Source of the DNA: Protula sp. h YS-2021
Lineage: Eukaryota > Annelida > Polychaeta > Sabellida > Serpulidae
Assembly: GCA_949752745.1 (NCBI GenBank)
Contig: OX457027.1
Coordinates: 74,530,700-74,594,699 of the forward strand
Length of the DNA stretch: 64,000 nt
Direction: 5' to 3'
Shown piece after piece: positions 1 through 64,000 of this stretch. The first letter of the stretch is position 1. Each line of letters opens with the position of its first letter. Below the pieces are notes generated by a model that searched no databases, was not told where the DNA came from, and saw only the letters and a list, made by a program, of their open reading frames with translations. The position numbers were made by a program, and so were the translations under genes.

Positions 1-8950
<8,950 letters not shown>

Positions 8951-10214
8951 CGTAGGCCGCCAGTCGCTTGTCTGTAGTGTTCAGTCTCATAGACACATTA
9001 AACACATCGTTGCTCATAATGAAGAAAAAAGTGTGGTCTTTGGCTTTTCCCTAGAAGCGAGGCAGTTTGGCCGTGGACTAACGCCGCTGCGGGGACGTGA
9101 AGCTAGACAACGAGAGAGAGAGAAAAAAATCATACTTTGTTTGAATCATGTGATATTTATGTTAGAGAGTTCTTCATGTTGATTAAAAAAACCCGAGTGG
9201 TCAGTCAGAGGGCTACAAGTGCATTCGTCATGTCATTCACGCTGAGCATGATACAGCCAAGTGATAACCGACCTCCCCTGGTTCACAATTACTATGTCAA
9301 AGACAGGAGTGTACATTGAGTTTTGATGGACTTTCCTTTGGCCACCTTCTCCAAAGTCGGTTTGCAGCAAGTGGGATTGCGATGAACAACACAGTACGGT
9401 GCCAGGCCTTTGCGACAATATTTTGCGGAATTCCCCAAGTTTATAAAGTGGGAGGGGGTGGGGGGGGCTGGGAATGGGGTCAGGGGTGTTGCACTGGGGT
9501 GCAGTTACAATTGGGTATGTGACTTTCTGGGCGTATTTGAGGGGAAAGTGTCTGGTCGTATCGACGCTTATTTGCTGCTGCTGTTCGGTCGGCCACTCAA
9601 AATGAAACGTTTGCCAGATCTTACAAGAAAATGGTTTTAAACATATTTTAGAGTTCCGGTTTATACAATGGATCTTTTGGAAACTTACGCAGGGTATTTC
9701 TGTCATGCACTGATAAGTACGTTTTCCCCGTGTGTATTGCACAAATGCAGTTATTCGCGTAAATGAAATTTCAAAGGAAAGGACATCATGTATTGAGTGA
9801 TTGCGCGAGTGTGTACCGTGTTATTAAAAAAAAACGCTGTTTTATAAAAGCCTTGCATATTATTATACGTATACATATTATCTAAGGTTGATTGTGATAT
9901 ATGATTTAGTTGCTATTTGTCTGTTAGTGATGTAATCTCAAATGTAGTGCATATACTATTCTGACTTGTGTTGGAGGTCTTGCGTTTCAGTGTCTACCCT
10001 AAACCTAATTGTATTAGGAGAAGGGGTTAAAATACAGAAGTGGGTGTATCACTGAAAGTATAGCACATGTGTCGCTTGGTCTCAAAGAGGCGTGCAGGTT
10101 TGTTTCATTTTGCCAATATGAGGGTCAGTTTACATTTTGCCCATCGATGTTTAGGTCCTCAACAAATTAGATATAAGGAGAGAAAGGTGTAATTAAAAGA
10201 ATAGACAAAATAAA
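8951..10214 (+). other. Probable TENT4 3' untranslated region
   Basis: Non-coding sequence directly after the TENT4 stop. Candidate polyadenylation signals are ATTAAA at 9823-9828 and AATAAA at 10209-10214. Which one is used cannot be told from sequence, and a longer UTR is possible. A G-rich stretch lies at about 9450-9490. Confidence 0.45.
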
Positions 10215-13200
10215 GACAAAAGATAGGAAATAATTGCGAAAGTTATGGAAATGTGTTTTCCGGCGCGATGCAGTAAAAAAGAACACAAACAACAAAGGTG
10301 GAGGGGGTGGGTGCCTACGCAATAGGCTGGGGCTTAGGACGAGTATGCAGGGCTTTACGTCAGCCGTATCCGTTGGGTTGGGGTTGGACAGGTGGTCCTA
10401 AATGTACCCGCTAGACGATTCTAGCACCTTCTTCTCTTCTCCCTTCCCGACTATATAGAATATGAAATGTAACTAAAAGTTCTTGGGTGACTTTAAATGC
10501 TACAAATGTTTAACAAGAAACATGAAAACTAACCTCCCCCATGACAACAAAGCAACTTGCTCTGTCGAGCGCACGCATGGTTGGCTCTGCCTGCCCAACC
10601 TTTTATGGATCAGGTGGTCGTTAATATAAAGCCCTGGCATTTAATTAGCTTTAGGTTGATTTTTTTTTTTTTGCTGTTCTCGCCTGGATCATATGGCATT
10701 TCCATGGCTGTGTGAAGTCATACTTGTGAGAAACTTGAAATCATCCATGTTGCTTTCTGGCTTGAGATTGATATAGTCATCCGATACAATTGTTAATAAC
10801 ATTCCACGACACGTTCTGCCTTAGATCGCAACAGATGTCAAGTGTAACAACATATTTTATTACGAACTAGCGTTGATGGCCACCGCCCATATAACGTCAG
10901 TTTTATCCTGTAGTTATAAATTGCCAGGCAAGCATACTAAGTAATATCAGGTATACAGAAAAAAGTGCTGCAACACTTTCTAGCTATGCCATAAAGATGT
11001 CAGAAAAGAATAGCGGTATTATGTTAGATAATAGCATAGCGAAAATTGTAACTAGGACTGCAACGTTTCGTCTACTGTGCGATTCAGTTTCTAACAAGCA
11101 CGGTCTTTATTTTTGTAAGTGCCACTGTAATGTTTTTCTTTGCATTTCGGCATATTGCAGTTTCGGTGGAATGGTTCATCTAGATTGCAGCCTGCCCAAA
11201 ACTTAGGTGCATGGAAGTTTTAGGTGGACTAAAATTGGGCTGGAAGCTTTGACCGGCTTATAATCTAGGGACAGCAGTCTGATTGGTTTAACCGCAACAG
11301 TTTAATCGTCATTTCCAAGATGTATCAAAAGTCTCGTTACCATTTCTGGTCAACACAGCTGTGAATAGAATAATGTACAAAACCATTGAACATCAGGGCC
11401 AGGTTGTTATAGATAGAAATGTAGTGCTTTTGTTTAGCTGCTAGAGTATTTCTTTCTCCCAGCACATTTTAAGTTGTGATACTGTAGTTGTTCTCGTGTT
11501 TAGGCTCAAGTGGGCAACACGATGTTTTTCTTAACGTTTTTCATAGTCTGTGTCTCGTAAGGGAATCTGTGTAATTGCGGATTTCATGAAATCCTCAGGC
11601 AGTTAGTAAATTGAGTTTATTTGTTTCAAGAGGGGGGGGGGGGGGGAAGCATGAATTTTGAATGATATAAATATTTATGAATATGATTGTATTTATGAAT
11701 GGTACTGATAAAAGTTTGGCTGCCTATTTCGGTGCTGCGAGAATCGGCGTCTTTTGCGGTATGTCATTACAAGAGAAAGGCCACAATTTTCAAGTTCGGA
11801 CTGTGTAATTATTTGTAGATCATTTGGAAAACTTTGTACTTAAAATTTTTAAAAGTTCTTTTATGTCTCTTTGCAGTGCCATTAATCAAAGTTGATTGAT
11901 AAACAAAAAGGTTTTGTACCCAGATGCCGGAGGGATTTCAAGAAACCAAATTACACCGAATTCTCTGTAACATGTATACGTCTGTACTGAAATTTTCAAT
12001 CTAAGGATAATCGGTTGATTGGTCGCGATTGGAAAATTGTCCACAGCGTTGCATATTTTTTTAACTTTAGTAATAGCTCAATGTGGTAACTAGCCTCTTG
12101 GTTTTACCGTCTCGCATACGGTTTAACTTGAAAATCCATTTTCACGTACGGTTTCTTAAAATAATAATCAATCTGAGCATCGTAGACCTTAGAAATTTGT
12201 TCGCACTCATTAAGATATCATTTAGTATACATAGAGGTTCAGCTTTTTCTTAATCGTGTCGTTCATAAAAGGCCCAGAGAAAATGAGACGAGTGTAGTTC
12301 ACGTGCCCCACTGTGAAATGTGTAGAAAAATAAGTGACATAGTTTGTTAAGCCAGGTTTTACAAGATACTCAAAACTTCCGTAGTAGTTTTGTCAGCTTT
12401 AAAATATATATAGGGCCTAGCTGGGGTTTATTGTCAGTTTCATCGCTTCTGTTAAAGGATATTGAAAAAAAAGACTTCTAAAGAGGTATAATTTTGAAAA
12501 CTTGGAATAACACATTTGACAAAGTTGCCGAAGTTTTACCAAATTGATTTAAATGATTACATAAGTATTTAGTTAATTCAAATATCAGTTATAAAGCATT
12601 GCACGTACACGCACAAAGAATACCGTAGGTTTTTGTTTTTTTTTTTCTTGGCGAGAAATTTTACTTGTTCTTCGAAAACGTGTGGTGACTACGGTGTTTG
12701 TTTGAAGTGTTTTCGGCTACATTTTTTTTGTGTCCGGGGAACTATGGTTAGAATCTAAATAAGGAATTTCAAAGCGTGAAAAGTCTTTCTTGTTTTGCGT
12801 GTCACCGTGCCAAGTGTGTGCGTGTTTAAGTGTTCTGATTCCCGTGGTATGCTGTACAAAATTAAAAAATTATTCTGTGGTAATAGTAAACAAATGCAGT
12901 TGTTTTGCAGGATTAAGTGTGTTTTATAATTGACGGCGTGAATTCAGGGTGTTACATTTACTTCTCACAGCGGAAATAAGCAACACTTAAAAGTGTGTAG
13001 CCATCGCAAATCGTTGGTATTGCCGACATGAAATATAAAAGGTGCGCTTAGAGCGTACGGATATACACCTGAAGTTTGGAGGAAAAGTAATCAAAACCAA
13101 AATGCCCGTAAGTGGTTAGCTAGAAGAGATTTTTTCCCAGGTAAATATACATGGATGGGGCATTCTTGTTGGTTTGTTATTATTATTATTATTATTTTTT

Positions 13201-15415
13201 TTTGGCCATTCAAATGTTTTCTAGGTTGTTTCAGACTTTCCGCCGCTGCAATTAGGCCGTGAGTAGTTGATGTAGTGCTCTGCTTGGCCGGGTGCATGTG
13301 CGCGATCGGACAAGTGTACATTTACTTTTGAAAATTCCTTTCCATTTTCTTTATTTTTGTTTTGTTTTTTTTTCAAATTAAAGGGGTTGCTTTGATAATA
13401 CAAAAAAGAAAAGCGTTTTCTCTTAAACAGGTTGTGATGTTAAATTTCCTTGTAATTTATGAAGTGGTATAACTTGCGATATATTCCAGTATATATTTTC
13501 GAAGAATGAGTGTATTCTGAATGTTGCTTGAAATTTTCAACTGGTGGAACATTAATGTGCGTACGACATTGTGATAACCAATTTCTAACTGTTCGTAGTT
13601 TTAAAACAACTTGACTATCTACTGGTCTTTCATGTAAGTATATATATATGATCTTGTAATGGAGTGTGCGTATATTTTCCAAAGATGTAAAAGAGAACGA
13701 GAGGGAGAACGAGATAAGAATCAAACTACTATATATTTGAAGGCATTTGTGAAACGCTTATAACAATAGAAACCGTGTAACCTTCGGGTTATGCCCCTGA
13801 ACCAGTGTGGAAATTTTTTAACGTCTTAATATCATAAAGTGAATGAATTGACAAAGAGAAAAAAAATTAGGACTTAACCATTATCGTCAAAATCCTTTAA
13901 AATGGCCTCAAGCAATTTGAAAATTGTTTACAAACCAACCACATTGTCTCTGTTTTACTTGGGCAAAGTTTATTTTTCGTTGAAGGAAGTATTATATATT
14001 TGTGCATTTTAATATGGGCATATACAAAAGTATTAACATAAAAGAAGGGTGCCATGTCGGCCAAATCGTGTTTGCATCAAGCCAGTTTGCATTGTGTGCA
14101 CGGGTGTGTGTCGTCCATAAGACAGCGTATTTTATTGATATAGTCACGTGTCAGTATATGTTACTCTAATTGTTAGCATTAACATGTATTAGCATTAACA
14201 CTGTATTATCTGCCATTTTATCAAAGAGAAACATAAAGGGATGATAAGACACGGGTTGTCATATAAAGAACACGTGCTATGGTCATATTAAAATTGGGTT
14301 CCTTCCAGAAATTATTCTTTGAAAGTGTATGCAGCAAAACCTGACAATCCCAATGCATGAATTTTGTTATAAGCCAGCTCTAAATGGATAATTTACATGC
14401 CTTTACGTTTGACATTTTGTTTTTTCTTAACCTTCGTTTCCTTAAGTCAGGACAGTGGCTGGGACAATCTCCAGCTTGCGGTAGTAACCACATATAACCA
14501 CCCTTTACCCGATTGATTGAGAACAAGACAGTTTACCACTCGTATACACTCGAAGACAATTTCTGGAAGCTTGGCGTGCTGAATATTTAGATGTTGGCGC
14601 CCATAAGTTTAACAGCACGTAGTAGTGTGTATTTTTTGTGCAGCTATAGTAGAAAGAGAAATACAGGGAAAAGCAGGAATTTTAGAGGGAAGGGCCGTTG
14701 TTACATTTTAAATATAGAATTCATTCTAATGTGAAGTCAAGACAGAGATTTTCAAATGTCGCATAATTTCTGTTTTAATTTGAAAACCCATATGGAGTAA
14801 AATACACCTAATTGCTGATTAAGAGGTACAATGCATGTTCCATTTTTTACTGGTTTATCCAGAGTCGCAATCTTTGTTTAAAGAGACACCTGGTATTTGG
14901 CATATCTCTTTGTGACAACAGTGCCCAGGGATTTATCAACTGTTTCTTTTGTTTGGGAGAGCAAAAACGAAAACAAAACAGGTGTCTTATGGAGAGGCAC
15001 TGACGCAAGTTTTACGTTAATTCCAGTGTCAATGGGACACCGCACATTTATTGATCAAAAGGAATCTTATTGCAGCAGCAGAAAATATTTTATGTAAAAA
15101 AAAGTTGAAGTTTTAAATGTGCTGTAGATATTATGCATTGTGTATACATTTAAAGATAAACATGTTGAATATGGTTTAAAATACTTGCAATTACATCAGA
15201 AAGAAAAAAATCGAAAAAAAGCAAAAATGTTATGAAAAAATGTGAAAAAAAACTTTAAAAATAAATAAAAATGAAAAAATAAAATAAAAAGTTCAAAACA
15301 AAACCGAAGTATTGTGTTTGATTTGATATCTTTGTGAGAATCATTGAAGCGAAGTTGAAAGAATGTGTTACGGTGAATGGTCAAGTTGTACCCAAGTCGG
15401 ATCGTAACCAAATCA
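10215..15415. other. Long AT-rich intergenic or distal 3' UTR stretch
   Basis: I find no protein domain, splice-consistent exon, RNA gene or transposon end in about 5.2 kb. Visible structures are a G14 run near 11633, an ATT microsatellite near 13176-13200 and A-rich segments near 15200-15300. Short open frames here have no recognisable content. Confidence 0.6.
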
Positions 15416-15499
15416 TGCCCCCCCCCCCCCCCTAGAGGGGAAACATTTTATTTCTCGAAGTTCTGTGTGTGTGTTAGTTTATGTGTGTGTGTTGTAGAC

Positions 15500-16025
15500 A
15501 CGACTTTGTTAACACGACGACTCTTCAACGAAACGCCAGATCAGCTTCAGACTTAGTGGGATTATGCCTTGGGTTGGTATTGTATTTAGCGTATACTGGA
15601 CAGCGCGTGACGTCAAAACGTGAAAGTAGCATCATCACTAACTGCAGAACGAAACATCGGATAAGCTTCAAAATTGTTAGGATGCTTTGGGTGGGTCCAT
15701 CGGGTCATATTGTATTGGCGTATATAGCGCAAAACGTATTGTGGGACCTTGACTTTATTGAAACAATAGCTCGAAAACGACAAATTTTAGTTTTGGTGGG
15801 TTATACCTTAGATGGGTCCAGTGGTGGATGTTGTATTTGACGTATATTGGACAACGCGTGACACCTGACTTCAGGACGTGAAAAAATGCGTCTTCACTAA
15901 CTGCAGAACGAAAAGTCGGATGAGTAAAACTTGGTCGGATAATGCTTTGGATAGGTCCGACGGTTCCTCTTGTAGTCGGCATATATAGCGCCATGCATGA
16001 CGTCAAAACCTGTTGTTGCCACTTG
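15500..16025. repeat. Diverged tandem repeat, about 4 copies
   Basis: Copies carry the landmarks ACGAAA..CGGAT..AGCTTCA, ATTATGCCTTGGG-like, TTGTATTTGACGTATA and GGACAACGCGTGAC. Another copy reappears after the minisatellite at about 17155-17265, so the array appears split by the repeats in between. Open frames on both strands reflect the repeat only. Confidence 0.6.
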
Positions 16026-16030
16026 ACTGT

Positions 16031-16745
16031 TATCCCCGGAGGGATATAGGTTTGAGCTTGTTCGTCTGACCGTCTGCCCATTTGATGGTAAGTACCTTGT
16101 GGAGTCCATTTCTCTATTAACTAAAGTGGTCAGAGCTTTTTATCATTTATATAGCTAATAACAAGGAAAAGTAGGTGTGCAGTGTCAAGGTTTCGGTTTG
16201 ATCGATCAAAAGTTGTCAAAATTATTGGCCTCTGAAAATTGCCAAAATTGACGCTTTCGAGGGTACCTTGTGGAGTAAACTTCTCAATTAAGGAATCATG
16301 TAAAAGCTATTTTTCTTTAATATATGCAAGCTTTAATGTATGTAGATGTGCAACGTCAAGGTTTCATTTCAGTTTGATCGATCAAAAATTGTCAAAATTA
16401 CAGCCCTCTGAAAATTGCCGAAATTGACGCTTTCGAGGGTACCTTGTGGAGTCCACTTTTCAATTAAGGAATCATGTAAGCTATTATTCTTTAATATATG
16501 CAATCTTTAGTGTATGTAGATGTGCATCGTCAAGGTTTCAGTTTGATCGATCAAAAATTGTCAAAATTATTGGTCTCTGAAAATTGCCGAAATTGACGCT
16601 TTCGAGGGTACCTTGTGGAGTCCACTTCTCTATTAAGGAACCATGTAAGAGCTATTACTCTTTCATATATGCAAGCTTTAGTGTATGTAGATGTGCAACG
16701 TCAGGATTTCAGTTTATTCGATCAAACATTGTCAAAATTACAGCA
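16031..16745 (-). repeat. Core-repeat element with hairpin end, four copies of about 170 bp
   Basis: Begins with hairpin TATCCC-CGGA-GGGATA (16031-16046). A degenerate CGTCTGACCGTCTGCCC microsatellite follows, then about four copies of a 170-178-bp unit marked by GGTACCTTGTGGAGTCCACT and AATATATGCAAGCTTTAGTG. The architecture matches the element at 2055-3070 although the sequence differs. Confidence 0.6.
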
Positions 16746-16789
16746 ATAGAACTTCTTTATAGATGTTGGTTTCGAATCTGTCAAGGATT

Positions 16790-17153
16790 CTGTCAGCATC
16801 TTGTTAACACTGACAGCATCTTGTTAACACTGACAGCATCTTGTTAACACTGACAGCATCTTGTTAACACTCTGACAGCATCTTGTTAACACTGACAGCA
16901 TCTTGTTAACACTCTGACAGCATCTTGTTAACACACTGACAGCATCTTGTTAACACTCTGACAGCATCTTGTTAACACTGACAGCATCTTGTTAACACTC
17001 TGACAGCATCTTGTTAACACTCTGACAGCATCTTGTTAACACTGACAGCATCTTGTTAACACTGACAGCATCTTGTTAACACTCTGACAGCATCTTGTTA
17101 ACACTCTCTGACAGCATCTTGTTAACACTCTCTGACAGCATCTTGTTAACACT
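16790..17153. repeat. Minisatellite, 17 copies of a 20-24-bp unit
   Basis: Unit TGACAGCATCTTGTTAACAC with optional extra TC or TCTC between units. I count 17 TTGTTAACAC cores. Copies are nearly identical, implying recent expansion. There are no unique spacers, so this is not a CRISPR-like array. Confidence 0.95.
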
Positions 17154-17154
17154 G

Positions 17155-17300
17155 GAACGACAATTCGCATCAGCTTCAAACTTGGTAGAATTATGCCTTG
17201 GGCGATTCCGCCGGTGGCTGTTGTGTTTGACGCAGATTGGACAACGTGTAACGTCATGTGAAGTCAAAGTTATCACTCTTGAAATTCGTATCCGCCCCAA
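17155..17300. repeat. Further copy of the 15500-16025 repeat
   Basis: Shares CATCAGCTTCAAACTTGGTA, ATTATGCCTTGGG and GTTTGACGCAGATTGGACAA with the earlier array, with several mismatches. Confidence 0.55.
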
Positions 17301-17639
17301 ACTTGATCAGATTGGACTGATCTGAAAATTCTAAACTGATATCTGTATTAGAGACGCATCATTACGCCCTGAGCTTCAAACTGTGTCATGTTTGATTTTA
17401 CATTCCACATTCTTGTCTGTGTTGTTTAAAGGATTAGTTTCTGGTGCTCACGGTCAAGATCGTAACCACCCTATCCCCATCCACTCCGTCACTCATCATA
17501 CTTGTATATTTCTCCGAGGCATCTCAGGATTTGGAGACGAGTGGGTAGGAGAGGAAGGGGGGGGGGGGGTACGAATCCCCAGGACAACATTTCGTAGTGA
17601 CTACCTTCCAGACTCGTAGGGTAAAACCTGCCTACCTAG

Positions 17640-18130
17640 ACCTCCTAGGCCCGGATAAAAAACACAGTAAAACCTCTGAAGTGATAACTTTCAGACTCGG
17701 ACAAAAAGGGTGCGGGTCCGGATAAAAAACAGAGTAAAACCTCTGAAGTGATAACTTTCAGACCCGGACAAAAAAGTCGAAGTAAAACCTGCGACCTCTG
17801 ATAAAAAAAAACGTCTTTTGGTGACCATTTTCCAGACCCAGTTAAAAAATTATGGTAAAATCTCTTTGCGACGACCACCTTCAAGACCCGAATAAAAAAA
17901 AGTCTAGTAAAACCTTTTTATAGTGACCATCTTCCAGATCCAGATGGAGAAGACGTACAGTAAAACCTGTTTGTAGCGACCTCCCTCCGGACTTTGATAA
18001 AAAAGACTTACAATAAAAACCTGTTCATAGTGCCACCATCCGCACCCGGATAAAAAAAGACGCCAAGGAAAACATATTTTACTGACCACTTTCCAGACCG
18101 GAAAAAACCCGTACAGATCACATTCCACAT
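17640..18130. repeat. Diverged short-period tandem repeat (AGTAAAACCT...CAGACCCGGA)
   Basis: About eight copies of a roughly 55-65-bp unit with the landmarks AGTAAAACCT, GTGACCA, TTCCAGACC and GGATAAAAAA. A related array lies in opposite orientation at 51740-52010, where the reverse complement reads CCGGGTCTGGAAGTTGGTCA and GGTTTTAC. Confidence 0.65.
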
Positions 18131-18792
18131 TGCTACACCAGCACTCGGATTTGTATAAAAATGATTATCAAAATGCCCACCAGCAGGATACATACATCAC
18201 CCCTCCACCCCTTTCAAAAATGGGATAAAGCTGCTACGTAACCCGATTTCTGCCCGTTTTTTTTGACATGTTCGGGTACACTGTTGTTGATGTACACTGG
18301 TGGCTCTAGTTGGCCGCGTCGTATCCAAGTTTGGTACGACCTGAATCGGGTACGAATTGACCATAAACCGTGCATTGCATGCATCACACGCAATTTCCTC
18401 CCTGTTGATATCAACATTTACCTCCGGAGGGAAATTTTGACAATAGTAGAGTGGTAATGTCAAACGCTATTCGGCTTTGGTAAAATTTATTTTACAAATT
18501 TGCCGCGAGCTTAAAAACTTCTGATGTCTGCAACAGAAAAATCAACTCAATTGATTTTTTTTTCTATTTGTGGGAAATTACTGTCCGGGATTCAAGAATT
18601 TAATGACACAGTTTGTATTTTTTGCCAGTTGTGATCCACCGCTTTCGTCAGGAATTCCACCCACTTCATGTCGTTTTCCGTGACAAAATGACTGGTTCTG
18701 AAACAAGCGAAAAAGTAGTTCTACCATACACACATGACATGTTTTCCCCTCGTTGTACTACCAAGTTACTGACGCTGTGAGAGCCAACCAGT
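18131..18792. other. Intergenic, nothing recognised
   Basis: No coding, RNA or transposon feature found. A short palindrome CCTCCGGAGG lies near 18422-18431. Confidence 0.55.
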
Positions 18793-18997
18793 GGCCGTAT
18801 TCACGAAAGTTAACTGTACAGTTAACTGATTGACCTTAGCTGCTCCGTAAGGATCTCAAAGACCCGAAAGAAAATTAATAAATTTAATCTATTTAGGGAA
18901 CAAAAATCCACCGAAAATTGTTTGCGTTATACAGCTAGGCGATTTCGCTTCTAGGAGTGCCGTTAACTGCACGGTTAACTTTAGTGAATACCGGGCC
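18793..18997. mobile_element. 205-bp MITE-like inverted-repeat element
   Basis: Left end GGCCGTATTCACGAAAGTTA and right end TTAGTGAATACCGGGCC are inverted copies, and each arm continues into GTTAAC-containing inverted sequence, giving inverted repeats of about 35 bp with a few mismatches. The interior has no coding potential. No convincing target duplication is visible (left flank CAGT, right flank AGAC). Confidence 0.65.
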
Positions 18998-19780
18998 AGA
19001 CGAATAAGTTTTAAAAATTCCTAGCGCTGACTTCCATTTCCCAACCTTTCCCGCCAGCTAAGCTCTATTTAATCCTTATATGAAATTATAGTTTCCTTTA
19101 CAATGAGAAACGACAGATAACAGCTACAAAGGTAAATGACTACAAGCAGTGAATTTATTACAAACAGTAGTTGAAACGGTAAAAATGCTACACAATATTA
19201 TAGAAACATTACCTGATCACGCTGAAATCTTGTTAATGAACCTTACCAGTTCACATCTCGATTTTTACACACACACATTTTACACAAAGTTATCGATCGG
19301 AACGTTTCACAGAGTTTGCTTTTCGATATTTACGTACTCGTTCCCATATAACACCGTTTTCATTATTAATATTGCATGGAGCAACCCTGTTCTGTTCCAA
19401 ATTTGTGAAACCTACTTACTTTGAAAACTGTAAGAGGTGTTGCAGCGCCAAGTGAAGTTTTTCACCCTGTTGAACATAGAAACAAAACTACAGTCTTTAG
19501 CAGAAGATTTCGTTATGCGAAAACAGTCAAATACACTGGAAAAAAATTGACCTTACAAGCACGAAACAAGATGAAATTACTTAATAAATGCTCAAGGACT
19601 GGTCTGTAAAATGGTTACTCGCAGTTTGGAACAGGGAGTGGGCCAAGTTTGGACGTAATGACAGGGACGGGGGGGGGGGGGCAGTGTAGTAGATACTCTC
19701 TGTCAAACAGGTAGAGCGAAGTTGGAGTCATCAGTACTGCTATGGGCTGTCATCGGTCGTTTCGGGACTAAAGCAGTATA
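18998..19780. other. Intergenic, nothing recognised
   Basis: AT-rich sequence with a G11 run near 19670. Open frames at 19149-19424 and 19421-19609 have no recognisable similarity. Confidence 0.5.
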
Positions 19781-20083
19781 CACCCTCGTGGCCCCCGTCC
19801 CACTAGCCGATGGGTAGATAGTCCACATTCTTCAACTCAGCTGCTCAACATTTGTTCTTCTCTGTCTACCATTAACCAGTCTGAAGTTCTCTCTCCTTGA
19901 TCGCCAGCCACTCTCGAGGTCGTGATCTCCTCCTTCGGTATACCGTATTATGCCTAGCTGGCCCACGGCGCGGGAACATTAATTTTGCTACGTATCCGCG
20001 GGTTCCGATTTCGCTGGGGCCATGACCCCCATCCGTTCTCTTTACACTTGGTGACTAATTCATCATACTTTTGTCTTTTTCTT

Positions 20084-20617
20084 TCATGTGCCTCTTCTAT
20101 CCTTTCTTCCCAGGGCACTGTTAATTCGATGATGACTGAGTTTCTTGGTCGGGGAGTACAGGATTATGTCAGGCCTCAGGGTTGCTACTAGCACTTCTGC
20201 TGGGAACTGCAATTGCTTTTTCAGATCTACCAGCATTATCCAGTCTCTTGCTTGGTAGAATATTCCTGAGTTTGTATTTGTATGTGGATTCTTTTTCGGT
20301 TCAGTGCCCTCTCTAATGAATTCAACTGGCTTCTTTGCCACCTGTTTCACGTTACTTGCCTCGTTTCGCTCTATTTCTAAGAAGTGGGCTAGTTTCTCTA
20401 ATACTTGATCGTGTCGCCACATGTGCTGTCTCTGGGTAAGGGCAGTGCTGCATGACGAGAGGTCGTGTTCCAGTGTTTCTGGTTTACCACATATGTGACA
20501 TGAGGTAGCATCCGTAATCCCACAAGTCACCATGTTGGTTTTGGTCGGAAGCACATCGACGTTGCACGGAGTATCAACTTGATCCTTAATGCCTCCATTC
20601 TCTATAGCTCGTTCCAC
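20084..20617 (-). pseudogene. Non-LTR retrotransposon C-terminal zinc motif and endonuclease-like domain
   Basis: 177-codon frame with CHICGKPETLEHDLSSC (C-x2-C-x7-H-x4-C) and, about 90 residues later, RPDIILYSPTKK, as in restriction-like endonuclease domains of R2-type elements. The catalytic lysine segment cannot be confirmed because the frame breaks after this point. Confidence 0.75.
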
Positions 20618-21010
20618 TTTAATTTTCTACTTTCCACACCTTCCCACTTCATCCACGCTCCCTGTTGCCGCATTGCTACTGCTAGTATTTGCCTTTTTTT
20701 CCTCTTCCATCCGCCTGATCTCATTGCACACCACTGTTTTTCGTTCCGTTGCGTCTGACTTGTCAAATATTGGTTCCTGTCGTTTGAGGTATCCTAGTCC
20801 AATTGATCCCTTGTTCCGGGATCCCGACTGGATCTGTGTGCTTTAACCGGGACTCAGCGTCTCGCATCGCTTTGCACACGTTGCCCTCCTTGCTGTGGAC
20901 AGAACGGTCGCAGATTTGCGTACGTTCATGTCTTTTGAAGAATCCAGCGTACTTTGTGCTCTTGTCTTGGCTACCTTACATTCTTCAACTAGGGATTGGG
21001 ATTGGTTTTG

Positions 21011-21548
21011 CTATAGAGTCCAATATTGGTAAATGGTGGTGGAATCCAAAGTCGCTTTCTTAGATAGCGGCTTAATTTCCGTTCCAGATTTCCGACTGCT
21101 GTCATCGGCACCTGTCATCGGCTGCCATGTGGTCCGCAGCAGGATTCCATACTGCACGCAATTTACTTTCAATTTGCCTGGCAGATCACTGGATTGCACC
21201 TTACTTAACCAGATGTCTAACTGATCTGTCATTGCTTTTACATTTGCGCGGCCCTTAAGACTTTCGACGAATGTCTTTTCCAGGTATTTTATTGGCCGTT
21301 GTGAAACTGTTGGAACCATCTCGCTTTCTTTGAATCGGCAGCGATCGTCTACTTTCCCACGCCGGATTTTTGGCTTTGAAGGTCATTCTCGCCCAGTTCA
21401 CTACTTCCTCTAGTACTCTTAAAATCCATCTGGCTTGAGTTGCTGCCACAGTCAGGTCATCCATGAATGCCTTAATAGGGGGCTGTCTTATGCCTGACTC
21501 CATCATCGGGCTTCTGCACTCTTCAGATGATTTTACCAGGAGGTTCAC
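21011..21548 (-). pseudogene. Non-LTR reverse transcriptase fragments, FMDD box and thumb
   Basis: Two overlapping frames: 21255-21548 encodes IKAFMDDLTVAATQARWILR with the two catalytic Asp, and 21011-21319 encodes the downstream thumb (KGRANVKAMTDQLDIWLSKV). A frameshift separates them. Confidence 0.85.
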
Positions 21549-21601
21549 TGAACTCGTGAACAGAATGACTGATATGGTGTCGCCCGTGATAATTACTTTT
21601 T

Positions 21602-22120
21602 CTAATCTCTGCCATTTTGTACATCACTTTGGTAGGAAAACCTCAGGTAGAAGTTGTTATAATACATCTTCGGCATTTCTTTTACTTTACTCGGGACGTG
21701 GTACCGCTTCAGCATTTCTTCTTGATGAGGTACTGATCTGTAGGTGTTGGTTAAATCCAGCCACACGATGATCAGATCTCCTTTCGCCTGCTTAACTTCT
21801 TTGACTAGTTGCGTGAAGGTTGCGGTACGTTCAACAGAACCCGACATGCCAGGGCCATCACCTTTTTGTGCGCTTGTGTCTAGGTATTTGTTGGCTATCA
21901 TAAAGGATGTCATTCGTCGCGCTACCACCGCAAAGAATATCTTGCCTTCAACACTGAGCAGTGATATTGTGCGGAACTGGGAGATCGAAGTAGAGTTATC
22001 TTCCTTTGGTACGAAGCATCCATCTGCCCTCTGCCAGCTTTCTGGAATGATGTTATGTTTCCAAGCTGATTTTAATAGCCTGACTAGTCTCAGAAAGAGT
22101 TTTGGGCAACACTTGTACAC
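21602..22120 (-). pseudogene. Non-LTR reverse transcriptase fragment, fingers/palm with first catalytic Asp
   Basis: 172-codon open frame containing FRTISLLSVEGKIFFAVVAR (RT motif 2 region) and IIVWLDLTNTYRSVPH, where the Asp is the first catalytic residue. The frame starts at an internal Met and ends by frame break, not at a natural C-terminus. Confidence 0.85.
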
Positions 22121-22533
22121 TTTATGGGTTGTTCCACTGTATCCGGGTGCTGACTTAAAACGTGCTTTTCTTACAAACTGTAAGTCAAAATCAAGAATCC
22201 AACTCGTTCTAAACGGTATCTATTCTCAAAAGTTATCTCAGTTAGTCTCCTTCGATGCCCACCTTTGTATTAACTCCCACTTCTTCTGAAATGGGCAGTG
22301 TCTGTGAAGGGGAAGGGAGGGGGTGGGGAGGAAAGTTATGAAGGCACTAAAAACCTTCGAAATTACGATTTCTTTACTATGATTCTATTCACCAACCTCA
22401 TTAAAGTCTTCTCACTTCTACGAGATAAAACTGAGCATTTGGTCCGTGACATGCCAAAGTTAACACTGCTACAAACATCTGTAAAATATACAACAGCCCC
22501 TGTGAAAATTTTGCCGTGATCGAAAAGCCTTAC

Positions 22534-22836
22534 CTCTTCTTGAACCGCATCTCGGTTGATAGGTGGATACAAGGTTAATGCGAAATCATCTACAGCAGGG
22601 CTTAAACCTTTTATTTTGTTGCCAGCGACATCTAGCGAGTCAATGTTCTCTTTACTGTCACTCAGTCCATTTGTTCGTATCGCTGATGATACTTTCTTTA
22701 AACTGGATTTTGCTGCTTTAATTAGTCCCGTGCAAGGGGCTAGCAGTATTTTATCAGCAGCTGTCCATTTGTCAAGGTTAATGTCATCTTCAAGGTCATT
22801 TATATCTTCATCCAGATCGTCATCGTCTGCAGCATC
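22534..22836 (-). CDS. CCNDBP1: CCNDBP1-like exon: acidic stretch and C-terminal domain start
   Basis: Begins after a CTCAG acceptor (an alternative AAAG acceptor six bases upstream is also in phase), ends at donor GTAAGG; 101 codons, phase 0 both ends. Contains an Asp-rich run, LDKWTAADKILLAPCTGLIK and AVDDFALTLYPPINRDAVQE, matching the family's WSEDDQELI..C and VDDLALSIYPPM motifs. The following exon should complete the last helices, but a decayed retrotransposon begins about 240 bases downstream and I do not see the exon. Confidence 0.85.
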
Positions 22837-25433
22837 CTGAGCCTTTGTCACAAATATATTTGAAAGAAACAAAAATAGTTTTGATTATTGGCAACAAAAA
22901 ATTATGCGAATCCAGTTTATAACTGTGAAAAAGCTGTGGAAAATACTGCTATTCTTTCTTGAAGCAATAGGATTTTAGAAGTAACTCGGAAAAAGTTTAA
23001 TTAATACTTGACAAGTTGAAGACTTACAAAGAGTATATTGAAGCTGTACGGTGCAAATGTTTCGGACGATTGTTTTTCTTTCTTTACTAGTATGTCATTT
23101 TGTCTTTACTACTCCTCTGACCATACTTGCCAAACGACTAACAAATTTCGCACATAGGTAGCACTTGATCTGAAGTTGTGCAACTCCCCTTTTGTTTTCA
23201 TTTTCATTGTCAAAACGCGAAGAAAAAAACTGATTTCTTTATCAAGAAATGTAACTTTAAAGGGCTGCAGCAGCATTTGCACAAGCGCCTGAATCTGCCA
23301 ACAGCCACACTGTGCATTGCATAAATAACGTAATGCAATGTAAATGATGTTTGTGCTGGTTTTATAAGAACCACGTGTGGACGCAAAATCTTACCCGGTC
23401 ATTTAAATGCAATGAATGTTCAAATATATTATCAGCATAAGTTACGCACTATTCTTGGACAGGGTCGGGGGAAAGAGCACGATTTTTTATATAGAAAGGT
23501 TTTAAAATGGCAAAAAAGTTTCAGAATCTAAAAAAAATTCTTGTCTGTAAAGAGAAGCAAAACCACAGTCAGGTTGTAAAGTTTTTAAAAAATTCAACTC
23601 GAAGCGAAAAAGTGATTTTAAAATATCACTTCTTGGCCATGTATTTAATATTTCGCCGTTGAGAAAAAGGTTCAATAATACATTCAACTCCACGGGTTCA
23701 ACTTCTAAATAATACGATGCTTCATCTACTGTGAGAGCTTTTTAAAGTACGAAGATCTCTTAGCTGCGTATTTTTTACTTTTAATATCAATACAAACTGA
23801 AGCTTGTCGCTTTTCGTTTCTGTTAATCGAAGATGTTTTGAAGTGAACGCATTTTCGAAGAACAGCCTCAAGCGCGAATTACCTCTTCGAGCTCTGTCAG
23901 TGCATCACTAACAAGAGCAGCTGTCTGCTTGGCAACTGCTGCTACGGCCTCCTTGTTGTCGCGCGGTGACGTCATGAAGCTGTCACACTGCTCCCATATG
24001 CCACCTGTAGATTGCTGCTGAGTCAGGGATCTAAAAATAACCAACAGGTGATTAACATGTTATGTAATCAATGCTGAAATGTGTGTGTTTGTGGGGGGGG
24101 GGTAGGGGAGGGGGTGGATTTAGCAGTTTGATGGATCGACAACGCCACAAGCCATATTGTACCGGGAACATCACGGCAGTAATATGCAATGGTTCGCTGA
24201 AATGTCTTGGGGAACACTTTGTCAATAACTGAACTTAAAATGTTCAGTCGACTAGAAGACCACGTATTTACCTTGCAAGTACAGTATTAGAGTGGTTCAC
24301 CAAGACATAACAGGAAGGAGGCATTTCGCAGCAGAATCAGCTCGTAATATCTCTTTGCCCAATGTGCTGTTACGGGATATGGAATGTATCACAGGGCGGA
24401 TGGCTAACAGGGAAAGCATCCACGGAACATCCAGACAAAGTCTTTGAATGATGTGTTCAAAAGAAATGCGCTTAATTACACGATCATTCACACTCATGTC
24501 GTCGATGATTCAGAAGAACCGCACATTTGGCCGTTTTGGCTTTCAGAAGTAAATCACTCCGACCAAAACTGAAGGCGGGGGCTGATTAAAAATAGTCCAG
24601 CACATTTGGATGAAACGTAGTGACCAGACGAACGAAGTCAGTTTTTTTACCCTGCCTTTGAATCCTCAGCAATCAGGAGAATAAGCTTCTGCAAGGCTTC
24701 CAAAATATCCAGCACACTTTGGCGTGTCGATTCATAAAGATGCATCCCTGAGAATGGATTAGAATGTGCTTTATTTACTAAATTCACTTGAGTTTCTTTT
24801 ATTTTACTGTCAAAGTGTGAGCTGATTTTTTTTTAATTTATAGTTTCTACAATATCGGTCAAACATGTTTGGAGAACGCAGTGCTACGTTCAAGATTCAT
24901 TTTTAGCACATGCACATGCAAAATTCCTAACTGACGCCCAAACAAGGCTATCAAAAGAAAGATATAAGCCACAACCTTTCAAGGTTTTTTTTTAACAAAT
25001 GTTGAATGGTTAGCGTACTTGCATGCCATTTCAAATAGACTATAGAACAGTTAGAGGACGATTTGAGGGCTATTCCAGCGAAGCCCTCCTCATACCTTGC
25101 GTGCGCGGCAAACCGTAATACGCCGACAGCAGGACCAACACCGCCCTCTCTATCCTCTCGGCCAGCAGTCTGGCGTTCTGTCACAAACAATGCAAGCGAT
25201 TTCCCCATGTTTCTAACTATATCGCAGATTTGTTTAACACTCAAAAATTTTTAAAAACGCACACTGGGCAATACAGTCAAAGAACATTTAAATAGACGAA
25301 TGATTTCGCGATACATTAACCGGAAGTAACCGACTGTATTCTTGGCAACTTACTTCTAAATCGGGCAAAGGAGGCTGAGAAAAAGACAGGCACAGTTTTG
25401 TGGCTTCTTGCGATACCTGCTTCACCGCACCGT
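22534..25433 (-). CDS. CCNDBP1: CCNDBP1 (GCIP, cyclin-D1-binding protein 1)-like gene, partial, five exons
   Basis: Exons in transcript order: 25354-25433, about 25096/25142-25241, 24651-24747, 23883-24030, 22534-22836. Their translations follow the vertebrate protein in order: a SQEATKLCLSFSQPPLPDLE helix, a QICDIVRNMGKSLAL helix, a VLDILEALQKLILLIAED helix, an IWEQCD...PRDNKEAVAA segment, and a final exon with an acidic stretch, KWTAADKILLAPCTGLIKAA and VDDFALTLYPPINRDAV. In other animals this acidic, helix-rich protein binds cyclin D1 and HLH factors and restrains proliferation. The first coding exon and the last helical exon are not identified. Phase agrees between the last three exons but not around the second exon, so either a splice site is unusual, an exon end is misplaced, or the gene has a lesion. 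Confidence 0.8.
22837..23882 (-). other. CCNDBP1-like intron
   Basis: About 1 kb, AT-rich, no recognised element. Confidence 0.6.
23883..24030 (-). CDS. CCNDBP1: CCNDBP1-like exon: W..CD / PRDNK segment
   Basis: Acceptor TTTTTAG, donor GTAATT. Encodes GGIWEQCDSFMTSPRDNKEA and a helix ending DALTELEE. The PRDNK motif and its distance from the preceding Trp match vertebrate CCNDBP1. 148 bases: one base in, phase 0 out. Confidence 0.85.
24031..24650 (-). other. CCNDBP1-like intron
   Basis: Contains a G9 run near 24097 and a G-rich stretch after it; otherwise nothing recognised. Confidence 0.6.
24651..24747 (-). CDS. CCNDBP1: CCNDBP1-like exon: third helix
   Basis: Acceptor TTCTCAG, donor GTAAAA. 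Encodes MHLYESTRQSVLDILEALQK then LILLIAEDSKAG, aligning with the family's TLRKLVRGATLDIVDGMAQL segment. Ends with two bases of a split codon that fit the next exon. Confidence 0.8.
25096..25241 (-). CDS. CCNDBP1: CCNDBP1-like exon: second helix (ends uncertain)
   Basis: The frame SVKQICDIVRNMGKSLALF matches the next helix of the family. The nearest AG acceptor (25240-25241) leaves this frame out of phase with the previous exon. The strongest donor (GTATGA, exon end 25096) is out of phase with the next exon, while a weak GTGTTG donor (exon end 25142) would fit. I give the longer range. Confidence 0.5.
25354..25433 (-). CDS. CCNDBP1: CCNDBP1-like exon: N-terminal helix
   Basis: Acceptor TTTTTGCAG and donor GTAAGT on the - strand. 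Encodes GAVKQVSQEATKLCLSFSQP then PLPDLE, aligning with the family's AVTVSREATTL..FSQLPLP segment. One base is carried in from a preceding exon that I cannot find; it ends in phase 0. Confidence 0.8.
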
Positions 25434-27195
25434 CTGCAAAAACAATGATCTGGTATAATGTACTTTCATGAGGCAACAGATACTTTAACTGTTAGTGTAA
25501 ATAACGGGATTATACCGCAGGCGAAAATATACGTAAAAAAATTAAGGTAGTGGCTGTAGAAATTATGAATTTTATAATCACAAATATCACCAAAAATTGC
25601 AATTTTCCAAAGTGAACCAGTAATTTCGCAGGTTTATTGAAAATTTAAGAAAGTTTATATATTTCCTAATTTGGCAGTTTTACTGTAACATACTCACTTC
25701 TAAAAGTCAGAGGTTGCAAATAAACGAAATTGCAGGAGATGGCACAAACCACAGGTTGGGCTACTACTTGTTTTTTGATCGGCAGTGTTACGTAATGACA
25801 GTTATTTTGTCTGCCAACACTTAACTACGCCACTTGTTTCATTGCAGGAAGTCTTGCCAAGGACAAAAAAGAACAATATACGAGAGATACAAAAATTACA
25901 GAAAGTATATTAACCTAGCTTCATCCAAAATTCTTGAGCGACAAAGGCTTCATTTTCCTTTCGTTGTACATCTTTATCTGCAACAAAAAAAAAGTATTAA
26001 ATGTGTAAACAACTGAAGAATTACTCTTATGTTACACATAGCGAAAAAATATAGATTGCAGTTAAAACGGGTCCAAGATTTGAACACATCGATCCATCCG
26101 TTAATACTGACCCGAACCCGTGGATCCTGCACAAAGCCAAGTGTTACGATTCGATGCCGATTGCCTTATCAGTGTCCAACATATTAAGCCTCAGGCTAAT
26201 GGAGAAGTACATAAATATCGCCACTTTCATTACGAAGGCAAAGTTGAAATTTGATACCCGTACTTCAGTAGCTGATTGTTAGTCACTTGAAAATAATTAT
26301 CTGTGTATTTGCGTATTTCACGGATGACCCCCATATAAATATTCGTTTGTTTATTCATTCATGCAGCCTTTTGTCCAAACATTGAGGAAAAACAATGTTT
26401 TTTTTTTCAACGACATTTTCCATAAGGAAAAACGATGTTTTTCTTATTTCAACCATGTTTGTTTGTCTTCTTTACATGACACAACACAGTTCATGTTATA
26501 TCATAGTTCATATCACTGTTCTGTATCTAGCCAACAGATTATTAAAACCACTAGAACTGTCAAACTGTTCATATCACATTTAATTAGACTAATTTCTGGC
26601 ATTGAAGATGTAGTTGGTTAATTGCAATTAATACGGATTGCAATTCAAAAGTTTAGTATTTTGACTCGCGCAGATATAATGAGGGTAAAATCCATTACAG
26701 GCAGTTGCTTGTGAAGATAAATCGCCTAAATCTTATTAGAAAGATGCAAGAACATCAAAAGTGCTTTTAAGTTCCCTTTTAACATAAAAAACAGTAGAAC
26801 ATGTAATATTTATATACATAAGTAATGTCAGATGAGGAGGGGGCAGATTACCGGGGGAGGGCAAATTAGCTACATTCGTTCATTACAGCTTATAGTTAAT
26901 TACTAATAGAAAGGCCTAACGTATCAATGATTCGTTTAAAAAGAAATAATGAATGATTAATTGAATGCACCTGACCAAATGCTCCCCGCACTCTGAACCA
27001 GACCAAATGGTCCCGTTGGGGAGTTGACAACACTGGATAAATCCCTATTAACACGTTCATTGCCAAAGAGACCGAAATCAGCATCCTACCGGACCATCCA
27101 GTTCCACGCTCATCCCGGACCATCCAGTTCCACGCTCACCCCTGTCTATGGGTTATGATAGTCAAAACACAGAATCTACCATCCACTTATCATTC
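25434..27195. other. Gene-poor stretch upstream of CCNDBP1-like exons
   Basis: Should contain the missing 5' exon and promoter of the CCNDBP1-like gene, but I cannot identify either. The only repeat I see is a 27-bp direct duplication (CGGACCATCCAGTTCCACGC, near 27088 and 27115). Confidence 0.45.
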
Positions 27196-27199
27196 CTAA

Positions 27200-28455
27200 C
27201 CGAAACTGCATCTCTCCCAAGAGGTCCTGTTCCTCTATGCCTTTGTTCAGTCTACTTCCAATGATCTTACAAAACTCCTTTCCCACGTTTTAAACTAAGC
27301 TTATCTCTTTGTAGTTTGTAGTTGCCACTGTATGTCATAGCTGTATAGGTGTTTGATTCCAAGCCTGTGGTATAGCCCCTAACAGCTGTATCTTACCGCA
27401 AAGGAGCACTAGCGAATCTCTCATTGAGTTCTCTCCCATTTTCAAAAACTAGGGCAGTGTGCATAGCCCACATATTCCCCACAGGCCCACCATCAGTTAA
27501 ACACGGCCATAAACAGTCAATCAAGAGCTGAAAGCTGAAAGTTCAGTTGGTGCATTTTCCTTGGACGAACCTCACCCATTTAAAATACCGATCTATGTTT
27601 GTTCCCAAGCTATATCAAGTTTGATTAAAATCCTTGCAGAAGTTTTTAAGTTATCGTGTTAACAAGCTGTTGATGGCAGACCGACACACGGTCAATCGCA
27701 TATACCCCCCCCCCCCCCCCGTGGGGAATAAATTACCATATTTCCCAAATGGCTTCATTCCTTCCGATGTGTTACTCATTTTGTTTTATTTTTTGGTGCA
27801 TAACTTAACCTCTCGCCTCTTTGCAGCACCACTTCTGTTCCTCTATTGCCTTCTTTCGAACCACTTTTTCCTGTTTTCTCCCTTTCATCACCTCTCCTAT
27901 GGCCTCAATCTTTTTTTTCTGCCCGCTTACATCTCCGTCACGTAGCCCTTGTTACCGCTGTGGCACTCCCAATCCCCGCCTTTCCAGCCATGTTCACCTT
28001 CTGATTCCACTACCGCACATTATATCTGCTCTTTAGACTCAATGGCCATCGCTTGATACTTACTCAGCCACCCTCCAACCCTTACCCAGTTAACCTTCCG
28101 CGATTTCCTCTCAAATGACACTCAATCCATGTCCTAGTTGATTTTCCATTTCTATTTCTTATTCGCCCCCCCCCCCCCCCCTCTTTCTTTTTTTGCTATC
28201 ACTGTACTCCCCTGGCACCAACCCCATTTCGCACAACGTTCTCTTGTCCATTCCTGTGTATGATATTAGACGTTATCTTCAATTTGATAAGGTTGTGGTC
28301 AGTTTCTGCGGATCCTTTCTATCTTCCTTGGACAGAAACTGTCATAGATCCGCCGATTTAGTCTTCCTATGACTGCAAGAATCATCGTTCTTCAACAGAA
28401 CTTGTCACTGATGTCAGATTTGCTGATCTCGGAGCATGACACGAGCCGATAGCAT
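27200..28455 (-). mobile_element. Debris of a second non-LTR retrotransposon (RT and possible APE endonuclease pieces)
   Basis: The - strand at 27200-27440 reads as a damaged RT segment: PQAWNQT, then NYKEISLV and after a stop NVGKEFCKIIGSRLNKGIEE, which corresponds to the NYRGISLL..VGK..ILSRL motif region. At about 28250-28330 the - strand reads AETDHNLIKLKI, resembling the SDHxL end of an APE-type endonuclease. Same strand and EN-before-RT order suggest one degraded LINE. A dispersed repeat (27445-27735) lies between them. Confidence 0.45.
27445..27735 (-). repeat. Dispersed repeat, inverted copy of 3232-3535
   Basis: Reverse complement of the first copy, from the CAGTGTGCATAGCCCACATA end through TATCGTGTTAACAAGCTGTT to a C16 run and GTGGGGAATA at the hairpin end. 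The C run seems to have replaced one arm of the hairpin seen in the first copy. Confidence 0.6.
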
Positions 28456-28523
28456 TATTTTAGACAGGATGGATTAAGAAAATAAATCCATCATAAATTA
28501 CGGTGCATAATTTATGTGGTCAG

Positions 28524-29454
28524 CAGGGTTGGTTTTCTTCCGGGAAGAAAGGTATTTCTTCCCTTCCCTGGGAAGAAATAGGGAAGAAACTGGGAAGAAA
28601 CGGGAGGAAATACGTTTCTTCCGGGAAGAAAAGGATGAAAGTGGGAAGAAACCTCCTTTGTCAAGAAGACATCAATGCAACGTACTATCTATTTATTGAT
28701 TTTACAGAACTAATATTTAGTGTATTCTAATGTACTAACAAACAAAAAACGAAAAAGAAACAAACGAAAAAAAAAAAAACATGGTGACACCAAAACACAA
28801 TGAAATAATGATCTTATACCATGTGCTGCCGCAACACCCTTTTCTGATCACCCCCTTTTAATCTTAATACTTAATGCCCCCATTTAAGGTAAACACAGCC
28901 TTTGTCTTTTGTTTTCACTGGCACATTAAGAGCAAACAAAATGATACACAAATTTCTCATACACAAAGTCAAAGTTTAAACACTTGATAAAAAGTATTCA
29001 GGCTATTACAGCGTACCCAGCTTTCCAACACACATTGAAACACGAGTCTAAATTTCTATAATTATCATTGGCCAGTTAATGTGTGGATTCGGGTCCCCTT
29101 TTGTTTTCTTTACATGACAGTAAAAGATGTGGATTCGCGTCCTTTTCCAAATCGCGGCGCGCAAAATTGCACATGTTTCCGGAGTACATAAAAAGCGGAG
29201 ATGATGGCATCCACGACCCTTTACCTAATCTCTATTTATCTTATTTATTACATAGAAGTTTGGTATGTGAATTCGCACCTATTCAAGAATTACTCCGAGT
29301 GCAGCTTAAGCAAATTATTTGAAAGAAATTCCAAATATTAAACCTTTTAAGGTTTCTTCCATTTCTTCCCTGAAATTGCAGGGAAGAAAGTATTTCTTCC
29401 CTATGGGAAAAAACCATGGTTTTTTCCCTTCATGGAAGAAACATGCCAACCCTG
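28524..29454. mobile_element. hAT-like non-autonomous element (931 bp) with 8-bp target duplication
   Basis: Ends are CAGGGTTGG (28524-28532) and CCAACCCTG (29446-29454). They are flanked directly by a perfect 8-bp direct repeat GTGGTCAG (28516-28523 and 29455-29462). Eight-base duplications and CAGGG-type ends are characteristic of hAT elements. Subterminal regions are rich in GGGAAGAAA/TTTCTTCCC motifs at both ends. The interior shows no transposase. Confidence 0.85.
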
Positions 29455-29764
29455 GTGGTCAGATAACAATTTTGTACTGCAGAAAATTGATAGCTTATGG
29501 CCAGGATGCCGAAACCCCCATTTTCATCCACAATAACAATGAATATCCAGTTGCAGAATTACTCTTTACTTAAGTTTCGGAGTGTCTTCGAGCTCGATAG
29601 TAATTCGCCATGATTCTTCTCATTGTCCTCTAAAAAAAGGAATTTCTGGTTTGAACTTCGGACCGAAAGATTTACAGCCTTGAAAGTTGACTTCTATGAT
29701 TATTTCAATTGGGGGATCTGTGACCACTTCAAGTATGTGAAGATAGAAAGGGTCTGCTGGGGCT

Positions 29765-29900
29765 ACAAAGAGAGGAGGAGACCGTTGGCACTAGCTCCAA
29801 GAAGCGGCTCGCTACCGAGGGATCGGCTTATTGCTTCGATTCCCCGCTATGAAACGCCTATACAAGGCAACTGCGCTCGCTTTGAAGCACTACTGTGGTG
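29765..29900. repeat. Dispersed module, copy 1
   Basis: Shares AGCTCCAAGAAGC, a CGCTATGAAAC/CGCTATATAAC block and ACTNCGCTCGCTTTGANGCA with about 31843-31960. The copies differ in many positions. Confidence 0.5.
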
Positions 29901-30924
29901 ATAACGTGCGACATTACACGACCCACAAGTTTTCATTGGCGCTGGTGAAAGGCTCTCAAAGTACTAAGGGAATAACACACAACTTCTGTGTTACGCTTTC
30001 TTTAAAAAAATTGAAATTTTCTTACATACAGAAAACAAGTTTTGCTGCAAAACAAAGTATAAATAAATTTTGTAACTCTAAAATGTTATTTCAAAAAGAA
30101 AATGGAAGAAATTATAAGTTAAATATTGTCGGTGTACAACTGTACATAATGAATTTATGTCTAATTCTGCATCTATCAATTATATAAATACATATTGTGC
30201 ACATAATACATTACCCCTTTTTTACTGTTTGGTCACTAGACTTTGGTTACATACAAAGGAGAGGAGAACGAACGGTTACAGTAGATCCAAATTGGTGAAA
30301 TTGAAAAGAACACATTACGTGGCTGAAAACAATTTTTATTTGTCAATTGTGATAAAATAAGGAATTATTTGAGTTTAAAGGGTTGGCAAATTTGTATACG
30401 CCTGATTATATTTCGTTAGAATTGAACTTTTTGCTGTCAAAATTTACGATCTACTCTAACCAATTCTGTCTCACCTACCTATTAACATTTAAAAGCCGGA
30501 ACGTAAACAAACATTTGACAGGTCAATGCGAAACCTAACTTTTCCAAAACAAACATTTGGGTTAAATTATAAAAATATAATAACGAAAAACATCAAATTT
30601 CTCATTTTCTTTCCACAATACACTTCCGAATTTGCTTTAAAAACTGTTTTACATATTCAGTCCCTTTAATAGCCAACTTGTGAAAATGCTTCTTGCCAAA
30701 TTAAACTTTGTTGATTTTTGCCAGTTTTTCCTATCATTTCTGTCTGCTTTATTCCAACCGAATTCGATCGAAACGTAACAACTTTTCGACAAAATGTTCA
30801 AGTGCGAACCCGCTTACAAGATAAATCACTCTTTGGACGTTCCCAATAAAAATGCGCAAAAAATCTGCGTTTCGAATAAAAACAAGTAAGTATTTGTGAA
30901 ACACAAGCAGGCACCAACCGCCCC

Positions 30925-31015
30925 CCAAATTCATAGGGGTATAAAGCGATGACGGACAGACGGACGGACACCCCAAACCTATAGGCCCCAATCCGAAAGG
31001 TTTCGGCCTAATAAC
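30925..31015 (+). repeat. GACG microsatellite plus hairpin (Helentron-like terminus)
   Basis: GATGACGGACAGACGGACGG-type run at 30950-30970 followed by CCGAAAGGTTTCGG (6-bp stem, 2-base loop). Same order of parts as other repeats in this window. Confidence 0.45.
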
Positions 31016-31199
31016 CGGGTAAAAAATGAAAGAAATGATAGAGAGATTTTGCCTAAATATCAAATTTTACTTGCACTAAAGAGCAATCAGGTGATTAATA
31101 AACCGTATGCTATTTTAAAAATTTATTAAAAGTTTTAACAAATAGTTTCAAGTTTCAATTTCTTTTACGGTATGTTCCTAGTATGAGCTGTATTTGCGA

Positions 31200-31960
31200 T
31201 ATTTCTTCTGGGAGATAGTCAACCCATCCAACTGTTTGGTCATCTCATCCAAATTCCCTGGTCAACTCGTCCAAATTTTTTTGGCCAACTCATCCAAATA
31301 TCTTGGTCAACTCATCCAAATTAATGACTTTTCATTTTTTCTTTTTCAAACAGAAATCGTCTTTTTATTCGACAGGTATTAGAAAAAAAAAGAGTTCATT
31401 TCAGATTTTTGAGACGCACTTCAATGGCATTTCTTTTGAAAGTAAAAACGCTTCAATCAACTTTTTCTCTGATTTTATCAAAGAGTTAATTGTAATGGGA
31501 GAGAGTCAACTTGAACCAGATGTGGGATTTGGCGGGGCTTAAGCAAGGTGATTAAACATTGAGGGATCAAAAGCTTCTTTGAAGATTTTAATCAAGTCTC
31601 GAAAAGAGCCAAAAAATAACTTGGATGAATGGACCAATTTAATGTGGATGAGTTCACCATATCTGGATGAGTTGGTTTGGCGGGGCTTAAGCAAGGTGAT
31701 TAAACATTGAGGGATCAAAGCTTCTTTGAAGATTTTAATCAAGTCTCGAAAAGAGAGAGAAAAATAACTTGGATGAATTGACCAAATTAATGTGGATGAG
31801 TTGACCATATCTGGATGAGTTGGTTTTTGGGTGAGTTGGTATTTGGTAGCTCCAAGAAGCCATCCGCTAGTGAGGTTCGCGGAGGGCTTCAAATCCTCGC
31901 TATATAACTATATGCAAGTCAACTACGCTCGCTTTGAGGCACCTCTGTGGCGACATTGCA
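31200..31960. repeat. Tandem and dispersed repeats with CAACTCATCCAAAT / GGATGAGTTG motifs
   Basis: Four CAACTCATCCAAAT-type copies at 31215-31322. Two direct copies of a roughly 145-bp unit start GGCGGGGCTTAAGCAAGGTG at 31532 and 31678, each ending in GGATGAGTTG motifs. The module related to 29765-29900 follows at 31843-31960. Confidence 0.7.
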
Positions 31961-31975
31961 GTATATTAAGATACA

Positions 31976-32920
31976 AACCTAGATTTATGAAGTGCTATGG
32001 AGTGCCCTCAAAGAAGATATTTTATAACTACGGTCGAATGGCATGCTGGGTAGAACAAACCCGGAAGATAAACAAAACATTTGACAGCTGGCCGATGCCT
32101 GTTTTTTTTCACTTTTAATGCATAATTTTGAGAAACACAAGGCATAAAAAATGTGGCCTTGGGTGCACAAAGGGTACATACTGCATGAACTATATATATA
32201 TTCCAACATAATATGGATTACTGTGCCGACAATGTGCCTCAGAGCAACTTAAGTTGACCCTTATGAGCAATACAATGTAACGCGTTGTAGCTCTGATGAA
32301 GAAATATACCAAGTATAAATAATGAAGAGCTGACTTGGAGCTAGGTATTTGGATGAGTTGACCATAACCCATTTCCTCCATATTTTTCTACCATTTCTTT
32401 CGTTTTTGTACCCAATTGCCTCCCAACCGAAATTAAAAATTCTTGCGCATTTTATTTGAAACACCCAAAGTGTTATTTGACTTATTCTTCCTTCAATTCA
32501 TGTTGCATAATAATGGGCGAAAATAGAAGTTTTCTCTTTCGACTAAACTCTTTACATTTGCTCTAGCTTAAAAGTGGCCTTTTGGAAAATTAAAAGTATA
32601 ATTTGGTACCTCTAACTTGGTGCAGTGCTAGATCTACGTTTTCTTTTAGGGATGAAAACAAACTTAAAATTTCACTCATGTTTACAAACAAGTTTGTCCA
32701 AGGACAAAGTCCCAGCTTACGAAAAGCAATAAGGCCACTTACAGCGTGCATGAGCAAGGGAATTTCCCTGAAAAATTGGGCTTCAAAAGATGAGATGGCG
32801 AAGAGCTAGCCGAATAATTAATTTAGCACCGGACCAGGACATAGACCGATAAATGCATACAAAGATTTGTTTCCCAGAAAAATGGTCTGATAGACTGCTT
32901 AGTCTGCCATAGATATCTTC
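31976..32920. other. Gene-free stretch, nothing recognised
   Basis: AT-rich. Open frames have no recognisable domain. A GGATGAGTTGACCATAACCC motif near 32352 recalls the preceding repeat. Confidence 0.5.
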
Positions 32921-32924
32921 GAAC

Positions 32925-33062
32925 AACGCTCGCATTTCGGACCAGTTCGCATATTTATGTAACTTGCCTCGATTCTTATTCAGACAAGTGCGCATGTTTA
33001 TTTAATTTGCGTTGATGCGCGGCTCTCATTTTGGAACAGTGTACATGTTTATTAACACTTGA
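32925..33062. repeat. 51-bp satellite, left fragment
   Basis: Two to three diverged copies of the 51-bp unit (AACTTGCGTTGATGCGCGGT, CGCATTTCGGACCAGTGCGC). They are followed by a CAAGCC-TTT-GGCTTG hairpin (33063-33077), which may be the end of another repeat that separates this piece from 33680 onward. Confidence 0.6.
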
Positions 33063-33670
33063 CAAGCCTTTGGCTTGCAAGGGTTATATGAATTTGTGCG
33101 AACAGCCGTTCGTCCTTTTCTTTCTTCTTTACAGTTTTCCGATTTTTGTGTCTTCTTCTCTGACACTATGGGCCCTAGGACCATGAAACTTGGGACTTAT
33201 GAAGAGCTTGATCCGAACGAGTGCATGTCACTTTTTATTTTCGTCTTCGATTTCGTTTTCTTTGTTACAACGTCCTGTGAAAAGAGTGTATTTTTTGCAA
33301 GTAAATGTGGAGCATTTAACGTATAGCACAGATTACCACACAGTTGCTTAGCTTTGTGCGAGCTCTCACTGCGTAAACAGATAACACAGTGTATGCGTGA
33401 TCAGTTAATCAAACCTTAAGTCAACAGAAACCAAACACTACTCGACTTATAAGACGTATTCAAGCTGTGTTGTTTGCTAATATATTTAGCTAGTACTCAG
33501 TTATCAACCTATGGAGTTGTTTCCTTGACAGTGGTCCGATTTTTTAGAATATTATAAGCCGCATACATGCTGTGCCATAAGCTCTGTACATAGTTGTATA
33601 AGACACTGTATGCATATTGTAAAATACTTTATATTACTCAAGAAATAACCCATTGAAGGAAGTATTTTCG
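33063..33670. other. Interruption in the satellite, possible hairpin-ended repeat
   Basis: Starts with the 6-bp-stem hairpin CAAGCCTTTGGCTTG and continues with non-repetitive AT-rich sequence; no gene recognised. Confidence 0.4.
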
Positions 33671-33679
33671 CGTTTTAAT

Positions 33680-34150
33680 TTTTGTCAAATGTTTAACATT
33701 TCGCTAGCGAAATACAGTTCTAGTTTAACTTGCGTTGATGCGCTTTTCGCATTTTGGACCAGTGCGCATGTTTATTTAACTTATGTTGGCGCGTGGTTCG
33801 CATTTCGAACCACTGCGCATGTTTATTTAACGTGCGTCGATGCGCGATTTTTATTTCAGGCCAATGCGCATAATTCTTTAACTTGAGTTAATGCGCGGTT
33901 CTTATTCTGGACCAGTGTGCATGTTTATTTAAGTTGTGCTGATGCGCAGTTCTTATTTTGAATAGTGCGCATGTTATTCAAGTTGCGTTAATGTGCAGTT
34001 CGCATTTCGAACCGGTGCGCATGTTTATCTAACTCGTTGATGCACGGTGCTAATTTTGGTCCCGTATGCTTGTTTTATTTAGCTTGTGTCGATGTGCGGT
34101 TCGTATTTAAGACCAGTCCGCATGTTTTTTTTAACTTGCGTTAATGCTCG
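33680..34150. repeat. 51-bp satellite, block left of the LTR element
   Basis: About nine diverged 51-bp units with the landmarks AACTTGCGTTGATGCGCGGT, CGCATTTCGGACCAGTGCGC and ATGTTTATTT. The array breaks at TTAATGCTCG (34150), where the LTR element begins, and resumes in the same unit phase at 46435. Confidence 0.85.
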
Positions 34151-34494
34151 TGTGAAACAAAAAGGTTTCTCCGTGTAGGGCAACGTATATAGTAAGGATC
34201 GATTGAACGTCTGATCCCGCGGCACTAACTTAGTCAATGCCGAAGACCGATGTAGACGCTACAGTGTTCAGATCCAAACCGATTTATTATTTTCGATTTT
34301 CGACTTATATACTGTTACGCATAGCAACGTACGTCACCTGCGTAATCGCGTATGTACGTATGCAAATGACGTTGTTGCGACCAGCGCACACCGCGTCAGT
34401 CCTGGAGTCATGACTTAGTCACATGACTCCGTACTAACGCAATGGCCAGCTGAACCAGAGCAGATTAAATAAATGCAAATGATGTTTCTTCACA
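34151..34494 (-). repeat. 3' LTR (344 bp)
   Basis: Pairs with 46089-46432. In element orientation it is preceded by the moderately purine-rich GTGAAGGTTGGGAATAA, a candidate polypurine tract. Confidence 0.95.
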
Positions 34495-34512
34495 TTATTC
34501 CCAACCTTCACA
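34495..34512 (-). other. Candidate polypurine tract
   Basis: GTGAAGGTTGGGAATAA lies immediately before the 3' LTR in element orientation. It is interrupted by pyrimidines, so the call rests mainly on position. Confidence 0.35.
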
Positions 34513-37212
34513 AGAATTTGTCCTCAAATTAAATTAATTTTTAATTTTCCAGGTTAATAAGGAAGAAACACCAAATGTTATGAAAAAATGTACATCAAAA
34601 GACATAATGATGAACTAGTGCATATGCGTAACTTTCTACAGCGTAATAAGATAAGAATAAATCAATAATAATTTTAACAATTTTAAAAAATGATATTTTT
34701 TTTTAACCAATGACTAGATGAATGACTAATTGACTAAGTTTACGTTCACGGCATGGTAGCATATCACTAGTCTCTTCGAAAGCCATACCACATGGCATTT
34801 ACTTATTATTTTTATACTGTCTCTGTTCCAGATTCACTACTCCAGATGATTCCACGACTCAATACGCTGATGACCTGAACTGATGAACACTTGGTGAACA
34901 ACTGATGAACACCAAACTGTATGTTATAACTAAAAAAAACGACATACTGTGTTTTACTATGAAACCTGTTGTTTTACTGCGTTAGCTGATAAGAAGAAAG
35001 AAGACTACTGACAGAAGAATTTGCCCAGACAAGAAAATCTTGCCCAGAAGAACTACCCGTTGCCCATGTCCCTTGCCAACATAGCGAAGAGTCACGTGAC
35101 GCTTCCCGAGCAACGACGTTAACGTTTTAACGTTTCGAATGTACACATATATATATATATTTAAGTCTGCAATTAAATTAATTACCAATGTTGGTAATTC
35201 AAATTCCACATAATTGCCATAGTTGACTCATATTTACACCGTGTACCTGTCGTAACTAAGTACACCTACTGGTGTTAGCCCTGTAGTAACTATGACCACT
35301 TAGTCGGACTACTCTGTCATGGCAACATAGCAGACCTATACTAGCACATCATGATTAAATTGAAGTAGTACATTCGAGCATAATGGATCGCTATAGTATA
35401 ACAACGTTATATAAAAGTTCGTTGCTATGGCGACGACCCAAACCTGTAAGAGCACATTATGATTAAATTGCAGTAATATATTAGAGCATAATGGATGAAT
35501 AGTCAGTCTAGTTCCTGTCATCAGAAACGCAATTTTAGATAAATATAAGTTAATTTCAGTTAATTTTCTAAAGGTCAAACGTTCATAGTCCCTACCTAAA
35601 ACACTTTAAGACCAGGTCCATGACACCCTGCCGTCCCACAGACCTCGTTTAGTTCTTTCACACAAGAATCACACTCGCTCTCAATGGTAAATGACAATAG
35701 CGAACGACAAGATACAGAAATTAAATGTTTTGCTATTTTCCAAATGTAATTAATTAAATTTTTGAAGTAAATTTAATGTACCAAATTTGTACCAGACTTC
35801 CAAAATATAAAATGTAAGTTGATAAAATTTTGTTTGTCAAATGTTTCCTGGATCTCGAATGACCGATTAACTTCAAAATGAAAGTTAAAAAAATAATAAT
35901 AATAATAATTTAACGTTATATATATTTACTTTCAAACCTTCTTTAAAAGAATTTTAATTAATTTTAATAGACTAGCATCGATGTAAGTGATTAATGAATG
36001 CACTGTTATTTTTCATTAAATTAAAGTTCAAATTTTTAAATTAAAGTTAAAAGTTACTTGGAACGATAGCTCCTATCATAATGAGTTACACGATATGACA
36101 TCATGCATACAACATTATATAACGTTATCCTAGTCCATATCTACCTAAGTTACTATCGTACTGGTTCAACCCACACATGTACAACATCCACACTTGTAGG
36201 TTGTATCAACGTCAGATATAAATCACATCAGTCCATGATATGCAGATGACAGATGAAGACACAAGTCCTCCCTGGTATGCAGATGACAGATGAAGACACA
36301 AGTCCTCCAATGCGACATTGAAACCAGCTATCGATCAACTCCGTCGGTTTATTCGAGCATTGAAAAGGAAAAGCACATTACCATTAGCAAGGATGACTTT
36401 GTTCCATATTTAATCCTATTTTATATCAAACATTAACAAACACTAGTACGGTTTCGTCAGCCAAACCTACCGAAAAGCTAAAATGTTTTGATCAGCCAAA
36501 ACCATTCAAAAGCTAAAATGTTTTATCAGCTAAATCCATTCAAAAGCTAAAATGTTTTATCAGCTAAAACCATTCAAAAGCTACAATGTTTTATCAGCTA
36601 AAACCATTCAAAAGCTAAAATGTTTTATCAGCTAAAACCATTCGAAAGCTAAATCACTAATCAGGTTTCGTCAGTCAACCCCTTCGAAAAACTAACATCA
36701 GGTTTAACTAGCCAAACCCGTCAAAAAGCTAACATGTTTACTGATAAAAATTTACGCATGCAAGTTAACTTAACTTAAGCATGTCACTGCCTAAATAATA
36801 CAGTGTAGACTGATCACGACCTGTCTTAAAGTAAAAGTACATATAATATTAATACTGAAACTAAAATATTAAACTGAAAAGACGTTATATTATTGACATT
36901 TAAGTTAACATTTTACTGAAAAATTTTAACGACGCCAATTTTTTAATTCAGTGAAATTTTAAGATTGTAGTTTACCAAAGTTAATTTTTTTTTTTTTGGA
37001 AATTGTAAAATTTAGTTTGCCAAAGTTTTTTTTTATTTTAAAATTTAGTTTACCAAAGTTAAATCAAACTTTTTTTTTTTAAATTTAGTTTACCAAAATT
37101 AAATCAAACTTTTTTTTTTGTTGTTTTTTGTTTTTCAATTTAGTTTACCAAAGTTAAATCAAACTTCCCATGAAGCTCCCGTCGAATACTTTATCCCCCT
37201 TTCAATGAAATT
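34513..37212 (-). other. Long 3' non-coding region of the gypsy element with internal tandem repeats
   Basis: No gene recognised. It contains a roughly 33-bp repeat (AAAGCTAAAATGTTTTATCA) at about 36470-36690 in about seven copies and AAATTTAGTTTACCAAAGTT copies separated by T runs at about 36965-37165. Two duplicated blocks around 35340-35490 share CACATNATGATTAAATTG. Confidence 0.7.
36470..36690. repeat. Tandem repeat inside the gypsy element, about 7 x 33 bp
   Basis: Units of the form TCAGCTAAAACCATTCAAAA followed by GCTAAAATGTTTTA, the middle copies nearly identical. Confidence 0.85.
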
Positions 37213-38778
37213 TTACTTTTTTTTCTTTTTCTTTTTCTCGATAGGAAATTTTACTATTAAAGAAGGCACAGCCTCCAGATCCTCGACCTGATCTCCCCAG
37301 CTTTCTAAAGCCAGAGGATCCTTGACTGATGCAGTAGCCAATTCACTGCAACCTTCGGGGACCTGAAACGCTGTTGTTTCAGGCCGGGTGGTGACTGTTT
37401 TGTCACCACCACCCTCCACCTCAGAAGTTGACTTACCAGATGGAGCTGTAGTTACTGCTGAAGTGGAGTCCCCTGTAGGCTCTAATGACCTGGATGACTC
37501 GGTAGTCACCTCCATTGGTTCCTCAGGCATCCTGGTGAACTCCTGGCCAGGACCCTGGTACTCCTTATCGTCAGGGAACCTGGCTGTCGGCTTATAATGG
37601 TCCGACTTCCTGGGTGGAGGACTTACGTCCTCTACCTTACCAGCCGTAGGCCGGCCACTGGCGCACCAACAACCTAAGGACTTGTTAAACAAGTCGAAGT
37701 TGGCGTAGTGACACCTGCGACAAAAAGGGATGAGTCTATACTCAACCAAAAGGGCCCGGACAAATTTAGGGTCCACTGGCAAGTCCGGGCCAGTGATTTT
37801 CTTGTCAACCACGTCTTGGACATGACGACGAGCAATATGGGTCTGAAAGCTAGACCCTGTGGCGAAAGTGCCAAGGCACAAAGTGCACTGTAAAGCGACA
37901 TGCTTCACTTTGTGTGCTTCGAAGACATGTCGCATCCTAGTCTGTCCGTCAGTGGGTTTGAATTTTCTACCACATCCGTCGGGACATTTCAGATATGTGT
38001 CCTTAGACACCTTGACTGGCTTTGCTTTGGCCGGCGACTTGTTAGGTCGCTTTAGGGGTGACGGTGCGTCACCAGCTGACTTTTCTTCAGTCCTAGTTCG
38101 AGCCTTAGAAGTTGCGTCAGTAACTGAAAGAGAAGTTTGAGCATTAGCGGTTACGGATTCCGAGGGAACCTTACCCTGTACTATACTACTGTACGAGGGG
38201 GATGGTTTAGCCACCATATTTGGGTTAGGGACAATTGTCCAAGCTACTTGATTATTTGGTCCCTGAACTGGCAGGAACATATAGGGTGGGAAGCCAGAGG
38301 CTTCAAATCCCGGCGGTGGGGATACCGCTGTCGCTAGTTGGGATGGCATAGCCATAAGTCCCGGCGATCTAGGGGCTGTAATGACAGCCGGTTGATCAGC
38401 CGAGGGCTGAACAACGGATTCAGCCACCTTAGGTGACTGAACCTTAGGCTTAGTCACCCGAGGTGACTTGATCTTGGGCCTACAGGCCGGTGGTGGTGAT
38501 GCCACATCACTGTTTGCCAAAATGGTTTTGGCAAACCGGAGCTCCCAAAAATTTTCGGTGAGCCCAGCAATGGGTCCAATAGACCCCTGATACTTTTGTA
38601 CTTTGTACAAACACCGCTTTCCTTTACGAAGGCGACCTTCCACTTGATCGCGGTGTTTCGATAGAATATGTTCTTCTATCGATAACTGGGGGTCCAAAAT
38701 AGTACCCCCCGCATTATATGCGGTCTTACAGAACCCACATTTGAATAATTTTCGGTAGTTAACCTGACTTTGTGCCAT
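37213..38778 (-). CDS. C2H2 zinc-finger protein encoded in the 3' region of the gypsy element (521 aa)
   Basis: Intact ATG-to-stop frame in the same orientation as gag-pol and inside the LTRs, where env or an accessory ORF can sit. Visible motifs: a finger-like C14-x2-C17...H37-x4-H42; a Pro/Ser-rich linker (about 95-240) with a basic PLKRPNKSPAKAKPVKVSK stretch that could be a nuclear signal; a second finger C265-x3-C269...H284-x4-H289; a canonical third finger C298-x2-C301-x12-H314-x4-H319; then C353/C356 and C370/C372, a possible further zinc site. The C-terminal third is Thr/Ser/Glu-rich and ends in a lysine run from a T-rich tract. No signal peptide or membrane segment, so it is not an envelope protein. 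It could be a nucleic-acid-binding accessory factor or a captured host gene. Unlike pol, the frame is unbroken over 1.56 kb. Confidence 0.85.
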   Translation of the reverse strand: MAQSQVNYRKLFKCGFCKTAYNAGGTILDPQLSIEEHILSKHRDQVEGRLRKGKRCLYKVQKYQGSIGPIAGLTENFWELRFAKTILANSDVASPPPACRPKIKSPRVTKPKVQSPKVAESVVQPSADQPAVITAPRSPGLMAMPSQLATAVSPPPGFEASGFPPYMFLPVQGPNNQVAWTIVPNPNMVAKPSPSYSSIVQGKVPSESVTANAQTSLSVTDATSKARTRTEEKSAGDAPSPLKRPNKSPAKAKPVKVSKDTYLKCPDGCGRKFKPTDGQTRMRHVFEAHKVKHVALQCTLCLGTFATGSSFQTHIARRHVQDVVDKKITGPDLPVDPKFVRALLVEYRLIPFCRRCHYANFDLFNKSLGCWCASGRPTAGKVEDVSPPPRKSDHYKPTARFPDDKEYQGPGQEFTRMPEEPMEVTTESSRSLEPTGDSTSAVTTAPSGKSTSEVEGGGDKTVTTRPETTAFQVPEGCSELATASVKDPLALESWGDQVEDLEAVPSLIVKFPIEKKKKKKK

Positions 38779-39600
38779 CTTGGGCGGCTACCTACGAACG
38801 AATGATCGTCTGCATCCAGTCGCTGCGCGTCATGCGCGTACCTTGCGCAAAACGATACACTAACGTTTCTACGCAAAGTACGCATAATTACTGAGGAAGC
38901 CATTGTTATTGTATATAGTTCCCTTGACAACAGTCTCCATTTCTTGTTTACATAACAATGGTTCATCACAATGGCTGTGTGCATGAACATGAGAAGACTG
39001 AAAATTCATCCCGTAAACCAATATTCTCAAAATTAGTTTACATTGATAAAATTGGGTTTATAAATATTTATTGCAATAAGAAATATTTGATTTTAATAAA
39101 AATTATTAATTTTATACGAAATATGAGGTTAAAATTTTCAAAACTCGAGATTTAACTTTAAGCTCATTAAAATTCTCAAAAATGCAATTTTAACGGATAT
39201 AATCGAAATATTATTAAATTTTTGTAACATTGGTTCTAAAATATAGGCAAAAAAAAAACAAAATTAAGTTTTTGGACCAAAAATAGACCCCTGGAGTGCT
39301 CCACAACAAAATCCTACCACCATTGTTAATAAATATTTATTGTTAATAACATTGTAAATATCTGTTAGAAACAGACAACATTTACAATTTAATCACAGTA
39401 TTTGTGTGATTTTTCACCACCAACACGCTAAAATCCACAAAATTTACAATTTTCCACACCAAAGTTTTTTTTTTTTTTTTTAAGCAGAGCACATGAAGTA
39501 TTGAATTAAATATTTTATACTAGAATAAAGTTATGAAGATACAATAATTTTAATAACCCAATATTAATTTCAGTCTTCATAAATTTTGATAGTTAATAAA
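38779..39600 (-). other. AT-rich spacer between pol and the zinc-finger ORF
   Basis: No coding content recognised. An A/T-rich segment with a T18 run near 39463 follows the integrase stop. Whether a subgenomic or spliced message is produced cannot be judged from sequence. Confidence 0.5.
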
Positions 39601-40551
39601 CTAAGTTTTTAATTCAGGATCAGCGATCCTGTCCCCATAGAAATCTGGGACCTTACGATGACGCTTTGGCCGTCCTACAGGATTTTCGCTAGGAAGTTCC
39701 AAAGATTCTTGCACTTTTGGTGTTCCTTCTATGGATTTCTTTGCGAATTTGGTTATACTATTGTCTAACCAATGCATATCAACCCGTTCCCTAAGGAAAC
39801 ACGGTTTCAAATGATTATGATGTACAACCAGAGTACCGGATCTAGCTGATTGCTGGAGTCTGTACACCACATCGGAAAGGATTTCCACAACAAAGTATGG
39901 ACCCTTCCAAAAGCTGAGAAGCTTGGGACACTGTCCTTTCTTAACAACAGGTCGCCAATACCAAACAGCATCCTTTAGTTGATACTTATGAGGTTTCAGC
40001 CGATTTAGATAGCTTCGTTCCTGATATTCTACAGCCTTCTGTAGATGTTGCATAGCTAATCTATGCGACTTGTTCAATATATCTCGAACATGCTGCACAT
40101 ATTCAGGTATGTTGAAATCCTGTTTGTCAGGAGTATCTGGTGAAAATGATTCCACCGGCAAAGATATTTCTTTCCCAAAAATAAGGAAATTTGGTGTAAA
40201 ACCAGTGGAACTGTTTTTACAGCTCCTAAATGCCATTGTAAGAAAGGGGAGTACTTCATCCCATTCCCATACATTCTCGTCAATGGCTGTAGCTAACATC
40301 TGCTGCAGAGTGTGATTAAAACGCTCTGTAATAGCATTCGCTTCCGGATGTCTAGCTACTGTAAATGATTTCTCAATACCGAGTAAATCACACAATGAGC
40401 GAAATATTTTCGACTCAAATTGCGTACCTCTGCCAGTATGCAATTCTGATGGGCAGCCAAATCTTGACACCCATTCTTTAGCTAGAATATTAGCTATAGT
40501 CTCAGTGGTCTGATCATGCATTCCATATGCCTCTACCCATGCTAGTCTCAA
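39601..40551 (-). pseudogene. pol: pol part 4: integrase core remainder and C-terminal domain
   Basis: 316 codons beginning inside the integrase core (WVEAYGMHDQTTETIANILA). The expected Asp of the second catalytic motif is Gly here (LHTGRGTQFES), while the Glu motif is present (ITERFNHTL). The C-terminal part has the gypsy-type FWKGPYFVVEILSDVVYRLQ and VVHHNHLKPC segments. A short piece of the core between parts 3 and 4 is missing or out of frame. Confidence 0.88.
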
Positions 40552-40888
40552 CTAATGGGCCCATCACATCACAGGACACCCGCTCGAAAGGCACACCCAT
40601 TACGTATTTACGTAACGGTGCACAGTAGGACTTCGGCGGACTCTTTTTCTTTTGACAAGAAGAACAAGTCCTAATGTAAAGGTCTACTGCCTTTCGCATT
40701 TCAGGCCAAAAATACTTAGCCTGTATCTTAGAGTAAGTTTTATCTACTCCAAGATGTCCACCAGTAACCGTATCATGATACTGATAGAGCAATCTCGCCT
40801 GATATACTTCAGGCATAACCAATTGGTAGGTTTTTCCCCGAAGTTGGTCAATGTTTCTTCTAAATAGAAGACCATCTTCCACGGCCAA
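40514..40888 (-). pseudogene. pol: pol part 3: integrase zinc-binding domain and first catalytic Asp
   Basis: Frame-shifted relative to part 2. Contains an HHCC integrase motif (GGHLGVDKTYSKIQAKYFWP, then YIRTCSSCQ) and SCDVMGPLVET, where the Asp is the first residue of the DDE triad. It ends by a further frame break after GRGIWNA. Confidence 0.88.
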
Positions 40889-40892
40889 AGTT

Positions 40893-42119
40893 TTACCAGG
40901 CAGCTTTGTAAGATTTTAATTCCTTTCCTAAATGACATATTTCTTGCGAAGTGGTTTTCCTTCCAGTTTCAAGCCATTTAAGTACCTCGGCTATCACTGG
41001 ATCAGACTGTTGAGCCTTTTTCATTGACTCTTTGGTCCAAGGAAACGGAAGGTCATTATTGCTATCCGCCGGATCGGGCTGACTTTCATCTTCCTCACTT
41101 TCGTCCATGCCCCAAGCGAAGACACTGTCTGGAGATATCTCTTCACAAGATAACTCCAAACAACAGTCCCCACCCTGAGTTAGACGTAAAGGACAAGGAT
41201 TGTCTTGAAACTCTTCAAGCGTTGGATTCGAGCAAGAATACCCACATAAGCAGCGCTTGCCACCACATGGAATTCTGCTCATAGAATCCGCATTGCCATT
41301 CTTCCTTCCTGGCCTGGCTTGAATGTCAAAATCGTATTCCGACAAAGCTTCAAGCCATCTTGCAAGTTGACCAGTAGGATCTTTGAATGACATCAAATAC
41401 CGTAAAGACGCATGATCTGTCCTTACAGTAAAATGACTACCCCAAAGGTAGCAACGCCAGTGTAACACGTGGTAAACAATAGACAGTAATTCCTGCCTGC
41501 TGACACAGTAGTTACGTTCGGCCTTGCTCAATGCCTTTGAAGAGTAGGCAATAACGGCAAGTTCACCATCTTGCATTTGGTGAAGAACTCCACCAATGCC
41601 TTCTGCACTGCTGTCTGTATCCAGTACATAAGCACCTTCATCTCGTGGCAGTGCTAAAATGGGTGCTGAAACCAACTTGGACTTTAAGAGTTCAAATGCA
41701 TTTTCGCACTCTTGAGTCCAGTTGAATTCTGGCTTCTTTCCCTTTTTATCGAGTTGTCGATTCAAAGGAAACGTAATTTTCGCATAGTCCTTAATGAACT
41801 TGCGATAGTAACTGGTTAATCCCAAAAACCTTCGGATTCCTTGCACCTCAGTCGGTCGTGGAAAATCCTTAACCGACTGTATTTTCACAGGATCCGTGTG
41901 TACACCATTTTTACTAATGGTGTATCCAAGATAAAGCACTTCTGTCTTAAACAGATTGCATTTCTTGGGCTTGAGTTTTAACCCTGCACTGCGAAGACGC
42001 AGGAATACCAACTCTAGTCTTTCTAAGACTTCTTGTACAGCGGATCCGAAGACAAGAATGTCATCCAGATAAACCATACATATCTGCCAATGCAGACCTT
42101 TTAATATCTTCTCCATCAT
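40893..42119 (-). pseudogene. pol: pol part 2: RT catalytic YLDD, RNase H
   Basis: 408-codon frame continuing pol part 1 in the same frame. YLDD at residues 17-20 holds the second and third RT catalytic Asp. The connection and RNase H follow (YVLDTDSSAEGIGGVLHQ, AVIAYSSKALSKAERNYCVS, FTVRTDHASLRYLMSF), then an acidic linker. It ends at a TAA created by a 1-nt frame change after KSYKAAW. Confidence 0.9.
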
Positions 42120-42146
42120 TCGTTGGAATGTGGCTGGAGCATTAGT

Positions 42147-43736
42147 TTAACCCAAGCTCATCACATTCCAATGATAGAGACCACTGCGAGTGCAAAATGC
42201 AGTCTTTAGCTTAGATTCTTTCTCCATTCTAACTTGATAGTAACCACTAATCAAGTCGAGAGAACAGAAATACTTTGCACCCGATAATGCATCGATTGAT
42301 TGATCAATCGGTGGTATGGGATGTGCATCCTTTACCGTAACTTCGTTAAGTTTACGATAATCGCAGCACATCCTTAAACTTCCATCCTTCATTCGAACGC
42401 AAACTATCGGACTGGACCAAGCACTATCCGAAACGGAAATCATGCCGGTCGTCAAAAGAAGTTGGATTTGCCTTTCCACTTCCTCATTTTGTTTGGGAGG
42501 AAGAGGTCTTGGCCTCTGCTTGATAGGCACTTCGGTTTTTGTAACTATTTTATGCTCTACCAAATCAGTTTGACCCATATCATTTTCTCCTGACGAGAAA
42601 ATATCCTGATATTGGATCAGTTTCTCCTTTACCAGAATTTGTTCTTCTGGAGAAAGATTTACACAAGCTTCTTCAAACAACTTGTGTAAATGCTCAGGTA
42701 ATTTGCCTCTGCTCATATTACCTAAGTCAATGCCAACTTGTGCAACCAAATCGGCGCGAGTGAATACCTCATTTTCTACTACGGTAGAAGTAAGATATCC
42801 ACATCGAATCCCATCGGACCCTGATATTAAAATCACCGGATCATTAGTTGGATTAAAAACGCGAATAGGTACCATTCGCTTGTGATTCATAGTTGTTGAA
42901 GCGCATGCTATTAAACCATGTTCACGAAAGAATGAAGGTTTTGGCTCAAACAACATGGGTATAGTTGAATTACAGCCAACTTCCCCACTCTTCAACTTAA
43001 CTTTACCTGGTAAAATCATTTCTCTACCAGGTGGAATTATATACTCTCCATTGAGATATACTCTTCTGGGAGTAGGTTTTCCGTTCAATACTAGACACGG
43101 AATTGACTGATTTGACGCAGTCACTGTATCATTCTTGGTATCAATAGTTATGCCATTCTCAGATAAAAATGACATCCCAAGAATGATCTTATCTCCTATA
43201 TCTGCTACATGAAACTGTACAGGTAAAACAAGTTCACCAAATTTCACGCGATATCGAATGATCCCATCACATTGAATGAGATCGCCCGACACTGATCTTA
43301 TACCACATTTGCGGTTTACCAGCTGAGGGCGGTGTTTATTTGGTATCGAGTTATAAACACTTCTAGCCATTATACAGCAGCTAGCACCGGTATCGATTAA
43401 CATAGGCACAGCTTTGTCACCTATGGCACCAACAAGGAAAATTCCTCTGTCAGACTTATTCAATGTGTCTGGATCTATTTTACAATACTGTAAAACAGAA
43501 TGGTTTTCACAAATGTAAAAACTGTCAGAATTCTCAGTTTCTGAGCCCAGTAAATACTGAACGCTATCAGTAAGTGTAACGTCAATATTACCCTGACTCA
43601 GAGAGAAAACTGCCGACTGGCTATCTGAATAACGTTCAGTTTTGTCAGTCCCTTCAGACACATCATCTGAAATAAGGTTAGAATTGTTAGAATCCAATTC
43701 AGACTCCACGATCCTAACTTCAGTTTGTGTGTTCAC
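42147..43736 (-). pseudogene. pol: pol part 1: aspartic protease and start of reverse transcriptase, ends at an in-frame TAA
   Basis: 529 codons from the internal Met. The protease active site DTGA is at residues 115-118 (LIDTGASC). The RT fingers and palm follow (KQRPRPLPPKQNEEVERQI, RMCCDYRKLNEVTVKDAHPI, FCSLDLISGYYQVRM with the first catalytic Asp). The frame stops at TAA directly before TNAPATFQ, a conserved RT motif, and continues in the same frame beyond it, so a single nonsense change splits RT. Confidence 0.9.
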
Positions 43737-43759
43737 ACACTCAGGCTTCTGGAAGAAAT

Positions 43760-45577
43760 TTACTTCACTTTTTCCTTCTTTTCCTCCTTCGTCTCCGTCC
43801 CGCCTGTCGGAGGAGACTGCCCCAAGTTTAAAGCAGGACTAGAACATTTTTTTCTTAAGTGTCCGCGTCCCCCACAGTTAAAACATTTAACGGACTTGGG
43901 ATCCCACTTTTTAGTGTATTTTGAGAAAGACTTCTTATCTTTTGATTTAAAAGACGCCTTCCCTTTTAGATAGTTGACATCATCTGTATCACTATCTGAT
44001 TCCTCATCCTCATCAGAGGACTCATCGTCAGATGGACGTACCATTCTGACTTTATCCTTAGGATAAAGAGGTCTAGCTTTAGACATGGCCGTTTTAGCAG
44101 CAACATAACGCTCTGCATATTGCATAGCATTTTCGACAGTAGCTGGTGGATTTATCATCAGATACTGTTTAAGTTGACAGTCGTGAAGACACTTAATAAA
44201 ATGGCGCTTCACGAGAACCTCCTGTTGTGCCAGGCTTGGTACTTCTGGATAAGCCAGAGATACCAATCTTCGAACTTCATCTAAATATGTTCGAAGGTTG
44301 TCCCCTATTTTCCATATCTGTCCCTCCAACAGAGACTGAAAATGGTGACTGCTGTCGGCTGAACCGAAGCGTTGCTCCATAGCTTGGAACAGTTGCTGAA
44401 ATGTCAGCATATTAAGCTGACGCTCCAACGAAATGATAAAGCTTTTAGCTTCATCTTGTAAATTGGAGAGGAGGTAATATTTCCTCTCCTGTTCTGTCCA
44501 ATTATTCAGAACAGATGCTTCTTCAAAGAGGCGTTTAAAATAAGGCCATTCGCTATAACGACCGTTAAAAGAGGGGGCCTTAATTCTAATTTTATGATCG
44601 TGAGAATTATCATTGTAATGAAATCGCGATTTGCGAGTTTCATTTGTAGCCCTTTCAATAGGATTAGGCTGATAACAAATGTCCCTAGCAGGGAAATTAC
44701 CGTTATTTGTATAGGCAGTATTTTGGGAATACTGCTGATCATCAACCAAATGATAATCATTATTTACAAAAGTATTCTCAAAATTAGAATACTGTTGCGA
44801 CCTGTGCATAGGTTGATTCGCCATATTACCGTAAGGTAATTGTGAAAAATCATGATTGCGAATCCCATTGGATTCATTACAATCAATGATTATATCATTA
44901 GAACCTACAGTTCTATTGGTAATGGCAGCTGTATGGTGCATACCATTATGAAAATAATTATTATTAAAATAATTATTTTGTGCTTGACTTCTACCTGAAG
45001 TCGTTTGCGTATGAAATGGCAAATACATTCCATATTTATCATGATTAAAATCATGAATTTCATCGTTTGATGAAGGTACCCTAGGTGTTTCATACACCGT
45101 AGGTGTAGTACGAATATTTGAAATACCATACTTATCAGCAAATTGAGACTGCTGATTTGGTGGAATAAAAGTAACACCGAATTGTATCGAATTTGACTCT
45201 GGCAAATTATTTTGCATTTGAGATCGACGTAATAGATGTGAATTATTACTCGAATACTCAGGTATCGCAGGACTTTGCAAAACCGTGGACCTTGGAACAG
45301 GTCCAGCCGATGTCATCGGCATATTGTAACTACATGGAGTTACATGATTTTCTAAGGAAGAAAGGCCATTTCCACTTTCTTCTCTATTTACTTTGAAATT
45401 CTCATTAATCTTGTGAGAATTTTCAGTAAATCCCATGGGTGTAAAAAATGTACACCGTGGGCGTGCGGATTGCAACTGATCACCATAACGAGGCTCGCAC
45501 CTGAAGTCATGTGATCGAAAAGAATGTTTGTCAACATTAGAATTGACATTACTACTTTCGGAAACAAAAGTAGTCAT
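43760..45577 (-). CDS. gag: gag polyprotein with CCHC zinc knuckle
   Basis: 605-codon frame. An Asn/Ser-rich N-terminal half is followed by a retrotransposon gag domain (IKAPSFNGRYSEWPYFKRLF, then LEGQIWKIGDNLRTYLDEVR). An acidic Asp/Glu/Ser stretch and the knuckle CFNCGGRGHLRKKC (C-x2-C-x4-H-x4-C) come near the end. It forms the particle and binds element RNA. It stops 24 bases before the pol Met. Pol is in the -1 frame and that frame is open back across the gag stop, so pol is probably made by -1 frameshifting on the A-rich 3' end of gag. Confidence 0.9.
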   Translation of the reverse strand: MTTFVSESSNVNSNVDKHSFRSHDFRCEPRYGDQLQSARPRCTFFTPMGFTENSHKINENFKVNREESGNGLSSLENHVTPCSYNMPMTSAGPVPRSTVLQSPAIPEYSSNNSHLLRRSQMQNNLPESNSIQFGVTFIPPNQQSQFADKYGISNIRTTPTVYETPRVPSSNDEIHDFNHDKYGMYLPFHTQTTSGRSQAQNNYFNNNYFHNGMHHTAAITNRTVGSNDIIIDCNESNGIRNHDFSQLPYGNMANQPMHRSQQYSNFENTFVNNDYHLVDDQQYSQNTAYTNNGNFPARDICYQPNPIERATNETRKSRFHYNDNSHDHKIRIKAPSFNGRYSEWPYFKRLFEEASVLNNWTEQERKYYLLSNLQDEAKSFIISLERQLNMLTFQQLFQAMEQRFGSADSSHHFQSLLEGQIWKIGDNLRTYLDEVRRLVSLAYPEVPSLAQQEVLVKRHFIKCLHDCQLKQYLMINPPATVENAMQYAERYVAAKTAMSKARPLYPKDKVRMVRPSDDESSDEDEESDSDTDDVNYLKGKASFKSKDKKSFSKYTKKWDPKSVKCFNCGGRGHLRKKCSSPALNLGQSPPTGGTETKEEKKEKVK

Positions 45578-45628
45578 AGTACAAGTAGGTACTGAGGTTT
45601 TAGATTGTGTACCTAAAACGGATATAAC

Positions 45629-46015
45629 TCAGCTTTGGTTAGGCTGACGCCTATCCAAATCCGGTGGGTAAGGCAGTTGATCTACGAAAGGGTTGTGTAC
45701 CGAAGATTTGTTAACACGGGAAGTAACAACCGAATGAGGTAAAATAACAGTGTCAAATCTGTCAAATTTACTAAATTGAGGAGGGGTAGTCAAACCTCTC
45801 ATTATCGCCAAAGATCTTGAAGGATCTTTAGGATATGCACCTTGTTTTTCAAGAAAATTAGGTGCCGAAAAATCGGGAATTTTGGACGAAATTTCGCCAG
45901 AATTATTAGACATATTTTGGCTTTCACCAATATGATCTAAAGAGGGTATATTGTCCAGAGAGCGAGCTCTCGGACGAGAGCGTGGTGGTAACTTCGTACC
46001 ACTACGAAGTTCCAT
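45629..46015 (-). CDS. gag: gag N-terminal part (128 codons, before an in-frame TGA)
   Basis: Starts at an ATG (46013-46015) 74 bases inside the 5' LTR and opens with MELRSGTKLPPRSRPRARSL, a basic start common in gypsy gag proteins. It ends at a TGA in the same frame as the main gag frame; between that TGA and the next in-frame Met there are only 17 sense codons. So this is either the gag N-terminus cut by one nonsense change, or a separate short leader ORF. Confidence 0.65.
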   Translation of the reverse strand: MELRSGTKLPPRSRPRARSLDNIPSLDHIGESQNMSNNSGEISSKIPDFSAPNFLEKQGAYPKDPSRSLAIMRGLTTPPQFSKFDRFDTVILPHSVVTSRVNKSSVHNPFVDQLPYPPDLDRRQPNQS

Positions 46016-46069
46016 GGTAAATGATGAATATTATTGGAATATATTTCTCAGAAATAAAGAAATAAATGC

Positions 46070-46088
46070 CAGTTTCCGCTGCCACCAC
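46070..46088 (-). other. Candidate tRNA primer-binding site
   Basis: In element orientation the 5' LTR is followed after one base by TGGTGGCAGCGGAAAC. TGG complements a tRNA 3' CCA end, and position matches LTR-element primer sites. I cannot assign the tRNA. Confidence 0.55.
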
Positions 46089-46432
46089 TGTGAAACAAAA
46101 AGGTTTCTCCGTGTAGGGCAACGTATATAGTAAGGATCGATTGAACGTCTGATCCCGCGGCACTAACTTAGTCAATGCCGAAGACCGATGTAGACGCTAC
46201 AGTGTTCAGATCCAAACTGATTTATTATTTTCGATTTTCGACTTATATACTGTTACGCATAGCAACGTACGTCACCTGCGTAATCGCGTATGTGCGTACG
46301 CAAATGACGTTGTTGCGACCAGCGCACACCGCGTCAGTACTGGAGTCATGACTTAGTCACATGACTCCGTACTAACGCAATGGCCAGCTGAACCAGAGCA
46401 GGTTAAATAAATGCAAATGATGTTTCTTCACA
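46089..46432 (-). repeat. 5' LTR (344 bp)
   Basis: Direct repeat of 34151-34494 with about five substitutions. In element orientation it starts TGTGAAGAAACATC and ends GTTTCACA. Confidence 0.95.
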
Positions 46433-47880
46433 TTCGGTTCCCATTTCTGACCAGTGTGTTTGTTTATTTAGCTTGCGTCGATGAGCGGTTCGCATTTTCC
46501 ACCAGTGCGCATGATTATTTAACTTATGTTGATGCGTGGTTCGCATTTCGGACCAGTGTGCATGTTTATTTAACTTGCATTGATATCCTGTTCACATTTC
46601 TGACCAGTGTGTTTGTTTATTTAGCTTGCGTCGATGAGCGGTTCGCATTTTCCACCAGTGCGCATGATTATTTAACTTATGTTGATGCGTGGTTCGCATT
46701 TCGGACCAGTGTGCATGTTTATTTAACTTGCATTGATATCCTGTTCACATTTCTGACCAGTGTGTTTGTTTATTTAGCTTGCGTCGATGAGCGGTTCGCA
46801 TTTTCCACCAGTGCGCATGATTATTTAACTTATGTTGATGCGTGGTTCGCATTTCGGACCAGTGTGCATGTTTATTTAACTTGCATTGATATCCGGTTCA
46901 CATTTCTGACCAGTGCTCATGATTCTTTAGGTTGCGTTGATGTGCGGTTCGCATTTCGGACCAGTGCACAGGTTCATATAACTTGAGTTGCATTTCGGAC
47001 CGGTACGCATATTATTTAAGTCCCGACGAAGTCCGACTTTTATATCTATTCAACTTGCGTCGATGCGCGGTTCTCATTTCGGACCACTGCGCATGTCTAT
47101 TTAACTTGCGTCGATGCCTGGTTCTTTTTCGGACTAGTGCGCATGTTTGTTTAACTTCCGTCGTCGATGCGCGTTTCGCATTTCGGACCATTGCGCATGT
47201 TTATTTAACTTGTGTTGATGCGTGGTTCTCATTTCAGACCAGTGCGCAAGTTTCTTTGGTTTCAGTTGATGCGCGGTTCTTTTTTCGGATCAGTGGGCAT
47301 ATTTAACTTGCGTTCATGCGTGGTGCTTAATTTGGACCAGTACAAATGTTTATTTAACTTGCGTTGGCGTGTGGTTCGCATTCCCAACCACTGTGCATGT
47401 TTATTTAACGTGCGTCGATGCGCGGTTCTTATTTCAGGTCAATGCGCATATTTCTTTAACTTGAGTTGATGCACGGTTCTTATTCTGGACCAGTGTGCAT
47501 GTTTATTTAACTTGCCTCGATGTGCGGTTCGCATTTCGGACCAGTGCGCATGTTTCTTTAGGTTGCATTGATGCGCGGTTCGCAATTCGTACCACTGCGC
47601 ATGTCTATTCAACTTGCGTCGATGCATGGTTCTTTTTTCGAACCAGTGCGCATGTTTATTTAACTTGCGTTGATGCGCGGTGCTTACTTTGGACCAGTTT
47701 GCATGTTTATTTATCTTCCTTCGATGCGCGGTTCACATTTCGAACCAATGCGCATGTTTATTTAACTTGCATCGATGCGCGGTGCTAATTTTGGACCATT
47801 ATGCATGTTTATTTAACTTGCGTCGATGCGCGGTTGTTAAATCTGACTACTGCGCAAGTTCATTTAACTTCCGTTTATGC
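46433..47880. repeat. 51-bp satellite, block right of the LTR element, with 153-bp higher-order repeat
   Basis: Continuation of the 33680-34150 array. At 46440-46905 three consecutive 153-bp units (each three 51-bp monomers) are nearly identical, a higher-order repeat; further monomers to 47880 are more diverged. Because 51 is divisible by three and units lack stops in one frame, the array yields long open frames of repeated residues on both strands; I do not regard these as genes. Confidence 0.92.
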
Positions 47881-47884
47881 GCTG

Positions 47885-48356
47885 CAGGAAGAGATTCATT
47901 TTTTTTTCAAAAATTCCGAAAAAAAATCAAAAGTTTTCCAATACACTCAAAAATGGTCCGATCGGCTGAAAACGCACAAACGTATGCACGATCCTTTAGT
48001 GGTGCCTCATACCAAAAATAAATGAAATCGGATAAAAAATGTAGGTGGAGATACGTTTTAAATTTTTTTCTTCAAAAATTCGCCAAAAATTCAAAAATAA
48101 TCCGATCGACTAAAAAAGCACAAGCCATATGCATGACCCCTTAAAAATGCCTCATACCAAAAATAAATGACATCGGATTAAAAATGTAGGAGGAGATGCA
48201 TTTTGAACCAAAGTTTACTAAATAAACAACTAACTAACTAACTAACTAACTAATTAACTAACTAACCAACTAACTAACTAACTAACTAACTAACGGACGC
48301 CACGCGCAAACCGATAGGAATACCCCAGCTTACGTGTAACGTAAGCTGGGCTAAAA
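47885..48356 (+). repeat. Helentron-like repeat: two core copies, AACT microsatellite, 12-bp hairpin
   Basis: Two copies of a roughly 160-bp core (with TTCAAAAATTC, CGATCG, CATACCAAAAATAAATGA). A CTAA tetranucleotide run follows (about 48229-48292), then the perfect hairpin CCCAGCTTACGT-GTA-ACGTAAGCTGGG (48324-48350). Confidence 0.6.
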
Positions 48357-48845
48357 AGTAGCTATTTTCACACCTGACAGTAGGGATATAAGGAGAGAAA
48401 TGCCCCCCCCCCTCCCATCCCCACCACCATGGGAAAATTTTGTGATTTTGCATATTTATCCGTTTAGACGATTCTGAACATTTTTGGTTTTTTTTACCTC
48501 TGGAACCCCACTCTGATTAATGAGCAGATACATGATATATAGTCATAGCAATAAGTTATCATCCCATGACCAGATTAACTAAACCTGAACCGACTCACAT
48601 GTGTACAGGCGTAATATAAAATATGGATTCAAAAAGTCGAGTTGTTTGGAAACTCTTGTTATAGGAGCATAGGAGAAAAAAACAGGCATCAGAGATGCAA
48701 AGCCCCCAGCCAGCGATATTTTAGTCTATCACACTCAAACCTTGAGTCACACATTTTAAATGTTTATTCTTTCACTGTGTGCGGTTTCAACGCCTTATAT
48801 CAAATCGTTCATGCCTGTATGACAGTGCAATACACGAAAAATTGC
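48357..48845. other. Short gene-free interval
   Basis: A C10 run near 48402 is the only notable structure. Confidence 0.6.
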
Positions 48846-49957
48846 CAGAAGTAGGAAAACGATGGTTCTGCGCCAGGAAATGACGTCATAGGCGGCGTTA
48901 ACATGGTGATAATGACGTCATCAGTCACGTGACCAATGAAAAGCCAATGAAATCAATGAAAACAATGAAGCCCCGCCCACTTCTGTCTATCACCTGTCAA
49001 TCATCGTGACGTCATGAATCACATGACCAATGAAAAGCCAATGAAATCAATGAAGACAATAAAGCCCCAACCACTTTCTGTCTATCACCTGTCAATCATC
49101 GTGACGTCAGACCCCCTCATATCTATGTTTAGACTGGGGAAATTTTACAACATCTATTTTAGTAACTTACAAAAAAGTGGATAACTTTCGCTATAGTGGG
49201 TCGATTTACATGAAAATTTCACCGTTTGATTCAGTTTTATATCTAGTTTTAACATAAAGTAGTCAAGGGCTATTTGCACCGGTGGCTGTATGCATAATGT
49301 GGGCATGACTCTATTTTAACTTTGTAAAAAGTGAGATAAGTTTCGTTATGGTTCACCGATTTGAATGAAAATTTCACTCTTTGATTAAGCTTTATATCTA
49401 GTTTTGACATAAGTCGTCATAGGCTATTTGCACCAATGGCTGTATGCATAATGTGGACATTTCGCCATTTTAACTTTGTAAAAAGTGTGATATCTTTCGC
49501 TATGGCTGGCCGATTTGAATGAAAATTTCACTGTTTGATTCAGTTTTATATCTAGTTGTGCTATAAGTGGTCATGGGCTATTTGCACCGGTGACTTTATG
49601 CATAATTGTGACATGCCGCCATTTTAACTTTAAAGTGAGATATCTTTCGTTATAGTTGACCGATTTAAATGAAAATTTCACCATGTGATTCAGTTTAATG
49701 TCTAGTTTACAGTTGGGCTATTTGTGACGGTGGTTGTATGCATAATTGATTCACCTTAAAATATTAAACTTTAAAAGTGAGATAACTTCCGTCATGGTTA
49801 ACCGATTTGAATGAAAATTTCACCGTTTGATTCAGTTTGATGTCTAGTTTACAGTAATTATAGACTAGTTGCATAGGTGGCTGTAAGCACTTTGTGGGAG
49901 CCCACCCCCATTCAAAGATGTGTTCGAATGTCAAGTCCATTTTTTGGAACATACTAC
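48846..49957 (+). repeat. Left terminal inverted repeat (about 1.1 kb)
   Basis: Pairs with 51407-51496 and 54291-55303. Outer 260 bp carry two copies of a GTGACGTCA/ACCTGTCAATCATCGTGACG block; the inner part has five diverged 150-bp repeats starting near 49212, 49364, 49511, 49671 and 49812. Confidence 0.85.
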
Positions 49958-49984
49958 GTCATAGTATTGTTCAAAAAGTTTTTT

Positions 49985-50195
49985 TTTGTTGTTGTTCAAC
50001 AAGTTGTTTAACAATTGTACAACAATTGTTCAACATGTTCAACATGTTGTTCCACATGTTCAACAAGTTGTGAACAAGTTGAACATGTTCAACATGTTTT
50101 TGACCAAGTTGAAAATGTTCAACATATTTAACATATTGTTCAACATGTTCAACATGTTGTTGAACAAGTTGAACATGCAATTGATGCAACAATAG
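49985..50195. repeat. Array of TGTTGAACA/TGTTCAACA palindromic motifs, downstream of the zinc-finger ORF
   Basis: Dense copies of AACATGTTCAACATGTT, ACAAGTTGAACATG and variants, each a near-palindrome of about 8-10 bp arms. The array lies on the 3' side of the ORF. Confidence 0.85.
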
Positions 50196-50454
50196 CAAGC
50201 AGTTCAGAAAAAAACAAGATATATGTTGAATAGTTTTATTAATACACTTAAATACACACAGCTCAAATCTATAGCAATATTACAACATTTGTTGATTTAC
50301 AAAGTCTTTATTATAAAGTTTAGTCAAATAAATCTATTTTTCTTCATCTGCTTCACTCTTTTCCATCTCAGTGTCCTCATATATATCACTTTCTTCGTCG
50401 TTGCTTCATCTTCCTCCTCATCTAGAAGCTCTTCAAAGAATGCATCGTTTCTTC

Positions 50455-51075
50455 TTATAGCCGCCTTTTTAGTGCCTTTGAATACTCGTAATGTTTTTCA
50501 ACAACAAAGTAATTAAAGTCTTCTAAAATGGTTTGATAATGTTCGTTTTGTTCTAGACGTTGGGTATATTTGAATGGTCTCATAAACAGTTGTTTAAGTC
50601 GACGCTTATAAATGGGTCGAAAGTCATCACTTGCTATTTCACGCGCATCTTCAAGCCCTTGTTCTTCATATTCTGAAACCTTTTCTTGAAATTTGGTATC
50701 ATATTCATCGTAGACGTCTTGAACCATATCATACCAAACAGAGTCTGTTTCTGACTCACTTTCAGAGTCTGTTTCTGACTCACTTTCAGAACTCCTGTCA
50801 TCAGCATCCTCACCACACTGCTCCATATGTTTGTGCAAAGCTTCTTCGCTGTTGTATAATGCACCACATTCTGTACAAGCATGTGCATTCTTTTCAGCCA
50901 TGTTGACGCTTTGACTTTCCATAGAAGACTCATCTAAAGTTTCCGTGAAAGGTAGTTTTACAGGGTTTTCCATATCCGATTCTTCATCCACTTCTGAAGT
51001 GTGAACATCCTTTAAGTGTCTTTTAAGACTTTGTGGCCAATTGTAAGATTTCGAACAAATGTTGCATTTATACAT
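50455..51075 (-). CDS. C2H2 zinc-finger protein of the large inverted-repeat element (206 codons, 3' end frame-broken)
   Basis: ATG at 51073-51075. Canonical C2H2 finger at the N-terminus (C4-x2-C7-x12-H20-x4-H25, MYKCNICSKSYNWPQSLKRH), and a second C-x2-C-x12-H-x3-C finger (C67, C70, H83, C87). A duplicated acidic run SESESETDSESESETDS follows, then a charged, aromatic-rich helical segment (YKRRLKQLFMRPFKYTQRLE). The frame stops at 50455, but an adjacent frame continues with a DEEEDE-type acidic tail to about 50350, so the original protein was probably about 50 residues longer. No transposase motif. The flanking palindrome arrays could be its binding sites (inference). Family unrecognised. 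Confidence 0.75.
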   Translation of the reverse strand: MYKCNICSKSYNWPQSLKRHLKDVHTSEVDEESDMENPVKLPFTETLDESSMESQSVNMAEKNAHACTECGALYNSEEALHKHMEQCGEDADDRSSESESETDSESESETDSVWYDMVQDVYDEYDTKFQEKVSEYEEQGLEDAREIASDDFRPIYKRRLKQLFMRPFKYTQRLEQNEHYQTILEDFNYFVVEKHYEYSKALKRRL

Positions 51076-51137
51076 CCTTTCGGTTCAACCTACACTATTC
51101 AAATGATGAGAAAGCCTTTAAACATAGCCTTATATAC

Positions 51138-51256
51138 AACTTGCTGAACAACATGTTGAACATGTTCAACTGATTGAACAGACATGTTGAACAACATGTT
51201 AAACAACATGTTCAACAAGTTCAACATGTTCAACATGTTGTTGAACATGTTGTCTA
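51138..51256. repeat. Array of TGTTGAACA/TGTTCAACA palindromic motifs, upstream of the zinc-finger ORF
   Basis: AACATGTTGAACATGTTCAA and related copies lie 60-180 bases 5' of the ORF start on the - strand, the place for a promoter or operator region. Confidence 0.85.
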
Positions 51257-51283
51257 CGCCTAGGGTTAGGGTTAGGGTTATGC
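51257..51283. repeat. Short interstitial TTAGGG repeat
   Basis: CTAGGGTTAGGGTTAGGGTTA: three TTAGGG-type units within the inverted-repeat element. Too short to be a telomere. Confidence 0.8.
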
Positions 51284-51289
51284 CGCTTA

Positions 51290-51400
51290 GAAGAGTCTAA
51301 CGTCATAACGTCATTATAACGTCATCATGACGTCATAACGTCACCATTATGACGTCATAATGACGTCATAAAGACGTTATGACGTTAGACTCTCCTAAGC
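51290..51400. repeat. GACGTCAT/AACGTCAT palindrome cluster
   Basis: About nine ACGTCA or TGACGT motifs in 110 bp, arranged as nested inverted repeats (e.g. AGAGTCTAACGTCATAACGT with ACGTTATGACGTTAGACTCT), just inside the right arm. The ends pair as a large hairpin. Confidence 0.8.
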
Positions 51401-51406
51401 GTAGTA

Positions 51407-51496
51407 TGTTCCAAAAAATGGGCTTGCCATTCAAACACATCTTTGAATGGGGGTGTGCTCCCACAAAGTGCTTACACCTATGCAACTAGTCTATAA
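51407..51496 (-). repeat. Right terminal inverted repeat, inner part
   Basis: Reads CGTAGTATGTTCCAAAAAAT to CAACTAGTCTATAA and is the inverted counterpart of about 49860-49957. It stops exactly where the left arm continues as TTACTGTAAACTAGAC, which resumes at 54295. Confidence 0.85.
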
Positions 51497-51739
51497 CTAG
51501 AGCGGCCACTGCACACAAAACATAGGAGTACAGGCTTATGTTATAAACTTTCAGTCGATACCTACTTAGTTTCTTGTTTTTGTGAACAAAAACAAATGTC
51601 TGCCCGACTAAACCCATGATCCCCCCCGCCCCCCCCCCCCAAAAAAAAATCCTTTTTTGAAATTACTGAAATAAAATATTCATTTCTGCAGACATAACCT
51701 TAATTCATTGTAAAAAACTCAGAATAAACCACACAGTTG

Positions 51740-52010
51740 GTGTTCACTAAAACAGATATAAATGGACGTCTTTTTTCATACGAGTCTGGAAGGTGGTCGC
51801 TATAACGGGTTTTACTGTAGGCCCTTCTCATCCAGATCTGAAGTTGGTCATTATAGTAGTTTTACTGTACGTTACATTTTTATCCGGGTCTGGAAGTTGG
51901 TCAAGACAGGCAGGTTTTACCGTACGTCTTTTTACCCGAATCTGGAAGGGGTCACGACGAACGGGACTTACTTTTTATCCTGGTCTTGAAGGTGGTCGGG
52001 ATTTTATTTT
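51740..52010. repeat. Inverted relative of the 17640-18130 array
   Basis: Landmarks GAGTCTGGAAGGTGGTC, GGTTTTACTGTA and CCGGGTCTGGAAGTTGGTCA are reverse complements of the earlier array's CCGGA..CAGTAAAACCT units; about four units. Confidence 0.65.
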
Positions 52011-52689
52011 GTTAACTATCATCCTCCACACGCCCCCCCCCCCCACCCAGCTATTTAATATAGGTCTGACTATAAACACAACTCTAACCCTTTTACCCAA
52101 GGCAACGGTAACGGTCTGTATCCTAAGGGTAGTTACAGCCACGATAGACTACCTTGTCTTCGCACATTCCCATCGGCCAAACAGCACTAGAAAGGCCTTC
52201 TTCATAACTGCGCATCAGATGACGCACCTCGGTGGGAGAAGGGGGAAGGCATTTCGGTGCCAAAATGGTGAGCTGCTACTCATAACACAAGATATCAGAT
52301 GACCCACTTTAATAGCGAAAAATGCTTCTGCAAACAATGCCAATCGCTCCTATATATAGAATACCTTGGCAACCGAATCAAGTATGCGGCGAAAAAAACA
52401 TCAATAGCTAGACCTGCTTAGACCTATGACCTCGTAGATGACGACTCCATCCTGCACCACAACTGACACTGACCCCTGACTGAGTGGCATGTTACGTAAC
52501 AGCTGTAGATGAGAAACGCACAAAAAGCTTAATTTCAGACACTAACAAATAGCAGTGGACCGGCATTAATGCTGTTACTGTTTTGAAGCTTTCTAAAGAA
52601 TGCAGGAACATTCGAGAATCTTCTGCAAAACGCTGAAATCCCCAGCGTAGTTAACATCCATGCTTAGATAACAAAGGAGCCAAAAAAGG

Positions 52690-54180
52690 GGGAGGCGGGG
52701 GGGGGGGGAAGTGTTGATGTTATACACCTTTCTTGATTTTCTACAGGAATTTTATAGTGTTTAATCAAAACCGTGCGACTTATCCGAGGAATAACTACAC
52801 CAAATTTAAAGTCGATCCGACTTTCCGATGTCGAGGAATTTTGCTTAACAACAGATATTTTTTTTAAAGTTGAAAGAATATCTATATAAAATTTTAAGTC
52901 GAAATGACTTTCCGTTATAGAGATATTATGCATACAAGATCTGGTTCTAAATATACACATATTTTTCGCGATGACGTCACACGCCACATTCGTTCGTTCT
53001 ACTCGCGAAAAAAATTTAAAGTTTCTTTCGGACCTACCAAGCAATAATCCCATCAAGTTTCAGCTTTCTCCGATGTTCAGCAGCTGAGAAATTTCGCACA
53101 CAAGATTTCTACGTGATGACGTCATACACTTGCCCTCATCACGTGATATCCGTGAAAAGTTGACAGAACCGTCCAACTGACCCAAGGAATGTTCATATAA
53201 AATTTGAAGTCGATAGGGCTTTCTGTTATCGAGATATTTTGCACACAAGACTTTGTTTATAATATATATGTATTTTACGTGATAACGTCATACGTCGCCT
53301 TCGTTCGTTCTACTCGCGAAAAAATTCTACAGAATCTTTCGGACCTACCAATCAACAATTTCACTAAGTGTCAACTTTCTGCGATGTTCAGCAGCTGAGA
53401 AATTTCGCACACAAGATTTTTACGTGATGACGTCATACACCTGCCCTAATCACGTGACATACGTGAAAAGTTGACAGAACCATTTGACTAACCCAAGGGA
53501 TGTTCATACAAAATTTGGAGTCGATAGGGCTTTCCGTTATCGAGATATTTTGCACACAAGACTTTGTTTATAATATATGTATTTTACGTGATAACGTCAT
53601 ACGCCGCATTCGTTCGTTCTACTCGCGAAAAAATTCTATAGAGTCTTTTGGACCTACTAAATAACAATTCCGCCACGTTTCAACTTTCTCCGAAGTTTAG
53701 CGGCTGAGAAATTTTGCATAAAAGATTTTTACGTAATGACGTCATACGCCTACCCTAATCATGTGACAAGCGTGAAAAGTTGACAAAACCGTTCGACTGA
53801 TCCAAGGACTGTTCATATAAAATTTGAAGTCGATAGGACTTTCCGTTATCGAGATATATTGCACACAAGATCTTGTTTAAAATATATACATATTTTACGT
53901 GATGACGTCATACGCCGCATTCGTTCATTCTACTCGCAAAAAAATTCTATAGAGTCTTTCGGACATAACAAACAACAATCCCACCAAGTTTCAACTTTCT
54001 CCGATGTTCAGCGGCAGAGAAATTTTGCACAAAAGATTTTTACGTAATGACGTCAAACGCCTGCCCTAAGCACGTGACTTGCGTCAAAAGTTGATAGAAC
54101 CGTCCGACCTAATTTAGAAATAAATCGATCAAGTTTGAACTCGGTCCGACGTTTCGTTCTTGAGATATCTTGCACACAAC
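52690..54180. repeat. Tandem repeat, four-plus copies of about 310 bp
   Basis: The CGTTCGTTCTACTCGCGAAA landmark recurs near 52991, 53302, 53611 and 53920. Other landmarks are TTTTACGTGATGACGTCATA, AAGTTGACAGAACCGT and GAGATATTTTGCACACAAGA. A related diverged copy lies outside the element at about 55380-55740. Confidence 0.9.
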
Positions 54181-54189
54181 ACTTTGTTC

Positions 54190-54290
54190 ACAAGCGACTG
54201 ACACACACACACACAGACACACACACACATACACACATACACACACACAGAACGTACAAACACTATATGTCTCCCCTTGGTCGGGGAGAC
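54190..54290 (+). repeat. CA microsatellite and terminal hairpin
   Basis: ACACAC run interrupted by CACAGACAC and CACATACAC, then AACGTACAAACACTATATGT, then the 8-bp-stem hairpin ending at 54290. Confidence 0.85.
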
Positions 54291-55303
54291 ATAATTACTA
54301 TAAACTAGGCATCAAACTGAATCAAACGGTGAAATTTTCATTCAAATCGGTTAACCATGACGGAAGTTATCTCACTTTTTAAGTTTAACATTTTAAGGTG
54401 AATCAATTATACATACATCCACCGGTACAAATAGCCCAACTGTAAACTAGACATTAAACTGAATCACATGGTGAAATTTTCATTCAAATCGATCAACCAT
54501 AACGAAAGTTATCTCACTTTAAATTTAAAATGGCGGCATGTCGCAATTATGCATACAGTCACCGGTGCAAATAGCCCATAACACTTTATAGCAAAACTAG
54601 ATATAAAACTGAATCAAACAGTGAAATTTTCATTCAAATCGGTCCACCATAGCAAAAGATATCACACTTTTTACACAGTTAAAATGGCGGCATGTCCACA
54701 TTATGCGTACAGCCACTCGTGCAAATAGCCCATGACTCTTTTATGTCAAAACTAGATATAAAACTGAATCAAATGGTGAAATTTTCATGCAAATCGGTCC
54801 ACCATAGCGAAAGTTGTCACACTTTTTACAAAGTTAAAATGGCGGTATGTCATATTATGCATACAGTCACCGGCGCAAATAGCCTAGGACTACTTTTAAA
54901 CAAAACTAGATAAAACTGAATCAAACGGTGAAATTTTCATGTAAATCGACCCACTATAGCGAGAGTTATCCACTTTTTTAAGTAACTAAAAATAGATGTT
55001 GTAAAATTTCCCCAGTCTAAAAATAGATATGAGGGGGTCTGACGTCACGATGATTGACAGGTGATAGACAGAAAGTGGTTGGGGCTTTATTGTCTTCATT
55101 GATTTCATTGGCTTTTTATTGGTCATGTGATTTATGACGTCAAGATGATTGACAGGTGATAGACAGAAGTGGGCGGGACTTCATTGTCTTCATTGATTTT
55201 ATTGGCTTTTCATTGGTCACGTGACTGATGACGTCATTATCACCATGGTAACGCCGCCTATGACGTCATTTCCTGGCGCAGAACCATCGTTTTCCTACTA
55301 CTG
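54291..55303 (-). repeat. Right terminal inverted repeat, outer part
   Basis: Inverted counterpart of 48846-49860, roughly 90% similar by eye, with the same order of subterminal repeats and GACGTCA blocks. Confidence 0.85.
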
Positions 55304-55820
55304 ATAACCAAAGTTAAAAGGAAGTGAAACTCATAGGGATGTCTTCGTAGTCTATAAGGCGATATCTTCGAAATTAAAACCTAGGAATATCTATACCAAG
55401 CTTGGTGTCGATCCAACATTCCGTTATTGAGATATTTTGCACACAAGATCTTGTTCAAAAAGTACACATATTTTGCGAACTGATAATCGTTCGTTCTATC
55501 TGCGACAAGTTTTTAAGGAATCTTTTATACCTACCAAGCAACAATCCCGACAAGTTTGAACTTTCTCTGATATTCAGTCAATGAGATGAGAAATTTTGCA
55601 CACAAGATTTGAAGTAGTGCAATCATACACCTTCCTTTATAATGTACGTCACAACTGACAGAACAGCCCGACCTACCCAATGAGAAACAGACCAAGTTTG
55701 AAATCCAGCTTTTCTTTTTTGAGATATTTCGCATATATTTTGTTCTCACACACACACCCACACATGCACACACAGAACGTTGAAGCCGTATATGTGTCCC
55801 CTCGTTCTGGGAGACAGAAT
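55304..55820 (+). repeat. Relic of the 310-bp repeat with CA tract and hairpin end
   Basis: One diverged core unit (CGTTCGTTCTATCTGCG near 55488, GAGATATTTTGCACACAAGA near 55430), then CACACACACACCCACACATG, ACAGAACGTTGAAGCCGTAT and an imperfect hairpin GTGTCCC..GGGAGAC (55794-55815). Same layout as the end of the 51497-54290 insert. Confidence 0.65.
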
Positions 55821-55942
55821 GATTGAGCAAGTAAACCCAGTTTGTTATTGTTCTCATTATTTCTACGCAACATAGTGGATAGGAATGCATGGGGCTCTGA
55901 TTATTCCCTTCGCCAGACATAGGAAGTTTCTCATTTGTGTTA

Positions 55943-56529
55943 GGCCACATTCTTTTGCACCTCTCAGAAAACTGAGAATCCACTCTCCAAACAGACCAGA
56001 GAAGCCCCAGAGACACCGTCCAAAAGAACACGTCTCAAAAAATCGAGAAATGAAAAACACAAATCTATCTATTTTGTGCTTATTTCACATAAATATGTAA
56101 TTCATATGCCCAGAAATATATTCTGTGACAATCGTTTGTTGGGGCATTAGTCTAAATGTGATCTGTTTTACCTAATAACATCCCTACCACTTCAGCAGTA
56201 CCAACGGTGTTACAGATTAGACCTCAACCTATACTAATTGAGGTTAAATATTTGGGTCCTCTTGTATTTCACTATATCTACTGCAATTACGTCTAAAATC
56301 TTCCTTGAACTAAATTTCTACTCTTAAATATCTATATTTCACTTGCATTTTTGCAAATAAGTTGTAGAAATGCCTTTGTTTACATTTCCGCCATCTTGTA
56401 TCTGACCTTCTCGAGAGAAGTTTTTCGAGACAAAAACTGTCTCTAGATAACGAGAACTTATCCAAGAGAACACCTCTCGATTTTTCGAGAGCCTCTCGAT
56501 TTTTCGAGACGGTCGAAGAGAATGTGGCC
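55943..56529. mobile_element. Harbinger-like MITE (587 bp) with TTA target duplication
   Basis: Ends GGCCACATTCTTTTGCACC and GGTCGAAGAGAATGTGGCC are inverted, with further inverted CTCTCGATTTTTCGAGA-type sequence inside. TTA flanks both sides (55940-55942, 56530-56532). GGCC ends with a TTA/TAA duplication fit the PIF/Harbinger superfamily. No transposase inside. Confidence 0.7.
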
Positions 56530-56532
56530 TTA

Positions 56533-57725
56533 AACAATCCATCACGTTAGAAGTAGCCATCTCAAAAATGGAAGTTGAAAAATACAGTTTTTCAAAATCT
56601 CCACCAGCAGACGTTATGAAAAACGATGTTGCGTTTCTGACTAAGACTGATGATCAGGTGTAAACTCTAGATATGTTTTTTTGCTATGTTTATTGTACTA
56701 ATATTTTGTGGTGGCTACAGTGTGGTTGGAAATGAGCGATAATTAGTATACTTGTGAGAGTGGGCGGTGGCATTTCAAAGTAGGCGTTGCAAACGAAAAT
56801 TACACTACGGGGGCATCGATATAAAAGTGACACATTTTGATCCTGGCATTGTTTCTTCTCTTTGGGTGCTAGTCAGAGTTAAAAAAAACACATCCTTCAA
56901 GGATGGAGAGGTAGATTGGTTAAATAACCGGATTCGTGCTTAGACTTTTGCCATTTTTTGCGTTTCGACCGAATTTAGTTGGGATAAAGATATAAAGAAA
57001 TGATAGAAAAACTGGCAAAAATCAACTAAATTCCATTTTGCTAGAAACCTATTCACAAGTTGGTTTATATAGGGCCTGAATAATATGTAAAATAGTTTTT
57101 TAAAGATCATATGATGACTTTTTAAATTCGAAAGTGTACATGTTGAAAACAAATTAGAATTTCGGTGTTTTCCATTATCATTTCTCAATAATTTACCCCA
57201 TAAAATTTGCAGTTGCACCTCTTTTGGAAATATCCGAAAGTAAGAATTGGGTTATATTGCACTTGTTTTGTACATTTTGTCAAGGCGCTTTCCTGATCAC
57301 TGTTGAAAACTTGCATGTTCAAATATCAGATTCCCTGAGTTATTAAAGGAAATCAGAAAAAATCCACAGGCTCTTCATTTTTAATTCAGTTTTGCTTTGT
57401 TTTATTTTAGTTTTTGTCAATGTTTCGGTCACGCCGAGCACAGCTGTAGTGGCTGAACACCTCAAATTCTCGGCCCATTGGGCTGCGGCTCAAACTGAGG
57501 CAAAATTTGGAAATATGTTTTTTTTTTCGCCGAGTTCGACTTTTTTGACAACATGCCTGGCATTGTGTTAAAAAATCGAGACATTTTACTTAACCCTTTT
57601 TGATAGTACAATTAATTGAAAGAACATATTGTAAAGTCAAAAAGTAAATTGCTTAAGTGTATTTCCGTAACTTTTTCAAACCAGTGTTATATAGGAAACA
57701 AATATTTTGTTTATTATAATTTATT
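56533..57725. other. Gene-free stretch, nothing recognised
   Basis: AT-rich, no domain, no mobile-element end seen. Confidence 0.5.
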
Positions 57726-57727
57726 AT

Positions 57728-58425
57728 AATTCGTCCCCGGTTAATTCGGGCCCCGTCTAACTCGTACAAATTTCGCTGGTCCCGATTCTGGGACCCATTC
57801 ACTCCTACGTAAAGGTACGAATTAACGAGAACTCGGATAATTCGTCCTAAAAGTGACACCCATTATTCAGGCCTGTTGATGTAGAGTAAGAAAAATGGCA
57901 CTTTTCACTTACTTTAAACAAAACGCAGCTCAGGCGTCATGCGTTGCAAGATAAAAGGGATAAACACGCATTGTGGTGCATAAATGTTTGGGTGCGAGTC
58001 TTATGATTGACACGGCCAACTCCGTGAACTGCCTGTCTTAGTGTACACAGTCTTTTTATGGCATCACCACTCCGGAGCACTGTTTCTTCGCGTACTATGT
58101 TACAGCTTATGATGTCTTGCGTTTACTACAGACATTTTAGACACTACGCGTTCCGGAGCGAGCGTATAAATTGTGAACACTGGTCAATTCAACAATTCAA
58201 CTTGCAAAAAAAAAAAAAAATGGCAACAAAACGAAAACACCATGACCACACTATGGACTTTAAGTTCAAAGTGTTGAAGCAAATAACTAGTGTAAATAAA
58301 TATGATAAGCGTTTGTTGCTGTTTTTGCGCGTTCAAAAATTGGACCCCCGCTTAATTGGTACCCACGGTTTATGCGTATTTTTTTGTTGGTCGCGAAGAG
58401 TACGAATTAACTCGGGGCTCCTGTA
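57728..58425 (+). mobile_element. Pogo/Tigger-like DNA transposon remnant
   Basis: The right end reads TACGAATTAACTCGGGGCTC then CTG, so the element would end CAG...CTG beside TA, as pogo elements do. A related GGTTAATTCGGGCCCCGTCT / TACGAATTAACGAGAACTCG pair lies at 57738-57850. Between them an ATG at 58220 opens MATKRKHHDHTMDFKFKVLK, which resembles the basic N-terminus before the CENP-B-type helix-turn-helix of Tigger transposases. The rest of the transposase is deleted. The left end is uncertain. Confidence 0.5.
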
Positions 58426-60112
58426 CATACATATTACCAATCAAATGAATACATTTACGGATGCAATAATACCGTGAAAAACTGTCGTTGCGTTTGCGGT
58501 AATGTAGATGTGTTTTCAGCATTTCTGGGTCAAAATCGTCGAAGTCAAAGTAATACATACCTCAACTTGTGCGAGGGCAGAGTACTTGCCACCGCCAGTA
58601 CCTCACAGTCGCCTACTCGTATCCCCAAAACAAGGATTTATCCCGTGATTTCATCATACTGTCCAGTTGCTTCGTGTTGTATGATCAGTGTTATTTTCTG
58701 TTTGTAAAACATTGTTGAAAAGCACTCCATAAACAAAAGTTGTGGGTAAGAAATAGTGCAGTACACAATGTAGTGGCGCTAGAACAAGTTAGTGGCAACA
58801 ACGTTTCCAAATTTTACTAAATTACTGAATTATCTGAGGCGTTATATAAATCGTTGGCAGACGAAAAAATACACCCCTCATTTGTATTTTGATATGAACC
58901 ACATTGGTGTTGAAAAAGAAATTGTGTGCTGTTGCTCATGACCAAGGACAACATATGTAAGAAAGGAAAGGTTACCATTAAGCAAATATAAGCATATGGC
59001 AAAATCATTACGTTCAAATACGAGGCACGTTACATTGCTGTTAAACAAATATGGCGGAAGAAAACAAAAAGGTGCACTTACCGGAAAAGGAGTACAAGAT
59101 CGTCGAAACGCAATGAAAAATGAAATACATCACAAAGCAATGCAGAACATTCAAAAATAAACTACTGGAGCCAGAGGTCCATTATAAGAGATTTTTGTTA
59201 TTGGGCCTGTAATGAACACATGCAGGACTTTCACGTATCTAACCGCCTGTGCGAGGATGTGTTCTGCGCATATACAAAGCAGGAGGGGTGCTGTGATATC
59301 TACTATCAAGTGTCCCGTAGAAGGCGCTTCTCACTTCTTTAGTACGTCTCAAAGCGCAAGCACTGGTGATGGGGTCTAAGGGTGACTTGTGCAGTTTTAT
59401 GCGAAGAGTTTTTAGTCTCTTCTCCTTGGCATTTAAGTAAAGATATACTTGATTTCATTGAAGTTGATTTCTTTTCAAATTCGTCATGGCTGGTGGTGTC
59501 TTTGAGAATATATTAACAGTTGACCAAGGGGAAAGTTCTGGCCAAATAGTTGGTGTTTCGGGGCTGCATTGCGTCCGGTGTTAACAGGTATCCAGTACGC
59601 CACTTCGAATACCAAGTGATAATTTAGAATCAACTGATTCTGTAACTGATTCAGAAAGCAATTTCCTTCTCTGCATTGTACATTGAGTTGATGCAAATAT
59701 TTTCTTTTCTTAATTGTATCTTTAGGGAAAAAACCTAAAGTCATTAAATTCACACAGGTAGAATAGAATGATTCTTGGAAGAACTTTATTCTTCATTTAC
59801 GTTAAAAAATAATTATTTCGTAATAGAAGTTTCTTCAACTACATTGTAGCCTTCAGTATTAATTGGATCTTTGGAATTGATTTTATCCGATCTGCTGTAA
59901 CTATCATAGATGAAATCCAAAGTAACTGTGTTATAATATGGAAGATTGTAATTTTCTTTTTTTTCCTAACTAACTTGCAACTAACTTGCATATCAATACT
60001 TGGTTTTCATAGGATTAAGACACTTGATTCAAGAACAAGTAACCGAATCCACTAAAATATGCAAAGCCAGTGTCAGCCCCTGTCCTGCATCGAATCGCGT
60101 TTTGTTTTTCAG
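58426..60112. other. Gene-free stretch upstream of the first COMMD7 exon found
   Basis: The COMMD7 start exon should be here or upstream. An ATG at 59052 opens ATGGCGGAAGAAAACAAAAAG followed by GTGCAC, a possible tiny first exon (MAEENKK), but there is no independent support. No other feature seen. Confidence 0.4.
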
Positions 60113-60166
60113 CAGTTTAATGGAATGGTTCAGCTGTGTGTCGAGTGCATTGTCGAAGCCAAGAAG
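60113..60166 (+). CDS. COMMD7: COMMD7 exon: N-terminal helix
   Basis: Acceptor TTTTTCAG ending at 60112, donor GTTAGT at 60167; 18 codons, phase 0 both ends. QFNGMVQLCVECIVEAKK aligns with the QFSALTEVLFHFLTEPKE segment. Confidence 0.75.
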
Positions 60167-63100
60167 GTTAGTTTTGTTTAGGCTTAGCCATAGCCCAGTA
60201 CTTTTTTTTTTGACTGGATTGTATTTGGGCCCGTAATGCACTATGTAAACATAAAATGAATGAACATAAATACATACAGTATTTTTAATGTGTAATTTTT
60301 CGCCGGACACAGACTTCATGGAAAAAAGTATCGTAATATGTGAGGTTTTTCGCATCACCACACGAGCACACATGCTTTACATATAACTATGCATTACATA
60401 TACAACTGTACACATGAAAAACATCCTGAACAAACGACTCCAAACGGTCTTAATCCTTAGCCTTGCGATGTGTTCGGATAAAAGTGATACAACATTCCTA
60501 TTCAAAGAAAGGCTTGTAGACAGACAGGCAGAGCTAATTCCACATTTAGTCGTTACAGCCGATTGTGTAATCCATTTTTACAGAACACGAATATACAAGA
60601 AGCTGCCTCTCAGTTTGCAGCTGAGCAAGGTCTCAATTCATCTTCAGTGAAATCAGCAGTCACGACTTTGCTGACAGTACTAAATGGTATTTTGCTTTAG
60701 CTTACTGTATTCGTTCTGTTGTTTTAAAAAGGTGGTGTAGATTCAGTGTGGAATTTTATATAACTGATGTTAAGAAGTTACATTTTATTCCGAGTTAAGT
60801 CCGTGTAGTGCACGTTGTAGGTCATTGGTGTCCGCTTCTACACCCACGCAGCACCGAGTACCCCGAGTAATAATTTATAATATGAATGTCAGGGTTCGCG
60901 CTGGGTTCTCAGGAAAGTGAGTCAAAAAAGGAAAGTGTGACTCAGTTTGGTCCAGAAAAACTCAGTGGGTTCCGAAAAAGTGAGTCATTTCGTAAAAAAT
61001 GCCCAAAAAGTGGACAAAAACCCCGCCAACGCGAACCCTGAATGTTATTTGAGGGTTGCATGGTCGTGCGTTTGTTTGCTTAGGTGCCTTGAAAAGGAAT
61101 TTAACGGCAGCGCAGGTTAAAGAAGATTTGCTGAAATTGGGTAAGATCATAGAGGAAAAGGTCGTTGTGTCTTATCCAGTTAAAAACAAAAAATGACCGG
61201 GCTGTTGATGTTTGTATAGAAAATATTAAATTAAAAGGAAGGAGCATTGTTAGCTTGAAAAAAAATGTTGCTCCGGCATTGGTGCAAAACATTTCACCTG
61301 TATATGTAGTTATATGTCTGTTACGTTGATTATGAATTTTTGAATGGCGAATAGATCTATATTTATTTAACTTCCTTTACTGTCTTTTCTTTAGAAAGAG
61401 GTATTTCACGAATTTGGTGCTCCACGTGACTCTTCCTTCCGTGCAACGTAACGGAAGGGCGGGGAGGAGGGGGGGGGGGGTTGTCGGCAAATGCTTGAAG
61501 ATTTTTTTGTAAAAGTTTGGTAACCTAAAGGCGGGAGGGGAGTCTGTTGTTTCAACAAAATTCTTTTTTCAAAAAAAGTTCTTTTAAGCCTAGCTGACTA
61601 TCGTCAGTGGGATATCCGACGTCCGTTATGTGTGTGTGCAAACAATTTTTTCAAATGCTATTTTTCTGGTCCCATTGTTTTAAAATTATGCAGGAATGTT
61701 CCCTGGGTAATCCTCTGCATAGCTTGTTGTTTTTATTGGTTTATTTACTTTTTTTTTTTTTTTGGCGATTGGATAAATTTAGTTGAGATATTAGCCAAAT
61801 TTACGAAACAAAAAAAATTCTACTCTTCCCACCAATCGGGTCAATTTATGTAGAAATTTGGCATTAATGTTCCCTTCAATTTCCTGCATATTTGTTTGGC
61901 GATTTGACCAAAATTAGCCAAAATATTCCCAAAAAAAATGGTCAAATTGCAGAACAATCACAATGAGCTCGTACTTGATGCTTCTTCACTAGCCGCCTAA
62001 CAACTTGCCAGAATAGCGTAATTGTAATGCGTTGGATTGATAACTACGAAGTCGAGGTTCCAAGTCCCGTTCAAGGCGGTTTTTTTTCATAGTCTCCCTC
62101 TATCGGTTTTGCTGGCATATATTTATAGTTCTGCCACCCATTGTGGCAGTTGTTTGTGTTGTCGCCTGCCGAGCAAGAGGTTGTGAGTCCCGGTCTAGGC
62201 TTACTTTTTTATTGGCTCCTTTCACAGGTTTTACAGGCCATATTTATAGTTCTGCCTCTCACAAAAGCATATAGGGCCCATACTGCATTACTTTTTTCCC
62301 AAGCAGATCTTCATCTTCTTTCACCTTTGTAATGACTTCTCGTTTACGGCTGGGAACAATGTCCACAGACATTCTTGTTTTTTTTTGTAAGCGCACACAG
62401 AAAGTTATAGTCACAGAACAGGTCGAGATTTGTTTCCATTGCATTCAGAATCGCATTGACACTATTTGTTAGTTGTGATAATTTGTGCAGGTTTGGATGA
62501 AGGAAAGGGCAGTATAATGGAACAGAAGGTAAATCCAGTTATTTTATGTATCCTCAAGTGTATTCGTTAAAAAGTAAGTCACTGAAAATTTGAGCAGGTT
62601 GCCATGGCAGTGAACAATATGATTTCATGAGCAGGGTAAATTAAGAGTCATCCTAAGTGTGAGAACGTCGAAACATGATTTTACATTAAATCGTTTCATG
62701 AGTGTTGTTATTATGCAATTGAGAACGGTAAATATGCATTGTGTCTGATAACATTCGACTTGCAGTGGCAACAATACGGTAATGTCCTTTCACGGAGCGC
62801 ATTAAGCCAGACCCTCACTGTCAATCAACTGGTCGATATGGACTGGAAATTTGGAGGTAAATTTCAAGACAACACAGATGGATTTGTTAAGTATCTGATT
62901 ATGTTCACAAACTGTTCGAAAGAAAACTGGCATTTCTGATATATTTCTGATCAGGCTTACTTCACATGGTCATGATAAAAGCTACAGGTTCCCGCATTGA
63001 TGCAGTTACTTTGCAGTATTTCTGGGAAAACTTTTTTTCAAATGTAACTCAGTTGTATATGCCCCTGGTGTTAATTCTGCCCTTCGTATATCTGGATACG

Positions 63101-63427
63101 TTTTAACTTCACCTTTAACACATTATTGTGTCTCACATAAAGAATCTCTGTTGTATTTCTGAGCTCAAGCAAGTCAGCTGTATATGTGTGTTGTTTTACT
63201 GCCTTCGCTATTTCATTTTCTGTACTCCGTGATGTAGAAGAGCTGGAGTTGCGCACACATTGACGAAGTCTCCTCGTTTTTAGAATTTCTGGTACATGTC
63301 GGTTCTAATTGTGTCTTTTATTCCTTAGTTACAGCAGCGAGTAGTGAACTGAATAAAGTGGCAAGTACATTCCTGCAACTCAAGCTAGTCATAAATAAAG
63401 GAAACAAACGGGAAAATGTATTCATGG
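60113..63427 (+). CDS. COMMD7: COMMD7 (COMM domain-containing protein 7), six exons, partial at both ends
   Basis: Exons 60113-60166, 60584-60686, 61084-61140, 62491-62528, 62766-62856 and 63329-63427 are GT..AG bounded and agree in phase. The translation runs through the N-terminal helical domain (QFNGMVQLCVECIVEAKK; EAASQFAAEQGLNSSSVKSA) into a linker (GALKRNLTAAQVKEDLLKLG) and the COMM domain with its hallmark LTVNQLVDMDWKFG, VTAASSELNKVGS-like and LQLKLVINKGNKRENVFM segments. These order and motifs fit COMMD7 best among COMMD proteins. Family members assemble into the Commander/CCC complex for endosomal recycling, and COMMD7 is linked to NF-kB control. The final COMM exon lies beyond the window and the first exon is not identified. 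Confidence 0.88.
60584..60686 (+). CDS. COMMD7: COMMD7 exon: second N-terminal helix
   Basis: Acceptor TTTTACAG ending 60583; donor GTATTT at 60687. Encodes NTNIQEAASQFAAEQGLNSS and SVKSAVTTLLTVLN; phase 0 in, one base out. Confidence 0.88.
60890..61040. mobile_element. 151-bp MITE-like element in a COMMD7 intron
   Basis: Ends CAGGGTTCGCGCTGG and CCAACGCGAACCCTG are inverted with one mismatch. AATGT flanks both sides directly (60885-60889, 61041-61045). Inside are three GTGAGTCA-type or TGACTCA motifs. CAGGG ends recall hAT or P-like elements; a 5-bp duplication does not fit hAT, so class is open. Confidence 0.75.
61084..61140 (+). CDS. COMMD7: COMMD7 exon: linker
   Basis: Acceptor TGCTTAG ending 61083, donor GTAAGA at 61141. 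Encodes ALKRNLTAAQVKEDLLKL, aligning with ALKKSLTAKQVQADFITL. Phase fits neighbours. The acceptor lies only 43 bases after a MITE. Confidence 0.9.
61141..62490 (+). other. COMMD7 intron with a tRNA-like SINE dimer
   Basis: Contains a G-run near 61465, T-rich tracts and the repeat at 62005-62265. No exon found. Confidence 0.65.
62005..62265 (+). repeat. Tandem tRNA-like SINE (two units of about 120 bp)
   Basis: Unit 1 has an A-box-like TAGCGTAATTGTAATGCG, an anticodon-loop-like TTGATAA (62037-62043) and a B-box-like GAGGTTCCAAGTCC (62054-). Unit 2 has GAGGTTGTGAGTCCCGG. Both units end in the same tail, GGC(AT)ATATTTATAGTTCTGCC. Stems do not pair well enough for a functional tRNA. Confidence 0.55.
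62491..62528 (+). CDS. COMMD7: COMMD7 exon: short exon
   Basis: 38 bases, acceptor GTGCAG ending 62490 and donor GTAAAT at 62529. Encodes LDEGKGSIMEQK, aligning with LSEEKATYFSEK. Supported by phase and position between well-conserved exons. Confidence 0.8.
62766..62856 (+). CDS. COMMD7: COMMD7 exon: COMM domain start
   Basis: Acceptor ACTTGCAG ending 62765, donor GTAAAT at 62857. Encodes WQQYGNVLSRSALSQTLTVN and QLVDMDWKFG, the W-K-F-G hallmark of the COMM domain. Confidence 0.95.
63329..63427 (+). CDS. COMMD7: COMMD7 exon: COMM domain middle
   Basis: Acceptor TTCCTTAG ending 63328, donor GTAAGA at 63428. Encodes SSELNKVASTFLQLKLVINK and GNKRENVFM, with one base carried to the next exon outside the window. 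Confidence 0.93.
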
Positions 63428-64000
63428 GTAAGAACTGATTCAGTCAATTGCAACGTATGGATACCGTGCTTGAAATCGATTTTATTGATTTAGATTGGGT
63501 GGATGAGCCACCATTATAAGTTTATCAGCAACTGTTATGAGCAACTGTTATGAAAAGGTGCTTGGCTTGTTCCTGCATGATAAAAATCTGTAATTTAGAA
63601 ACATACATTTGTCAGTATCAAGGTAGTTTATATCATTATTGTTGACATTGTTCCTTATTTGCGTGATCTTTAACCCCCCACCGGGACTTAAGGTCACGGA
63701 GGAGATTGTAGATTGGGTGTGGTCAGCCTAGCAGTTGCTGGCTGCCTCCCCCCCCCCACAATCCCTCCCAAAAATCTTGTTTCTTTGTCCGATTTTAAGG
63801 TCACACTGGCAACAATCCGGCCCAGTTGGGGATGTGCTCTGGGTGATGGCTTGTTTTTAAACATTTGGTTACGAAAAAAACTATTGTATAAATGTTCTTT
63901 TTTTTACACCTTGCTTTTATTTCAAGAATAAGTTGCTAGTACAGCAGTATACATTGTATAACAAGTCGCAAAAGTGTTTATCTATTTATTTATTATTTTT
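63428..64000 (+). other. COMMD7 intron running off the window
   Basis: No exon seen. A direct duplication ATCAGCAACTGTTATGA / GAGCAACTGTTATGA lies near 63523 and 63539, and a C8 run near 63749. Confidence 0.65.

Follow-up and report, generated by a model that had tools for sequence, protein, structure and literature searches.

A gene for a multi-zinc-finger protein, here called ORF3, occupies the env position of a Ty3/Gypsy element in the 64-kb window, that is, the whole stretch of DNA analysed. The gene is found in all eight families or subfamilies of related elements examined, lies downstream of integrase in each, and keeps its zinc-ligand positions throughout (finger 2 is not judgeable in family B). 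Comparison with the most distant alignable copy shows that ORF3 is under protein-level constraint. Moreover, a 1,583-codon frame elsewhere in the genome contains, at least twice and once more as a weaker partial copy, a module that agrees with the last three fingers of ORF3 in sequence, order and spacing. ORF3 is probably a genuine and old accessory gene of a Ty3/Gypsy group, whose module may have come from the host and whose product would act as a nuclear nucleic-acid-binding regulator.

The element that carries ORF3 spans 34151-46434 on the minus strand (12.3 kb; Table 1). Its two LTRs pair over 346 nt with 5 differences, and the Pfam domains follow one another on one strand in the Ty3/Gypsy order RVT_1, RT_RNaseH, Integrase_H2C2 and Integrase_p58_C. 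If the LTR ends are TG..CA, the best candidate for a target-site duplication in the flanks of this copy is a 4-nt repeat with 1 mismatch. The pol of the window copy is divided into four separate frames and therefore has at least three interruptions, in agreement with the original prediction, which had been made from the letters of the window alone; some sibling copies have their integrase in open frames as long as 1,427 codons. The non-coding region downstream of ORF3 contains tandem repeats (36232-36309, 36473-36653 and 36937-37119) and is possibly cis-acting. The element sits inside an array of a 51-bp satellite, which lies to either side of it (33724-34147 and 46435-47835).

Table 1. Features of the ORF3-bearing element, in the direction of its coding strand
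Feature	Position	Strand	Basis or remark
5' LTR	46089..46434	-	Partner of 34151-34496
128-aa frame, upstream of gag	45629..46015	-	
gag	43760..45577	-	One CCHC knuckle (CFNCGGRGHLRKKC, by eye)
Presumed protease and N-terminal RT	42147..43736	-	Labels from motifs
RT C-terminal part and RNase H	40893..42119	-	Pfam RVT_1, RT_RNaseH
Integrase, zinc-binding N-terminal part	40514..40888	-	Pfam Integrase_H2C2
Integrase, C-terminal part	39601..40551	-	Pfam Integrase_p58_C above cut-off, rve just below
Spacer, integrase to ORF3	38779..39600	-	Candidate splice acceptors and TATA-like box, by eye
ORF3, 521-aa multi-zinc-finger protein	37213..38778	-	ORF list, copies, codon evidence
Finger 1, C2H2 with long loop, residues 14-42	38653..38739	-	Ligands invariant
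Finger 2, C2H2, residues 265-289	37912..37986	-	Ligands aligned; profile match to solved structures
Finger 3, C2H2, residues 298-319	37822..37887	-	Ligands aligned; profile match to solved structures
Degenerate finger 4, YxxIPFCxxCxYxxFxLF...CxC, residues 353-372	37663..37722	-	Near-invariant alignment
Non-coding region, 2.7 kb	34497..37212	-	No ORF of 100 aa or more
3' LTR	34151..34496	-	346 nt, 98.6% to 46089-46434

The 521-codon frame was predicted on the element's own strand between integrase (39601-40888) and the 3' LTR, and it does run there from 38778 to 37213. It begins with an ATG in a favourable context (CCAAGATGG, by eye), and an upstream ATG frame (38676-38990), which itself begins in the spacer, overlaps this start. 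Among 1,000 first-order Markov sequences as long as ORF3 and with its dinucleotide composition, the longest run without a stop codon, taken over all frames, had a median length of 111 codons and never exceeded 242. The protein ends in a lysine-rich tail (37216..37242, minus strand) that is possibly a nuclear localisation signal; such tails are also found in L032, L034 and L037, and L035 has a lysine-rich internal stretch, while neither a lysine-rich tail nor a lysine-rich stretch was seen in L036. The terminal lysine run (37213-37242) differs in length between copies, and the C terminus thus seems to drift by repeat slippage.

At the DNA level, ORF3 matches 29 pieces of the 863-Mb genome, the window included, which resolve into the window and 23 other places (L009-L031). 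Other copies bearing the frame therefore exist, contrary to the refuting outcome named in the prediction, that other copies would lack it. Of the 20 main loci (L009-L028), 18 have integrase DNA aligned beside ORF3; L012 is without integrase but keeps the spacer, and L027 has undergone an internal deletion that leaves LTR, ORF3 and LTR. Among the three other places, L030 retains the spacer and the end of integrase, and L029 and L031 are without integrase. The second refuting outcome, a host locus into which LTR fragments had been misassembled, did not occur either, and ORF3 is no assembly artefact. The part of the prediction that did fail is the reading of an unbroken frame beside a damaged pol as a sign of constraint: ORF3 is uninterrupted in only 6 of the 24 places (the window, L009, L010, L011, L012 and L017) and broken or partial in the other 18, which makes its intactness in the window copy unremarkable. 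Some finger ligands have even decayed in close copies, for example, L011, L013, L014 and L026. The deleted copies L012 (1070-9133) and L027 (1485-6052) keep both LTRs and ORF3 with much or all of pol gone, and may be non-autonomous derivatives that retain the zinc-finger gene.

Related families carry the gene as well. An integrase search of the genome gave at least 129 matches, which fall into identity tiers, and the family letters used here stand for these tiers and not for a tree. In five of five regions picked by a related integrase alone (45-81% identical to that of the window), a homologous frame follows downstream on the same strand at a distance of 0.4-2.2 kb from integrase, with a length of 585 aa in L032, 444 aa in L034, 360 aa in L035 (family E) and 301 aa in L036, and split in L033 (family B). 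Two more subfamilies, picked by their ORF3 matches, have proteins of 518 aa (L037) and at least 435 aa (L038). The window ORF3 finds the other seven families or subfamilies by BLASTP at E values of 1e-42 to 4e-12, and leave-one-out profiles recover each omitted family at E 1.5e-10 or better, the best shuffle reaching 11 bits. The L032 protein has at least 90 matches in the genome, including seven 585-aa copies (97-100%) in 590-codon open frames, and the L035 protein has at least 114, reaching the window ORF3 at E=1.8e-5. Nine full-length ORF3 copies share the top score in the latter search, suggesting a very recent amplification of family E.

The pairing of integrase and ORF3 was also counted over the whole genome; the counts include fragments among the matches listed and are not rates. 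Among the matches listed, an ORF3 match lies downstream of 90 of the 117 integrase loci, on the same strand and no more than 6 kb away (mostly 0.4-1.5 kb), and none of the 117 has one upstream or reversed within 6 kb. The 27 integrase loci without an ORF3 match, again among those listed, include L036, which does carry ORF3, bringing the paired loci to at least 91; conversely, 58 of 148 ORF3 loci are without an integrase match among those listed. The predicted oddity of a multi-finger gene in a Gypsy element is therefore real, but it is shared by a whole set of Gypsy families of the genome.

The pattern C-x2-4-C ... H-x3-5-H occurs three times in ORF3 and is kept in the aligned families, with linkers that vary. 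All the ligands named in the prediction, C14/C17/H37/H42, C265/C269/H284/H289 and C298/C301/H314/H319, are in place, and so is the extra cysteine cluster, which comprises C353/C356/C370/C372. The four ligands of finger 1 are invariant in eight sequences from the eight families or subfamilies. Across the ten rows of the central module (window numbering), C265, H284, H289, C298, C301, H314, H319, Y347, I350, F352, C353, C356, F361, L363, C370, P377 and G380 are invariant, and C269, P351, C372 and the second tyrosine of finger 4 are nearly so; the row of L033 begins inside finger 2, where its frame is broken, and its finger 2 cysteine is no real test.

Single fingers score below the Pfam cut-off, with zf-C2H2_4 in the window protein at 14.5 bits against a cut-off of 27; L032, L035 and L036 are also below, and L034 matches no Pfam family. 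The family profile A2 does better against the PDB, where it finds ZBTB17 (E=1.6e-5), BCL11A (1.2e-4) and CTCF (2.2e-4), all solved DNA-binding tandem pairs. These proteins resemble ORF3 in having a tandem C2H2 pair, but they belong to hosts and are not borne by elements. A first structure model of ORF3 was unusable (pLDDT 31.6). A model of the central module reached 66.2, and its best structural matches are mostly C2H2-DNA complexes, albeit weak and effectively covering model residues 3-95 without finger 4; no Foldseek match to it came at E<=0.001. In the protein database, 7,993 scored candidates gave ORF3 no match at E<=0.001, and 2,957 gave its residues 1-380 none at E<=10. The same database returned 17 relatives of the integrase and hence does hold such elements. 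Viral contigs yielded no relative of integrase or ORF3 at the search sensitivity used.

Evidence for constraint comes from divergence between copies, for which aligned codons were compared with gaps and stops set aside. Over 354 codons, the window ORF3 and that of L029, the most distant alignable copy, differ with dN 0.174 and dS 1.16 (ratio 0.15), and the changes at codon positions 1, 2 and 3 number 66, 54 and 153 (p=1.2e-14); for gag in the same pair, dN is 0.204 and dS 0.483 (ratio 0.42). The pair thus shows constraint at the protein level, the subject of the dN/dS check that the prediction called for. A third-position excess is also seen in L030 (p=0.0004), L027 (p=0.003) and L028 (p=0.005), and none was found in L024 (p=0.29). 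In closer copies, the ORF3 ratios of 0.18-0.71, on 14-90 changes, overlap those of the pol pieces in the same comparisons (protease-RT 0.20-0.68, second integrase piece 0.11-0.82, RT-RNase H 0.53-2.08), and recent copies alone thus do not single ORF3 out. It may be added that the 3' non-coding parts of L029 (6114-8233) align with the window at 76-84%, compared with 67-73% for ORF3 DNA, and are possibly conserved cis elements.

A possible source of the finger module emerged from the search with the L035 protein, whose matches include one (E=1.2e-4) at C1:69.9 Mb, within an open frame of 1,583 codons. From its length, its openness and the lack of an integrase of this group nearby, among the matches listed, we infer that it belongs to a host gene. 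In the 2.2 kb of the frame that was read (L039 and L040; 733 residues), there are two clear modules of the form C2H2, C2H2, xPxCxxCxYxx...HxC, at residues 132-223 and 307-392, and a weaker third at 557-626 with two fingers; the frame holds the whole three-finger module of ORF3. Profile A2 matches the frame with 87.3 bits (E=1.4e-23, scaled to 177,635 sequences; bias 28.6), against 27.9 bits for the best PDB sequence; its three domain matches score 51.5, 37.6 and 8.3 bits, and the third is not significant by itself. With L039 alone, A2 gives 57.6 bits, whereas an unrelated C2H2 ORF of the window scores 19.0 and the highest of 200 shuffles 6.3; profile A3 gives 44.0, compared with 26.3 for the unrelated ORF and 7.4 for the best shuffle. 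A comparison by hhalign of ORF3 with the host frame returned a probability of 97.1. A profile built without family E gives 58.7 bits for the host frame and 44.6 bits for family E, which puts the host frame roughly level with the remotest member of the family. The last finger ends C-x-C in the elements and H-x-C in the host frame, and given that finger 4 corresponds to the CxxC...HxC finger of the latter, the cysteine cluster of ORF3 looks like a degenerate finger.

The prediction had left open whether the gene encodes an accessory protein or is a captured host gene. An element-borne C2H2 gene in the env position stands, and the presence of its finger module in an apparent host gene fits capture, even though the argument for constraint from intactness has been lost. 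The reverse direction, in which the host domesticated an old ORF3 and multiplied its module, perhaps as a repressor of these elements, is doubtful but carries some weight. The module is indeed repeated in the host frame and single in the element, and family E holds both the H and the C-x-C at its last finger (...KHCLC); as a general expectation, however, genes with repeated fingers are the likelier donors. With ORF3, the question of elements stealing host regulators as opposed to hosts domesticating regulators of elements becomes testable.

Tandem C2H2 fingers usually bind DNA, although some bind RNA, and expression of a gene that follows pol requires a subgenomic mRNA. For ORF3, zinc fingers, basic stretches and the absence of a membrane segment together favour a nuclear nucleic-acid-binding regulator, and we infer every step beyond its being a zinc-finger protein. 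According to this preferred scheme, an element lineage would have captured one module from the host frame or a relative of it. The protein would be made from an mRNA of its own, either spliced or from an internal promoter, and would enter the nucleus through its basic stretches, where the tandem fingers may bind nucleic acid. The most likely target would be the element's own DNA or its chromatin, such that transcription or silencing of the element is controlled; genomic RNA, for nuclear export, is a less likely one. The DNA-binding regulators that foamy viruses (Tas) and other complex retroviruses encode downstream of pol are accessory transactivators of this kind, and ORF3 is likened to Tas by genome position and role only, not by sequence.

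Genes other than env are already known between pol and the 3' LTR, namely in Cer1 of Caenorhabditis elegans, in plants and in bdelloid rotifers, as the available parts of the respective sources indicate (PMC10309623, PMC7264820 and PMC5408684). The closest of these is CERV, which is needed for the export of Cer1 genomic RNA (PMC10309623, in part). Like ORF3, it is a large non-env ORF of about 520 aa with a cysteine finger, placed between pol and the 3' LTR of an LTR element; unlike ORF3, it is a five-exon product, with its first exons in the frame of gag and with helical and globular domains (same source). That ORF3 works in the manner of CERV, as a nuclear protein from a spliced mRNA whose cysteine finger gathers on unspliced genomic RNA and exports it, is rather unlikely. 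The two genes share their position in the element, and the accessible text describes CERV as a nuclear protein of 517 aa with a candidate C4-type finger, without the cysteines of which export fails (PMC10309623); ORF3 in turn has a strongly conserved non-classical C-x-C finger and basic stretches. However, the tandem C2H2 pair of ORF3, which resembles DNA-binding pairs, and its link to an apparent host gene have no reported equivalent for CERV in that text, and the globular M and G domains of CERV have no counterpart seen in ORF3, whose models are poor.

Among plant LTR elements, Grande (gene23) and Retand have an extra gene in the region from pol to the 3' LTR, and the Grande gene encodes a nuclear protein expressed from its own promoter, according to a title cited in PMC7264820; the genes of Grande, RIRE2 and Retand are antisense and in plant hosts, whereas ORF3 is sense (PMC7264820, in part). 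The ORF3s of bdelloid rotifers likewise lie downstream of pol and are captured and family-specific, but they encode DEDDy exonucleases, GDSL esterases, TM, coiled-coil or paramyxovirus-like env proteins (PMC5408684, in part). The available text of the plant review of additional ORFs makes no mention of zinc (PMC7264820), and that of the rotifer paper none of zinc or C2H2 (PMC5408684). A word search for either term in the accessible text of invertebrate LTR surveys found none (PMC8556966, PMC8220671 and PMC6238403); the comparison also took in parts of PMC6338049, PMC12440569 and PMC13228809. In the titles and abstract openings of the literature searched, which included few subscription papers, no C2H2 gene in the Gypsy env position is named. 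As far as these sources go, the accessory genes of LTR elements often resemble env or have an unknown fold (PMC10309623, PMC7264820 and PMC5408684). ORF3 offers an accessory gene common to a group of families, with an interpretable structure and many near-identical intact copies in some families, and part of it recurs in what appears to be a host gene. If annotation passes over the stretch from pol to the 3' LTR, genes of this kind would be overlooked or taken for zinc-finger genes of the host.

A bolder extension of the regulator reading, speculative and on balance unlikely, is that element and host hold matching DNA-reading modules and that the copy in the element competes with, or blocks, a host silencer of these elements. 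If true, this would be the inverse of the KRAB zinc-finger arrangement, with a decoy or activator encoded by the transposon, and a whole Gypsy radiation would have its own sequence-specific regulator from one host module. It is quite improbable that ORF3 steers integration, its fingers binding genomic or chromatin sites and tethering the integration complex. Zinc fingers are able to target DNA and the window copy has satellite on both sides, but the outer flanks of the 17 copies in which the 3' LTR is matched over its full length (L009-L024 and L026) differ by eye, appear unrelated and reveal no shared target; targeting to the satellite in particular was rejected on this ground. An envelope-like gene is highly improbable, as position alone speaks for it and the fingers are of an intracellular kind; a membrane-spanning env was rejected, the best 19-residue Kyte-Doolittle mean in ORF3 being 0.98. 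That ORF3 is open merely by chance, or is a host gene broken up by LTR fragments, is next to impossible, with the copies, the homologous families and the Markov control all against it.

Elsewhere in the window, an inverted-repeat structure at 48850-55299 looks like a DNA transposon or similar. Its arms pair at 48850-49160/54989-55299 (97% complementary) and, in a second pair, at 49416-49861/54291-54736 (93%), with tandem repeats in both arms. The structure encloses a 206-aa C2H2 ORF (50455-51075, minus strand) that passes the Pfam cut-offs.
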